The translations under genes and the position numbers were made by a program. From Gammaproteobacteria bacterium (GTDB taxonomy: Bacteria; Pseudomonadota; Gammaproteobacteria; Burkholderiales; Gallionellaceae): a DNA stretch of 57,144 bases. This document shows, in pieces, positions 1-57,144 of the stretch. Below the pieces are notes generated by a model. The model was not told the DNA's origin. It saw nothing but the letters and a program-made list of their open reading frames with translations, and searched no databases. Where the stretch lies: positions 1 through 57,144 of the forward strand of contig JAHJNJ010000027.1 of assembly GCA_018820925.1 (NCBI GenBank), read 5' to 3'. Numbering within the stretch: the first letter of the stretch is position 1; each line of letters begins with the position of its first letter.

Positions 1-22
1 CGCTTCGCTCCACCCATCCTAC
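1..22. repeat. Right arm of a family-A palindromic repeat, cut by the window edge
   Basis: These bases match the right arm of the long palindromes at 9035-9114 and 11148-11228 (ending CTCCACCCATCCTAC). The left arm would lie outside the window. Confidence 0.7.
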
Positions 23-30
23 ACACTGTT

Positions 31-80
31 GTAGGGTGCGCTTGCGCACCAATGGACTCTGGTGCGCAAGCGCACCCTAC
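31..80. repeat. Perfect 20-bp inverted repeat (family C)
   Basis: The arms at 31-50 and 61-80 are exact reverse complements separated by a 10-base loop. The outer ends read GTAGGGTG and CACCCTAC, like the other palindromes in this window. It lies just past the stop of the minus-strand thiolase, so the transcript would end in a strong hairpin. There is no U-tract, so a classical terminator is not supported. Confidence 0.85.
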
Positions 81-90
81 AAACTTTGCG

Positions 91-1266
91 TTATCTCTCG
101 ACCGCCAGCGCCACACCCATACCGCCGCCGATGCAGAGCGAGGCCAAACCTTTCTTCGCATCGCGGCGCACCATTTCGTGCAACAACGATACAAGTATGC
201 GCGCGCCGCTGGCGCCGATGGGGTGACCAATGGCAATGGCGCCGCCATTCACGTTGACTCGTGCGGTATCCCAGCCCAGTTCGCGGTTGACGGCGATCGC
301 CTGCGCGGCGAAGGCTTCGTTGATCTCCATCAACTCCACATCGTCTGCATTCCAGCCTGCGAGTTGCAGGCAACGTTTGCTGGCCGAGACCGGCCCAAGT
401 CCCATCACACTCGGGTCGACGCCGGTCGCTGCGTAAGCCTTGATGCGGGCGAGCGGCGACAGGCCAAGCTGCCGCGCTCTTTCGCCGGACATCAGCATCA
501 CCATCGCCGCGCCGTCGTTGATGCCGGAAGCGTTGCCCGCCGTAACGGTGCCTTCCTTGTCGAACGCCGGACGCAAGCCTGCCAGCATTTCCAGCGTGGT
601 GCTGTGGCGCAGATATTCGTCGGCATCCACGACGGTTTCGCTTTTTTTGGTTTTGATGGAATAGGGCACGATCTCGTCGACGAACCTGCCGGCCTTCTGC
701 GCGGCCTCGGCCTTGCCTTGCGAGGCGAGGGCGAATTCATCCTGTTCGCGGCGGCTGATGCCGTATTGCTTCGCCACATTTTCGGCGGTGATGCCCATGT
801 GGTAATCGTTATACACATCCCACAGGCCGTCCACGATCATGCTGTCGATCAGCTTGCCGTCGCCCATGCGCAAGCCGTTGCGCGATCCCTGCAACACATG
901 CGGCGACATGCTCATGTTCTCCTGTCCGCCTGCAATCACGATAGCCGAATCGCCACTCTTGATGGCTTGTGCCCCCAGCATGATGGCCTTGAGGCTGGAG
1001 CCGCAGACCATGTTCACGGTCATCGCGGGCACTTCGACCGGCAAGCCCGCTTTGATGGCGGACTGGCGGGCGGGATTCTGTCCGGCACCGGCGGTCAGCA
1101 CCTGACCGAGGACGACTTCGTCGATCTGCTCGCGCGGGACCCGGGTGGTTTCGAGCAGGTTTTGCATGACAGCCGCCCCCAAATCCACCGCCGAAATGCC
1201 ATTAAAAGCTCCGCCAAACTTGCCGACAGCTGTTCGTTTTGCCGCAACCACCAATACGTCGTTCAT
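91..1266 (-). CDS. Acetyl-CoA acetyltransferase (thiolase)
   Basis: The product is a 391-residue thiolase, the usual length of the family. It should condense two acetyl-CoA or cleave acetoacetyl-CoA in the cytoplasm. The catalytic residues are visible: nucleophile Cys88 in VCGSS, His348 in GHPIGASG and Cys378 in CIGGGMG. The sequence resembles the biosynthetic AtoB/PhaA branch more than long-chain FadA, but substrate range cannot be read from sequence. It is transcribed divergently from the TetR gene, with tandem palindromic operator sites between them, so co-regulation with the beta-oxidation operon is likely. The second thiolase at 13875 probably handles longer chains. Confidence 0.93.
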   Translation of the reverse strand: MNDVLVVAAKRTAVGKFGGAFNGISAVDLGAAVMQNLLETTRVPREQIDEVVLGQVLTAGAGQNPARQSAIKAGLPVEVPAMTVNMVCGSSLKAIMLGAQAIKSGDSAIVIAGGQENMSMSPHVLQGSRNGLRMGDGKLIDSMIVDGLWDVYNDYHMGITAENVAKQYGISRREQDEFALASQGKAEAAQKAGRFVDEIVPYSIKTKKSETVVDADEYLRHSTTLEMLAGLRPAFDKEGTVTAGNASGINDGAAMVMLMSGERARQLGLSPLARIKAYAATGVDPSVMGLGPVSASKRCLQLAGWNADDVELMEINEAFAAQAIAVNRELGWDTARVNVNGGAIAIGHPIGASGARILVSLLHEMVRRDAKKGLASLCIGGGMGVALAVER

Positions 1267-1333
1267 ATTAACCGCCTGATTTGTAATTGATTAATGATTG
1301 ATCACTCAACAATGAAAAAAATGATACGACAAA

Positions 1334-1375
1334 ACGAACGGTCGTGCTATTATTTATTTCACGAACGGTCGTGCT
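1334..1375. promoter_or_regulatory. Tandem TetR-type operator, two copies
   Basis: The 15-mer ACGAACGGTCGTGCT occurs at 1334-1348 and again at 1361-1375, 27 bases apart. The core ACGAACGGTCGT is a near-palindrome (ACGA...TCGT), typical of TetR-family operators. It lies between the divergent thiolase and tetR genes. That this TetR protein binds it is inference. Confidence 0.8.
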
Positions 1376-1404
1376 TTTTTAAGCCTTCAAGGAGTGCACC
1401 AAAT

Positions 1405-2043
1405 ATGAAGTTGCAGGAAACAAGCAAACGCAAGTCCCAGACAAGCGAACCGCTCAAAGGCGATGCGACGAAAGCCGCTATTCTTGATGCGGCGCTGGAA
1501 GTGGCTGAAGTCAGCGGACTGCAGGGCATCACCATCGGCGTGCTTGCGGAAAAGACGAGCATGAGCAAAAGCGGCGTATTTGCCCATTTCAGGGCGCGCG
1601 AAGATTTGCTGGTTGAAGTGGTGCGCGAATACCACCGCCGCTTCGAACAAATCGTGTTTGAGCCGGCATTGGAACTAGCCAAAGGCCTGCCGCGACTTAA
1701 GAAGATGATCGCGACCTGGCTGGAGATCACCAGCGCAGCCGAAAGCACAGGCAGCGTGTTCATTACCGGCCCGATCGAATTCGATGACCAGCCCGGCGTG
1801 ATCCGGGACGCGCTCGTGCAGAGCGTCGAAATCTGGCGCCAGGCACTCCTGCGGTCGATCAACGAATCGATCCAGCTCGGGCACCTGAAAGACACCGCCG
1901 ATCCCGACGTCATCCTGTTCCAGATATACAGCTATGTGCTGGGCGTGCACCACGACGTGCGCTTCCTGCATGTCGAAAAAAGCCTGGCGACCGCAAAACG
2001 ACTGATCGAAGAAATGTTTTCGCAACACTTGAACAACCAATAG
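1405..2043 (+). CDS. TetR-family regulator of the fatty-acid operon
   Basis: This is a 212-residue TetR/AcrR-type repressor. The helix-turn-helix lies at about residues 22-68 and includes the recognition segment SMSKSGVFAHF. The rest is the variable helical ligand domain, which in relatives that control beta-oxidation binds acyl-CoA. I chose ATG 1405 because AAGGAG lies at 1388-1393; a longer frame from 1294 would run through the operator repeats. The gene is the first of a same-strand run of beta-oxidation genes, with only 9 bases to the acyl-CoA dehydrogenase. Autoregulation and repression of the divergent thiolase are inferred from the operator position. Confidence 0.9.
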   Translation: MKLQETSKRKSQTSEPLKGDATKAAILDAALEVAEVSGLQGITIGVLAEKTSMSKSGVFAHFRAREDLLVEVVREYHRRFEQIVFEPALELAKGLPRLKKMIATWLEITSAAESTGSVFITGPIEFDDQPGVIRDALVQSVEIWRQALLRSINESIQLGHLKDTADPDVILFQIYSYVLGVHHDVRFLHVEKSLATAKRLIEEMFSQHLNNQ

Positions 2044-2052
2044 GAAAAAAAC

Positions 2053-3840
2053 ATGGCCACCTACACCCCCCCCTTGCGCGAAATGCAATTTGTCATTCAC
2101 GAAGTGCTCAATGCCGGAGACGCATTCAAGAAGATGCCGTCCTACGCCGAGGTTGACGTGGACACGATCAACCAGATCATGGAAGAGGCGGGCAAGTTTG
2201 CCGCCGGCGTCGTGCTTCCGCTGAATCGCATCGGCGACACGGAAGGTTGCACGCGCAATGAAGACAGCTCGGTCACCACGCCCAAGGGATTCAAGGAAGC
2301 CTATCAGCTCTATTGCGAGTCGGGCTGGGCTGCGCTGGCCTGCGATCCCGAATACGACGGTCAGGGTCTGCCGCAGCTCCTCAATACCGTGCTGTATGAA
2401 ATGCTCAACTCGACCAACCAGGCCTGGGCCATGTATCCCGGCCTGTCGCACGGCGCCTATGAATGCCTGCATGAGCACGGCACACCGGAACAAAAGAAAA
2501 CTTACCTGAAGAAGCTGGTCTCCGGCGAATGGACCGGCACCATGTGCCTGACCGAACCGCATTGCGGCACCGATCTGGGCATGCTCAAGAGCAAGGCCGA
2601 ACCCAAGGGCGACGGCACGTATTCCATCACCGGCACCAAGATTTTCATCTCCAGCGGCGATCACGACATGGCGGAAAACATCGTGCATCTGGTGCTTGCG
2701 CGCCTGCCCGATGCGCCGCAAGGCACCAAAGGCATTTCTTTGTTTGCCGTGCCCAAGTTCAAGCCGAACGCGGATGGCAGCGTGGGCGAGGGCAATGCAG
2801 TGAGTTGCGGCGCGCTCGAACACAAGATGGGCATCCACGGCAATTCCACCTGCGTCATGAATTTTGACGGCTCCATCGGCACGCTGGTGGGCGAGCCGAA
2901 TCGCGGCCTGAATGCCATGTTCGTGATGATGAACGCGGCGCGCCTTGGTGTCGGCATGCAGAGTCTGGGCCTGACCGAAGTGGCCTATCAGAACTCCGCA
3001 GCCTACGCCAAAGAGCGCCTGCAGATGCGCAGCCTGAAAGGTCCGAAAGAACCGACCAAGGCCGCCGACCCCATCATCGTCCATCCCGATGTGCGCCGCA
3101 TGCTGCTTACCCAGCGTGCCTATGCCGAAGGCGCGCGAGCCTTCACCTACTGGGTCGCGTTCATGATCGACACCGAACTCAACCATCCCGACGCCAAGGA
3201 ACGCGAAGCGGCAGGCGAACTGGTGACGCTGCTGACGCCCATCATCAAGGCCTTCATCACCGACAATGCTTTCACCGCCACCAACGAAGGCATGCAAGTC
3301 TTCGGCGGCCACGGCTACATCGCCGAGTGGGGCATGGAACAGTTCGTGCGCGATGCGCGCATTAACATGCTGTACGAAGGCACCAACACCATTCAGTCGC
3401 TGGATCTGTTGGGGCGCAAGGTGCTGGGCGACAAGGGGGCCAAGCTCAGGAAGTTCGGCAAGATCGTCGAGGATTTCATCGCCAAGGAGAAGCGTACCAA
3501 GGGCATGTCCGAATTCCTCGAACCGCTGGCGGATATCGCCGAAAAAGTTTCCAAGCTCACCAAGGAAGTCGGCATGAAGGCGCTGCTCAACAAGGAAGTG
3601 GTGGGCGCTGCTGCTGTGCCGTACCTGCGCGTGGTCGGTCATCTGGTGTACTCGTACATGTTTGCGCGCATGGCGAAGGTCGCGCTGGAAAAACAGAACA
3701 GTGGCGATCCGTTCTATTCCGCCAAGCTGTCCACGGCGCGTTTCTATTTCGCCAAGCTGTTTCACGAAACGGCCTACCAGATCAGGGCGGCACGCTCCGG
3801 CGTCGATTCCCTGATGGAAATGGATGCGTCCCTGTTCTGA
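2053..3840 (+). CDS. Acyl-CoA dehydrogenase, large (~600 aa) family, copy 1
   Basis: A 595-residue acyl-CoA dehydrogenase with the extra C-terminal domain of the large FadE/DmdC-like branch. It introduces the alpha,beta double bond into acyl-CoA and passes electrons to ETF. Visible landmarks are the substrate-binding stretch CLTEPHCGTDL, the FAD-contact region VFGGHGYIAEW and the probable catalytic base Glu442 in LYEGTN. The N-terminus begins TYTPPLREMQF, as in the second copy at 5583, so the two are paralogs. It starts 9 bases after tetR and is followed by etfB after 34 bases. Chain-length preference is unknown; having two copies suggests divided specificity. Confidence 0.94.
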   Translation: MATYTPPLREMQFVIHEVLNAGDAFKKMPSYAEVDVDTINQIMEEAGKFAAGVVLPLNRIGDTEGCTRNEDSSVTTPKGFKEAYQLYCESGWAALACDPEYDGQGLPQLLNTVLYEMLNSTNQAWAMYPGLSHGAYECLHEHGTPEQKKTYLKKLVSGEWTGTMCLTEPHCGTDLGMLKSKAEPKGDGTYSITGTKIFISSGDHDMAENIVHLVLARLPDAPQGTKGISLFAVPKFKPNADGSVGEGNAVSCGALEHKMGIHGNSTCVMNFDGSIGTLVGEPNRGLNAMFVMMNAARLGVGMQSLGLTEVAYQNSAAYAKERLQMRSLKGPKEPTKAADPIIVHPDVRRMLLTQRAYAEGARAFTYWVAFMIDTELNHPDAKEREAAGELVTLLTPIIKAFITDNAFTATNEGMQVFGGHGYIAEWGMEQFVRDARINMLYEGTNTIQSLDLLGRKVLGDKGAKLRKFGKIVEDFIAKEKRTKGMSEFLEPLADIAEKVSKLTKEVGMKALLNKEVVGAAAVPYLRVVGHLVYSYMFARMAKVALEKQNSGDPFYSAKLSTARFYFAKLFHETAYQIRAARSGVDSLMEMDASLF

Positions 3841-3874
3841 TTCATTGATGTCCAACCGATAGCGAGAGCTCATT

Positions 3875-4624
3875 ATGAAAATTCTGGTGGCGGTAAAACG
3901 AGTTGTGGATTTCAACGTCAAGGTGCGGGTCAAGGCCGATCAAAGCGGCGTCGATCTTGCCAACGTCAAGATGTCCATGAATCCGTTCGACGAGATCGCG
4001 ATTGAAGAAGCGGTGCGTTTGAAGGAGGCCGGCATTGCGACCGAAGTGGTGGTGATTTCCGCCGGACCCACGCAATGCCAGGAAACCCTGCGCACGGCAC
4101 TGGCCATCGGCGCCGACCGCGCCATCCTGGCCGAGACCGATGCCGAGCTGCAACCGCTGGCCGTTGCGAAGATCCTGAAGGCAGTCTGCGAGAAAGAACA
4201 GCCGCAACTGCTCATCATGGGCAAGCAGGCCATCGATGACGACAGCAACCAGACCGGGCAAATGGCTGCGGCCCTGCTGGGTTGGCCGCAAGCGACCTTC
4301 GCTTCGAAGGTGGTCATTGCCAACGGCGAAGCCAGCGTCACCCGCGAAGTGGACGGCGGCCTCGAGACCATCGCGCTGACCCTGCCTGCCGTGGTCACCA
4401 CCGACCTGCGCCTGAACGAGCCGCGTTATGCCACGCTGCCCAACATCATGAAGGCGAAGAAGAAGCCGCTCGATGTGCAGCCGGTTGCAGGCATGGGCAT
4501 TGATGTCGCGCCCCGTTTGAAGACGTTGAAGGTTGCCGAGCCGCCCAAGCGCTCGGGTGGTATCAAGGTCGCGGATGTTGCCGCGTTGGTTGCAAAACTC
4601 AAGAACGAAGCAAAGGTGATCTAA
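3875..4624 (+). CDS. etfB: Electron transfer flavoprotein, beta subunit
   Basis: A 249-residue ETF beta subunit, the normal size. It begins [20 protein letters not shown] and contains the conserved [16 protein letters not shown] segment. With EtfA it forms the soluble heterodimer that takes electrons from acyl-CoA dehydrogenases and delivers them to ETF:ubiquinone oxidoreductase. GAGAGCT upstream of ATG 3875 is a moderate ribosome-binding site. Its stop directly abuts the etfA start, so the pair is translationally coupled. Confidence 0.97.
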
Positions 4625-5557
4625 ATGACCGCTCTAGTGATTGCAGAACACGACAACCTGTCGCTCAAGGCAGCAACCCTTAACACTGTCACCGCTGCGC
4701 TGGCATGTTCCTCCGAAGTGGATGTGCTGGTCGTCGGCAACGCCGCCGAAGCCGTCGCCAAGGCGGCCGCCCAGATTGCGGGCGTGCGCAAAGTCATCCT
4801 GGTCGAAGCGGATTTTCTGGCCGACCAGATGGCAGAGCCGGTGGCGGAGCAGATCGTGGCCCTGGCCGTGGCTTACGAGCATGTGCTGGCACCCGCCACG
4901 GCGCACGGCAAAAACGTGATGCCGCGCGTGGCGGCGAAGCTCGATGTGGCGCAACTCACCGACGTCATCAAGGTGGTTGCGCCCGACACTTTTGAGCGCC
5001 CGATCTATGCGGGCAGCGCCATCGCCACCGTGCAAACGGCGGACGCCAAAAAGATCATCACCGTGCGCACCACCGGCTTCGATGCTGCCGCTGCCACGGG
5101 CGGTGCAGGCGCGGTCGAGAAGCAGGATGCGCAAGCTGGCGCAGGCAAGTCGCGTTTCGTGAGCCGCGAACTGACCAAGTCGGACCGTCCCGAATTGACC
5201 GCCGCCAAGATCATCGTGTCCGGCGGTCGCGGTTTGGGCAGCGGCGAGAATTTCAAAAAGGTGCTCGAACCGCTGGCCGACAAACTGAATGCCGCCATCG
5301 GCGCGTCGCGTGCCGCAGTGGATGCGGGTTTTGTGACCAACGATTACCAGGTCGGCCAGACCGGCAAGATCGTCGCGCCGCAACTCTACATTGCGGTGGG
5401 CATCTCGGGTGCGATCCAGCACCTCGCCGGGATGAAAGATTCCAAAGTCATCGTCGCGATCAACAAGGACCCCGACGCACCTATCTTTGAGGTGGCGGAT
5501 TACGGGTTGGTGGGGGATCTGTTTGAGGCGGTTCCGGAATTGGTCAAGGCACTCTGA
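4625..5557 (+). CDS. etfA: Electron transfer flavoprotein, alpha subunit
   Basis: A 310-residue ETF alpha subunit. The C-terminal FAD-binding domain is clear: [12 protein letters not shown], then [19 protein letters not shown] and [10 protein letters not shown], ending in the typical [10 protein letters not shown] segment. It binds the redox-active FAD of the ETF dimer. ATG 4625 is the base right after the etfB stop. Its place between two acyl-CoA dehydrogenases indicates a dedicated electron carrier for this pathway. Confidence 0.97.
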
Positions 5558-5582
5558 TTTACGACGCAAGGAATACCGAGAG

Positions 5583-7379
5583 ATGAGCACCTATATTCCA
5601 CCCATCCGGGACATGCGCTTCGTTCTCAACGAACTGGCCGGTTTCCAGTCGATTGCCCAACTGCCCGGCTACGAAGAATCCACGCCGGATCTGGTCGAGG
5701 CGATCATGGACGAGGCGGGCAAGTTCGCCGCCGAAGTGTTGGCTCCCCTCAATATGCAGGGCGACCTGCAGGGCTGTCAGTGCAAGGACGGGGTGGTGAC
5801 GACAGCAGACGGTTTCCGCGATGCTTATCAATTGTTTGTAGAAACCGGCTGGAATGCGCTGCCTTGTGACGTGGCATATGGCGGGCAGGGACAGCCCACT
5901 GTGCTGACCGCGGCGGTGCATGAAATGTGGAAGTCGGCCAATCTGGCTTTCATGTTGTGCCCCATGCTGACCCTGGGTGCGATCGAAGCTTTGCGCCATC
6001 ATGCTTCGGAAGAAATCAAGAACATTTACCTGCCCAACATGGTCGAAGGCAAGTGGACAGGCACCATGAATCTGACCGAGCCGCAGGCCGGTTCCGACCT
6101 GAGCCAGATTCGCAGCAAGGCTGTGCCGCAGGCTGACGGCACCTATCTCATCACCGGCACCAAGATATTCATCACCTGGGGCGAGCACGACATGGCGGAG
6201 AACATTGTCCACCTCGTGCTGGCGCGCCTGCCCGATGCACCGGCTGGCGTGAAAGGCATCTCGCTGTTTGTGGTGCCGAAATTCCTGGTGAATTCCGATG
6301 GCTCCTTGGGCGCGCGCAACGATCTGATCTGCGCTTCCATCGAACACAAGATGGGCATACATGGCAGCGCGACGGCAGTCATGGCGTACGGCGAAAAAGT
6401 CGGGGCGACCGGCTATCTGGTGGGCGAGGCGAACAAAGGCCTGGGCTACATGTTCACCATGATGAACCACGCGCGCCTGAATGTCGGCCTGGAAGGCGTG
6501 GCGCTGGCGGAGCGGGCGTACCAGCATGCGCTGGCCTATGCGCGCGAGCGCGTGCAAAGTGTCCCGGCCGGTGACAAGTCCGGCGTCGCCAAGACCATCA
6601 TTCATCATGCCGATGTGCGGCGCATGCTGATGGACATGAAATCGCGCACCGAAGCCATGCGCGCCTTGCTGTACTGGACGGCTGCGCAGATGGATCACGC
6701 CAACAACAATCCCGACGCAGCCATCCGCCAGTCGGCACAGGCCACAGTGGATTTCATGATTCCCGTGGTCAAGGGCTGGTGCACGGAAAGCAGTATCGAG
6801 ATCGCTTCCATCGGCATCCAGATTCACGGTGGCGTCGGCTTCATCGAAGAAACCGGCGCATCGCAGTACCTGCGCGATGCGCGCATCACCACCATCTACG
6901 AAGGCACGACCGGCATTCAGGGCAACGATTTGATCGGGCGCAAACTGGCGAAAGAAAAGATCGGGGCAGGCGCGACGGCAAAAGCACTCCAGCAGCAGAT
7001 CAGGGTGTGTGTCGAAGAATTATCCAAAGACAAGAATCTTTCCATCATCGCGCAGCAACTCGGTGTTGCGCTGTCCGATATGGAAACTGCAACCGAATGG
7101 ATGCTGGAAAACTATGACAGCAACCCGCAAGCAGCCCATGCGGGCGCGGTTTCATACCTGCTGCTGACCGGCATTGTGACCGGCGGCTGGCAGATGGCGC
7201 GTGCAGCACAAATTGCGCAGCGCCAGATCGATGCGGGATCGCAGGATACTTTCCTGCAAGCCAAGCTGGCGACCGCCCGATATTTTGCCGCGCATCAATT
7301 GCCCAAAACCATGGGCTATTGCAGCGCGATAACCGAAGGCAGCGATGCCGTGCTGTCACTTGACGAATCTTTGTTCTGA
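5583..7379 (+). CDS. Acyl-CoA dehydrogenase, large family, copy 2
   Basis: A 598-residue paralog of the dehydrogenase at 2053. It carries MNLTEPQAGSDL, IQIHGGVGFIEETGA and the probable catalytic Glu440 in IYEGTTG. ATG 5583 (STYIPPIRDMRF) matches the start of copy 1 and follows an AAGGAA site at 5568-5573; an in-frame start at 5487 would overlap etfA and is unlikely. Both copies keep the catalytic glutamate, so both should be active. Location between etfA and ETF:quinone oxidoreductase ties it to the same electron route. Confidence 0.94.
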   Translation: MSTYIPPIRDMRFVLNELAGFQSIAQLPGYEESTPDLVEAIMDEAGKFAAEVLAPLNMQGDLQGCQCKDGVVTTADGFRDAYQLFVETGWNALPCDVAYGGQGQPTVLTAAVHEMWKSANLAFMLCPMLTLGAIEALRHHASEEIKNIYLPNMVEGKWTGTMNLTEPQAGSDLSQIRSKAVPQADGTYLITGTKIFITWGEHDMAENIVHLVLARLPDAPAGVKGISLFVVPKFLVNSDGSLGARNDLICASIEHKMGIHGSATAVMAYGEKVGATGYLVGEANKGLGYMFTMMNHARLNVGLEGVALAERAYQHALAYARERVQSVPAGDKSGVAKTIIHHADVRRMLMDMKSRTEAMRALLYWTAAQMDHANNNPDAAIRQSAQATVDFMIPVVKGWCTESSIEIASIGIQIHGGVGFIEETGASQYLRDARITTIYEGTTGIQGNDLIGRKLAKEKIGAGATAKALQQQIRVCVEELSKDKNLSIIAQQLGVALSDMETATEWMLENYDSNPQAAHAGAVSYLLLTGIVTGGWQMARAAQIAQRQIDAGSQDTFLQAKLATARYFAAHQLPKTMGYCSAITEGSDAVLSLDESLF

Positions 7380-7391
7380 GGAGGACGGATC

Positions 7392-9029
7392 ATGCGCAAC
7401 GATCGCGAATCGATGGAGTTCGATGTAGTGGTGGTAGGTGCAGGCCCATCGGGTCTGTCTGCAGCAATCCGTCTCAAACAGAAAGCGCTCGCAAACAACA
7501 AGGAGCTCTCCGTTTGCGTACTCGAAAAAGGCTCCGAGGTCGGCGCGCATATCCTCTCCGGCGCGGTCATCGAAACACGCGTGCTGGATGAACTGATCCC
7601 CGACTGGAAAGCCAAGGGTGCGCCACTGGAAACCATGGCGACCAAGGATCGCGTGTTGTTCCTGACCGAGAAGAACCACATCAGGATGCCGACGCCGCCG
7701 CAAATGCACAACAAGGGCAACTACATCGTCAGCCTCGGCAGACTGTGCCGCTGGTTGGGCGAGCAGGCCGAAGCGCTGGGCGTCGATATCTATCCCGGCT
7801 TTGCCGCCGCCGAAGTGCTCTACCACGAAGACGGATCGGTCAAGGGCGTGGCGACGGGCGACATGGGCATCGGCAAGGATGGCGAGCAGACCGCACAATT
7901 CCAGCCCGGCATGGAGCTGCATGCGAAGCAGACCATTTTTGCCGAAGGCTGCCGCGGCTCGCTGACCAAGACGCTGTTCGAGAAATTCAATTTGCGCAAG
8001 GATGCCCAGCCGCAAACCTACGGCATCGGCATCAAGGAGCTGTGGGAAGTCCCGCCCGCACAACACCAGCAAGGGCTGGTCATCCACACCATCGGCTGGC
8101 CGCTGTCCACAGATACCTACGGCGGCTCCTTCCTCTACCACCTCGAAAACAATCTGGTCGCGATCGGCTTCGTGGTCGGGCTGGATTACTCGAACCCGTG
8201 GCTGTCGCCCTTTGAGGAATTCCAGCGCTACAAGACGCACCCCGCGATCCGCCCTCATCTGGAAGGCGGACGCCGCATTTCCTACGGCGCGCGCACGCTG
8301 GCGGAAGGCGGCTTCCAGTCGCTGCCCAAACTGACTTTCCCCGGTGGCGTGCTCATCGGCGACACTGCCGGATTCCTGAATGTTCCGAAGATCAAGGGTA
8401 CACACATGGCCATGCAATCGGGTCTGGTGGCGGCCGATGCGATTTACCAGTTGCTGTTCTCGGAACAAGGCGGCGCCAACGAAGCCGTGCAGTATCCCGA
8501 GTCGCTGAAGAAGAGCTGGATGTGGAACGAGCTGTACCGTGTACGCAACGTGCGGCCTTCGTTCCGCTGGGGCCTGTGGGGCGGCTTTGCCTATAGCGCG
8601 CTGGATACGGCGCTGATGGGTTACGCACCGTGGACACTGAGCCACCATGAAGACCACGCCTGCCTGAAAACAAAAGACCAGGCGCAAAAAATCGACTATC
8701 CGAAGCCCGATGGCAAACTGACTTTCGACCGGCTGTCTTCGGTCTACCTGTCCAACACCAACCATGAAGAGAACCAGCGCTGCCATCTGCAATTGAAGGA
8801 TGCGGCAGTCGCCATTGACATCAATTACGCCCGTTATGCATCGCCCGAAACGCGTTATTGCCCGGCGGGTGTGTACGAGATCGTCGGCGAAGAATCGGGA
8901 GCGCCGAAGTTGCAGATCAATGCCCAGAATTGCGTGCATTGCAAAACCTGCGACATCAAGGACCCGACGCAGAACATCAACTGGCAAGTGCCGGAAGGCG
9001 GAGGCGGGCCGAACTACCCGGCGATGTAA
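7392..9029 (+). CDS. Electron transfer flavoprotein:ubiquinone oxidoreductase
   Basis: A 545-residue ETF-QO, a membrane-associated flavoprotein that oxidises reduced ETF and reduces ubiquinone. The N-terminal dinucleotide fold [13 protein letters not shown] binds FAD. The C-terminal ferredoxin-like domain has the [4Fe-4S] ligands Cys490, Cys514, Cys517 and Cys520 in [13 protein letters not shown], and the ending [12 protein letters not shown] is characteristic. GAGGAGGAC before ATG 7392 is a strong ribosome-binding site. It completes the electron path from the two dehydrogenases to the respiratory chain. A 301-base non-coding stretch with two palindromes follows. Confidence 0.97.
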
Positions 9030-9034
9030 AGGTG

Positions 9035-9114
9035 CGTAGGATGGGTGGAGCGAAGCGATACCCATCGCTGATGTTTGAAAATGATGGGTATCGCTACGCT
9101 CCACCCATCCTACG
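9035..9114. repeat. Long palindromic repeat, family A
   Basis: The left arm (9035-9066, CGTAGGATGGGTGGAGCG...) pairs with the right arm (9083-9114, ...CGCTCCACCCATCCTACG), with a loop of about 16 bases. Near-identical copies occur at 11148, 23626 and 24084. It lies right after the ETF-QO stop, inside the operon. Confidence 0.9.
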
Positions 9115-9141
9115 TGGCTATCCGGCGATGTGAGCGTGATT

Positions 9142-9222
9142 ATGTAGGGTGGGCACGTTTTTGGTGCCCACGCTGTTTCAGATTTCGCACCGCGTGGGCA
9201 CACAAAACGTGCCCACCCTACA
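9142..9222. repeat. Long palindromic repeat, family B
   Basis: The arms begin ATGTAGGGTGGGCACGTTTT and end AAAACGTGCCCACCCTACAT, with matching inner GTGCCCACGC and GCGTGGGCAC segments. Related copies lie at 27385 and 30883. With the family-A copy it fills most of the 301-base gap (9030-9330) between ETF-QO and the acyl-CoA synthetase; I see no gene in that gap. Confidence 0.9.
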
Positions 9223-9330
9223 TGGCTCAATAGTTTCGAGGTAGTGGTTTGTTTTAATCGGCGTAAATCTGCGGACAGTTTTTTGAGATCAATAAGAACA
9301 ATGAGCAGGGGACCAGAAACTGGAGGAGGC

Positions 9331-11127
9331 ATGGAGAAGAGTTACATCAGCCCGGAAGAGGCTGTCACGCTGCATGGAATATTTCTTGAACGGGTGAAGC
9401 GCACGCCGGATACATGTGCCTATCGCCATTTCGATAACAAACAGGAAAAGTGGATTTCGTTCACCTGGCGCGAAATGCTCGATCAAGTGGCGCGCTGGCA
9501 GGCTGCGCTGTTGCGCGAGAACCTCACAGCGGGCGACCGTGTCGCCGTCAGGCTGCGCAACTGTCCGCAGTGGGTGATGTTCGAGCAGGCCGCGATGTCG
9601 CTCGGCCTGGTGCTGGTGCCGCTCTACGTCGAGGACAGGCCGGACAACATTTCCTATATCGTCAACGACGCGCAGGTCAAAGTGATCCTGTTCGAGACCG
9701 CCGAGCAATGGCAGGATTTGTGGACAGTGATCGGGCATCTGGGATGCGTCAAACGTTTCGTCAGCCTGGACGAAGTCGCTGCAGACGGCGAATCGCGCCT
9801 GTCGCATGTCGACGCGTGGCTGCCCGCACGGGCGGAATTGCAGCCCGAGCGCAAACGGGACCGCAACGAACTGGCGACTATCATGTACACCTCCGGCACG
9901 ACCGGAAAACCCAAGGGCGTGATGCTGTCGCATCACAACATCGTCTATAACGCCCACGCCAGTTTGCAGACGTTCACGGTTCGTCCCGACGACTGCATGC
10001 TGTCCTTCCTGCCCTTGTCGCACGCGCTGGAGCGCATGGCGGGTTACTACATGCCCATGGTGGCCGGTGGCACAGTGGCTTATGCGCGCTCCATTCCCCT
10101 GCTGGCGGATGACTTGCAGATCATTCGTCCCACCATCCTGGTTGCCGTGCCGCGCATCTACGAACGCATCTACAACGCGCTGCACGCCAAGATGGAAGAA
10201 TCCTCGGCGCTCAAGCGCTGGCTGTTCATCTCGGCGGTGAAGGTCGGCTGGGCGCGCTTCGAGTATCAGCAAGGACGGCGCGGCTGGTCGCCGAAGTTGT
10301 TGTCATGGCCGCTGTTCAATCTGCTGGTGGCCGGGAAGGTAATGGCGCGGCTGGGCGGGCGCATGCGTTTGTCGGTCAGCGGCGGCGCCGCCTTGCCACC
10401 CAAGGTTTCTGAATTGTTCCTCGCGCTGGGCCTGCCCATCATCCAGGGCTACGGCATGACCGAGACCAGCCCGGTGGTGAGCGTCAATCGCGTGGACGAC
10501 AACCATCCGGTTACGGTGGGGCCGCCCATCGCAGGTATCGAAGTGAAGATCGGCCCACAGAACGCCCTGATGGTGCGAGGTCCTTCCAACATGCTCGGTT
10601 ACTGGAACAACCCGGAAGCCACCGCCGCCGTGGTCGACAAGGAAGGCTGGCTCAACACCGGCGACACCGCCAGCATCGACAGCCACGGCTGCGTCACGAT
10701 CACCGGTCGCCTGAAAGAGATCATCGTCATGTCCAACGGCGAGAAATTGCCACCCGGCGATATGGAAGCCGCCATCCTGCGCGATCAGTTGTTTGAACAA
10801 GTGGTGCTGTATGGCGATGGACGATCCTACCTGGTGGCGCTGGCCGTGCTCAAACCGGAGCAATGGCATGTTCTTGCGCTGCAAGTGGGGGTGCGGCCCG
10901 ATCAGAAGGAATCGCTTTACGATCCGCGTGTCGAGGCGCTGGTGTTGCAGCGCATCGCGGAACAGATCAAGGAATTCCCCGGTTACGCCAAGGTGCGCCG
11001 CGTATCGGTGTCGCTGGACCCGTGGACGGTCGAGAACGGCTTGCAGACCGCGACCCTGAAGCTCAAGCGCACGCGCGTGTTCGAGCATTACCACAAGCAA
11101 ATTGCGCATCTTTATGAGGGGCATTGA
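9331..11127 (+). CDS. fadD: Long-chain acyl-CoA synthetase (AMP-forming)
   Basis: A roughly 598-residue adenylate-forming ligase that activates free fatty acids with ATP and CoA. Signature motifs in order: the P-loop-like YTSGTTGKPKGVMLSHHN, GYGMTETSP, LNTGDTA, and GRLKEIIVMSNGEKLPP with the hinge and catalytic lysine region. Length and layout match the long-chain synthetases of the FadD15/FAA type rather than E. coli FadD. The start is uncertain. ATG 9331 gives the usual N-terminus but GGAGGAGG sits almost against it; ATG 9301 is the alternative. It is the entry enzyme of this beta-oxidation operon. The symbol is functional rather than an orthology claim. Confidence 0.88.
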   Translation: MEKSYISPEEAVTLHGIFLERVKRTPDTCAYRHFDNKQEKWISFTWREMLDQVARWQAALLRENLTAGDRVAVRLRNCPQWVMFEQAAMSLGLVLVPLYVEDRPDNISYIVNDAQVKVILFETAEQWQDLWTVIGHLGCVKRFVSLDEVAADGESRLSHVDAWLPARAELQPERKRDRNELATIMYTSGTTGKPKGVMLSHHNIVYNAHASLQTFTVRPDDCMLSFLPLSHALERMAGYYMPMVAGGTVAYARSIPLLADDLQIIRPTILVAVPRIYERIYNALHAKMEESSALKRWLFISAVKVGWARFEYQQGRRGWSPKLLSWPLFNLLVAGKVMARLGGRMRLSVSGGAALPPKVSELFLALGLPIIQGYGMTETSPVVSVNRVDDNHPVTVGPPIAGIEVKIGPQNALMVRGPSNMLGYWNNPEATAAVVDKEGWLNTGDTASIDSHGCVTITGRLKEIIVMSNGEKLPPGDMEAAILRDQLFEQVVLYGDGRSYLVALAVLKPEQWHVLALQVGVRPDQKESLYDPRVEALVLQRIAEQIKEFPGYAKVRRVSVSLDPWTVENGLQTATLKLKRTRVFEHYHKQIAHLYEGH

Positions 11128-11147
11128 TTTATTGGCAGCAGCAAATT

Positions 11148-11228
11148 CGTAGGATGGGTGGAGCGACAGCGATACCCATCGCTAATGTTGAAAAATGATG
11201 GGTATCGCTACGCTCCACCCATCCTACG
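11148..11228. repeat. Long palindromic repeat, family A
   Basis: This copy is nearly identical to 9035-9114, with arms CGTAGGATGGGTGGAGCG... and ...CGCTCCACCCATCCTACG. It begins 20 bases after the acyl-CoA synthetase stop and about 150 bases before the next gene, so it again splits the operon. Confidence 0.9.
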
Positions 11229-11375
11229 ATTTTGATTCCGGCCCGTCCGGTTTGGGTTTATTGGCAGTTCGAAAAGTTGTGAATGAAGGTGCGGGTTCCG
11301 CAGCAACGAATCTGCGTGAGTGATGTCGGGCGGCACGCAAGTGCCGCAATTGAAAAAACCATGGAGGAGTATGTC

Positions 11376-13859
11376 GTGAAACGATTCAATATCAGGAAAG
11401 TCGCCGTGCTGGGAGCGGGCGTGATGGGAGCGCAGATCGCCGCGCATCTGGTCAACGCCAATGTCGAAACGCTGCTGTTCGAGCTGCCCGCAAAAGAGGG
11501 CGACCCCAACGGCAACGTGAACAAGGCGCTGGACGGGCTGAAGAAACTCGAGCCGGCCCCGATTTCCCTGCCGTCGCGCATCGCCTACATCGAAGCGGCC
11601 AACTACGAGCAGCACCTGGACAAGCTATGCGACTGCGACCTCATCATCGAAGCCATCGCCGAACGCATCGACTGGAAGTCCGACCTGTACCGCAAGGTGG
11701 CGCCGTTCGTGAAAGCCGATGCCATCTTCGCCACCAACACCTCCGGCCTCTCCATCAACAAGCTGGCCGAAGCCTTCCCCGAGCAGCTGCGTCACCGCTT
11801 CTGCGGCGTGCACTTTTTCAACCCGCCGCGCTACATGAACCTGGTGGAACTCATCGCCTGCAAGGGCACCGAGGCAGGCCTGCTCGACCAGCTCGAAGTG
11901 TTCCTCGTTTCCACGCTGGGCAAAGGTGTGGTGCGCGCGAAAGACACCCCGAACTTCATCGCCAACCGCATCGGCACATTCTCGCTGCTGGCCACCCGCC
12001 ATCACGCGCACGCTTTCAACATCGGCTTCGATGTGGTGGATGCGCTGACGGGTCGCTATCTCGGCCGCCCCAAGAGTGCGACCTTCCGCACGCTGGACGT
12101 GGTCGGCCTCGACGTGTTCGCACATGTGGTCAACACCATGCGCGTCAACCTCACCGACGACCCCTGGCACAAACATTTCGAGTTGCCGGACTGGTTCAAT
12201 GAACTGGTGCAGCAGGGCGCGCTGGGTCAGAAAACGAAGAAGGGCATTTACCAGAAGGTTGGCAAGGAGATCCACGTACTCGACCTGCACAGCAAACAAT
12301 ACCGCCTCTCCGAAGGCAAGGTGGACGACGGCGTGAAGGAGATCCTGCGCGAGCGTGACTGGGCGAAGAAGCTGGCCGGTCTGCGCGCCAGCCAGCATCC
12401 GCAGGCCCAGTTCCTGTGGGCGGCTTTCCGCGACGTGTTCCACTATTGCTCGTTGCACCTCGAAGACATCGCCGACAGCGCGCGCGAACTCGACTTCGCC
12501 GTGCGCTGGGGCTTCGGCTGGGAGACCGGCCCGTTCGAGATCTGGCAAGCCGCGGGCTGGCAACAAGTGGCGGGCTGGATCGCCGCCGACATCGCCGCTG
12601 GCAAGACCATGGCCGCCGCACCGCTGCCTGCCTGGGTGACCGACCCGGCGCGCGTCGTCATGCACGGCGCGCAGGGTTCTTTCTCCCCTGCAAGCAAAAG
12701 CTACCAGCCGCGCTCCACGCTCTCCGTCTATCAACGTCAGGCCTATCCCGACAGCCTGCTGGGGGAAGAACGCAAATACGGCGAGACCGTGTTTGAGGAC
12801 GAGGCGGTGCGCATGTGGCACACCGGCGACAACATCGGCATCCTGAGCTTCAAGACCAAGATGCACACCGTCAGCAACGAGGTGCTGGATGGCGTGCTGC
12901 GCGCCGTGGATGAAGCCGAGAAGAGCTTCTCCGCGCTCATCCTGTGGCAGACCGAAGGTCCGTTCTGCGCGGGTGCCAACCTGCTGCAACTGATGCAAGG
13001 CATGCAGGAAGCGCCTGCCGAAGGCGGCGGCGGTTTGATGGGCAAACTCAAGGGCGCGGTGACCCGCGTCAAATACACCGCCGCGGGCGGCGGCGGCATC
13101 GGCGACCTGTTCAATGCGGCAGCGGGCAACGTGCCCCAGGTCGAAGCCGTGGTTGCCAAGTTCCAGCAAGTCTCGATGCGCCTCAAATATTCGCTGGTGC
13201 CAACTATCGCGGCGGTGGACGGTCTCGCACTGGGCGGCGGCTGCGAATTCGCCATCCACTGCACGCGCCTCGTCGCCTCGCTGGAAAGCTACATCGGTCT
13301 GGTTGAAGTCGGCGTGGGTCTGCTGCCAGCGGGCGGCGGCTGCAAGGAGATGGCGCAACGCGCGGCGGCAGAAGCGCGCGGCGGCGACATCTTCCCCTTC
13401 CTCAAACGCTACTTCCAACAGATCGCCATGGGCGAAGTCGGCAAGAGCGCCGAGATGGGACGCGACATGGGATATCTGCGTCAGTCAGACCGCATCGTGC
13501 TCAACCGCTTCGAAGTGCTGAGTATTGCCAAGGAAGAGGCGAGGGCGCTCAACGCCACCGCCTATCGTCCGCCGCTGCACCAGCGCCAGATCGCGGTGGC
13601 CGGTCGCACCGGCATCGCCACCTTCAAGGCCTCGATGATCAATATGCTGGAAGGCGGCTTCATCTCCGAGCACGACTACAACATCGGCTGCCGCGTGGCC
13701 GAAGCCATGTGCGGCGGAGATGTGGATCCGGGCAGCCTGGTGGATGAGACCTGGCTGCTCGACCTGGAACGCAAGAACTTCATGGAGTTGCTCGCGACCG
13801 ACAAGACCCAGGCCCGCATCGAACATATGCTGAAAAACGGCAAGCCACTGCGCAACTAA
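11376..13859 (+). CDS. Bifunctional 3-hydroxyacyl-CoA dehydrogenase / enoyl-CoA hydratase (FadN-type)
   Basis: An 827-residue bifunctional enzyme for the hydration and second oxidation steps. The dehydrogenase comes first: the NAD fold GAGVMGAQIAAH lies at residues 13-24, followed by TNTSGLSINKLAEAFP and FCGVHFFNPPRYM. The crotonase-type hydratase is C-terminal, with FCAGANLLQL, the oxyanion-hole loop DGLALGGGCEFA and GLVEVGVGLLPAGGG carrying the two expected glutamates. This order is the reverse of E. coli FadB and matches Bacillus FadN. I prefer GTG 11376, six bases after GGAGGAG, over in-frame ATG 11361. The FadA-type thiolase follows after 15 bases, as in fadNA pairs. Confidence 0.93.
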   Translation: MKRFNIRKVAVLGAGVMGAQIAAHLVNANVETLLFELPAKEGDPNGNVNKALDGLKKLEPAPISLPSRIAYIEAANYEQHLDKLCDCDLIIEAIAERIDWKSDLYRKVAPFVKADAIFATNTSGLSINKLAEAFPEQLRHRFCGVHFFNPPRYMNLVELIACKGTEAGLLDQLEVFLVSTLGKGVVRAKDTPNFIANRIGTFSLLATRHHAHAFNIGFDVVDALTGRYLGRPKSATFRTLDVVGLDVFAHVVNTMRVNLTDDPWHKHFELPDWFNELVQQGALGQKTKKGIYQKVGKEIHVLDLHSKQYRLSEGKVDDGVKEILRERDWAKKLAGLRASQHPQAQFLWAAFRDVFHYCSLHLEDIADSARELDFAVRWGFGWETGPFEIWQAAGWQQVAGWIAADIAAGKTMAAAPLPAWVTDPARVVMHGAQGSFSPASKSYQPRSTLSVYQRQAYPDSLLGEERKYGETVFEDEAVRMWHTGDNIGILSFKTKMHTVSNEVLDGVLRAVDEAEKSFSALILWQTEGPFCAGANLLQLMQGMQEAPAEGGGGLMGKLKGAVTRVKYTAAGGGGIGDLFNAAAGNVPQVEAVVAKFQQVSMRLKYSLVPTIAAVDGLALGGGCEFAIHCTRLVASLESYIGLVEVGVGLLPAGGGCKEMAQRAAAEARGGDIFPFLKRYFQQIAMGEVGKSAEMGRDMGYLRQSDRIVLNRFEVLSIAKEEARALNATAYRPPLHQRQIAVAGRTGIATFKASMINMLEGGFISEHDYNIGCRVAEAMCGGDVDPGSLVDETWLLDLERKNFMELLATDKTQARIEHMLKNGKPLRN

Positions 13860-13874
13860 TTGGAGAACGACAAC

Positions 13875-15074
13875 ATGAGCAAACAAATTCAAGAAGCCTA
13901 CATCGTCGCCGCGACGCGCACCCCGGTTGGCAAAGCGCCGCGTGGCATGTTCCGTAACACCCGTCCCGATGACATGCTCGCGCATGTGATCAGGGCCGTG
14001 ATGGCGCAGGCACCATCGCTCGACCCGGCCAGCATCGGCGACGTCATCGTCGGTTGCGCCATGCCGGAAGCGGAGCAGGGCATGAACGTGGCGCGTATCA
14101 GCCTGCTGCTGGCCGGACTGCCCGACACCGTGCCCGGCCTCACCGTCAACCGCTTCTGTTCCTCCGGCGTGCAGGCGGTAGCGCAGGCAGCAGACCGCAT
14201 CCGTGTCGGCGAGGCCGATGTCATGCTGGCTGCAGGCGTGGAAAGCATGAGCATGGTGCCCATGATGGGCAACAAGATCGCCTTCAACCCCGTCGTCTTC
14301 GACAAGGACGAGCGCTTCGGCATCGCCTACGGTATGGGCCTCACCGCCGAGAAAGTGGCGGAGCGCTGGAAGGTCTCGCGCGAAGCGCAGGACGCATTTG
14401 CTTTGCAAAGCCACCAGCGCGCGCTGGCCGCCATTGCCAACGGTGAATTCAAGGACGAGACCACGCCCTACGAGATCGTCGAGCATGTGCCCGACCTGCA
14501 ATCGCGCGAAGTCAAACTGAAGAAGCGCATCGTGACCAACGACGAAGGCCCGCGCGCCGACACCTCGCTCGCAGGACTGGCCAAGCTGAAAACCGTGTTC
14601 GGGCAAAAGGGCTCGGTGACGGCAGGCAACAGCTCGCAGATGTCCGACGGCGCAGGCGCGGTGCTGCTGTGCAGCGAGGCCGCGCTCAAGCGTTACAACC
14701 TCACACCCATCGGCAAGTTCCACAGCTTCAGCGTGGCGGGCGTGCCGCCCGAGATCATGGGTATCGGCCCCAAGGAAGCGATTCCACGCGTGCTGAAACA
14801 GGCGGGGTTGACGCTGCAGGATATGGACTGGATCGAACTCAACGAAGCCTTCGCCGCGCAGTCGCTGGCGGTGATCGGTGAACTCGGCCTGGATCCGTCC
14901 AAGGTCAACCCGCTGGGCGGCGCGATCGCTCTGGGTCACCCGCTGGGCGCGACCGGTGCTATCCGCACTGCCACGCTGCTGCACGGCATGCGCCGTCACA
15001 AGCAGAAGTACGGCCTGGTGACCATGTGTATCGGCACCGGCATGGGCGCGGCAGGTTTGTTCGAAGCGCTGTGA
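13875..15074 (+). CDS. fadA: Acetyl-CoA acyltransferase (3-ketoacyl-CoA thiolase, FadA-type)
   Basis: A 399-residue thiolase that cleaves 3-ketoacyl-CoA in the last step of beta-oxidation. Nucleophile Cys95 lies in RFCSSGVQ, His355 in GHPLGATG and Cys385 in CIGTGMG. The sequence resembles the degradative FadA/FadI group more than the thiolase at 91-1266. ATG 13875 follows a TGGAGA site; the upstream in-frame TTG 13860 is less likely. It is the partner gene of the FadN-type enzyme just upstream. Confidence 0.94.
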   Translation: MSKQIQEAYIVAATRTPVGKAPRGMFRNTRPDDMLAHVIRAVMAQAPSLDPASIGDVIVGCAMPEAEQGMNVARISLLLAGLPDTVPGLTVNRFCSSGVQAVAQAADRIRVGEADVMLAAGVESMSMVPMMGNKIAFNPVVFDKDERFGIAYGMGLTAEKVAERWKVSREAQDAFALQSHQRALAAIANGEFKDETTPYEIVEHVPDLQSREVKLKKRIVTNDEGPRADTSLAGLAKLKTVFGQKGSVTAGNSSQMSDGAGAVLLCSEAALKRYNLTPIGKFHSFSVAGVPPEIMGIGPKEAIPRVLKQAGLTLQDMDWIELNEAFAAQSLAVIGELGLDPSKVNPLGGAIALGHPLGATGAIRTATLLHGMRRHKQKYGLVTMCIGTGMGAAGLFEAL

Positions 15075-15087
15075 GGATAAGCGGCAG

Positions 15088-15594
15088 ATGTTCTTGCTGA
15101 AAAAGTGTCCGCAGAGGTGGAAGCCGTTTTTGATTCGCTACGGCTTCAACCTGCATCCGGCGTATCGCAGGACGGGTGGCCGGGTCGACTACGTGTCGCC
15201 CGACCTGACCACCATCCGCGTGCGGGTGCCGCTCAACCGCGGCACGCGCAACCTGGTTGGCACGATCTTCGGCGGCTCACTGTTCGCGGTTACCGACGGC
15301 CCGCATCCGTTCCTGCTGATCCGGGCGCTGGGCCGCGATTACGTCATCTGGGACAAGGCCGCCAGCATCCAGTACAAGCGGCCGGGGCGAACCACGCTGT
15401 ATGGCGACTGCACCATCACCGCCGAGGAAATCGCCGAAGTGAAAGACATCCTCACCCGGCAGCAGGAAGTTGACCGCGTCTACCGCATCGAGCTGAAAGA
15501 CGAAAGCGGTGTCGTCCATTCGGTGGTGGAACGTACGGTGTACATCGCCAACAAGGATCACTACAAACAGAAGAAGGAAGGAGGTACACAATGA
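15088..15594 (+). CDS. DUF4442-like hotdog-fold thioesterase
   Basis: A 168-residue protein resembling the DUF4442/PaaI-like hotdog group, which hydrolyse acyl-CoA thioesters. The core contains LVGTIFGGSLFAVTDGPHPFLL, the position of the long hotdog helix, then beta strands ending in HSVVERTVYIANKDHY. It starts 13 bases after the thiolase stop, so it is probably the last operon gene and may release CoA from trapped acyl-CoAs. Its stop overlaps an ATG that follows a perfect AAGGAGGT. A diverged copy of its 3' end lies at 17596-17694. The fold is fairly certain; the activity is not tested. Confidence 0.8.
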   Translation: MFLLKKCPQRWKPFLIRYGFNLHPAYRRTGGRVDYVSPDLTTIRVRVPLNRGTRNLVGTIFGGSLFAVTDGPHPFLLIRALGRDYVIWDKAASIQYKRPGRTTLYGDCTITAEEIAEVKDILTRQQEVDRVYRIELKDESGVVHSVVERTVYIANKDHYKQKKEGGTQ

Positions 15595-15626
15595 ATATTG
15601 TTTCACTGCGCCCTGCATCGGCTTGA
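15591..15626 (+). pseudogene. 11-codon ORF behind a perfect ribosome-binding site; possible gene remnant
   Basis: AAGGAGGT at 15578-15585 is followed after five bases by ATG 15591, overlapping the thioesterase stop as ATGA. The frame encodes only MNIVSLRPASA before TGA. The strong initiation signal suggests that a downstream operon gene once began here and was cut off. A leader peptide cannot be excluded. Confidence 0.35.
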
Positions 15627-15790
15627 CTGCAAGGCTGCGGTGACTGGTTCGACCGGCAACAAAAATAAATTACAATCTTTGACCGGACTAATGAAGAAAA
15701 AAACGCAGAACCTTGCATGCGGATGGTTCGGGCCAAGCAAGCAAGAAACATTTTTTTGAGACTGGCAATTACTTTTTTGAGGGGAGAACA

Positions 15791-16813
15791 ATGCGTCAAT
15801 ATCATTTGGCAGCGGCAATGCTGCTGGCAGCTGTCTTGTCTGGTTGTGGCGGTGGCGGAGCAGGAAGCCAGGCGCCCAAGGTCCAATTCACTTCACAGGT
15901 TTCATTCGGGGACAGCCTGAGCGATGTTGGCTCGTATGCAGTCAGTACAATCACGGCCTATGGCGGCGGCGGTCAATACACCATCAACGGCACGGGAAAA
16001 AACTGGACCGAGTTGATGGCTGCACAACTGGGTCTGCCGGCGCCGTGCGCGTATAAAACCGGCTTGAACGGCTCGGTCTTTGGGGTGGGGGTGACCATAG
16101 CCACTCATCCGGGATGCACAGGCTATGCGCAAGGTGGCGCGCGCATAACCAATCCCTACGGCCCCGGCAACGTGGCACTTGGCGGGGCAAACGCCTTGTT
16201 GGGACAGTTGACCGAACCCATTACGACGCAGATTGGCTATCACGGCAGCTTCACCGGCACCGAGATTGTCTTTGTGATGGCGGGGGCGAACGATATCTTT
16301 ATTGAAGCAAACACTCCCGCAACGGCAGGCGCGAATGTCGTTGCCGCCGCAACAGACCTGGTGACGAGCATCAACGACCTCACCGCCAACCAAGGCGCGA
16401 AATATGTGGTGGTCGTCAATGTGCCGGATATTGCCAATACACCCATGGCTATCAGTCAGGGAGCCGCAGCCCAGGGATTTTTCGATCAACTGGTCAACGC
16501 GTACAACAGCACCTTGCATGCCGGCCTGGCGAACAATGCCAACGTGCTGCTGGTGGATGCCTACACGGTCAACCGCGATCAGATAAACAATCCGGCCGCT
16601 TACGGATTGACGAATGTGGACACTCCTGCGTGTAACCTGACTGCGCCCACCAATCCGATCGGTTCATCGTTGATGTGCAATTCTTCAAACGTGATTACAG
16701 GTGTAGCAGTAGATCACTACCTGTTTGCAGATGGCGTCCACCCGACCCCATACGGCTACTTGCTGTTGGCACGTCTGGTGTCCAAAGAGATGCTGATCAA
16801 GGGCTGGCTCTAA
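15791..16813 (+). CDS. GDSL/SGNH-family esterase lipoprotein
   Basis: A 340-residue lipid-anchored SGNH hydrolase. The signal peptide ends in lipobox LSGC with Cys19, followed by four glycines. Block I FGDSLSD has nucleophile Ser42, block III shows GAND, and the C-terminal block V reads DGVHPTP with Asp314 and His317, so the catalytic set is complete. It should hydrolyse esters at the cell surface or in the periplasm; the substrate is unknown. Start 15791 follows GAGGGGAG. An OmpW-like gene follows after 39 bases. The upstream 196 bases hold only a short possible remnant. Confidence 0.9.
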   Translation: MRQYHLAAAMLLAAVLSGCGGGGAGSQAPKVQFTSQVSFGDSLSDVGSYAVSTITAYGGGGQYTINGTGKNWTELMAAQLGLPAPCAYKTGLNGSVFGVGVTIATHPGCTGYAQGGARITNPYGPGNVALGGANALLGQLTEPITTQIGYHGSFTGTEIVFVMAGANDIFIEANTPATAGANVVAAATDLVTSINDLTANQGAKYVVVVNVPDIANTPMAISQGAAAQGFFDQLVNAYNSTLHAGLANNANVLLVDAYTVNRDQINNPAAYGLTNVDTPACNLTAPTNPIGSSLMCNSSNVITGVAVDHYLFADGVHPTPYGYLLLARLVSKEMLIKGWL

Positions 16814-16852
16814 GCGCGCCCCAGGCATAAACACAGGGATTAAGGAGAAGAC

Positions 16853-17524
16853 ATGAAATACATGCTGAAAATCGCGACAATCGCAATCGCCATGAGCGCG
16901 GCCACATCGGCAGCGGCACTGGATTTGCAAAACTGGTCAGTCAAGCTGGGCGTCAACAAGATCACGCCCAAGGTTCAGAGCAGTGACATGACGGCGCCGA
17001 GTTTGCCGGGAACGAAAGTGGATGTGGGCAGCAATACGCAGCCGATATTTGCTTTTGCCTACGCATACGACAGCAACCTGTCTGCCGAACTGGTATTGGG
17101 CACGCCGTACAAGCATGATGTTTACGGCGCGGGCTCGATTGACGGTGTGGGCAAGACGGGGACGGTGAAGTCAATGCCGCCCACGATTTTTGGCCAATAT
17201 CACTTTCTGGAAGAACAGGCCAGGTTGCGTCCCTATGTCGGGCTGGGACTGACCTACGCCTATTTTTATGATGAAACCGGATCGGCGGCACTCACTGCGC
17301 TGACCAACACCGGCAGCCCAACGGCGACGACCTTCTCCGTGGATTCGGCGTGGGGTCTGTCCACGCAGGCGGGCCTGATCTATAACCTCGACGAGAAATG
17401 GTTCTCCGATCTGGTCGTGGTCAAAACCTTCCTGAAAACCACGGCGCATTTCTCGACCGGACAAACGGTGGATATGCGTCTGGATCCGCTCGCGGTCAGC
17501 CTGTCGCTGGGTTACCGCTTCTAG
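16853..17524 (+). CDS. OmpW-family outer membrane protein
   Basis: A 223-residue outer-membrane barrel protein with a signal peptide cleaved near SAAAL. The body fits OmpW: NWSVKLGVNKITPK near the mature start, alternating barrel strands such as LRPYVGLGLTYAYF, and a C-terminal strand ending LGYRF, whose terminal Phe is the BAM recognition signal. OmpW proteins form small barrels with a narrow hydrophobic channel. The gene follows AAGGAG and is probably co-transcribed with the GDSL esterase. A Rho-independent terminator lies 19 bases downstream. Confidence 0.9.
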   Translation: MKYMLKIATIAIAMSAATSAAALDLQNWSVKLGVNKITPKVQSSDMTAPSLPGTKVDVGSNTQPIFAFAYAYDSNLSAELVLGTPYKHDVYGAGSIDGVGKTGTVKSMPPTIFGQYHFLEEQARLRPYVGLGLTYAYFYDETGSAALTALTNTGSPTATTFSVDSAWGLSTQAGLIYNLDEKWFSDLVVVKTFLKTTAHFSTGQTVDMRLDPLAVSLSLGYRF

Positions 17525-17542
17525 TTTCATGTGTCATGGCGG

Positions 17543-17574
17543 AGCGGGGCTTCAATCGGAGCCCCGCTTTTTTT
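17543..17574 (+). terminator. Rho-independent terminator after the OmpW-like gene
   Basis: The stem AGCGGGGCT / AGCCCCGCT (17543-17568, 8-base loop) is followed by a run of seven Ts. It ends the GDSL-OmpW transcript. Confidence 0.9.
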
Positions 17575-17595
17575 CGTCGAGGCAAACGTAAAGCT

Positions 17596-17694
17596 GGCCG
17601 GGTCTGCAGGATCGAACTGGAGGACAGCGACGGCGTCATCCACTCAGTGGTCGAGCGCACGGTGCAGATCGCCGACAAGGATCATTGCAGGCAA
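17596..17694 (+). pseudogene. Decayed fragment homologous to the 3' end of the DUF4442 thioesterase
   Basis: Translated in the plus-strand frame, this stretch reads CRIELEDSDGVIHSVVERT and on to IADKDH. It matches the end of the thioesterase at 15472-15570; by eye 23 of 33 residues are identical with no gap. Many differences are synonymous, so the fragment comes from a diverged, once-functional copy rather than a very recent duplication. No start or upstream part of the gene is present. Confidence 0.75.
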
Positions 17695-17915
17695 AATGGC
17701 AACCGGGAAAAAAACGGAAAATTGGGCGTGATGTTGTGCTGGGTGCCGCGATTTGGCTTGGGCGGCTTAATCGGCAGTCACAGCCATTCGATTTCTGGTT
17801 ACACCGGTTTTCACAGCGCAGCAACCAGACTGGCAAACACAATGTGTGCTACTTTGCATGGCAGAATAGAGTTGCTCGGAAAAAAACGACAAAATATTGA
17901 AAGGAACGGCTCATC

Positions 17916-19190
17916 ATGCGTCTTGCAGTCGGACTGTTCCTGAGTTGGATGCTGCTGACCCTGTTCAGCAACGCGAGTCTTGCCGGCGTGGTCGAGCGGC
18001 GCAAAGATCAGTTCGGGCGCGACTTTGCCTACTACATTTATCCGATCATTGGCGAAATACCCGGCATGGGCAAAGCGACCGGGCTCGGTGTCAGCGTGTC
18101 GAATATGGGCGATGGCGATACCGACGTTACCGGCTACTATGTGCGTGGCGATATCAAGGCGACCGGTTTGGCTTTGCTTGATTACCACATCTTGCCGCAG
18201 CGCCTGATATTTGACGTGGGGTATAACGACTACAGGATTGTGACCACAACCTACGGCGTTGGTGCCAATTCAGACCCGGCCAATGTGATCTACCCGAAGG
18301 TGGAAGGAAGATATCTTCTGGGGCAACTGACCCTGACCTTCGACGAACGCCGCTACGAAATGTTTGCGCGCATGCTGAACGGACGTAATCGTCTGATCGA
18401 GGTGCTGGACAAGGACAAGCAGGCTTTTCCCGGGCTGGATACCAGTTGGAAAAGCGGCATCTACTACAGCGTGGGCGGTTCCCTTGATTTGACTGATGAC
18501 CGGCTTGATCCGCGCAAGGGAGCACGTTTCGAATTCTCCAGTCGTCTGCCTCATAGCACCCGCGCTGATGAAAGCGAGTATTACGTCAACGACTACAATC
18601 TCACCGGTTATGTGCCGATGCGCAAATGGGATACCCTGGTATTCAATCTGTTCTACTCACGCGCCCATGTTACCCGCCAGGGGACTACCGACTACGCCAC
18701 GTTGCAACAGCAGCAGGGACTGAACTGCAATCAATATCCCGCCGGGCCTGAACGAAATACCTGCCTGTCAGCCGAAGCCACGCTGCTTGCGGGAAAACTG
18801 GAAAACAACCAATACGGAACTGCCACCGCGCTGGGGGGGACACAGCGATTACGATCTTATGATAACTGGCGTTTCTATGCCGGGCAGGCTCTGTTTTACG
18901 GCACCGAATATCGCTGGAATCTGACAGACGAACGCACTCCGTTCAATATCTATCTGGCCAAGGGGATACGCACCGGCATCCAGTTGGCTGCCTTCTGGGA
19001 ACGAGGCATGGTAGCAAATGAATTCGGCCAGCTATTCAAAAACAAGCACGAGAGTTATGGCGTCGGGGCGCGTCTGATTCTGTCCGGAGTGATTATCCGT
19101 TTCGACCTTGCCAAAGGGGATGAAGGAACGCAAAGCCAGTTGTTCATTACTTACCCGTGGAGCATGTTCTCGGTGGATAACCCGGGCTGA
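17916..19190 (+). CDS. Omp85/BamA-like outer-membrane barrel protein
   Basis: A 424-residue protein with an N-terminal signal peptide (cleavage near SLAGV) and a body of alternating beta strands. The C-terminal half carries GGTQRLRSYDNWRFY and a barrel-strand segment YGTEYRWNL. These resemble the loop-6 and strand motifs of the D15/Omp85 C-terminal barrel. No POTRA domains are visible, so it is a short barrel-only type of unknown role. ATG 17916 follows AAAGGAA at 17900-17906. Its neighbours are another barrel and a surface esterase. Confidence 0.72.
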   Translation: MRLAVGLFLSWMLLTLFSNASLAGVVERRKDQFGRDFAYYIYPIIGEIPGMGKATGLGVSVSNMGDGDTDVTGYYVRGDIKATGLALLDYHILPQRLIFDVGYNDYRIVTTTYGVGANSDPANVIYPKVEGRYLLGQLTLTFDERRYEMFARMLNGRNRLIEVLDKDKQAFPGLDTSWKSGIYYSVGGSLDLTDDRLDPRKGARFEFSSRLPHSTRADESEYYVNDYNLTGYVPMRKWDTLVFNLFYSRAHVTRQGTTDYATLQQQQGLNCNQYPAGPERNTCLSAEATLLAGKLENNQYGTATALGGTQRLRSYDNWRFYAGQALFYGTEYRWNLTDERTPFNIYLAKGIRTGIQLAAFWERGMVANEFGQLFKNKHESYGVGARLILSGVIIRFDLAKGDEGTQSQLFITYPWSMFSVDNPG

Positions 19191-19243
19191 GAATGGATTG
19201 CTCCTGATACTATTTGCACTTTGGCACGGAAAGATTCAAGAGC

Positions 19244-19696
19244 ATGATCGGACTGATACAACGCGTCAGCGAAGCCAGCGTGAAGGTGGACGGCAGCATT
19301 GCCGGGCAGATCGGGCGCGGTCTGCTGGTGCTGGTCGGCGTCGAGAAACACGACGACGAAGCGAGCGCGCGACGATTGCTCGAACGCATCCTCACTTACC
19401 GCGTGTTTCCCGATGCGGAAGGCAAGATGAACCTGGCGCTGACCGACATCGGCGGCGAGCTGCTGCTGGTGCCGCAATTCACGCTGGCTGCCGATACCCA
19501 TAAGGGAACACGCCCCAGCTTCTCGTCAGCCGCTGCGCCGGAACTGGGCGCAACACTGTTCGAATACTTCGCGGCCGCAGCGCGTGAATGCCATCTCAAG
19601 GTTGCGACAGGCGTGTTCGGGGCGGACATGAAAGTGAGTCTGGTCAACGACGGTCCTGTAACGTTCTGGCTGCAGGTGGGAGGGAACAAGGTATGA
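19244..19696 (+). CDS. dtd: D-aminoacyl-tRNA deacylase
   Basis: A 150-residue Dtd protein that removes D-amino acids from mischarged tRNA. It begins [15 protein letters not shown], contains the active-site stretch VPQFTLAAD (the family's SQFTL region with Pro for Ser) and the cross-subunit NDGPVTF motif. Length is standard. ATG 19244 is chosen over an upstream 19214 start because it gives the canonical N-terminus. The stop overlaps the next gene's start as ATGA. Confidence 0.96.
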
Positions 19697-20580
19697 AACT
19701 CGGTATCGATCTCGGCGGCACCAAGATTGAAATCATTGCGCTCGACGATCATGGCCGCGAACTTCTGCGCCGCCGCGTGCCCACCCCCGCCGGGAATTAC
19801 CCCGCGATATTGCAGACCATCGTTGCGCTGGTTCACGACGCCGAATCCGGGCTCGGCCAGCAAGGCTCGCTCGGCATCGGCACCCCCGGTTCGCTCTCCC
19901 GCGCCACCGGCCGCCTCAAAAATTCCAACTCGGTTGTGCTCAATGGCCAGCCCATCCTGCAAGACCTCGAATCGCTGCTGCAACGCAAGGTGAACATCAG
20001 CAACGACGCCAACTGTTTCGCGTTGTCCGAAGCGATGGACGGCGCGGCGGCAGGGGAGGAAGTCGTGTTCGGCGTGATCCTCGGCACCGGCGTCGGCGCG
20101 GGCATCGTCATCAACGGCCATGTGCTCACCGGCCCCAACGGCATCGCCGGCGAGTGGGGCCACAACCCGCTGCCCTGGCCGCAACCGCAAGAACTTGTCG
20201 GGCCACCCTGCTACTGCGGCAAACGCGGCTGCATCGAAACCTGGCTCTCCGGGCCGGGCATGGCGAAGCTGCACCAGATGGAATCAGGCGCATTGCTGAG
20301 CGCGGAAGAGATCGTGGCGCACGCGGGGCAGGGCGATATCGCCTGCGAGCACACTCTGAAAACCTATGAAAGCCGCCTCGCACGTTCTCTCGCACATGTC
20401 ATCAACATCCTCGATCCGGATGTCATCGTGCTCGGCGGCGGCATGTCCAACATCGAACGCTTATACAAGAACGTGCCCGCGCTGTTAGGCGATTGGGTGT
20501 TTTCGGACAGGGTGGATACCAGGCTGGTGAAGAACCGGTTCGGGGATTCGAGTGGCGTGCGCGGGGCGGCGATGTTGTGA
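19693..20580 (+). CDS. ROK-family sugar kinase (fructokinase/Mak-like)
   Basis: A 295-residue ROK kinase. The N-terminal phosphate-binding DLGGTK, the GTGVGAGIV loop and the zinc site GEWGH...[10 protein letters not shown] are all present, so it should be active. It phosphorylates a hexose with ATP; size and sequence resemble E. coli Mak, but the substrate cannot be fixed from sequence. ATG 19693 overlaps the dtd stop by four bases and the final residues of dtd encode the purine-rich AGGGAACAAG, which serves as its ribosome-binding site. Confidence 0.92.
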
Positions 20581-20700
20581 GTCGCGGTTCGTTTGCATAA
20601 CCATGATAGCGAAGTACGGTTTCACCCGCTTTTCACATTTGCAGTCTCAAATAGGTGTAGGCTGACATCCAAATGCATTCAGCAACAACCGGGGTTGCCC

Positions 20701-22140
20701 ATGCAAAAAGTCCTGACAGCAATCGCTCATCGCCTGAGACAGGAACCGGGTCTCCGGTTTCCTTTCCTTGTGCCAAAAAATCGCGACGGCACTTACGCCT
20801 ATTTGCTCACAACTGCGTTGATGGGGGTGGCTTTGTTCATTCGGCTGGCAATTGCGCCCGTCAGTGCCGGGTTGCAATACCTGACCTTTTTTCCGTCCGT
20901 CACGCTTTCCGCAATTTTTGGCGGATACAAATCCGGACTGCTCGCCACGGCAATCGGCTTGGTTCTCGCTACCGTCATATTTACACCGCCGTATTACTCG
21001 TTTTCGATTGAGGGGTTTCATCTCAGCTTCTGGTCAAACATGGTGTTCCTGATGGATGGGGTCATCGTCTCCCTTTCAATCGAGGCAATGCACCGGTTCC
21101 GTCTGAAATTCAAGGATCAGCTTGATGAAGCCAAGAAGTCAGAGGGCCAGATGAAGAAGCTCAATGAGGAACTGGAAAATCAAATTGCCAGGCGCAAGCA
21201 ATCCGACAAGGAACTGACGGAACAAGAAGTATTCTTTCGGCTGATCGCCGAGAATGTCGAGGATTTTATAGCGGTGCTGGATCTGGATGGCCGGCGGATT
21301 TACAACAGTCCGTCTTACGCCAGACTATTTGGCGATGTGGAGGCACTGAAAGGCACAGACTCCTTCGCCGAGATACATCCGGATGACCGCGAGCGTGTCA
21401 GGAAAGTTTTCAACGACGCTTTGCAATGCGGTACCGGCCAGCGCTCAGAATACCGGTTTCAGCTTCCCAACGATGGCATCTGCTATATGGAATCCAGTAG
21501 CGGGCTGATCAAAAATAGTCAGGGCGAGCCAAAGAGCGTGGTCGTCGTCTCCCACGATGTTACCCAGCGCAGAATGGCGGAGCAGAAAATCAGGGAATTC
21601 GCTTTCTACGATGCATTGACGCAACTGCCCAATCGCCGGCTGCTGGATGACCGACTGGAGCACGCTATCGCAGCGTGTAAACGTGGCGGTCGCTACGGTG
21701 CCGTGCTGTTCCTTGATCTGGATAACTTCAAACCGCTCAACGACAAGTACGGACATAAAGCGGGAGACCTGTTTCTGGTGGAGGTTGCCCATCGCCTTGC
21801 CGGTTGCGTGCGCGAAGTGGATACCGTGGCGCGTTTTGGCGGGGATGAATTCGTGGTGGTGCTCAGCGAATTGGCCGGGGATAAATCCGCCTGCGCGGCA
21901 GAGGCTCGCATCGTGGCGGAGAAGATCCGTGTTGCCCTGATGGCTCCGTACTTGTTGAACCGCAATCCCACGGGAACAGGGCAGACGATCACGCACCAGA
22001 ATGTTGGCGCCAGTACAGGTATTGCGTTGTTCAGCAAAGAGGCAAGCGCGGAAGACATTCTCAAGTGGGCCGACAAGGCGATGTATCGGGCGAAGGAATC
22101 GGGGCGCAATCAAATCAGCTTTCACGAAGCCGGAAGCTGA
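20701..22140 (+). CDS. Diguanylate cyclase with DUF4118-like membrane sensor and PAS domain
   Basis: A 479-residue membrane protein that should make cyclic di-GMP. The N-terminus has about four hydrophobic segments with the KdpD/DUF4118-like pattern TFFPSVTLSAIFGGYKSGL. A short coiled coil at about 140-175 leads to a PAS domain (about 180-300) and a GGDEF domain with intact RFGGDEFVVVL. An RxxD inhibitory site (REVD) lies five residues before GGDEF, so product inhibition is expected. There is no EAL domain. I chose ATG 20701 over an upstream frame from 20593 since it directly precedes the sensor. Confidence 0.9.
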   Translation: MQKVLTAIAHRLRQEPGLRFPFLVPKNRDGTYAYLLTTALMGVALFIRLAIAPVSAGLQYLTFFPSVTLSAIFGGYKSGLLATAIGLVLATVIFTPPYYSFSIEGFHLSFWSNMVFLMDGVIVSLSIEAMHRFRLKFKDQLDEAKKSEGQMKKLNEELENQIARRKQSDKELTEQEVFFRLIAENVEDFIAVLDLDGRRIYNSPSYARLFGDVEALKGTDSFAEIHPDDRERVRKVFNDALQCGTGQRSEYRFQLPNDGICYMESSSGLIKNSQGEPKSVVVVSHDVTQRRMAEQKIREFAFYDALTQLPNRRLLDDRLEHAIAACKRGGRYGAVLFLDLDNFKPLNDKYGHKAGDLFLVEVAHRLAGCVREVDTVARFGGDEFVVVLSELAGDKSACAAEARIVAEKIRVALMAPYLLNRNPTGTGQTITHQNVGASTGIALFSKEASAEDILKWADKAMYRAKESGRNQISFHEAGS

Positions 22141-22206
22141 GTGGCTGCAGGGTGCGATCTGCCTGTCGAATGGCGAGGCGCAAGTCACGCCGCCGCGAAC
22201 ACCGGC

Positions 22207-23496
22207 TCACATATACCACGGAAAAAACAGCGCCATCAGCAGGCTGGCCAGCGTGCAGCAGACCAGCACGATAGGCAGGCCCTTGCTTATCCAGCCACGG
22301 AACCTGATGGGATGCGGCGTCTTCTCGCTCAGCGACACGATGACCACATTCGCGGTGCTGCCGATCGGCGTGCAGTTGCCGCCGAAACCTGCGCCCATCG
22401 CCAGCGCCCACCACAGCGGCTCGACGGGGATGCCCTGCGATTCCAGATGCTTGATGACGGGCACCATGGCAATGGTGAACGGGATGTTGTCCACGATTGC
22501 GGAGAGCGCCGCCGCCGCCCAAAGCATGATGAGCGTGGAGAGCAGGAGGTTGGAGCGGGCCATGTCCACCAGGCTGGCTCCGATCACCTGCAGTGCGCCT
22601 GAGCGTTCAACCCCGCCCACCAGCACGAACAACGCGCTGAAAAAGAGCAGCACGCTCCAGTCTATCTTTTGCAAAATCTCGTCCGGGTCGGGGCGCACCC
22701 AGACGAAGGCAGTGGCGAAACCGATGAACGCCACGGTGGATGCTTTCAGATGCAGCACGCCATGGAACAGGAACAGCACCATGACACCAGCGAGGACGAT
22801 CAACACCTTCTTCGCGTTCGGCCAGTCGGTCAGGACAACGCGCGGGTCCATGGTCATCAGATCTTCAGCCTGCGGCGAGGGCTGGGACAGTTCTTCCCGG
22901 TAAAAGTATTTCACCATGAACAGCACAGCCACCCACGCCACCACGGTGATGGGCGCGAGATGCAGCAGGAAATCGTTGAAGGTCAGGCCGGCGGCCGAGC
23001 CGATGATGACGTTGGGCGGGTCGCCGATCAGCGTCGCCACGCCCCCCGTATTGGACAGGACTGCCTCCGCCATCAGGTAGGGGATGGGGTTAATCTTCAG
23101 TGTCCTGCAGATGGCGATGGTGACGGGGGCAATCACCACGACCGTGGTGACATTGTCGAGCAGCGTGGAGAGTATTGTCGTTGTCGTGCCCAGAAACAGC
23201 AGCAGCGGCCATTGCCGTCCTCTGGATTTCTGCGCCATGTGGATGGACAGATACTGGAGATAACCGCTCTTTTCGAGAATGACCACGGTGAGCATCATCC
23301 ACAGCAAGAGCAGAATGGTGTTGAAATCCACCGCGAGAAAGGCTTCTTCCTGGGAATAAAACCCGTTGACCATGCCGAACAGCAACATGATGGCGGAGGC
23401 CGCAATGGCCACGATAGTGCGATGAACCCGCTCCATGAAGATGGCGGCAAAGGTGACAAAAAAGATGCCGAGAGAGGTGGATTGAATCCAGGTCAT
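22207..23496 (-). CDS. NhaD/ArsB-superfamily ion transporter
   Basis: A 429-residue polytopic membrane protein of the IT superfamily (P-protein/NhaD/ArsB). The diagnostic segment NTGGVATLIGDPPNVIIGS lies near residue 155, and LLDNVTTVVVIAPVT and a second DNIPFTIAMVPV repeat-half motif are present. It probably exchanges Na+ for H+, although related proteins carry organic anions or arsenite, and no ars genes adjoin it. It converges with the diguanylate cyclase. Confidence 0.88.
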   Translation of the reverse strand: MTWIQSTSLGIFFVTFAAIFMERVHRTIVAIAASAIMLLFGMVNGFYSQEEAFLAVDFNTILLLLWMMLTVVILEKSGYLQYLSIHMAQKSRGRQWPLLLFLGTTTTILSTLLDNVTTVVVIAPVTIAICRTLKINPIPYLMAEAVLSNTGGVATLIGDPPNVIIGSAAGLTFNDFLLHLAPITVVAWVAVLFMVKYFYREELSQPSPQAEDLMTMDPRVVLTDWPNAKKVLIVLAGVMVLFLFHGVLHLKASTVAFIGFATAFVWVRPDPDEILQKIDWSVLLFFSALFVLVGGVERSGALQVIGASLVDMARSNLLLSTLIMLWAAAALSAIVDNIPFTIAMVPVIKHLESQGIPVEPLWWALAMGAGFGGNCTPIGSTANVVIVSLSEKTPHPIRFRGWISKGLPIVLVCCTLASLLMALFFPWYM

Positions 23497-23625
23497 GTCA
23501 GGTCTCCTTGGACGGATTTAAGCATTTGGCCGTCGTCCTGTCCAAGCAAACCGGAGCGTAAATGTGTTGTAGATACCCATACGGCGCGATACCCGATGGA
23601 TAGCGCCGACTATGAGACGGCAGTT

Positions 23626-23703
23626 CGTAGGTTGGGTGGAGCGAAGCGATACCCAACAAGCCAAGCGAAGCGATGGGTATCGCGTTGCTCAACCCATCCT
23701 GCG
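23626..23703. repeat. Palindromic repeat, family A, diverged
   Basis: Arms CGTAGGTTGGGTGGAGCG... and ...GTTGCTCAACCCATCCTGCG enclose GATACCCA/TGGGTATC. The ends have drifted from the 9035 copy. It lies in the 281 bases between the NhaD-like gene and the DUF3175 gene, where I see no gene. Confidence 0.8.
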
Positions 23704-23777
23704 CTTGCTGCCCGTTCGTTCCACTTATACGACGCAATACCTGTTGGCTATTCGCCCTGCGCGTACTCAGCCCGCAA

Positions 23778-24074
23778 TCACTTTCTTCCGTAGAGTGCGC
23801 GCAGTTCGCCCTTGGCTCGCTCCAGGATGAGCTTCCGGTCGTGGTTCAGGTTCTTGCCGGCGCGGTTGATATAGAAGTTCAACATGGACATCGCGGACTG
23901 GAACGGCTCGGCTTTGCGCCGGGTGCTGGCATCGGCAGAACGTTTCAGCGACTGCGCAATCCTGACCGGAACATCCCACGTAAAAACGCCCTCCTCGAGG
24001 TCGAGCGCGTCGCTATCGCGCGCGACGCGCGCAGACCATTTGGCGGAAGATGGATCGGGGCGTTTCATTGTCAT
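23778..24074 (-). CDS. DUF3175 family protein
   Basis: A 98-residue soluble protein matching my recollection of DUF3175: WSARVARDSDALDLEEGVF, then RIAQSLKRSA, then SAMSMLNFYINRAGKNL and a C-terminal KGELRALYG. The function of this family is unknown. It is a basic, small single-domain protein. It may start at 24074 or at the second Met at 24068. It stands alone between two family-A repeats. Confidence 0.8.
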   Translation of the reverse strand: MTMKRPDPSSAKWSARVARDSDALDLEEGVFTWDVPVRIAQSLKRSADASTRRKAEPFQSAMSMLNFYINRAGKNLNHDRKLILERAKGELRALYGRK

Positions 24075-24083
24075 GGCAGCAGG

Positions 24084-24154
24084 CAGGTTGGGTTGGGCGT
24101 AGCGATACCCGACAAATCAAGCGATGGGTATCGCGTTGCTCAACCCATCCTGCG
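24084..24154. repeat. Palindromic repeat, family A, degenerate
   Basis: A shortened copy: GGTTGGGTTGGGCGTAGCG...GATACCC pairs imperfectly with GATGGGTATCGCGTTGCTC and AACCCATCC. It resembles the copy at 23626. Confidence 0.7.
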
Positions 24155-24214
24155 CTGGCTGGTTTTTTCCGAAGTAAGGACGCAATATACTTTGAATATT
24201 GCGTCCTCCGATGG

Positions 24215-24424
24215 CTACTGCTGAGTCTGAGACCTTGATCGCTCAATTGGCCACTTGCTAAAGGCGAACACCCAGAAGAGGATGATGTTTAACAAAGGCA
24301 CTAACACCAGAAGCGACAAGGCGCCTGAGTAGCCGGCTTTGCTTACGATACGCCAGCACGGAACAACGATGATGCAAACATAAATAGTAAGGATTAGCCA
24401 ATGCCAGATGCTGAGTGAACCCAT
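24215..24424 (-). CDS. Small two-helix membrane protein
   Basis: A 69-residue protein with two hydrophobic helices (about 7-25 and 34-53) around the segment RIVSKAGYSGALSLL, ending in a polar tail. Small proteins with the pattern KAGYSG...LLVLVPLLNI...WVFAFSKWP are common in bacteria, but I know no function for them. A purine-rich AAGGGAAA precedes the start on this strand. It is monocistronic. The 191 bases that follow upstream (24425-24615) show nothing I can name. Confidence 0.65.
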   Translation of the reverse strand: MGSLSIWHWLILTIYVCIIVVPCWRIVSKAGYSGALSLLVLVPLLNIILFWVFAFSKWPIERSRSQTQQ

Positions 24425-24615
24425 GATATTTTCCCTTCTTAAGTGTTGAACTGCCTATAATGAAAATTATTGCTACCCTGAATCGCCCCAGGTTTAGCGG
24501 AGGCTGTTTGGTATAAGTGCGGAATTAATGGGTCGGGTTCGGGTTACATTTGCATGTACTGATTTCTCATCAACGCGATACCCTGCGTCCTACGTTGGCT
24601 TGGCATTCACAGGCG

Positions 24616-24983
24616 TCAGCCCTCTTCCAGCGGATTAAACACTTTCAATTCTTCAATCCAGGCAAAGTCGCCGATATTGCATGTCGCCAGCGTATATCCC
24701 CGTTCAAAGCAAGTGGCGGCGGTGAGTGCGTCACCGAGTGTGAGTTTGCGTTGCTGGCGTAGCTGGATGGCGATTTCGTAGCTGGCGGGGGTGAGGTAAA
24801 TCAGTTCCAGACTGTTCAGCAATTCCGTCAGTGCGGCTTTTTCTGCGGCGTGCAATTTGTGATAGCCGAGAATTTCAACTTTGCTGATAACCGATGCCTT
24901 GGGCAGGGTGTCATCAGCCATTTGCGCAGTTTGGCGTGTTCCGGCTTGGTGGCGTAAATGAGGACGTTGCTGTCAACCAGCAT
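24616..24983 (-). pseudogene. vapC: VapC-type PIN-domain toxin, frameshifted
   Basis: Reading on the minus strand from ATG 24983 gives MLVDSNVLIYATKPEHAKLR, a typical PIN N-terminus with the first catalytic Asp. Near 24920 the frame must shift: the continuation, ADDTLPKASVISKVEILGY, with LTLGDALTAATC and NIGDFAWIEEL, lies in another frame. The total span of 368 bases lacks one base for an open frame, so a one-base deletion explains it. All four PIN acidic positions survive across the two frames. A functional toxin would need frameshifting, or a sequencing error must be assumed. Confidence 0.8.
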
Positions 24984-24988
24984 GGTGC

Positions 24989-25237
24989 TTATTCGCGCCC
25001 CGGCAAGGCGCGCTCTGCTCTTTGCTCATGTACCCACGAGGCAGGGTCAACGTTGGCGTAAGGATTCATGGCGGCAACCTTTTCAAGTGCACCTGCCAGA
25101 GACTTCCGGCGCTCGCTGTCGTCGACAACAAGCTTGCCCGATTTCTGTTCCAGATAGAGCACGTAATCCAGCACTTCGCCCTGCTGTGAGAGGGGAAGTT
25201 TCTCCAGATGTTGCTGAATGGTTTGATCGAGTTTCAT
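24989..25237 (-). CDS. vapB: VapB-type antitoxin
   Basis: An 82-residue protein beginning MKLDQTIQQHLEKLPLSQQ with the segment VLDYVLYLEQKSGK, like DUF2281-type antitoxins found next to PIN toxins. The N-terminal part would dimerise and bind the operon promoter; the C-terminal part (ANVDPASWVHEQRAE) would fit into the toxin active site. It ends five bases before the vapC start in the usual antitoxin-first order. It is intact while its toxin partner is broken. Confidence 0.75.
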   Translation of the reverse strand: MKLDQTIQQHLEKLPLSQQGEVLDYVLYLEQKSGKLVVDDSERRKSLAGALEKVAAMNPYANVDPASWVHEQRAERALPGRE

Positions 25238-25358
25238 GAGGTTGTTCCCAGTTCAATTCGAGTTTGGCAATATTACCTGCTTTCTTCTACCTTGCCAGTA
25301 TCCTTCAAGCATTGTGGTTTAGCAATTGAGCCTTTCCCCGTACAATACCCAGCTGACC

Positions 25359-27383
<2,025 letters not shown>

Positions 27384-27384
27384 G

Positions 27385-27461
27385 GCAGGGCGGGCAGGTT
27401 TTTCGTGCCCACGCGTTTGCCAATAGTTGTTCCGCGTGGGCACGTAAAACCTGCCCACCCT
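27385..27461. repeat. Palindromic repeat, family B
   Basis: Arms GGCAGGGCGGGCAGGTTTTTCG... and ...GTAAAACCTGCCCACCCT enclose GTGCCCACGCG/CGCGTGGGCAC. It starts two bases after the uvrB stop. The following 155 bases up to 27616 are AT-richer and probably hold the promoter of the next gene, though I cannot point to its boxes. Confidence 0.85.
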
Positions 27462-27616
27462 ATGAAATTTTGCAAATGAATTCACGACCGAGTGAAGGCG
27501 CGTTGTTTTTCCATCATGTGTGCAGGGAAATTATGGAAATGTGATAGGCTCTATTTCAGGAAGCGCCTGTTCAGTTTTCGAAACATCAACATACTCAGTC
27601 AGAATTTAATAAAAAT

Positions 27617-29362
27617 ATGGCGAATGAAGATGGCGGCACAAGGATTGAATTTTCCGAATTGATGCACGGTTATGCCAGCGCGGCGGCGACCACTTTCGCC
27701 GAGGGTTATGCGGACGGCGAGAAAGCGGGGAATACGCTGGCGATCAATGTTGCGGTGCTTATTCCCGACTTGACGCTTTTCCTGGCGGAGCCTGCGCATG
27801 CCGGCGCACTCAGCGGCGAAATAGACAGCCCCTTGCTGGGCGGGATATGTCCGGTGCAATCGGGTGTTTTCAAGTTGCTGCCGGATACGGCGGATCTCGA
27901 CCGCAAGGTGATGTACTACCAGTTGTATGCCACGACGCCGCAGCAGGAACCCATTACTTTTGTCGGGGTGAAACAGGTGCAGAACGATGCGCCTTTCGAT
28001 CTGTGGCGCGACACCACCACGCTCTACGTCAACATCTATCGCGGCCATGTCGATCCTGGCGATACGGCACAGGCCGCGCTGTGGGTGACCGGTATCATCG
28101 GCCTCGACTTGCAGGATTTCATCAAGGTGCTGGGTCAACTGCGCGCCGTTGCACCGGACGGCAGCAGCAGCGTGCAGGGGCTTGTGCAATTCGGCAAATT
28201 CTTCGCCGGAAAATTATGGGATGTCTACGGGCCGTCGCTGCCGCCTGCGTCCAATCGGTTCCAACGCAAATACCCGCGCTTTACCAATGAAGGTGTAAAA
28301 GATGCCGCGATTTCGGTGCATCCGTTCAGCACCGCCGACGGCCTCACGCTGCAGTTGACCCGGTTCAGGCGCGCCGAGTGCGACGATGTGGTGCTGCTCA
28401 TTCATGGCCTGACCAACTCCTCCGACATGTTCATCATGCCGGAACACCGGAATCTGGCGCAGACGCTGCTCGATGCGGGGTATGGCGATGTGTGGGCGCT
28501 CGATTACCGGGGCAGTTGCCGTTTCCCCTACAACCTGGCGCGCCACCGTTACACCTTCGACGACATGGCGCTGTTCGATCATCCGGCTGCCCTGGCCGAA
28601 TTGCGCCGTCACATCGGCCCCAACCGGCGCATCCACATCGTTGCCCACTGCATCGGCGCGATGACGGTGGCGATGGGATTGTTCGGGAAAACGATTCAGG
28701 GGATCAGCAGCGCCATTCTCAACAGCGTTGCGCTGACACCCAACGTGTCGTCCTGGGCCAGGCTGAAACTCACCGTCGGCCCTTGGGCGGTCGAGAACCT
28801 GCTCGGCATCGATTACATGAATCCTTCGTGGGGGCGCGATCCGGGCTGGTCGCCGGGGAAAATGCTGGCGCTGGTCAGCAATCTGGCGCACCGTGAGTGC
28901 GATTCGCCCGAGTGCCACATGATGAGTTTCATGTGGGGGGACGGTCACCCGTCGGTTTACAACCACGCCAATATTGCGGCGGATACGCATGAACGTCTGG
29001 GCGACCTGTTCGGCGGCACCGGCGTCCACTACTACCGCCATGTGTTGAAGATGGTGAAGAACAACAACACCGCGATCAAGTTCACTCCGGACGATGCGCG
29101 CTATGCGGCGCTGCCCGACGACTATTTCCGGGATGCGGCGGAAATGAAGACGCCCATCCTGTTCACGCTGGGTCAGGACAACCGTGTCTTCACGGATTCC
29201 AATCTCATTTGCCATCGGCGCCTGGAGCAAATCGTTCCCGGACGCCACCAGTTGCAGGTGTTTCCCGGCTACGGACATCAGGATGTGTTCATGGGCAAGA
29301 ATGTGCATGAAGATACCTTTCCCCGCATGATCTCTTTTCTGAAGGAACATAGTCATGGTTGA
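27617..29362 (+). CDS. Alpha/beta hydrolase with Cys nucleophile, GMC-oxidoreductase partner type
   Basis: A 581-residue protein in two parts. Residues 1-230 form an N-terminal domain I cannot name. Residues 230-581 are an alpha/beta hydrolase with VVLLIHGLTNSSDMF, nucleophile elbow VAHCIGAM (Cys345), Asp521 in LGQDNRVF and His554 in GYGHQDVF. The nucleophile position is Cys, as in PHA synthases and dienelactone hydrolases, instead of Ser. From memory, similar domains occur fused to GMC oxidoreductases in longer proteins; here the GMC enzyme is encoded separately two genes downstream. There is no signal peptide. The stop overlaps the next start by 8 bases. Confidence 0.8.
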   Translation: MANEDGGTRIEFSELMHGYASAAATTFAEGYADGEKAGNTLAINVAVLIPDLTLFLAEPAHAGALSGEIDSPLLGGICPVQSGVFKLLPDTADLDRKVMYYQLYATTPQQEPITFVGVKQVQNDAPFDLWRDTTTLYVNIYRGHVDPGDTAQAALWVTGIIGLDLQDFIKVLGQLRAVAPDGSSSVQGLVQFGKFFAGKLWDVYGPSLPPASNRFQRKYPRFTNEGVKDAAISVHPFSTADGLTLQLTRFRRAECDDVVLLIHGLTNSSDMFIMPEHRNLAQTLLDAGYGDVWALDYRGSCRFPYNLARHRYTFDDMALFDHPAALAELRRHIGPNRRIHIVAHCIGAMTVAMGLFGKTIQGISSAILNSVALTPNVSSWARLKLTVGPWAVENLLGIDYMNPSWGRDPGWSPGKMLALVSNLAHRECDSPECHMMSFMWGDGHPSVYNHANIAADTHERLGDLFGGTGVHYYRHVLKMVKNNNTAIKFTPDDARYAALPDDYFRDAAEMKTPILFTLGQDNRVFTDSNLICHRRLEQIVPGRHQLQVFPGYGHQDVFMGKNVHEDTFPRMISFLKEHSHG

Positions 29363-30851
29363 TACTGAACTGCCGCCCGGACTGGTGTTGTGGCCGAACG
29401 AGGCGGGGCTGGACCGGCGAATCGCGGTGTTGATCAGCGATATCCATTGTACGGATGGTTCGGTTGGCAAGCAGACGGTGGACGAGACCGACTGGGAAAA
29501 ATTTTTCCGCGAACTGGGAGAGATGCTGGATGACCATATCACGGACCGCGAGGTTTTGCTGATCCTCAACGGCGATGTCGTCGATCTGCTGCGCTCCGGG
29601 AAGTGGGCGGAAGCCAACGTGTATCCATGGCAGCGGGATGACCCCAGATTCACGGAAATCATCATGTCCATCATGCGCGACATCGTCAAAACGCATGCAC
29701 GTTCATCCGGTTTTTTCTTCTCCCTCCAGAAAATGGTGTCGTATCTGAAAGACAAATCTTTGCGCGTTACGCTCGTTCCCACCGTGGGGAATCACGACAA
29801 GGAACTGCAGGTCGTACCCGAGGCAAGGGAGATGTATTACCGGGATTGTCTCGGACTTTCGGCAGATGACCTGGGTACCAGCTACCGCAAGTGGGTGGCA
29901 GCACAGATGGGAAGCGATCCGGCTGCCGCGTGGCCGCTGCTGCCGTTTTATGTTGCCGATCCGCGCTTGCGTCTTTTTGCCACGCACGGCCAGTGGCGCG
30001 ACAGTACCAATTCAAGTGCTACCAGGCTTTGGAAATTCTGCAAGGGTTGGCAGCCGCAGATTTGGCAAAAGGAACAGTATCGGGCGTTCAGCGATCCCTG
30101 TTTCGGCGATACGATCGCGAGCGGGCTGCTTTCGCACTTCATCTGGAACGCCACCAATGCCATCAAGCAGGAAGTTATTCCGCTTGCAGATGAAAAAGCC
30201 CAGTATGAAAAAATTAACCACATACTCAATGTACTGAATGAGATGGATCTGTACCGCCCGTCCGCGCAAGCGGTTGTGTGCCTGCTGGAAGAAGTCACCA
30301 CGATCGACCAACGCGAAGGAAACGCCAGACTGCTCAGGCAGACAGTGATCAATCAATACCGCAATAGTCTGCAATCATGGCTGGCCTGTCCGGAAACCTC
30401 GCGCACTGCACCGGTGTTATTTGTCTTTGTTTTGCCTGTAATTTCTTTTTTAAGCCGACTGAAATTGGACTGGCTGGATATCTTCCTGATGCGGTTGATG
30501 GCGTGGGCATCGGACATCAAGGGAGCGACGCCATTCGCAAAACTTCCGGCATTTCTGAAGCATTACAGGAAGCTGGGATTTCGCGTGCAAGCCGAAGGCC
30601 ATACGCATGTGACGATGGATGTCGACCTGCGCTACAGTCCGCCGCGCGAGCGTCGCAATTACACCTATGTCAATCTGGGGGCATGGCGCAACCGCATCGT
30701 GCTGAAATACGAAAACAAGGGCTACCGTCGCCTCAGTGCGGGCCGTGCCATGATCGTGCATGGCAGCGCCTCTTCCGGCACAGCCGAAGACGCCTACTGG
30801 TTTACCTTGCGTGACTTCATCGGCCGCGGGGACAAGCTGGATCGGTGGTAA
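29355..30851 (+). CDS. Calcineurin-like metallophosphoesterase
   Basis: A 498-residue protein with the complete calcineurin-like motif set: SDIHC (Asp29, His31), NGDVVD, GNHDKE, ATHGQW and EGHTH. It should therefore bind two metal ions and cleave a phosphoester. About 250 residues lie between the GNHD and GHTH motifs, including one hydrophobic stretch PVLFVFVLPVISFL near 360 that may anchor it to the membrane. The substrate is unknown. It overlaps the hydrolase gene by 8 bases, so the two are co-translated. A family-B palindrome separates it from the GMC gene. Confidence 0.85.
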   Translation: MVDTELPPGLVLWPNEAGLDRRIAVLISDIHCTDGSVGKQTVDETDWEKFFRELGEMLDDHITDREVLLILNGDVVDLLRSGKWAEANVYPWQRDDPRFTEIIMSIMRDIVKTHARSSGFFFSLQKMVSYLKDKSLRVTLVPTVGNHDKELQVVPEAREMYYRDCLGLSADDLGTSYRKWVAAQMGSDPAAAWPLLPFYVADPRLRLFATHGQWRDSTNSSATRLWKFCKGWQPQIWQKEQYRAFSDPCFGDTIASGLLSHFIWNATNAIKQEVIPLADEKAQYEKINHILNVLNEMDLYRPSAQAVVCLLEEVTTIDQREGNARLLRQTVINQYRNSLQSWLACPETSRTAPVLFVFVLPVISFLSRLKLDWLDIFLMRLMAWASDIKGATPFAKLPAFLKHYRKLGFRVQAEGHTHVTMDVDLRYSPPRERRNYTYVNLGAWRNRIVLKYENKGYRRLSAGRAMIVHGSASSGTAEDAYWFTLRDFIGRGDKLDRW

Positions 30852-30882
30852 ATAGAGGGAACCCGGAAAATCCATTGGCTAG

Positions 30883-30964
30883 TGTAGGGTGGGCACGTAT
30901 TTTGTGCCCACGCGGTCGCGAAAGAAAATTTCCGCGAGGGCACAAAATACGTGCCCACCCTACA
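30883..30964. repeat. Palindromic repeat, family B
   Basis: Arms TGTAGGGTGGGCACGTATTTTG... and ...CAAAATACGTGCCCACCCTACA are almost perfectly complementary. It lies between the metallophosphoesterase stop and the GMC start, inside a probable operon. Confidence 0.9.
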
Positions 30965-30994
30965 AACTTCAAACTCAATGCATCAGGGGGTGTG

Positions 30995-32812
30995 ATGGAA
31001 CAAGAAAATTCCGGCAAGACCACAGGCAAGTTTTCCGAAAAACTGGAGGCCGTCGTCATCGGCAGCGGTTTCGGCGGTGCCATCAGTTGCTGCCGCCTGG
31101 CGCAGAAATGGGGAAAAGGCGTGCTGTTGCTGGAACGCGGGAAGCGCTACCCGATGGGCTCCTTTCCGCGCACGCCGCACCAGATGGCCGACAATTTCTG
31201 GAGCGATCCGGTCGACAAACATCGCCGTCCCATCAAAAAACGCAGCGGCGGTTTGCGCGGCCTGTACGACATTCGCAATTACAGCAAGATAGACGCCGTG
31301 GTCAGCGCGGGGCTGGGGGGCGGATCACTGATCTATGCCAATGTGTTTCTCGAACCGCCCGCGCATGTGTTTGCTTCCAACTGGCCCGCCGGAGTTGACC
31401 GGGAATTTCTGCAACCCTATTACGATGTTGCCAAGTCCGTTCTCGGCGCACGCCCCATGCCGTCGTGGAAAGACGACGCGCGCCGCTACGTGACCCGCAC
31501 CGAACTGTTCCGGGATTTTGCGGCGCAGCAGGGGCGCGAATCGAAGCTCGCCGATATTTGCGTATTTTTCGGCAACGATTACAGCTACAAGAATTCGCAG
31601 TCCTCACCCGTCGCGATCGGCCTGCAGGAAAAAAACCGCTTCGGTGCTACGCAGACTTCCTGCACCTATTGCGGCGAATGCGATGTGGGCTGCAATACGC
31701 ATTCCAAGAATTCCGTGGATCTAAATTATCTGCACGTTGCCGAACATGTGCACGGCGCCCGCATCCGGACCGAAACGCTGGTCGAAAAAATCGTTCCGCT
31801 GAATGAGCTGGGCGACGCGGATGTTGCCGCGGACGGCCAACACGGCTATCGCGTGCATTTCCATGCACTGGACGGTGGCGCGGCCCATGTCGATGCCCGA
31901 CGCGTCGTGGTCTCGGCAGGCACGCTGGGCACGAATGAATTGTTGCTGCGTTGCCGCGATGTGCATCGCACATTGCCGCGTATCAGTTCCCAACTGGGGC
32001 GGCGCTTCTCGGGTAACGGCGATTTCGTGTCTTTCGCCGCCGTGGGCAAGAAGGCTGCCGACCCCAATTACGGTCCGGTGATTACCCAGTACGCGGATTT
32101 CAATTTGTTCAAGGCGCATGATCCGCAGCGGGCTTTCATTCTGGAGGACGCCAGTTATCCGGCTTTCCTGGCCTGGTTTATTGAAGGCATGCAGCCGCTG
32201 CTGAGCCCGATCGGGTTGGTGAAGAAACTGTGGCGGGCCATCAAGTGGATATGGCGCCGCATCGTGCAAACATTGGTGAGCGGAAAATGGAGCGGCCAGG
32301 TCGCCGATCTGTTCCATGAAATCCTGCAGAACGACCTGTCGTATCGCAGCAGCGTGCTGTTGTGCATGGGGCGGGACACGGGCGACGGCGTGTTGTCGCT
32401 GAAAGACGGGCGGCTGGATATCCGCTGGCCGCAGACGCCCAGCATGCCGCTTTACCGGGCTATTGTGGATTGCGGCAGGAAATTCAAGGTGTTCGCAGGG
32501 TCGGCATTTTTTACCCCATTGCCGACCTGGACATGGCCGTTCCGGAACAACATCACGGTTCATCCGCTGGGCGGTTGCGCCCTGGCACATGACGCCACCC
32601 AGGGAGTAGTCAGTGCGGGTGGCGACCGGGGCCAGGTTTTCGGTTATAAAGGACTTTACGTTGCCGACGGTTCCGTTTTGCCGGGTGCGCTGGGTGCCAA
32701 TCCGGCAGCCACCATCTCGGCCGTTTCCGAATGGATCGCCGAGGGGATTACAGGTGCGGCTCCGGATGTTACTCTTGGCATGCAAGCTCAAGACCGCGAA
32801 CAAACGGGATAA
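30995..32812 (+). CDS. GMC-family oxidoreductase (cholesterol-oxidase-like) with four-Cys motif
   Basis: A 605-residue flavoprotein. The FAD fold is GSGFGGAISCCRLA near residue 24, and the catalytic region reads HPLGGCALAHD with His523. The family oxidises alcohols, including sterols and long-chain alcohols. Residues 223-233 read CTYCGECDVGC, a Cys-X2-Cys-X2-Cys-X3-Cys spacing as in [4Fe-4S] ferredoxins; a related cluster occurs in long-chain alcohol oxidases. An amphipathic basic segment near 415 (AIKWIWRRIVQ) may touch membranes. ATG 30995 follows CAGGGGG; a longer frame from 30845 would run through the palindrome. The histidine kinase gene follows after 20 bases. Confidence 0.87.
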   Translation: MEQENSGKTTGKFSEKLEAVVIGSGFGGAISCCRLAQKWGKGVLLLERGKRYPMGSFPRTPHQMADNFWSDPVDKHRRPIKKRSGGLRGLYDIRNYSKIDAVVSAGLGGGSLIYANVFLEPPAHVFASNWPAGVDREFLQPYYDVAKSVLGARPMPSWKDDARRYVTRTELFRDFAAQQGRESKLADICVFFGNDYSYKNSQSSPVAIGLQEKNRFGATQTSCTYCGECDVGCNTHSKNSVDLNYLHVAEHVHGARIRTETLVEKIVPLNELGDADVAADGQHGYRVHFHALDGGAAHVDARRVVVSAGTLGTNELLLRCRDVHRTLPRISSQLGRRFSGNGDFVSFAAVGKKAADPNYGPVITQYADFNLFKAHDPQRAFILEDASYPAFLAWFIEGMQPLLSPIGLVKKLWRAIKWIWRRIVQTLVSGKWSGQVADLFHEILQNDLSYRSSVLLCMGRDTGDGVLSLKDGRLDIRWPQTPSMPLYRAIVDCGRKFKVFAGSAFFTPLPTWTWPFRNNITVHPLGGCALAHDATQGVVSAGGDRGQVFGYKGLYVADGSVLPGALGANPAATISAVSEWIAEGITGAAPDVTLGMQAQDREQTG

Positions 32813-32832
32813 TTTGAAAAACAATATGAATC

Positions 32833-34614
32833 ATGTCTGAACAGCCAATCCCGCAATCCGAATACGCAGCAATCGAGGCCGAGCAGGTCAAGGCCTATTT
32901 TGCCGATGCCAAAAATCTCAGCATTGCCGGCGCGCTGGTTTATTCGCTCGTGGTTTTTGTGGTGCATGAAGCAACCCCCACCTGGACCTGGTTGCCCGCA
33001 CTCATCGTGATTTACCTCATTACGCTGGTGCGTGCCCTCCTGATCCGGCAATACCGCCAATCGCCGCAACGCCGCAGTTCCAGACAATGGAAATTGAGCC
33101 AGGCAGCCTGTGCCGGGTTGTCCGGGATCTGCTGGGGTTTATCCAGCATGGCGATGATGATGCACCTCCCCATCACGTTGCAGCTCTTCGTGCTGACCGT
33201 GATTACCGTGGTGGCCGCAGATGCGGCGTTTGAGGGTTTCCTGCTGGCGTTGCCGGCGCGGCTGTTTATTTTTTTCGGACTCTATCCGCCTTCCCTGTGG
33301 TTGTTGACCGTGGACGACCGCATGCATACCGCGCTGGCGCTCATGCTGCTGGTTTTTATTCCGGTAACGATCGCGCTGGTCAACAAAAGAGGCCGCATCT
33401 TTGTCGAGGCGCAACACCTGCGCTTTCACAATGAATTCCTGGTGGCTGAGTTGTCGCGCCAGCATGAGTTGCTGGAAGCGGCCAGCAAGGCGAAATCGCG
33501 CTTTCTTGCGGCGGCCAGCCATGACTTGCGCCAGCCCCTGGCGGCATTGATGATATTTCTGGAGCAACTGGAATTCGAGCGGCAACTCTCCCCCAGCGGC
33601 AAGGACGTGCTGGATCACGCGCAACTGGCAACCAATTCCTTGTGCGGCTTGCTGGACGGCTTGCTCGACATTTCAAGACTGGATGGGCATACCATCAAGG
33701 TGAAAATCAAGTCGTTCTCCATCCAGAATCTGTTTGACGATCTGGAAGAAGAATTTCAACCGCTCGCCATGAAGAAAAATATCCGGTTGAGGTTTTCGCC
33801 CTGTTCGTCGGTGATCGAGAGTGACGTCATCCTGCTGGTGCAAATCCTGCGCAACCTGATCTCCAATGCACTGCGTTACACCTCCGAGGGACGCGTGCTG
33901 GTCGGCTGCCGCCATCGGCATGGCATGCTGGACATCGAAGTGCGCGACACCGGGATCGGTATTGCCGAAGACCAGCTATCCAAAATATTTGACGAGTTCT
34001 ATCAGGTCAACAATCCCGAACGCGACCGCCAGCAGGGCTTGGGTTTGGGGTTATCCATTGTCGACCGTGCAGCCCGCCTGCTGGGCCATCCTGTCGCGTT
34101 GGCTTCGCGGCCGGGCAAGGGAACTGCATTTACCCTGACCGTGCCACTCGCGAAGGCTGCAATCATTGAAGAGCCGGCAGCACTGGAACATACATACGAA
34201 GAAACCGATTTGTCCGGCAGATTGATTGCGTTCATTGAGAATGAGGGAAGCATTCGCGTGGGAATGCAGACCCTCCTGCAATCCTGGGGGTGCAGGGTGG
34301 TCGTTGCCGATTCCGCATCGAGCATGATCAAGCAGCTCGAAACCATGGACGAGAAAGTTGAAATGGTGATTTCGGATTTCGGCTTGAAGGGTACGCTAAG
34401 CGGCGTAGATGCGATTGCCGTGATACGCCAGCGCTGGGGGGCGGAATTGCCGGCGCTGTTGTTTACCGGCAATATCAGCAAGGAAGCTTATCTTCTTGCC
34501 CGGAATGCAGGGCTGCAAATTCTTTACAAGCCGGCAAAAGCGGAGGATTTGCGCGAGGCGATCATTGCCGCATTGGGCAGCATGAAACTGGCGGAAGAGC
34601 GGGCATTAAACTAG
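32833..34614 (+). CDS. Hybrid sensor histidine kinase
   Basis: A 593-residue membrane kinase. About six hydrophobic segments occupy residues 25-195, then a HisKA domain with phospho-acceptor His230 in AASHDLRQPLAAL, a HATPase domain with DTGIGIAED and GLGLGLSIV, and a C-terminal receiver from about 460. The receiver keeps the Asp in ISDFGLKG and the Lys in YKPAK, but the N-terminal acidic pair reads ENE where DDD is usual, so metal binding may be weaker. It belongs to the same family as the three kinases at 35830-41242. Only 20 bases separate it from the GMC gene, suggesting co-transcription. Confidence 0.9.
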   Translation: MSEQPIPQSEYAAIEAEQVKAYFADAKNLSIAGALVYSLVVFVVHEATPTWTWLPALIVIYLITLVRALLIRQYRQSPQRRSSRQWKLSQAACAGLSGICWGLSSMAMMMHLPITLQLFVLTVITVVAADAAFEGFLLALPARLFIFFGLYPPSLWLLTVDDRMHTALALMLLVFIPVTIALVNKRGRIFVEAQHLRFHNEFLVAELSRQHELLEAASKAKSRFLAAASHDLRQPLAALMIFLEQLEFERQLSPSGKDVLDHAQLATNSLCGLLDGLLDISRLDGHTIKVKIKSFSIQNLFDDLEEEFQPLAMKKNIRLRFSPCSSVIESDVILLVQILRNLISNALRYTSEGRVLVGCRHRHGMLDIEVRDTGIGIAEDQLSKIFDEFYQVNNPERDRQQGLGLGLSIVDRAARLLGHPVALASRPGKGTAFTLTVPLAKAAIIEEPAALEHTYEETDLSGRLIAFIENEGSIRVGMQTLLQSWGCRVVVADSASSMIKQLETMDEKVEMVISDFGLKGTLSGVDAIAVIRQRWGAELPALLFTGNISKEAYLLARNAGLQILYKPAKAEDLREAIIAALGSMKLAEERALN

Positions 34615-34856
34615 CTGAAGAGCAGACAAGGAATAACCCTGAAATTACAGTTGCCCGAAGACTTCACAGATTTTCGGGAGATATAACAATAAGCAAACCT
34701 GGATAACCTGCTCATCTTTTTGGGTGATGACATACTCAACAGCAAGCATCTGAAAATCTGCGTTGATCTGTGTACCCGCAGGGCACAAGAACCTCTTCGA
34801 GGCAATCTGCGGATAGAACCGCCGTTTCCAGGAAAATACAACCTTAGGATTGTGTA
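34615..34856. other. Intergenic stretch, nothing assignable
   Basis: These 242 bases lie between the kinase and the phosphatase gene. The last 170 happen to stay open in one plus-strand frame ending at 34858, but no start codon with a ribosome-binding site opens it. A promoter for the phosphatase gene probably lies here, without boxes I can name. Confidence 0.4.
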
Positions 34857-35351
34857 ATGAGTAATGACAAAGTCAGCGTTCTGTTTGTCTGCATGGGCAA
34901 TATTTGCAGGTCACCCACTGCCGAGGCGGTGTTTCGGCGCCATGTGGAGAAAGCAGGACTGGGGGAACGCATCCATATCGATTCGGCAGGCACGCATGAT
35001 TACCACGTCGGTGCCGCGCCGGATGCACGCGCGCAGCAGGCCGCGGAACGGCGCGGTTACGATATGAGCGCGCTGCGCGGACGCCAGGTTGGGGTGGAAG
35101 ATTTCGGCCGCTTCGATTATGTGCTGGCGATGGATAATCTTAATCTGGTCACTCTCGAACGTATGCGTCCCGGGGACGCCCAAAGCCACTTGGGCCTGTT
35201 TCTGGAATATGCCGAGCATCACAGGGAGTGGGAAGTCCCCGATCCCTACTACGGCGGCAAGGATGGCTTCGAACTCGTGCTGGACATGGTGGAAGATGCT
35301 GCGGCCGGGTTGCTGCAGCATATTCGAGAGAACCACATTGAGCGTGCATAA
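34857..35351 (+). CDS. Low-molecular-weight protein tyrosine phosphatase
   Basis: A 164-residue LMW-PTP. The P-loop VCMGNICRSPT near residue 11 has the nucleophile Cys and the Arg of CX5R, and the general-acid loop VPDPYYGG is present, so the enzyme should be active on phosphotyrosine or a related substrate. In bacteria such enzymes often pair with exopolysaccharide tyrosine kinases, but no such kinase is visible here. Its neighbours are histidine kinases. The start overlaps no upstream gene; AGGA lies 8 bases before it. Confidence 0.93.
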   Translation: MSNDKVSVLFVCMGNICRSPTAEAVFRRHVEKAGLGERIHIDSAGTHDYHVGAAPDARAQQAAERRGYDMSALRGRQVGVEDFGRFDYVLAMDNLNLVTLERMRPGDAQSHLGLFLEYAEHHREWEVPDPYYGGKDGFELVLDMVEDAAAGLLQHIRENHIERA

Positions 35352-35355
35352 CTGA

Positions 35356-35820
35356 ATGCTGTTGACCTTTGCCAGCGCGGATGATGTCTATGCCGATTAT
35401 GTTTCAGTACTGGTCTGGGGTGTGATTGTCGTAGTCGGGACGATCGTAATCCTGGGAGCGGCAAACAAAGGTTCGCCATCGGAAGTAAAAACATCTACCG
35501 CCATCAAGATCGGTTGCTTTGCCTATCTGCTGCTGGCGGTCGCTGCATATCGGGAAACCTGCGGCAGTTTCATCGCGGCGGATATTGGAGCCGATGCGGC
35601 CACATTGCATTTCGCGGGCGCCCTGTATCCTTCAATTACGCTGAAACGCGAACAGATCAGGGAAGTCCTGTCCGGTTTTCCGGGACGGGGCACCCCGCAC
35701 AGTTGCTATCTCAAATTCATTACAACGTCGGGTGAAACATACCGCAGCGCCCCGACTCCAGGCACTGCCTGCAAAGACCGGCTAATGCAGGTCAATACGG
35801 AGATGAAATTGCCGGACTGA
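35356..35820 (+). CDS. Small membrane protein of unknown function
   Basis: A 154-residue protein with two hydrophobic segments (about 16-35 and 48-65) and a soluble C-terminal region with strand-like stretches YPSITLKREQIREVL and YLKFITTSGETYRS, reminiscent of small PH-like domains; I do not recognise a family. It begins four bases after the phosphatase stop, so the two are probably co-transcribed. It converges with the kinase at 35830, with 9 bases between stops. Confidence 0.6.
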   Translation: MLLTFASADDVYADYVSVLVWGVIVVVGTIVILGAANKGSPSEVKTSTAIKIGCFAYLLLAVAAYRETCGSFIAADIGADAATLHFAGALYPSITLKREQIREVLSGFPGRGTPHSCYLKFITTSGETYRSAPTPGTACKDRLMQVNTEMKLPD

Positions 35821-35829
35821 TCCGGCACA

Positions 35830-37587
35830 TCAGACGACTTCCTGTTGCAACTCGACCAGCTTGCGGTACAGCATGCCCGGCGAAACAGGTTTGTGCAGCA
35901 GCGGAATGCCGCTGGCCTGGGCTTCGCGCAAGCGTGTCGGCGCAGTATCGCCGGTGATCAGCAGGGCGGGGATGTCGCGGCCAATCAACTTGCGCAGGGC
36001 AGCGATGGCCTCGACGCCGGTGCGCTGTTCGCGCAAGCGATAATCGCTGACGATTACGTCGGGCACATTCAGTTGCACCAGCGCCAGCGCTTCCTCGATG
36101 GATTCCGCCGCCTCGCATTCGCAGCCCCAATCGCGCAACAGATGCAGCATGCCTTCGCGCACGATTTCGTCGTCGTCGATGAACAGCAGACGCGCATTCA
36201 GCAGCCGGGTCTTGCTGTGCAGCATGATGTTGGACTCCGGGGCATTGCGCGCCAGCGGCAAGGTCAGCCGGAATACGCTGCCGCGTCCCGGCTTGGAATT
36301 CAACGTCAATTCATATCCCATCGCGCGTGCCAATCCATCCGCAATCGCCAGCCCCAGCCCCAACCCTTTGCGGCGGTCGCGCTCCGGATTGCCCAGTTGG
36401 TGGAATTCCCGGAACACTTCTTTTTGTTCCTCGGGCGCTATGCCGATGCCGGTGTCCCAAATCTCCAGTGCGGCATGTTCGCCGTGCTGGCGGCAAGCAA
36501 CCAGTACGCCGCCCTGATCGGTGTAGCGTATTGCATTGGAAATCAGGTTGCGCAGGATCAGTTCCAGCAAAACCGGATCGGTGAGTACCGCCGTATGGGT
36601 TTCGCGCGAACGGTACACAATGTTCTTTGCGTCGGCCTGCAACGCGAGTTCATTTTCGATCTTGTTGAGCAACGGCTGCACGCGGAAGGGTTGGAGTTGT
36701 GGATCGATCACGCCCGCTTCGATGCGCGAGAAATCCAGCAGGGCATTAAGCAACTCGCTGGAGGCCTCCGATGCTGCACGTGCACTGGCCAGCAGTTCCT
36801 GCTGGTAAGGGGTCTGCTCGGTGCGCGAAAGCACTTCGAGAAACAATCCCTGCGCGTGGATGGGCTGGCGCAGGTCGTGGCTGGCGGCGGCCAGAAATTT
36901 GGATTTGGCGGTGTTGGCGTGTTCGGCTTCGCGTTGGGCGGCTTCGGCGATTTCTGTTTTGACCTGCAGCTTCTCCAGCAATGCGACATTTTCAAAACGC
37001 AGGTTGATTGAGGCGCGAATTTCCTTTGCGCTATTGCGCGCCATCAGCGTGACGCTTGTCAGGAATATGATACCCACGATGCCGAGCGAGTTGTATGCCG
37101 GGTCGCCCAGCGTCCAGACTTTGGTGGCCAGCAGGACGAGCATGGTCGTGACGAACGCCATGAATACCGGCAGTACAGGCGTCAGTCTGGACATGGAGCT
37201 GCCCACCATGCCGGCGATGGTCGAGATGACCAGTATGCTGCCGACCACGGTGCTGGTATCCAGCGTAACCCAGGCCAACGCGCCCCAGAGTGCGCCGTCT
37301 ATTGTGTTCAGCACAATCAAGGTCCACACCAGGCGGTGAGCCTGCGCGACGGGAATGTCCGACGCAAGGTAGTGCCGGGCATGGAGCATGGCGAACAGTT
37401 TGTACGACATCAAAGCCACGCCCCATACCTTGAGCGCGAGTGCATTGCTGTCGTTGCTCAAAGTCAGCACCAGCACAATGCTCAGGAATAAAGTCGGGAT
37501 CAGGGCGCTGGCCACATTGCCCAGCAACAGCCGCAACTGTCCCACCAGAACGCGATCTTCATCCAGACGCAACAGGTTTCCACGCAT
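35830..37587 (-). CDS. Hybrid sensor histidine kinase, tandem paralog 1
   Basis: A 585-residue kinase with about six hydrophobic segments (25-190), a short coiled coil, HisKA with His237 in AASHDLRQPIHA, HATPase with DTGIGIAPE and GLGLGLAIADG, and a receiver with FIDDDE, phospho-acceptor Asp515 in VSDYRL and Lys in LHKPV. All key residues are present. I chose ATG 37587 (MRGNLLRLDEDRVL) because paralog 2 starts with the same MxxNLLRLDEDRVL; the longer frame would run into the paralog 2 gene. It is the last gene of the minus-strand regulator-kinase run, 25 bases after paralog 2. Confidence 0.92.
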   Translation of the reverse strand: MRGNLLRLDEDRVLVGQLRLLLGNVASALIPTLFLSIVLVLTLSNDSNALALKVWGVALMSYKLFAMLHARHYLASDIPVAQAHRLVWTLIVLNTIDGALWGALAWVTLDTSTVVGSILVISTIAGMVGSSMSRLTPVLPVFMAFVTTMLVLLATKVWTLGDPAYNSLGIVGIIFLTSVTLMARNSAKEIRASINLRFENVALLEKLQVKTEIAEAAQREAEHANTAKSKFLAAASHDLRQPIHAQGLFLEVLSRTEQTPYQQELLASARAASEASSELLNALLDFSRIEAGVIDPQLQPFRVQPLLNKIENELALQADAKNIVYRSRETHTAVLTDPVLLELILRNLISNAIRYTDQGGVLVACRQHGEHAALEIWDTGIGIAPEEQKEVFREFHQLGNPERDRRKGLGLGLAIADGLARAMGYELTLNSKPGRGSVFRLTLPLARNAPESNIMLHSKTRLLNARLLFIDDDEIVREGMLHLLRDWGCECEAAESIEEALALVQLNVPDVIVSDYRLREQRTGVEAIAALRKLIGRDIPALLITGDTAPTRLREAQASGIPLLHKPVSPGMLYRKLVELQQEVV

Positions 37588-37612
37588 ATCGGCTCCGTTG
37601 GTAAATATAGTG

Positions 37613-39409
37613 TTATTCGGCCAGATCGGCGGAATGCGCCGGCTTGTCCTGATTGGCTTCCTGCATGACCTCAACCACCCTGCGATAGAGCTGGCCCGCA
37701 GACACCGGCTTGTGCATCAGCGGGATGCCGCTTGATTTGGCTTCGCGCAGCCGTTTCGGCGCGGTGTCGCCGGTAAGCAGGATGGCGGGCAGATTGTTTC
37801 CCAGCAGTTCTCGCAGCGCCGCGATGGCTTCCACGCCGGTGCGCTGTTCGCGCAGGCGGTAGTCGCTGATGACCAGGTCGGGAGGGTGTGCGCTTGCCAG
37901 TTCGAGCGCTTCTTCGATGGATTCTGCCGCTTCGCATTCGCAGCCCCAATCGCGCAACAGGTGCAACATGCCTTCGCGCACGATCGCGTCGTCGTCGACG
38001 ACCAGCAGTCGCGCATTCAGCAAGCGAGTCCGGCTCTGCTTCATGGCGACATGCAGGTCGGAAATGGCATTGTCGATTGGCATGGTCAGGCGAAATACGC
38101 TGCCGCGTTGCGGGGTGGATGCCAGTGTCAGGCGATGCCCCAGGGTGCGCGACAGGCCGTCTGCAATTGCCAGGCCCAGCCCCAGGCCTTTGTGCCGGTC
38201 GCGTTCCGGATTGCCGAGTTGGTGAAATTCCCGAAACACTTCCTGTTGTTGCGCGGTTTCTATCCCGACGCCGGTATCCCAGATTTCCAGAACCGCCTGA
38301 TCGCCGCGCCGCCGGCATGCGACCAGGATGCCACCCTGTTGGGTATAGCGCACCGCATTGGACACCAGATTGCGCAGGATCAATTCCAGCAGCACCGGAT
38401 CCGTGCGCACGGATATGTCGGTCTCGCGCGAGCGATATACGATGTCTTTTGCATTGGCTTGCGGCGCGTGTTCGTTTTCGATTTTGTTGAGCAAAGGCTG
38501 CAGGCGAAACGGCTGTATCTGCGGTTCGATCACGCCGGCCTCGATGCGCGAAAAATCGAGCAACGTGTTGAGCATTTCGCCCGAAGCTTCGGACGTGGCG
38601 CGCGCGCTGTTGAGAAGTTCGCGCTGGTAGTCGTTCAAGTCGGTGCGCGACAGCACTTCCAGAAACAGGCCCTGGGCATGGATGGGCTGGCGCAGATCGT
38701 GGCTGGCCGCGGCCAGGAATTTCGATTTCGCGGTGTTGGCGAGTTCCGCCTCGCGCTGTGCGGTTGCGGCGACTCCGGTTTCCACACGCAACTGATCCAC
38801 CAGTTCGACGTTCTCGAAACGCAGCTTGATGGCCGCGCGCGCCGCGCGGGCGCTGTTGAGGCCCTGGGAAAGCAGGGCGGCAAGATACAGGATCCCGGCT
38901 ATGCCAAGTGCGTTGTAGGCCGGGTCACCCAGCAACCACAGTTTCGCGACCACCACCGCCAGTTCCATGAAGACGAAAACGATGAACACCGGAAGCACAG
39001 GCGCCATCAGCGACATGGCGCTGCCCAAAATGCCGGCGACGACCGAGATCACCAGGATGCTGCCTGTCATGGTGGTTGTATCCAGTGTGGCCCAGGTCAG
39101 CGCACCCCAGAGCGCACCGTCCAGGCCGTTCAGCAGCATCAGAATCCAGACCAGCCGATGTGCCCGATGGTGGGGGATGCCGGACGCGAGATTGCGCCGG
39201 GAGAGAAAGTAGATATTCAGCTTGGACAGAATCACTGCCGCACACCACAGGCCCAAACCCATTGTATTGCTGTCGTTGGACAAGACGACCAGCATCAGGA
39301 GCGCCAGCAAAAAACCGGGAATGACCGAACTGCCCACGTTGCCCATCAGCAGGCGCAGTTGTTCAACCAGAACGCGGTCTTCGTCGAGTCGCAACAGGTT
39401 TGCTGGCAT
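37613..39409 (-). CDS. Hybrid sensor histidine kinase, tandem paralog 2
   Basis: A 598-residue kinase with the same layout as paralog 1: membrane sensor, HisKA with His237 in AASHDLRQPIHA, HATPase, and a receiver with VVDDDAIVREGMLHLL and ISDYRLRE. It aligns with paralog 1 along its whole length including the N-terminus (NLLRLDEDRVLVEQLRLL), so the two are the closest pair. AAGGAAG precedes ATG 39409. It ends in a short polar tail, DKPAHSADLAE, not present in the others. Confidence 0.92.
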   Translation of the reverse strand: MPANLLRLDEDRVLVEQLRLLMGNVGSSVIPGFLLALLMLVVLSNDSNTMGLGLWCAAVILSKLNIYFLSRRNLASGIPHHRAHRLVWILMLLNGLDGALWGALTWATLDTTTMTGSILVISVVAGILGSAMSLMAPVLPVFIVFVFMELAVVVAKLWLLGDPAYNALGIAGILYLAALLSQGLNSARAARAAIKLRFENVELVDQLRVETGVAATAQREAELANTAKSKFLAAASHDLRQPIHAQGLFLEVLSRTDLNDYQRELLNSARATSEASGEMLNTLLDFSRIEAGVIEPQIQPFRLQPLLNKIENEHAPQANAKDIVYRSRETDISVRTDPVLLELILRNLVSNAVRYTQQGGILVACRRRGDQAVLEIWDTGVGIETAQQQEVFREFHQLGNPERDRHKGLGLGLAIADGLSRTLGHRLTLASTPQRGSVFRLTMPIDNAISDLHVAMKQSRTRLLNARLLVVDDDAIVREGMLHLLRDWGCECEAAESIEEALELASAHPPDLVISDYRLREQRTGVEAIAALRELLGNNLPAILLTGDTAPKRLREAKSSGIPLMHKPVSAGQLYRRVVEVMQEANQDKPAHSADLAE

Positions 39410-39466
39410 ATCTTCCTTTTAGCGCATTTCGTAACTTGGCAACCGCCGGCAGTGGTGTGCGCGAAT

Positions 39467-41242
39467 TCAATTGTTGGACGGTGTTTCTACGGTTTCCTGC
39501 TGCAGTTCGACAAGTCTGCGATAGAGCTTGCCCGGGGAAACGGGCTTGTGCAACAACGGAATACCGCTGGCCTGCGCTTCGCGCAAGCGCTCGGGGGCGG
39601 TGTCGCCGGTGATCAGCAGGGCGGGCAGCGTTTCACCCAGCAATGTGCGCAGCGCGGCGATGGCCTCCACGCCGGTCCGCCGCTCGCGCAAACGGTAATC
39701 GCTGATGACCACGTCCGGTCTGTTCAAATGCGCCAGCGCAAGCGCCTCTTCGATGGATTCCGCCGCTGCGCATTCGCATCCCCAGTCACGCAGCAAATGC
39801 AGCATGCCTTCGCGCACGATCTCGTCATCGTCCACGACCAGCACACGCGCCTTCAGCAGGCGTGTCCTGCTTTGGTGCATGGGATTGGGCGCGGGCGGAA
39901 TAGCGGTTTCAATGGGCAATGTCAGACGGAACACGCTGCCGCGTTGCGGGACGGATGCCAGTGTCAGACTGTGCCTCAGCGTGCGCGCCAGACCCTCCGC
40001 AATGGCCAGCCCCAGCCCCAAGCCTTTGTTGCGATTGCGTTCCGGATTGCCCAGTTGGTGGAACTCGCGGAACACTTCCGTATGGTGTTCCGGCGCAATG
40101 CCGATGCCCGTATCCCAGACTTCCAGCACGGCCTTTGCGCCGCGTCGACGGCACGCCACCAGCACGCCGCCGTGTTCTGTGTAGCGAATGGCATTCGATA
40201 CCAGATTCCTGAGAATCCGTTCCAGCAGCATCGGGTCGGTATGCACCAGCGCCTGCGTTTCGCGCGAGCGATAAACGATGTCTTTTGCGTCGGCCTGCGG
40301 CGCGAGTTCCGTTTCAATTTTGTGGAGCAAGGGTTGCAAACGGAGAGATTGCAGTTGCGGCTTGATCACGCCGGCTTCAATGCGCGAAAAATCGAGCAGC
40401 GCATTGAGCAATTCGCTGGAAGCTTCCGAAGCGGCACGCGCACTGGCGAGCAGGTCCTTTTGATGCGTCGTCTGTTCGGTGCGCGAAAGCACCTCCAGAA
40501 ACAGCCCCTGCGCATGGATGGGCTGGCGCAAATCGTGGCTGGCCGCGGCGAGGAATTTGGATTTGGCCATGTTGGCATCGTCGGCCACCTGCTTCTGCTC
40601 GCGCAGGCCGTCGACCAGATCCAGATTCTCGAAGCGCAACACGATTGCTTCGTGTGACAATCGGTGTGCGGCCTGCAGCCACTGGTACAGAACCATAAGC
40701 ATGAAAATCAACGTACCCGCCATGATCAGGGAGGTAGTTGTACCTTGCTGCAGGAACGGTACAGCGGCTAGCAATAATGCCGGTGTAGAAAACGCCATGA
40801 GCGAGGCAGGCCAGTATGACGACACAAAAATAGAACCTGCCACAATCGAAATCAGTATGCTGAGCAGCAGCACCTGCTCGGCCACGGAATCGGGCGAATA
40901 AAACAGAATATACGCACTGCCCCAGACAAAGCCGTCCAGCAGCCCAACCAGCGTCAGTTGCCGAGCCCAGCGCACTGCCGACTTGTAAACGGGCGGATGG
41001 GCAAAATGGCGGCGCAGCATCAGGTAGCGCATTGCCGGCATCGTAATCGCGCACAATAACCAACCCAGTACTTTGACGTGGTCCGTTTGCCACCACATAC
41101 CGAGCGCTACCAGCAGCGCCAGCACTGGCATCGCGAACCTTGCCTCATACAGCACAAGCGCCATCTGGTGGATGGCCTCGACAGTTACGCGCTTTTCATC
41201 GGCAGGCTGGTTCTCGCCATGGTCTGTGAACGGTTTGATCAT
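39467..41242 (-). CDS. Hybrid sensor histidine kinase, tandem paralog 3
   Basis: A 591-residue kinase whose cytoplasmic half (from KSKFLAAASHDLRQPIHA, His236, to the receiver with VVDDDEIVREG and ISDYRLRE) is very close to paralogs 1 and 2. Its membrane sensor is different in sequence (EAIHQMALVLYEARFAMPVL at the start). This mosaic suggests sensor replacement or faster sensor divergence. The start is uncertain: ATG 41242 lacks a clear ribosome-binding site and an in-frame TTG at 41305 would add 21 residues. It is the first kinase after the response regulator gene, separated by 72-135 bases. Confidence 0.88.
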   Translation of the reverse strand: MIKPFTDHGENQPADEKRVTVEAIHQMALVLYEARFAMPVLALLVALGMWWQTDHVKVLGWLLCAITMPAMRYLMLRRHFAHPPVYKSAVRWARQLTLVGLLDGFVWGSAYILFYSPDSVAEQVLLLSILISIVAGSIFVSSYWPASLMAFSTPALLLAAVPFLQQGTTTSLIMAGTLIFMLMVLYQWLQAAHRLSHEAIVLRFENLDLVDGLREQKQVADDANMAKSKFLAAASHDLRQPIHAQGLFLEVLSRTEQTTHQKDLLASARAASEASSELLNALLDFSRIEAGVIKPQLQSLRLQPLLHKIETELAPQADAKDIVYRSRETQALVHTDPMLLERILRNLVSNAIRYTEHGGVLVACRRRGAKAVLEVWDTGIGIAPEHHTEVFREFHQLGNPERNRNKGLGLGLAIAEGLARTLRHSLTLASVPQRGSVFRLTLPIETAIPPAPNPMHQSRTRLLKARVLVVDDDEIVREGMLHLLRDWGCECAAAESIEEALALAHLNRPDVVISDYRLRERRTGVEAIAALRTLLGETLPALLITGDTAPERLREAQASGIPLLHKPVSPGKLYRRLVELQQETVETPSNN

Positions 41243-41377
41243 GGCGCTGGATATACCAAGGTTATTCGTGCGGGGCAAGCTAACATCAGCACGATATTCC
41301 CGCAATCCCCGGTCCTGATTCGATTAACTCAAATTCCGCAATTGCGGGCCGGTTGGCCATCGTCCGACATTTTGCTG

Positions 41378-41995
41378 TTAACCCACCAGCCCGCGACGGC
41401 GTGCCGCAAAGGCAGCCTCCGAGCGGCTCGATACTTCGAGAAAAGCCAGTATCGCCTGCACATGCCCGCGCACGGTATTTTCCGAAAGCGACAGGCGCCG
41501 GGCGATGAGTTTGTTCGACATGCCCTGACATACCAGGTCCAGCACTTCGCATTGGCGCGGCGTCAGGTGTTGGGGAATATCCTGCGTTTCCTCGCTTCCT
41601 TCCGGTTGTTTTCCGGGTTCGGCATAAACGCCGCGCAAAACACGGTTGAGCAATGCAACGATCCGGTCTGCGGTGTCCGCTTTTGAAATGAAGCATACCG
41701 CCCCGCGCGCCAGCGCATTGCGCACAGTTTCCGGCCCGTCCTGCGATGACAGCACGACCACGGGAACCAGCGGCCATTTGCGTTTCAGGAACGCAATGCC
41801 GTCCAGGCCGTTCAGGCCGGGCAGGTTGATATCCAGCAGGATGACGTCAATCTGTTGCGGCGCATCCTGCGTCGCTTCGTTGAGCGATCCCGCCTCGAAT
41901 ATTTCCGTATCCGTCATGCGCGCGGCCAGCACCATGCTCAGCCCCGATCTGAACATTGCATGGTCATCAATGAGCAAAATTTTCGTAGTAGCCAT
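41378..41995 (-). CDS. NarL/LuxR-type response regulator
   Basis: A 205-residue two-domain regulator. The receiver has LLIDDHAMFRSGL, phospho-acceptor Asp55 in LLDINLPG and Lys in FISKAD. The C-terminal LuxR helix-turn-helix is LTPRQCEVLDLVCQGMSNKLIARRL followed by SENTVRGHV (split here only for length). It is the only free-standing response regulator near four hybrid kinases and the first gene of their minus-strand operon, so it is the probable output of all of them. The divergent intergenic region holds two inverted-repeat sites that this kind of dimeric regulator could bind. Confidence 0.94.
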   Translation of the reverse strand: MATTKILLIDDHAMFRSGLSMVLAARMTDTEIFEAGSLNEATQDAPQQIDVILLDINLPGLNGLDGIAFLKRKWPLVPVVVLSSQDGPETVRNALARGAVCFISKADTADRIVALLNRVLRGVYAEPGKQPEGSEETQDIPQHLTPRQCEVLDLVCQGMSNKLIARRLSLSENTVRGHVQAILAFLEVSSRSEAAFAARRRGLVG

Positions 41996-42044
41996 GTTGC
42001 CGATTTAACCTTGCCCGACACTTGCTGTGCAAGCGTTTTCAAGT

Positions 42045-42069
42045 AACCAGTCCAAATGGACTATACGAA
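42045..42069 (+). promoter_or_regulatory. Inverted-repeat site 1 upstream of the propeller lipoprotein
   Basis: AACCAGTCCAAATGGACTA and on to TACGAA contains the perfect inverted repeat AGTCC-AAAT-GGACT at 42049-42062. The same 25-base layout recurs at 48645-48669. It lies 33 bases upstream of site 2, about three helical turns. The binding protein is unknown; the adjacent LuxR-type regulator is the obvious candidate. Confidence 0.7.
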
Positions 42070-42081
42070 TAACGCAGATTC

Positions 42082-42125
42082 AGTCCAAACAGACTATATG
42101 AAATAAATTTTCAGTCGCCTACATT
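42082..42125 (+). promoter_or_regulatory. Inverted-repeat site 2 and probable -10 box
   Basis: AGTCCAAACAGACTATATGA starts at 42082 (arms AGTC/GACT). The last base of GACT is 42095 and a TACATT box starts at 42120, 25 bases later. The repeat centre would sit near -43 relative to the start site, where class II activators overlap the -35 region. No good -35 box is visible, which fits an activator-dependent promoter for the gene at 42184. Confidence 0.65.
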
Positions 42126-42183
42126 GTGCCTACTGAAGAACGCTGCTTCCCGCAGCGAAATAATTCGAGAAGAGAGACACATC

Positions 42184-44721
42184 ATGCATACCAACTACAG
42201 CCTTGCGAACCCATCTCCGGCAACTGTCATGCGCAACCTTGCACGGCCCATGCTGTGCCGGGTGCATCGCTACAGCGCAGTTGTCCTGACAGCATTGTTT
42301 GTCTCGCTGCTGGTGGCGTGTGGCGGAGGCAACAGCAGCTCAAGCGCGAGTGCGACTATCGGCACCCAGGGCGGTACGCTCGTTGGTCCGGACGGTGTGA
42401 GCGTGGCGATACCGGCTGGCGCGCTGGAACAGCCGACCGTGATCAGCATTACGCGCACGTCGGCGGGCGCACCGGATGTGCTGGAAGCCTACCCGGTGGC
42501 AGGCAATGTCTACGAGTTCACCCCGCATGATGTGAGTTTCAACAGTCTCGTCACGGTCAGCGCGCCGGTGCCCAACGGCGCCACGGGCGCGGAATTGTTC
42601 ATGGCCAGCCCCGGCGGAGACTGGAAGCAGCTGGATACCCAGGTTGCCAACGGTGTGGCCACGTGGGAGCGCAATACGTTCTCATACGCCTACGTCGCTT
42701 ATCCCTGCCTCGTCCCGACGGCCATGCTCAATGATCCCTATTGGTGCGCCAGGGAAAGAAGTTATGCCCGCATTGTTGCGACACCGCCACAGGCGCTGAC
42801 ACAAACCTCCGTCCCGAACATCATGACAGGTGATGCGGGTTCCTATCTCCTGACCCAGGCGGCCAGTTTGCAGGTTACTTCGACGTTCGGTGTGCCGGGC
42901 AACTGCCGCAATGTATCGGTCACATTGAAACACAGCCTGTACGATCCGGTCAGCTACACGTGGAGTCCCCTGCAACCGTTCAAATCACCGCTAAGTCCAG
43001 CACTTACTTTGAGTGCAAACGGCCATTTGCTCGAAGGCACCGCGCCCTTCACGGTGGCGTCGACCGAGCTGGGCAATGGCAAGCACCGGCTTTCCCTGAT
43101 TGTCGATTTGGAATGTCCCCGGGCCGCGCACGCACCCAACAGTTCGACCGTCACCGGCTGGGATACCGGCAACTATCAGGCGCGTTGGGTGGGTGACGGC
43201 ATGGTGGTGGACGTCGACGTTGTGCCGCCCGCTGTTTCTTATACCGTGGGCGGCAGCGTAAACGGTCTCACAGGTTCGGGGCTGGTGTTGCAGAACAATG
43301 GCACCAACTTCACGCCGGTTGCCGCCGATGGCAGCTTCACTTTTTCCAACTCGGTTGGTGCTGGCGCTCCTTACGACGTTAGCGTACTCACGCAGCCTGC
43401 GGGTCAAACCTGCACGGTAAACAACGGCAGCGGCACGGCCAATGCCGACATCAACAATGTGTCGGTAACGTGCATCACCACCTATTCCATTGGCGGCGCG
43501 GTCAGCGGTCTGGTCGGCTCGGGGCTGGTGTTGCAGAACAATGGCGCGGACGACCTGACCTTTACCAACAGCGGTGCTTTCAGCTTTGTCACCCGTTTGG
43601 CCGCCGGCGCGGCCTACGCCGTCACTGTCAAGACGCAACCTTCGGGCTCCAACTGTATCGTGCAAAGTGGCGGCACAGGTACAGCCAATGCGGACGTCAC
43701 CGATGTTGTAGTTGTTTGCACATCGACGGGTGCGCTGGCTCTGGTGGCCAACAGCGGCGTTACCAACGGCACCAACGGTCTGTCGGTCTACCGGGTCAGC
43801 CCGACCACGGGCGTCATGTCATTCCTCGCCAATGTCAATGCCGGCAATACACCCTATGCCATCGCGCTCTCGCCCAACGGACTGTATGCATATGTCACGA
43901 ATCAGGTCGGCGGCACCGTTTCTTCCTACAGCATTGACAATGTAACCGGTGTCGTCAGTCCTATCCCATTGAGTTCTCCCTCATCCAATAACGCTTCCGG
44001 CATTGCCATGGATCACCTCGGGCGTTATATCTGGGTGGCCAATTACGGCTTCAATACCGTGTCGGCATTTTCGATTGGCGCCGGTGGCGTGTTGACCGCA
44101 GCGGGTGCGCCGAAGGCGACGAGTTCTTTCCCGTTCGCCATTACGGCACACCCGACGGCGGACTTTGTTTACGTCGCACATGAGATGTCGAATGCGATTA
44201 CTGTTTATAGTGTCAACACGGCCAGCGGAGCCCTCACGCTGCTGCAAACGCTCAGCAATGCAATCACTGTGCCGCGCGGTTTCACCATCGACCCGAGTGG
44301 ACGCTTCTTGTACGTAACGAGCGCCAACGGCGGCATCAGCGCTTTTGCCATCAATGCCACTACCGGCCAACTGACCACGATCGGCTCTGTCAGCAGTGGC
44401 TCTGCCACGAACTCGGTCGCTGTCAACCCGAATGGACTGTACCTGTACGTAGTCAACCGCGCCGCCGCTCCGGACAATGTCCTGGTCTTCAGCATCAACC
44501 AGACCTCGGGGGCGCTCACCTTGCTGCCCACGACTTACAGCGCGGGCAACAACCCGAGCAGCGTAGCCATCGATGCAACAGGCGCCTACCTATATGTGAC
44601 AAACCTCACCAGCAATGACGTGTCGGCTTTCAGCATTGGCGGCAGTGGAGCGATCCTGACCTCTTTGGGTGCAACTGTTGCCACCGGCACAGCGCCGGAA
44701 GGCATCGCCGTGACACCTTGA
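42184..44721 (+). CDS. Lipoprotein with ZU5-like domain, two beta modules and a seven-bladed beta-propeller
   Basis: An 845-residue lipoprotein with a long n-region and lipobox LLVACGGG near residue 45. Then come a ZU5-like segment (GGTLVGPDGVSVAIPAGAL), two tandem modules of about 85 residues (YTVGGSVNGLTGSGLVLQNN and YSIGGAVSGLVGSGLVLQNN), and from about 515 a lactonase-type propeller with repeats such as NGLYAYVTNQ and SGRFLYVTSAN. It should be exported and surface-attached; the propeller may bind or hydrolyse a ligand, but no activity can be assigned. ATG 42184 lies 13 bases after GAGAGA. A probable activator-dependent promoter lies 60-100 bases upstream. Confidence 0.85.
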   Translation: MHTNYSLANPSPATVMRNLARPMLCRVHRYSAVVLTALFVSLLVACGGGNSSSSASATIGTQGGTLVGPDGVSVAIPAGALEQPTVISITRTSAGAPDVLEAYPVAGNVYEFTPHDVSFNSLVTVSAPVPNGATGAELFMASPGGDWKQLDTQVANGVATWERNTFSYAYVAYPCLVPTAMLNDPYWCARERSYARIVATPPQALTQTSVPNIMTGDAGSYLLTQAASLQVTSTFGVPGNCRNVSVTLKHSLYDPVSYTWSPLQPFKSPLSPALTLSANGHLLEGTAPFTVASTELGNGKHRLSLIVDLECPRAAHAPNSSTVTGWDTGNYQARWVGDGMVVDVDVVPPAVSYTVGGSVNGLTGSGLVLQNNGTNFTPVAADGSFTFSNSVGAGAPYDVSVLTQPAGQTCTVNNGSGTANADINNVSVTCITTYSIGGAVSGLVGSGLVLQNNGADDLTFTNSGAFSFVTRLAAGAAYAVTVKTQPSGSNCIVQSGGTGTANADVTDVVVVCTSTGALALVANSGVTNGTNGLSVYRVSPTTGVMSFLANVNAGNTPYAIALSPNGLYAYVTNQVGGTVSSYSIDNVTGVVSPIPLSSPSSNNASGIAMDHLGRYIWVANYGFNTVSAFSIGAGGVLTAAGAPKATSSFPFAITAHPTADFVYVAHEMSNAITVYSVNTASGALTLLQTLSNAITVPRGFTIDPSGRFLYVTSANGGISAFAINATTGQLTTIGSVSSGSATNSVAVNPNGLYLYVVNRAAAPDNVLVFSINQTSGALTLLPTTYSAGNNPSSVAIDATGAYLYVTNLTSNDVSAFSIGGSGAILTSLGATVATGTAPEGIAVTP

Positions 44722-44944
44722 CGAAACGGGGGCAGGAAATGAAAACCGTCGCATGCTTGTGCCAAACCTGCCGGTCCGTGTCCGGTTTATCGAAATCACC
44801 GGATTCCGGCCGTTGCCGGGATGACGAATGATGACTTGATCGGACTATCCCGTGTGCTGCAAACAAACCGGAAGCAAGTCAGGCGGTCGCTATCAAATGA
44901 AAATGACCAGACTCGAATAGCTGTTGATTTAAGGAGTATCCAGA
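44722..44944. other. Intergenic stretch before the small lipoprotein
   Basis: These 223 bases contain no gene I can support. GGACTAT at 44842-44848 resembles the right half of the inverted-repeat site, but the left half and the TACATT spacing are missing. AAGGAG at 44932-44937 serves the next gene. Confidence 0.5.
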
Positions 44945-45097
44945 ATGGATTTCACCCACAAAAATAAAATCAGGTTGAGCGCGCTATTCCTGCTTGCGAT
45001 ATTTCTCACAGCATGCGGTGGAGGCGGCGGCACAACATCTGGATCGACGACTTGTACTTGGGATAGCTCAACTTGGGATAACTGCAAATTGGAGTGA
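44945..45097 (+). CDS. 50-residue lipoprotein
   Basis: A complete small gene: AAGGAG, 7-base spacing, ATG 44945. The product has a basic n-region (MDFTHKNKIR), a hydrophobic core, the lipobox FLTAC with Cys24 and five glycines. The mature part is only 27 residues and ends TCTWDSSTWDNCKLE, with two tryptophan-aspartate pairs and two cysteines. The lipobox style matches its neighbours. I do not recognise the family. It may be a genuine small surface lipoprotein or the truncated head of a larger one. Confidence 0.65.
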   Translation: MDFTHKNKIRLSALFLLAIFLTACGGGGGTTSGSTTCTWDSSTWDNCKLE

Positions 45098-45168
45098 AAC
45101 CTGAAGAATATGAACCGCGATCAAATTGTTTGCACTGACAACCCGCTTTCGCTCCGAGGAGAAATGCC

Positions 45169-46497
45169 ATGAACCAGAATAACAACACAGACCAGCAAGT
45201 GAGCAAAACTTCAAAACTGTTAAAGCGCTTCAAGCCCGGCCGCACCCGGCTCATCAGCGGGTTGATGATGTTTACTGCGGGCGCGTTTGCGTTTGCCGCC
45301 GCACCCACTCTCTTCACCAGCGGCACCACCATCAATTCGAGTGTAATGAACAGCAATTTCAGCGAAATCGATACGCGCATCAATATGCTGGAGACGGCGG
45401 TCAACGGCGGCAACGTCGTGCTGGTGCCCTCGACGGCGACCACGGGGAATATCATGAAGGGAACGGCCCCGTTCCTGCACAACTACGGTCAGAGCAACAC
45501 ATTCCTCGGGCAGGACGCGGGCAACTTCACGATGAACGGCACCAACAACACTGCCAGCGGAAGGTTGGCATTTGCCAGCAACACCTCCGGCACAGACAAC
45601 ACCGCCAACGGCCTGAATGCGCTTCGGAGCAACACTACTGGCAATAGTAACGTCGCCAATGGCGTGAGCGCGCTCTTCGGCAACAGCACCGGCTCCAACA
45701 ACACAGCCAGCGGCGCGTTCGCGCTCGAGAGTGGCGCCGGCAACAGCGGCAACAACAACACAGCCAGCGGCGCGTTTGCACTCCGCAGCAACACCACCGG
45801 TAGCAACAACACCGCCAGTGGCGTGGGCGCGCTCTCCAACAACACGACCGGCAATAGCAACATCGCCATTGGACTTAATGCCGGTCTTGGCATATCGACC
45901 GGCGTCAGCAACATCGTCATCGGCAACGCCGGCACTGCCGAGTCAAACACCATCCGCATCGGCAGCACGGACCAAACTCGTGCTTTCATCGCAGGCATCC
46001 GCGGTGTCACTACCGGCGTCGCCAACGCGATTGCCGTGATGGTTGACAGCAACGGCCAGCTCGGCACCGTGAGTTCCTCACAGCGCGTCAAGGACGACAT
46101 CGCCGACATGGGCGATGCGAGCAGCCTGCTGATGAAACTGCGGCCGGTGACCTTCCATTACAAGGTCGACCAAAATCCCAAGGGTCGCAGCCTGCAATAC
46201 GGGCTGATTGCCGAAGAAGTGGAGAAAGTCGCCCCGGGGCTGGTGGCGCGCTCGGCCAGCGGTGAAATCGAAACCGTGTTCTACCAGCACCTCACCCCGA
46301 TGCTGCTCAACGAATACCAGAAGCAGCAGCGTCTGATCGATAGCCAGGCGGCGGCATTGGCCAATCAGAACCAGCGTGTGGCGGAGCTGGAAAAACAGGC
46401 CCTGGAAATCGTAGCGCTCCGGCAGGAACTTAACCGCATGGCCGCCTTGTTGGCACGCGTGGGGCAGTCGGAAAGGGTCGCAAGCAATAGCCATTAA
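45169..46497 (+). CDS. Secreted repeat protein with C-terminal peptidase S74 chaperone domain
   Basis: A 442-residue protein. After a long basic n-region and a hydrophobic stretch (LISGLMMFTAGAFAFAAA, about 28-46) come head-like repeats of about 20 residues with the pattern NTASGxxAL and SNTTGS (about 115-255), similar to YadA-type adhesin heads. From Ser302 a peptidase-S74 domain follows: SSSQRVKDDI, LRPVTFHYK and YGLIAEEVEKVAPGLV, then a coiled-coil tail (about 385-435). S74 domains trimerise fibre proteins and cut themselves off near the Ser. So this is probably a trimeric surface fibre. GAGGAGAAA precedes ATG 45169. The next gene starts 17 bases after. Confidence 0.87.
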   Translation: MNQNNNTDQQVSKTSKLLKRFKPGRTRLISGLMMFTAGAFAFAAAPTLFTSGTTINSSVMNSNFSEIDTRINMLETAVNGGNVVLVPSTATTGNIMKGTAPFLHNYGQSNTFLGQDAGNFTMNGTNNTASGRLAFASNTSGTDNTANGLNALRSNTTGNSNVANGVSALFGNSTGSNNTASGAFALESGAGNSGNNNTASGAFALRSNTTGSNNTASGVGALSNNTTGNSNIAIGLNAGLGISTGVSNIVIGNAGTAESNTIRIGSTDQTRAFIAGIRGVTTGVANAIAVMVDSNGQLGTVSSSQRVKDDIADMGDASSLLMKLRPVTFHYKVDQNPKGRSLQYGLIAEEVEKVAPGLVARSASGEIETVFYQHLTPMLLNEYQKQQRLIDSQAAALANQNQRVAELEKQALEIVALRQELNRMAALLARVGQSERVASNSH

Positions 46498-46514
46498 ATC
46501 TGAGGGCGGACGAA

Positions 46515-47387
46515 ATGAATTTCAAACACACAACAAAATTTCAAGGTTCGGCAATTCGCGTTGCCTTGGTGCTATCCCTGTTGTCCGCCTGCGGCGGAGG
46601 TGGAGGCGGGGGTGCTGCACCGCCTGCGCCACCCACCTACACGATCAGTGGCACGGTTTCAGGTCTGGGTGCCGGCAAGAACGTTGTGCTCCAGAATAAT
46701 AGCGGTAACGACCTCGCTGTTTCTGCTGATGGCGCATTCACCTTCACGGTGCCCATTGCTAATAGTGGCGCCTACGTCGTCTCGGCACTCACCCAGCCCG
46801 TCCTTCAGACCTGCACAATCGCGAATGCCAGCGGTACGGTCAGCGGAGCAAACGTCACCAATGTCTCCATCACATGCGTGGTCAGCATCGCGCTGCCCAA
46901 AACCGGGCAGACATTGTGTTACGACGCCGTGGGTACCATCGCTTGCGCCGGTACCGGCCAGGACGGCGATCTGCAAACCGGCGTGACTGAACCTGGCCCG
47001 CGTTTCATCGTTGGCACCGCCGCTGAGGTGGACTGCGTTACCGACAGTCTTACCGGCCTCATGTGGGTAGGCGCGCCGAGCCTCACCGGTAGCGACTGGG
47101 CCAGTGCGCTCACTGCTGCCAACGGCCTTAACCTCTGCGGCTATACCGACTGGCGGCTTCCCAACCTTGTGGAACTGGGCAGTCTCCTCAACTACAGTGT
47201 GGCGGACAACGCCGCCGTGATGAATGCCGCGGGTTTCAGCAACATCAACAGTTGGTACTGGACGTCGACCTCTATGGCTGGTTATCCGCTTTGGGTGGGG
47301 GTCCTCAATATTGCCAATGGCCAGATGACGACAAGCGCCGCCAAGACCTATACCTATCCCCGTACCTTGCCGGTGCGCGGGCCGTAG
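46515..47387 (+). CDS. DUF1566 (Lcl-type) lipoprotein with one beta module
   Basis: A 290-residue lipoprotein. The lipobox LLSAC near residue 26 is followed by seven glycines. A module of about 85 residues (YTISGTVSGLGAGKNVVLQNN ... SITC, split for length) is the same kind as the two in the 845-residue protein. The C-terminal part is a DUF1566 domain: GLMWVG, LNLCGYTDWRLPNLVELGSL, WYWTSTSMAG. In some DUF1566/Lcl proteins this domain is linked to adhesion, including collagen-like Lcl of Legionella. It starts 17 bases after the S74 gene, so the two are co-transcribed. Confidence 0.85.
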   Translation: MNFKHTTKFQGSAIRVALVLSLLSACGGGGGGGAAPPAPPTYTISGTVSGLGAGKNVVLQNNSGNDLAVSADGAFTFTVPIANSGAYVVSALTQPVLQTCTIANASGTVSGANVTNVSITCVVSIALPKTGQTLCYDAVGTIACAGTGQDGDLQTGVTEPGPRFIVGTAAEVDCVTDSLTGLMWVGAPSLTGSDWASALTAANGLNLCGYTDWRLPNLVELGSLLNYSVADNAAVMNAAGFSNINSWYWTSTSMAGYPLWVGVLNIANGQMTTSAAKTYTYPRTLPVRGP

Positions 47388-47521
47388 CATATTGGGATAC
47401 TCGACCTTGCGCGCGGCGGAGAATGACATGGCACGATACGAACATCTGCCCATCTGCAAAAGGCGATGGGTGTTGCCATCGCTTCCTGCCAACAACCCGA
47501 ATCTTTTGCGGAGAACCAACC

Positions 47522-48097
47522 ATGCGTAGCCTTTATCTGTTTTTTGTACTGGTCACCGGCCTGCTGCCATTCGCCACGACCCAGGGCGCCCCCGCCGACC
47601 TGCCCCAGACCGGGCAGACAATCTGTTACGACGCTGCCGGTGCCGTCGTTACCTGTGCCGGCACCGGGCAGGACGGCGAACTCACGGCGGGTATTGCCTG
47701 GCCGAACCCGCGCTTCGTCGTCGGCCCTACGGCGGACTGCATTACCGACACCCTGACCGGTCTCGTGTGGGTGCGTGCGCCGGTCTTCGCCAGCTACACC
47801 TGGTACGAGGCGCTTACTTATGCCAAGAATCTCAATCTCTGCGGCTATACCGACTGGCGGTTGCCCAACATCGTCGAGATCAAAAGTGTGGTGAACAGCG
47901 CAGCCGCTAACAAGGCGACCTTTCTGAATACCCAGGGTTTCAATGTGTTTGCGAACCCCTACTGGTCGTCGACGAACCAAGCTGGTTATCCGGCCAATGC
48001 GTGGTACCTCAACTTGGGCGATGGCAACGCGACCACCGGTACTAAGGACGGCAGTAGTGGCGTAGGCCTTGCTTGGCCAGTGCGCGGCGGACAGTAG
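47522..48097 (+). CDS. DUF1566 secreted protein
   Basis: A 191-residue protein with a signal peptide (MRSLYLFFVLVTGLLPFATT, cleaved near QGA) and no lipobox. The body matches the second half of the previous protein: TGQTICYDAAGAVVTCAGTG, then GLVWVRAP, LNLCGYTDWRLPNIVEI and YWSSTNQAG. It is a free secreted paralog of the DUF1566 lipoprotein. ATG 47522 is chosen since it opens the signal peptide; a longer frame from 47252 overlaps the upstream gene and is spurious. Confidence 0.85.
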   Translation: MRSLYLFFVLVTGLLPFATTQGAPADLPQTGQTICYDAAGAVVTCAGTGQDGELTAGIAWPNPRFVVGPTADCITDTLTGLVWVRAPVFASYTWYEALTYAKNLNLCGYTDWRLPNIVEIKSVVNSAAANKATFLNTQGFNVFANPYWSSTNQAGYPANAWYLNLGDGNATTGTKDGSSGVGLAWPVRGGQ

Positions 48098-48115
48098 AGT
48101 GCGTCTAAAGGGGGT

Positions 48116-48604
48116 ATGACTGGCAAACGTCGATTATTCGGAATTGTCTTGCTGTTTGTCCTTGCGACAATCGCGGCTTGTGGTTGAGGTGGCGGCGGTA
48201 TCGCACCTGCAGCAAACAACACTGTTACCCACCCGCGCTTCGCTTATGTGGCGAATAGCGGTGACAACGCAATATCCATTTATTCGGTCGACGCCGCCAG
48301 CGGGCAGTTGCGGCATAGCGGCTATGTGTTGGCGGGTGCTGCACCCCAGTCCGTCACCGTTGACCCGTTCGGCAAGTTTGCCTATGTGGCGAACAATGGA
48401 GCGTCCAGCGTCTCGGGCTATAGCATCGACGCCGGTTCGCTTGCCGTCGATCCCGCAGGCAAGTTCGCCTACGTGGCGAATATCAATTCAGGGAATGTCT
48501 CCGCCTACATTATCGACGCCGTGACCGGCACGCTGACCACTGTCGGTATCGAGCTGGCGGGAACTGCTCCCGTCTCGATCGCCACCACCGGCACTGTCCA
48601 GTAG
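48116..48604 (+). pseudogene. Beta-propeller lipoprotein interrupted by TGA after the lipobox
   Basis: GGGGG precedes ATG 48116. The frame reads a signal peptide with lipobox TIAACG (Cys22), hits TGA at 48185-48187 as codon 24, and then continues open to 48604 through GGGIAPA and propeller repeats (RFAYVANSGDNAISIY, KFAYVANNGASSVSGY, KFAYVANINSGNVSAY). The codons around the stop are GGT TGA GGT GGC, so one change from GGA, restoring the glycine tract seen in the neighbours, would repair it. Even repaired it has only about three blades, fewer than a closed propeller needs. Internal GTG 48248 would give an unexported fragment. Confidence 0.8.
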
Positions 48605-48644
48605 TCACGCTTGTGAAGCGTTTGTCATCGCATGAATGCGCTGC

Positions 48645-48692
48645 AACCAGTCTGCATGGACTATATGAAAAGTTTCTTTCGCCAGTTACATT
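48645..48692 (+). promoter_or_regulatory. Inverted-repeat activator site and -10 box, second copy
   Basis: AACCAGTCTGCATGGACTAT and on to ATGAA repeats the site at 42045, with arms AGTC/GACT at 48649-48662. TACATT lies at 48687-48692, again exactly 25 bases after GACT. It serves the lipoprotein at 48809, giving a leader of about 110 bases. The identical geometry at two promoters is the main evidence that the element is real. Confidence 0.7.
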
Positions 48693-48808
48693 CGGTTGGA
48701 GATTTCCGATGTCACCTGCGCAACGAAATGCGGAGGACATGCAGCAAGGGGATTTCGCAGAGCGTTGCGGGGCATGGAATTTGGAACCGGAATAAATCAG
48801 GGGGAGTG

Positions 48809-50200
48809 ATGAATACTGACGATAGCGTGATGGCAAGGTTGGGGCTGATAGCCACTTTATTGATTGCGGCATTTCTAAACGGTTGCGGCGGAGGCGGTGG
48901 TGCAGCCCAGGACAGCTCCCCACCCAGTCCCAGTCTGACCGCCATAGGCGTCATCGACAACAACGAGATCGGCAGCGGAGCGACCATTGGTGCAGGCGGC
49001 GGCACGCTCAGCACGGTCGACAACAAACTCACGCTTACCATACCGGCCGGTGCATTGGCCGCGAATACCCAGATCAATATCAAACGCATCACCAATAAGG
49101 CCCATGGCGGCATTGGTGGAGGCTTCCGGCTTGAGCCGGATGGCCTGACGTTCAATGTGCCCGTCACGCTGACGTTCGCTTATACCGACAATAACCTGGC
49201 CTTCAATGATCCCGAGGTCCTCGGCGCGGCCTTTCAAACGAGCGACGGATACTGGCAGTGGCTGAGCGCACCCGTGCTGGATATTGCTAGCCACACGCTG
49301 ACCGTCACTACCACACACTTCACAGACTTTTCTCTGGTGAAAGGATTCCAGATCCAGCCGGCTTCAAAAACCATCAGGACAAATGAAAGCGCAGCGCTGA
49401 ATATCGTGTACTGCTACCAGCCTGCGCTCGGCGACAATGATCTGCAACCCCTGGGTTATGCATGCGACACCAGCGATGACCAACTGGCCCCGTTGCTCCC
49501 CACCGCAGTCGTCAGCGACTGGTCGGTGAACGGCATCATCGGCGGCAACAGTTCAATTGGCACCGTAAGCGGCAGTAGTTCGGCGGCCACCTACACTGCA
49601 CCCGGCACCGTACCCAACTCGAACCCGGTGGCAGTCAGTGCGCAAGTCGCATACGGCTCAGTCGCTGTGACAGTCGTCGCAAATATCACGGTAGTCGACA
49701 CCATGTCTTATACCGGGTCGGTGCTGTACAGCAGCGACATGGCGGGAGGCGGCATTGTCGTCACTCATGCGCTGGCCGATGTGACCTGGACGCAGTTTGA
49801 AGACCTGGGCGACGTGCGCAGTTATGTGCCCACGGGCAGCATCACGGCGGATTCCGTATCCATCGCGGGGTGCGACCCGTTGAATAACGTGACGGTGCCG
49901 ATCAAAGCCACCGTGCCCCACGGTCCGGGCCCGACCATGGTGGTGTATACCGCCAGCAATTCCGCCTACGCGAAGCGCCACATGTTTGCACTGGCTGCGG
50001 ATGAGACCCCGCTGACATTCACGTGTGGCGGCAGTCCGTACACGGTTCCTGCATCGGGAATATTTGCCATCGTTGTAGGTTCATGCAGCACGCCCGATGC
50101 CTATCCCGCTTTCACGGACGAAACACATCTGGCCGGGACTTACAACCAGCAATGCTACAGCATGGGGGTGGATGCGCTATGGGATTTCAGGATGCCGTAA
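48809..50200 (+). CDS. Lipoprotein with ZU5-like domain
   Basis: A 463-residue lipoprotein. The lipobox FLNGC near residue 26 is followed by five glycines. A ZU5-like segment follows (GGGTLSTVDNKLTLTIPAGAL, split as GGGTLST and LTIPAGALAANTQINIK), comparable to the first domain of the 845-residue protein. The middle (about 195-310) looks Ig-like with SDWSVNGIIGGNSSIGTVSG, and the C-terminal 130 residues are unassigned but contain six cysteines. ATG 48809 follows GGGGGAG. The next lipoprotein gene starts 55 bases downstream. Confidence 0.82.
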   Translation: MNTDDSVMARLGLIATLLIAAFLNGCGGGGGAAQDSSPPSPSLTAIGVIDNNEIGSGATIGAGGGTLSTVDNKLTLTIPAGALAANTQINIKRITNKAHGGIGGGFRLEPDGLTFNVPVTLTFAYTDNNLAFNDPEVLGAAFQTSDGYWQWLSAPVLDIASHTLTVTTTHFTDFSLVKGFQIQPASKTIRTNESAALNIVYCYQPALGDNDLQPLGYACDTSDDQLAPLLPTAVVSDWSVNGIIGGNSSIGTVSGSSSAATYTAPGTVPNSNPVAVSAQVAYGSVAVTVVANITVVDTMSYTGSVLYSSDMAGGGIVVTHALADVTWTQFEDLGDVRSYVPTGSITADSVSIAGCDPLNNVTVPIKATVPHGPGPTMVVYTASNSAYAKRHMFALAADETPLTFTCGGSPYTVPASGIFAIVVGSCSTPDAYPAFTDETHLAGTYNQQCYSMGVDALWDFRMP

Positions 50201-50255
50201 CCATCGCGTGCAGAGAAAAATATAACGATTCAATTCAGGCTTACAGGGGGAGAAA

Positions 50256-51803
50256 ATGGTCACACAAACAGTTGCAAAGATGCTGAGAATTACCGTGCTG
50301 TTGCTCGGTCTTGCAGGCTGCGGAGGCGGTGGAGGTTCTGGTGGCGGAAGCCCGGCGCCAAACGTGGTGGAGTCGATAGCGGTTTCACCTGCTTATATCA
50401 GTACCGATACCAACACCAGCCAGCAACTGACCGCCACCGCGACGTATGCCGATGCTTCGACGGCCAATGTGACATCAAGCGTCACATGGGCGTCGGCAAA
50501 TTCTGCCGTGGTTTCCGTGAGCAATACCGGTTTGGCGGCAGCCGGCGCAGTGCAGAGCAGCGTGGAAATTTCCGCAAGCATGGGCGCGGTAAGCGGCAAG
50601 AGCCATATAGCGGTGACCAGTCCAGTCGCCACCCTGACGGCGGTCATCGTCCCCGTGAACCAGACGATCTATACAGGGAAATCCTGGCTCCCAACGACCT
50701 GGGCCAATGCCAATTTCTCCAACGGCACGGGGCAGTCGCCATATACCTTGGTGAAGTGGACTGTTTCGGGTTGTACGCCTGCCAACGCGGCATCCGTGAA
50801 TGCAGACGGTACGATTGCCGCCAACACACCCGGTTCGTGCACGATCACGGCATCATCGGGGGCGCTGACATCTGCGGCGAAGACGCTGACGATCAGTGAT
50901 CCGACACTGCAATCCATCGTCATTATTCCGGCCGCGCCGTCTGTCGCCGCAGGTGGGAATATGCAGATGACCGCGATGGGAACCTATATCGACGGTTCGC
51001 AGAAGAACATAACAGCATTGCTGCAATGGAGTACCAGCAACGCTGCTGTTGTGGGCGTGGACAATACAACAAGCAAGGGTCGAATCACTGGCGTGTCAGC
51101 CGGTTCTGTCACGATCACGGCAACACCCATCCTGCCCGGCGGGCACCCGCCGGTCGCCGCGGCAACGACGACAGTGACCGTTCCGGGAGCTCCACCTGCT
51201 CAGGCCTCCGTAAACTTGTCGCCGATCGAAGACAATACCGTGATGTGGAGCTCTTTGGTCGGGTCACGGAAAACCACGGTTTACAGTTACGAGGCAATGT
51301 TTACCAATCCCGCTGTTGCGGTAGGCTGTGCATGGTATTACTCGCTCGTTCTGCACCAGATGGATGCCTCGTGTTCCGAAGGCAAGCTTAAATTCAATTT
51401 GGCCACACTGGCCGGCAAAACCATTGTGAGTGCGACATTGCGTTTGCAGGCCAGTGCGGCCAGTACACTCGGTATTGTGCCGCGCACGTGGATTGTGCGG
51501 GCTCTCGCGACACCCTGGTCGGGTACGACGATCACCTGGGATAACTCCAGGGGCTTGCAGTACTACACATACTCGCAATCTGCCCATAATCCACCCACCT
51601 TTATCGGGCAGATCATCGACATCGACCAGACCGATACAGTGCGCAACTGGGTGGCGGGTGCTTACCAGAACAACGGACTTGAACTGGTGTTGGGCGATTA
51701 TTCGATTCCAAACATGTACGACATCTCACTGGATCAGTTTGAATTCCATAGCAGCGAAGATGCCGGCGGACGCGGTCCCAAGTTGATGGTCACTTATCAG
51801 TAG
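50256..51803 (+). CDS. Lipoprotein with Ig-like (BIG2) domains and a DNRLRE-like domain
   Basis: A 515-residue lipoprotein. Lipobox GLAGC with Cys22 is followed by a Gly/Ser tract. Bacterial Ig-like domains follow: one at about 35-125 (VESIAVSPAYISTDTNTSQQ, VTWASANSAVVSV), a middle one, and one at about 220-305 (LQSIVIIPAAPSVAAGG, LQWSTSNAAVVGV). The C-terminal 200 residues resemble DNRLRE domains: KLKFNLATLAGKTIVSATLR, then TTITWDNSRG and NGLELVLGDY. Such proteins are surface stalks carrying a binding domain. GGGGGAG precedes ATG 50256. A terminator lies 18 bases after the stop. Confidence 0.87.
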   Translation: MVTQTVAKMLRITVLLLGLAGCGGGGGSGGGSPAPNVVESIAVSPAYISTDTNTSQQLTATATYADASTANVTSSVTWASANSAVVSVSNTGLAAAGAVQSSVEISASMGAVSGKSHIAVTSPVATLTAVIVPVNQTIYTGKSWLPTTWANANFSNGTGQSPYTLVKWTVSGCTPANAASVNADGTIAANTPGSCTITASSGALTSAAKTLTISDPTLQSIVIIPAAPSVAAGGNMQMTAMGTYIDGSQKNITALLQWSTSNAAVVGVDNTTSKGRITGVSAGSVTITATPILPGGHPPVAAATTTVTVPGAPPAQASVNLSPIEDNTVMWSSLVGSRKTTVYSYEAMFTNPAVAVGCAWYYSLVLHQMDASCSEGKLKFNLATLAGKTIVSATLRLQASAASTLGIVPRTWIVRALATPWSGTTITWDNSRGLQYYTYSQSAHNPPTFIGQIIDIDQTDTVRNWVAGAYQNNGLELVLGDYSIPNMYDISLDQFEFHSSEDAGGRGPKLMVTYQ

Positions 51804-51820
51804 GCGCAGTTCAAAATATA

Positions 51821-51854
51821 AACGCCATGGATCGCTCCATGGCGTTTTGCTTTT
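51821..51854 (+). terminator. Rho-independent terminator closing the lipoprotein cluster
   Basis: AACGCCATGG / CCATGGCGTT (51821-51846) is a perfect 10-bp stem with a 6-base loop, followed by TTGCTTTTT. The opposite strand is also T-rich after the stem, so it may serve the convergent gene at 51872 as well. Confidence 0.85.
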
Positions 51855-51871
51855 TGGTCCGGTGTGGCGTG

Positions 51872-54673
51872 CTAGAACATTTGTCCCAACATTAAATATC
51901 CGTGCGTTCCGCCGGGTTCATCCAGGCCGCGCGCGATACCCAGCCGCAATGTCAGGGGGATGCCGTAATACAGTTTGATTTCGCCGATCAGTTCCGCGCC
52001 GACACCGCGATAGTAACGCGAGCGGGCATTGCCGTTGTCCCACACGCTGCCCGCATCCATGAATGCGGCTGCCGAGAGGCGGTTGATACCGATGGGCGGA
52101 ACCATGGCGTGGCGGTCAATATCGGACAGCGGCGTGCGCCATTCCACGTTGGCGATGCGCGCGTTCTGTCCGCGCAAAACGGCCTCGCTGCCGCGATAGC
52201 CGCGCAACGGCAGGTCGCGCTGGTTGAGCATGGGGGCTTGCGTCAGGCTGTAGTCCGTTGCGCCGCCGAGCTGGAATTGTTCGGTGCTGCCGTGCGCACG
52301 CGCTTCCGTCCAGCGTGCGCTCAACACGGTTGCGCCTAGCGGCAGATAGCCTTGCGTGTCGAAGCGCGCGACGTAGCCGTCGTAGAAATTCCTGAACGGC
52401 CGGTAGCTTTCATACAGCAGGGTGCTGAGGTTGCCCCGGTTGATGCCGTCGGCATACCAGTTCGAGTTGCGGGTGTCGTAACGCAGGAAGGTCGCGGCGA
52501 CGCGTTCGTTTTGCGTTTTGGCGGTGAGTCCGGCGATCTGCACGCGGTCGGTGGTCTGTATGGCAGCGCCGATGCCGAGATAAATGCGCCGTTCGATCCT
52601 TAACCACGGCAGCATCGATACCCATTGCGCATCGGTGGTGCGGTCGAATACGGTGGTCTTCTCATCGCTGCCGGAGCCTGTGGACTCGCGCGCCTGCAGG
52701 TTGCGCGAGAAATTGAACAGGTGGTTGTCCAGATAGGCATAGCTGAAGCTGCCGATGGCTTCATGCTGCGACGTTTCCCAGAGCAGGCTGGCTGCATAAC
52801 TGTGCCAGCCCAGTGCGTCCGCGCCGAATGTGGATGCGCCGAAAGCAGTCAGGCCCCGATCCGACAGCGCGGCAGGCAGCCAGGTGCGCGGATACAGCGA
52901 ATACAGGGCATGGTAGTTGCCGGATGCCCCCAGTTTATTGGTGACGGGCGTGCTGTCACCCTGCAATGCCGTGGTTTGCGTGGTGGCGGGTTTTATCTGG
53001 GCAAGGGGGGCGGTGGTCTGCATGCGGCGCAGCTCCGTGCCGTCCGCAGCCAGCACGCCGAGCACCACCGAACCGTCCTGTGCGATGCCGCTTTGCGCGA
53101 CTACAGCGGTGTAGGTGTGGCTCAGGCGCGCCAGTTGGTTCGTGGCCGGTGTGTAGCGCCACAGGTCGTAGACGCCGTCTTTGACGGCAATGAATTCCAG
53201 GCTATCGCCATTCTTTGCATAACGCAGTCCGTGCAGCGGAGCGTCGGAATTGAACAGTACGCGCGGCTCACCCCCGCTGCTGTCAAATTCCAGCACTTGC
53301 CAGGCGCCCGCCTGCTTGATGACCAACGCGACACGCTTGCTGTCGGGGCTGGCAGCCAGGTCTACTGCTTCGACTTTGTTCGGCGTCTTGTACAGTGTGC
53401 GCGATGCGTGCCAGTCGCTCTTGCGCTGCTCAAGGATGCTCAGCGTGGAAACGCCGCCTTCCGTGCGCAGTGCGGCGATCTGCCCGTCCATCCAGACCGC
53501 GCGGCGATAACGCCCGCACTCGGTCTGGCGCTGCATGCCGTCGGCAGCGCTCCAGGTGTAGAGGTCGTAATAGTAGTTGTAGTTGCGGCAGATATCGGGT
53601 TGCGCGATCAGCACCTTGCCGTCGCTGCGCACGTCGATACGCGAGCCGGAGTTGATATTGGCGAGATGCCGCACTTTGCCCTGCGCGTCGATATGCACCA
53701 GCCGTGTTCTCAGCAAACCGTCATCCACCACGGCCAGCACGCCGTCGGATACGGGTGCCAGGGAATCGATGGAGAAATTCGCCGCAAGAAGGATTTCACC
53801 GTCGGCACGCGGCGTCGACTTGAGCGGCGTTTCACGCTGCGTCATCTGCTGCGACAGGTCGGCGATGAATTCGTCCCACAGCTCGTTCATGTTCTTGCCG
53901 GTCGCCAGCACGGGATTGCTGTGTACACGCGGCACGATATTGCCGCTGAATTTGTCGATGTATTTGTATATCGCTTCCTGCCCGTATTTGCGCGCTAGGA
54001 AATCGTAAAAATACACGCCGTACAGGTATTGTTTGGAAGTTGGCAACGCGCGGCCGTCGGCGTTCATTTCCGACAACGATTTGAAGCCGTGCTCGTGCTC
54101 GATGCGCATCAACGCTTCGAATATCGGTCCCTTGAGTCGTCCGCGTCCGGCTTCGGGTGTGCTTTCGTTCCAGGTGGCGATGCCTTCGATGGCCCAGCCG
54201 GGTTGCCAGGCATTGGGGAACAGCAACGGGAAACGACCAAAAATATGGCGCAATACGCCGGGTGCGCCACGCACTTTGTCCAGATGGAAAGTGTGCGTCA
54301 GTTCGTGGGTGAGCAGCATTTCCAGCCAGACGCTGTTGTCCAGCAATTCGCCCTCGGTGGGTGGGGTGAGGAAAATGGCGGTCTTGTTGAACGGCAGGGG
54401 AGTGGAGAAACCGTTGGCAAAGTCGTATTCGTCGACCACCACGATCTCGATTTTCCCGGCCGGCTCCCATTGCAGTTCCTTGCTGAGGCGGACATAAACG
54501 CGTTCGGCGATGTCGGTAATCTGTTCGGCTTGCGCGCGCTGCGGAGCGGCGAAATTGACGCGGAAATGGGCGCTGTCGGCGCTCAGCCAGTCGCGGTGGG
54601 GATCCGGGCCGATTGCTGCGTGAGCGGGCGACAGGATGGCGAGTGCGGCGAGTGCGAGCAGGATGCGAAGCAT
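51872..54673 (-). CDS. Three-part outer membrane protein: HExxH peptidase, beta-propeller, barrel
   Basis: A 933-residue exported protein with a signal peptide cleaved near HAAIG. Residues 30-270 form a gluzincin-like metallopeptidase domain with HELTH at 123-127 and a likely third ligand Glu163 in WAIEGIATWNE. Residues 280-560 contain TolB/WD40-type repeats (KRVALVIKQAGAWQVLEFD, DSLEFIAVKDGVYDLWRYT). The last 350 residues are an Omp85/D15-like barrel with LPLRGYRGSEAV, EWRTPLSDI and a C-terminal Phe. The peptidase would thus be displayed by its own barrel. AGGAA precedes ATG 54673. The substrate and topology are unknown. Confidence 0.85.
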   Translation of the reverse strand: MLRILLALAALAILSPAHAAIGPDPHRDWLSADSAHFRVNFAAPQRAQAEQITDIAERVYVRLSKELQWEPAGKIEIVVVDEYDFANGFSTPLPFNKTAIFLTPPTEGELLDNSVWLEMLLTHELTHTFHLDKVRGAPGVLRHIFGRFPLLFPNAWQPGWAIEGIATWNESTPEAGRGRLKGPIFEALMRIEHEHGFKSLSEMNADGRALPTSKQYLYGVYFYDFLARKYGQEAIYKYIDKFSGNIVPRVHSNPVLATGKNMNELWDEFIADLSQQMTQRETPLKSTPRADGEILLAANFSIDSLAPVSDGVLAVVDDGLLRTRLVHIDAQGKVRHLANINSGSRIDVRSDGKVLIAQPDICRNYNYYYDLYTWSAADGMQRQTECGRYRRAVWMDGQIAALRTEGGVSTLSILEQRKSDWHASRTLYKTPNKVEAVDLAASPDSKRVALVIKQAGAWQVLEFDSSGGEPRVLFNSDAPLHGLRYAKNGDSLEFIAVKDGVYDLWRYTPATNQLARLSHTYTAVVAQSGIAQDGSVVLGVLAADGTELRRMQTTAPLAQIKPATTQTTALQGDSTPVTNKLGASGNYHALYSLYPRTWLPAALSDRGLTAFGASTFGADALGWHSYAASLLWETSQHEAIGSFSYAYLDNHLFNFSRNLQARESTGSGSDEKTTVFDRTTDAQWVSMLPWLRIERRIYLGIGAAIQTTDRVQIAGLTAKTQNERVAATFLRYDTRNSNWYADGINRGNLSTLLYESYRPFRNFYDGYVARFDTQGYLPLGATVLSARWTEARAHGSTEQFQLGGATDYSLTQAPMLNQRDLPLRGYRGSEAVLRGQNARIANVEWRTPLSDIDRHAMVPPIGINRLSAAAFMDAGSVWDNGNARSRYYRGVGAELIGEIKLYYGIPLTLRLGIARGLDEPGGTHGYLMLGQMF

Positions 54674-54690
54674 AGTGTGCGTTCCTCAAT

Positions 54691-54720
54691 AAAAAAAGCG
54701 CACGGCATGCCGTGCGCTTT
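54691..54720 (-). terminator. Rho-independent terminator of rne
   Basis: The palindrome AAAGCGCACGGCA / TGCCGTGCGCTTT (54695-54720) is preceded on the plus strand by a run of seven As, which gives a U-tract on the minus strand right after the stem. It lies 18 bases past the rne stop and before the barrel-protein gene. Confidence 0.9.
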
Positions 54721-54738
54721 CATTATGCGACAAACCGC

Positions 54739-57144
54739 TCAGTTAGGCGACTGCGTTTCCACCTGTTGCAGCGGCTCGCTGTTTTCCATGGTGTACACCT
54801 CGCGCTGGCGCTGGCGGCGACGCGGAGCGTGCTCGCGGGTTTCAACGACGGGAGCCACAATGGCAGCCTTGTCTGGATCGGTTTCGATCAGGGTCAGGCC
54901 GCTGCTGCTCAGGTCGATCTGGGGAGCGGCTTGCGCAACGACGGCTGCCGCGGCTTGTACTGCCGGTGCCGGTTGCGACTCCACCTGAACTTCTGCCGCC
55001 TGAACTTGCTGTACCGGCCTGGATTCCACTTCGGCCTCTGCCGCTTGGGCTTGCCGTGCCGGATAAGACACCACTTCGGTCGGTTTGGCTTTTGCCATCG
55101 CATCCTTCATCGAATCGGGATAGGCGATGTACTCGGACGGCTGGACGCGCGTAGCTTGAACTGCAGAGACGGCTTCGCTGGTCGCAGGCATCGCGATTTG
55201 TTCGCTGGCTTGAACCTCGCCGGCCACCATGTTTTCGCCGGACGTTGCCGGTTGCTGTTCACGGCGTTCGCGTTCGCGACGACCGCCGCGACGGCCGCGT
55301 TTGCGGCCTTCGCGATTGGCATTGCCTTCTTCGCCTTGTTCACCGGCGGCGACGGGTTTTGGCGTTTCCAGCGCGGGCTTCTCGGTATTGGCCGGACGCG
55401 GTGGACGCTGTTGGCGTTCGCCGCGATTTTCCGGCTGTTCCTTCGTTTCTTTGGGTTCCTTGATATCGGCACGCGCGGCATCACGGTCGCGGCGCTGCTT
55501 GTTGCCGCCTTCGTTGCGATCGCGGCGCTGCTTGTTGCCGCCTTCGCTGCGCTCTCCGCGTTCACCTTTGTCACCGCGCTCGCGGCGCGGGTTGTTGCGT
55601 CCGCCCCTGGCCTGCGCGGCGGGTTTTGCGGGTTCGCTTTCTGCACCCAGCGACTTGAACCAGCCGACCAGGCTGCCGATCAGCGAAGTTTTCTTCTCTT
55701 CTGCTTTAGCGTGCTTGGGTGCGGGTTGCGCCGGCGTGATGCCTTTCACTGCTGCTTGCGGACGCTGTGCCTTGATTTCCTGGGCAGTGGCGGTCACCGG
55801 TTTGATTTCTTCGGGTTTTTCCACCAGCTTGTAGCTGGCTTGCAGATGATCGGCAGTGATGTCGTCCTGACGCAGACGGGTGACGCTGTAATGCGGCGTT
55901 TCCATGTGCGGGTTGGGGATGAGAATCACGGCGATCTTGAAGCGCAATTCGATGCGGTGGATGTCGGCGCGTTTTTCGTTGAGCAGGAACGTGGCGACGT
56001 CGACCGGCACTTGCGCGTGGATGGCGGCGCTGCTGTCTTTCATCGCTTCTTCCTGGATGATGCGCAGGATGTTGAGCGCGGAAGATTCGGTACCGCGGAT
56101 ATGGCCGATGCCGTTGCAGCGCGGGCAGGTGGTGTGGTTGCCTTCTTCCAGGCTGGGGGCCAGACGCTGGCGCGACAGTTCCAGCAAGCCGAAGCGCGAG
56201 ATCTTGGCGGTCTGGATGCGCGCTCGGTCGAAGCGCAATGAGTCGCGCAGGCGGTTTTCCACTTCACGCTGGTTCTTGCTCGCCTCCATGTCGATGAAGT
56301 CGACGACGATGAGGCCACCCAGGTCGCGCAGGCGCAACTGGCGGGCGATCTCGTCCGCCGCTTCCAGGTTGGTGTTGTAAGCAGTGGTTTCGATGTCGCC
56401 GCCGCGCGTGGCGCGTGCCGAGTTGACGTCGATGGCGGTCAGCGCTTCGGTGTGGTCGATCACGATCGCGCCGCCGGAAGGCAGGTTCACCTGGCGTGCG
56501 TGCGCCGATTCGATCTGGTGCTCGATCTGGAAGCGCGAGAACAGCGGCACATCGTCGTGGTAGCGCTTGATGCGGTCGACATGGTCCGGCATCACGGTGC
56601 CCATGAAGGCCTGCGCCTGCTGGAAGATGTCGTCGGTGTCGATCAGGATTTCGCCGATCTCGGGATTGAAGTAGTCGCGAATGGCGCGTACCACCAGACT
56701 GCTTTCCAAGTAGATCAGGGAAGGGGCTTTTTCGGTCTCGGCGGCGCCTTCGATGGCGTCCCACAGTTGCTTGAGGTAGTTCAGGTCCCACTGCAGTTCT
56801 TCGAGGTTGCGGCCGATGCCGGCAGTGCGGGCGATGATGCTCATGCCTTTCGGCACTTCCATCTGGGCCAGCACGTCGCGCAACTCGTTGCGGTCTTCAC
56901 CCTCGATGCGGCGCGATACGCCGCCGCCGCTCGGGTTGTTCGGCATCAGTACGATGTAGCGGCCGGCCAGACTGATAAAGGTGGTGAGCGCCGCGCCCTT
57001 GTTGCCGCGTTCGTCTTTTTCCACCTGCACCAGCAATTCCTGGCCTTCTTTCAGCGCTTCCTTGATGGAAGGACGGTTGCTGGCCCCTGCGCTGTAATAC
57101 TGCGGGGATACTTCTTTAAAGGGGAGGAATCCGTGGCGGGGACC
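54739..57144 (-). CDS. rne: Ribonuclease E, 5' end outside the window
   Basis: The last 801 residues of RNase E, the main mRNA-decay endonuclease and degradosome scaffold. The window edge falls in the S1 domain (RHGFLPFKEVSPQYY). Catalytic Asp residues lie in AIDVNSARATRG and VVDFIDMEASKNQ, and the zinc-link motif in CPRCNGIGH that joins protomers. The C-terminal 400 residues are low complexity: Arg-rich blocks (RRERGDKGERGER, two NEGGNKQRRDR-like repeats), Ala/Gln/Val-rich repeats (VQQVQAAEVQVES), and a basic end PRRRQRQREV. These would bind RNA and partner proteins. The visible frame is open to the last base. Confidence 0.97.
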   Translation of the reverse strand, partial: GPRHGFLPFKEVSPQYYSAGASNRPSIKEALKEGQELLVQVEKDERGNKGAALTTFISLAGRYIVLMPNNPSGGGVSRRIEGEDRNELRDVLAQMEVPKGMSIIARTAGIGRNLEELQWDLNYLKQLWDAIEGAAETEKAPSLIYLESSLVVRAIRDYFNPEIGEILIDTDDIFQQAQAFMGTVMPDHVDRIKRYHDDVPLFSRFQIEHQIESAHARQVNLPSGGAIVIDHTEALTAIDVNSARATRGGDIETTAYNTNLEAADEIARQLRLRDLGGLIVVDFIDMEASKNQREVENRLRDSLRFDRARIQTAKISRFGLLELSRQRLAPSLEEGNHTTCPRCNGIGHIRGTESSALNILRIIQEEAMKDSSAAIHAQVPVDVATFLLNEKRADIHRIELRFKIAVILIPNPHMETPHYSVTRLRQDDITADHLQASYKLVEKPEEIKPVTATAQEIKAQRPQAAVKGITPAQPAPKHAKAEEKKTSLIGSLVGWFKSLGAESEPAKPAAQARGGRNNPRRERGDKGERGERSEGGNKQRRDRNEGGNKQRRDRDAARADIKEPKETKEQPENRGERQQRPPRPANTEKPALETPKPVAAGEQGEEGNANREGRKRGRRGGRRERERREQQPATSGENMVAGEVQASEQIAMPATSEAVSAVQATRVQPSEYIAYPDSMKDAMAKAKPTEVVSYPARQAQAAEAEVESRPVQQVQAAEVQVESQPAPAVQAAAAVVAQAAPQIDLSSSGLTLIETDPDKAAIVAPVVETREHAPRRRQRQREVYTMENSEPLQQVETQSPN

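Follow-up and report, generated by a model that had tools for sequence, protein, structure and literature searches.

A LuxR-type response regulator as the probable class II activator of lipoprotein promoters in a Gallionellaceae gene cluster

The divergently encoded LuxR-type response regulator of the window (the whole 57,144-nucleotide stretch of Gallionellaceae DNA analyzed here; Table 1) very probably controls two lipoprotein promoters as a class II activator via the palindrome AGTCC-N4-GGACT, a reading in which we have high confidence as the whole explanation on the basis of sequence comparison. The regulator, probably in its phosphorylated form, would bind the palindrome as a dimer. At the lipoprotein promoters, the operator would be centered near -43.5 and abut a non-consensus -35 element, TATGAA, allowing the regulator to activate transcription in the class II mode. 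The second operator of the intergenic region, located 33 bp (approximately three helical turns) further upstream and separated by 53 bp from the divergent regulator's start codon, would lie near -59.5 on the predicted regulator–kinase promoter and probably mediates autoregulation. Phosphorylation of the regulator is probably governed by the hybrid histidine kinases encoded after it, and the regulon is apparently local, consisting of a cluster of large predicted lipoproteins that are presumably exposed on the cell surface. The system looks like a real and fairly ordinary gene switch, in which the link from protein to DNA letter appears unusually readable.

Table 1. Positions of the regulatory and coding features in the window
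Feature	Position	Strand	Remark
NarL/FixJ-type response regulator (receiver and LuxR/GerE helix-turn-helix)	41378..41995	-	recognition helix TVRGHVQ; proposed binder
Predicted regulator promoter	42003..42032	-	TTGCAC (42027-42032), 18 bp, TTAAAT (42003-42008); sequence prediction
Hybrid histidine kinase (HisKA, HATPase_c, receiver)	39467..41305	-	directly after regulator, same strand
Second hybrid histidine kinase	37613..39409	-	best match NahK/ErcS model, below cut-off (351 vs 400 bits)
Third hybrid histidine kinase	35830..37674	-	best match NahK/ErcS model, below cut-off (342 vs 400 bits)
Operator copy AGTCCAAATGGACTATACGAA	42049-42069	+	coordinates checked against sequence
Operator copy AGTCCAAACAGACTATATGAA	42082-42102	+	coordinates checked against sequence
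Operator copy AGTCTGCATGGACTATATGAA	48649-48669	+	coordinates checked against sequence
Operator AGTC-N6-GACT, promoter-proximal, 42184 lipoprotein gene	42082..42095	+	kept in relatives; center ~-43.5 from predicted start
Second operator AGTCC-N4-GGACT	42049..42062	+	33 bp upstream of 42082 operator
Operator, 48809 lipoprotein gene	48649..48662	+	
TATGAA, -35-position element, 42184 promoter	42097..42102	+	alignment of 19 promoters
TATGAA, -35-position element, 48809 promoter	48664..48669	+	alignment of 19 promoters
TACATT, predicted -10 element, 42184 promoter	42120..42125	+	predicted start near 42132
TACATT, predicted -10 element, 48809 promoter	48687..48692	+	predicted start near 48699
Target 1, predicted lipoprotein (LVAC-GGG)	42184..44721	+	ZU5 and lactonase-type beta-propeller matches
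Target 2, predicted lipoprotein (LNGC-GGGGG)	48809..50200	+	weak ZU5 match
Predicted lipoprotein (LAGC-GGGGG by eye)	50256..51803	+	Big_2 and DNRLRE matches; 55 bp after target 2

The two lipoprotein promoters share one geometry. TACATT follows the last base of GACT at a distance of 25 bases in both cases (42095 to 42120 and 48662 to 48687), and this distance, together with all site coordinates of an earlier sequence-only reading of the DNA, was confirmed. The three operator copies described in that reading also stand, but at 42184 the 25-base distance belongs to the copy at 42082, which had been labeled the looser one, and the AACC-flanked copy AACCAGTC (42045-42069) lies 33 bp upstream of it and not at the 25-base distance. 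The further statement that no -35 box is visible does not hold because the conserved TATGAA occupies the -35 position with a 17-bp spacer to TACATT. The operator of the lipoprotein promoters is predicted to span -50 to -37, and its geometry fits a class II activated promoter in that it abuts the -35 element and keeps a fixed distance to the -10 element. The 33-bp tandem arrangement recurs in L196 (twice) and L197.

The motif is rare in its own genome. A whole-genome scan found exact AGTC-N6-GACTATA at only three places in 3.44 Mb, all of them in the window, and 300 Markov-1 resamples of the window yielded no exact match, compared with the three observed. When up to three mismatches are allowed, the test is weak, with a mean of 0.73 expected versus three found and with three reached in 6 of 100 shuffles. 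At one mismatch, neither AGTC-N6-GACTATA (11 extra matches, 14 in all, versus 26 for the reversed-pattern control in the whole genome) nor AGTCC-N4-GGACT (50 per strand versus 134 for the control) is enriched in the genome. Information resides only in the exact matches and their grouping.

The composite of operator and TACATT follows the regulator across genomes. An ortholog of the divergent regulator, defined by at least 57% identity, is encoded in 16 of 150 sampled genomes, and these 150 genomes contain 14 exact composites, which fall within seven genomes and are all located on the contig of the regulator ortholog. Of the 16 ortholog genomes, seven have the exact composite, versus none of the 134 others, where one-mismatch composites occur in three genomes, likely by chance. 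Nine ortholog genomes have no exact composite, and L199 and L200 retain the operator with TACATT missing at the expected place. The sequence-only reading had proposed a search of related genomes with fixed spacing, and the composite proved to be kept with one spacing only: in a free-spacing search of 34 genomes of the genus that allowed 31 gaps, all 13 exact matches had a gap of 22 (control, 0), and every genome with such a match also encodes a LuxR-type response regulator orthologous to the divergent one. A scan of wider genome contigs with a 21-base pattern returned at least 117 stretches, mostly from unrelated taxa, as chance predicts at that length; among the matches listed, only L023 and L113, both Gallionellaceae records, have a regulator homolog. 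Also among the matches listed, L095 (Nitrosomonadales) presents a good-looking site with no regulator homolog within the stretch.

We aligned 19 promoters, of which 14 came from the exact composite pattern, two from its one-mismatch matches and three (two CGTC and one GGTC) from a separate search. Mean pairwise identity is 0.93 in the operator arms, 0.92 in ATATGAA and 0.95 in TACATT, although the identity of the arms, of the AT after GACT and of TACATT is partly due to selection because they were search criteria for most of these promoters; the flanks of the same promoters reach only 0.32 (upstream), 0.38 (spacer) and 0.30 (downstream). The independent evidence in this sequence alignment is the conservation of the TATGAA type, the spacing and the dissimilar flanks. 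It is hardly credible that the shared sequence is a functionless remnant of a recent duplication of promoter and lipoprotein gene. Some targets are indeed paralogs, and the tandem copies resemble local duplicates, but the window pair agrees at 7/7 positions of ATATGAA and 6/6 of TACATT versus 6/17 of the spacer, 11/40 upstream and 5/40 downstream, and the same spacing is found across species.

The high conservation of ATATGAA, which equals that of the operator arms and is unlike TTGACA, could alternatively reflect an alternative sigma factor that reads ATATGAA-N17-TACATT, with the palindrome as an added modulator. We consider this unlikely, given that ATAYGAA is likewise found after upstream operator copies lacking TACATT at the usual distance. 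ATAYGAA is missing beside the operators L202:10643 and L201:2954, which precede regulator genes only, a finding that fits the activator and sigma factor readings alike.

The regulator itself has the NarL/FixJ architecture, with scores above the cut-off for both Pfam Response_reg (69.6 bits) and GerE (59 bits). Its sequence includes LLDIN and SKAD stretches, and among solved structures its closest relative by sequence is NarL (1a04; E 2.4e-26). Inspection of 18 regulator upstream regions by eye identified CTTGC in 16 and GTTAA in 13. The hybrid histidine kinase at 39467..41305 is likely to be the cognate partner of the regulator, judging from position and context, and a relative occurs in the same stretch at 15 of 16 regulator loci examined.

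Of 26 regulator homologs, 18 have a symmetric NGTC-N6-GACN' palindrome no more than 160 bp from the start, compared with none of 20 less closely related homologs (25-40% identity). The homolog set omits L263 (45% identity), the start is uncertain for L261 and L254, and that of L202_8146 was placed one codon late (true ATG at 8143). Eight homologs, including one of the Gly type and two of the Arg type, have no symmetric palindrome within 160 bp. Among the 18 homologs with the palindrome, its first base covaries with the residue x in TVRxHVQ, which corresponds in the alignment to the second V in TVKVHVK of NarL: Arg pairs with G (4/4), Ser with C (1/1) and Gly, Asn, Val or Ile with A (13/13). 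Genome G042 has paralogs with three operator letters, Gly/AGTC beside Ser/CGTC, and Arg/GGTC elsewhere. A hand calculation gives the Arg/G split a chance of 1 in C(18,4)=3060, which is valid only for independent rows; the rows are not independent, and we do not rely on this figure because the tree allows a single Arg origin and the L199 and L200 regulators are identical. The covariation perhaps rests on only two evolutionary changes, with the Arg type possibly of one origin. Helix–base covariation ties the site to the regulator by sequence comparison. The earlier proposal of a shared class II activator site with the divergent regulator as candidate binder is supported by these comparisons, in that exact composites occur only with orthologs, the palindrome precedes the regulator's own start, and helix and base covary.

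Binding by the regulator may not entail activation. The regulator could repress or only regulate itself, with something else activating the lipoprotein genes; the sign of regulation is not readable from sequence alone, and the most widely found operator copy is the one preceding the regulator's own start. However, in the aligned promoters the operator lies directly against the -35 element, and both hexamers match the general consensus poorly, as is typical of activator-dependent promoters. We therefore judge repression or mere autoregulation quite unlikely and favor class II activation.

EpsA, a LuxR-family regulator of an exosortase/PEP-CTERM polysaccharide locus on another contig, was evaluated as the binder, which would place the lipoproteins in the EpsA regulon. 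EpsA of the same genome (contig C31) exceeds the TIGR03020 cut-off (198.7 versus 170 bits), its recognition helix TVKNHVQ is close to TVRGHVQ, and near-identical palindromes AGTCCGAACGGACT are present at its locus. TACATT even occurs after one EpsA-locus box (L157:1245, minus side), but 20 bases on rather than 25, and none of the EpsA-locus boxes examined has ATATGAA followed by TACATT at 25. EpsA has its own locus and promoters with the box TAGTCCGNNCGGACTA, whose exact tandem copies in two loci are 24 bp apart, not 33. Furthermore, only G000 and G075 among the seven exact-composite genomes have an EpsA match (E 1e-20), and the G075 EpsA region (L249) has no such box. The five without a match at E 1e-20 include three that are only 82-89% complete, but G042 and G072, listed as 99% complete, also have none. 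Conversely, nine genomes have an EpsA match, and the seven besides G000 and G075 (five above the cut-off) all lack the composite; the loci compared exclude G065 and G148, whose matches are below the cut-off. An open-licence literature search retrieved no paper on EpsA with PEP-CTERM, LuxR and exosortase. EpsA was rejected as the binder of the composite promoters because its distribution and box architecture do not fit, and membership of the lipoproteins in its regulon is highly improbable, although EpsA may cross-bind these operators in this genome.

A lipobox protein is encoded downstream of 15 of the 18 promoters with a downstream ORF, as called with a permissive pattern on the longest ORF in these 18 promoters only. 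The other three lie before another regulator gene (two promoters) or a gene for a small secreted protein (one promoter). In L203, the chosen start codon precedes the predicted transcription start. Within the window, 50256..51803 is possibly co-transcribed with target 2, and the other predicted lipoprotein genes (e.g. 46515) have no operator of their own.

Several known systems resemble this one in part. The LuxR box at a class II position is a palindrome that abuts the -35 region and is centered near -42.5. The present operator likewise abuts the -35 region, but its palindrome is shorter, and in the regulator a receiver domain takes the place of the acyl-homoserine-lactone domain. NarL sites have a 7-2-7 arrangement, and the present operator can likewise be divided into two 7-base halves with 2 bases between them; in contrast to NarL, the half-site and kinases are different, and the targets form one local cluster. 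CrbR (ErdR) of Pseudomonas fluorescens is a LuxR-type response regulator with a hybrid kinase and acetate-utilization targets, and its inverted repeat (ACTU) at -52 to -36, directly before an RpoD promoter, was experimentally required for activation (PMC5715377). The present system is similar in its protein pair and in its predicted operator span. However, the ACTU matches listed in that paper are of the TACGACTAAAGTCTAAA type (GAC-N4-GTC), unlike AGTC-N6-GACT, which sets the present operator apart from the ACTU type (PMC5715377), and the regulator scores 114.2 bits against the ErdR curated model NF041830, below its cut-off of 390.

With this analysis, a Gallionellaceae two-component system that is apparently unstudied gains an operator, a promoter architecture and, as its target class, large lipobox proteins rich in glycine; none of the papers listed in open-licence literature searches deals with this system, judging by title and abstract start. 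We further propose, tentatively and with slightly less than even confidence, that one recognition-helix residue selects the first half-site base (A by Gly, Asn, Val or Ile, C by Ser and G by Arg) with operator and promoter otherwise unchanged, forming a natural specificity series. In G042, the adjacent Gly/AGTC and Ser/CGTC paralogs, each with its own promoters, would then be mutually insulated within 13 kb, with the Arg/GGTC paralog as a third type on another contig. If true, this residue–base rule would make these regulators a simple natural system in which to examine DNA reading by LuxR-type helices and the avoidance of crosstalk between duplicated regulators.

All three copies of the inverted repeat AGTC-N6-GACT (the putative operator) lie where the sequence-only reading had placed them in the window (42049, 42082 and 48649), and the end of GACT precedes TACATT by 25 bases, as claimed, at the promoters of both lipoprotein genes, 42184 and 48809. 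At the first promoter the spacing holds but the assignment of copies does not: the copy at that distance is 42082, and the AACC-flanked copy (42049) lies 33 bp upstream. Exact AGTC-N6-GACTATA is present three times in the 3.44-Mb genome, only in this cluster. Exact matches appeared in 0/300 Markov resamples of the window; when up to three mismatches were allowed, three matches were reached in 6/100 shuffles.

Nineteen such promoters align without gaps. Likeness among them is 0.92-0.95 in the operator arms, in ATATGAA and in TACATT, and 0.30-0.38 in the spacer and flanks. Most of these promoters were retrieved by the arms, AT and TACATT, and likeness there was thus selected; the search criteria did not extend to the remaining bases of ATATGAA, to the constancy of the spacing or to the dissimilarity of the flanks. 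With TACATT taken as -12 to -7, the operator centre falls at -43.5, in agreement with the position near -43 proposed earlier, and TATGAA covers precisely -35 to -30, separated from TACATT by a 17-bp spacer. The -35 region is therefore not empty, and the earlier view that no -35 box is visible gives way to a conserved, non-consensus TATGAA in the 19 aligned promoters. ATATGAA is absent beside L202:10643 and L201:2954, operators found solely before regulator genes, and ATAYGAA is present after upstream tandem operator copies without TACATT.

A scan of 150 genomes of the family for the composite AGTC-N6-GACTAT-N22-TACATT, with at most one mismatch, gave 20 rows in 12 genomes; its reversed control gave 3. 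Fourteen rows are exact, in seven genomes (the window's own, G000, and G042, G072, G075, G087, G095 and G135). Six carry one mismatch: the rows from G072 and G105 map to the regulator locus, and the other four (G013, G056, G066, G076) resemble chance matches. To avoid spacing bias, the gap was left open from 7 to 37 across 34 genomes of the genus, yielding 13 exact matches in six genomes and 0 in the control; all 13 had gap 22, so that conservation in relatives at the same spacing is borne out. Among 399 genomes of the order, gap 22 occurred at the two own sites only; single matches at gaps 13, 27 and 35 came from three further genomes, and the control yielded 7 (hand count).

Orthologs of the divergent NarL/FixJ-type response regulator (at least 57% identity) occur in 16/150 genomes, and matches at E 1e-45 in 17/158 family genomes. 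All seven exact-composite genomes carry an ortholog, with the sites on the same contig as the regulator; the hypergeometric chance of this overlap is ~4e-8 (by hand, kinship ignored). Nine of the 16 ortholog genomes lack an exact composite. Of 26 regulator homologs, 18 carry a symmetric NGTC-N6-GACN' in the 160 bp preceding their own start; in 15 of these it sits 48-55 bp from the start codon. Such a palindrome was found in 0/20 other homologs of 25-40% identity. In a set of 18 regulator upstream regions compared by eye, CTTGC follows in 16 and GTTAA in 13, elements that we read as a putative promoter of the regulator itself, with the operator at about -60. In the window, three consecutive hybrid histidine kinases follow one response regulator (35830-41305); their closest model is NahK/ErcS, with scores below its cut-off.

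Among the 18 palindrome-bearing homologs, recognition helix TVRRHVQ goes with GGTC (4/4), the sole TVRSHVQ with CGTC, and Gly, Asn, Val or Ile at this position with AGTC (13/13). In the alignment with NarL (TVKVHVK), the variable residue falls on the second V. In G042, two regulator-kinase pairs are neighbours in a 13-kb stretch: its Ser-type regulator is adjoined by two lipoprotein promoters, CGTCCGAATGGACGATATGAA-N17-TACATT, and its Gly-type regulator has AGTC sites; a third, Arg-type paralog on another contig (L207) has GGTC. At locus L202 (G042 C3:38000-57900), the CGTC and AGTC pairs share one lipoprotein cluster (938-13067). Because the tree is compatible with the Arg type having arisen once, the covariation may represent only two changes; it is persuasive in kind and small in number. 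Of the described systems found, CrbR comes closest: activation requires its ACTU motif, an inverted repeat spanning -52 to -36 (PMC5715377). The promoter architecture is alike; the two systems differ in operator sequence, in targets and in family-model score.

The composite operators might instead be bound by EpsA, the LuxR-family regulator of the exosortase/PEP-CTERM polysaccharide locus. In the own genome, palindromes AGTCCGAACGGACT stand at that locus together with an EpsA gene above cut-off, and the close resemblance of the half-sites makes cross-binding of the operators possible there. However, EpsA was not found in five of the seven composite genomes and is thus unlikely to be the conserved binder; the divergent regulator is the proposed one. 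Exact AGTCC-N4-GGACT boxes occur in four of seven examined EpsA regions (0.007-0.023 expected in each) and in none of L249, L250 and L251. In three of these four regions, the boxes precede a similar PEP-CTERM gene by 363-421 bp, and two regions hold exact tandem copies 24 bp apart. The box is a possible operator for the EpsA regulator family. Two more exact palindromes lie outside both clusters of the own genome, at C41:33421 and C25:18889; no ORF of 100 aa starts 20-650 bp on from the former on its plus side.

Candidate EpsA boxes, TAGTCCGNNCGGACTA, in the box-bearing EpsA regions
Region	Positions	Observation
L157 (G000 contig C31)	1245, 4655, 4679, 17406	1245 (minus) before second shared gene, TACATT or TATATT 20 bases on
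L248	11270, 11294, 14264	14264 (plus) before second shared gene, TACATT or TATATT 20 bases on
L252	468	
L253	3643	

One of the 19 promoters (L201:5707) runs off its contig. For 15 of the remaining 18, the ORF downstream has a lipobox cysteine with glycines after it, under a permissive lipobox pattern; of the other three, two (L198, L203) precede a further regulator and one (L202:1567) a small secreted protein. The window also contains a lipoprotein-like beta-propeller reading frame (48118-48608) with an in-frame stop directly after the lipobox, which looks broken or dependent on an internal start. We infer that the predicted lipoproteins encoded downstream of these promoters are surface-located.
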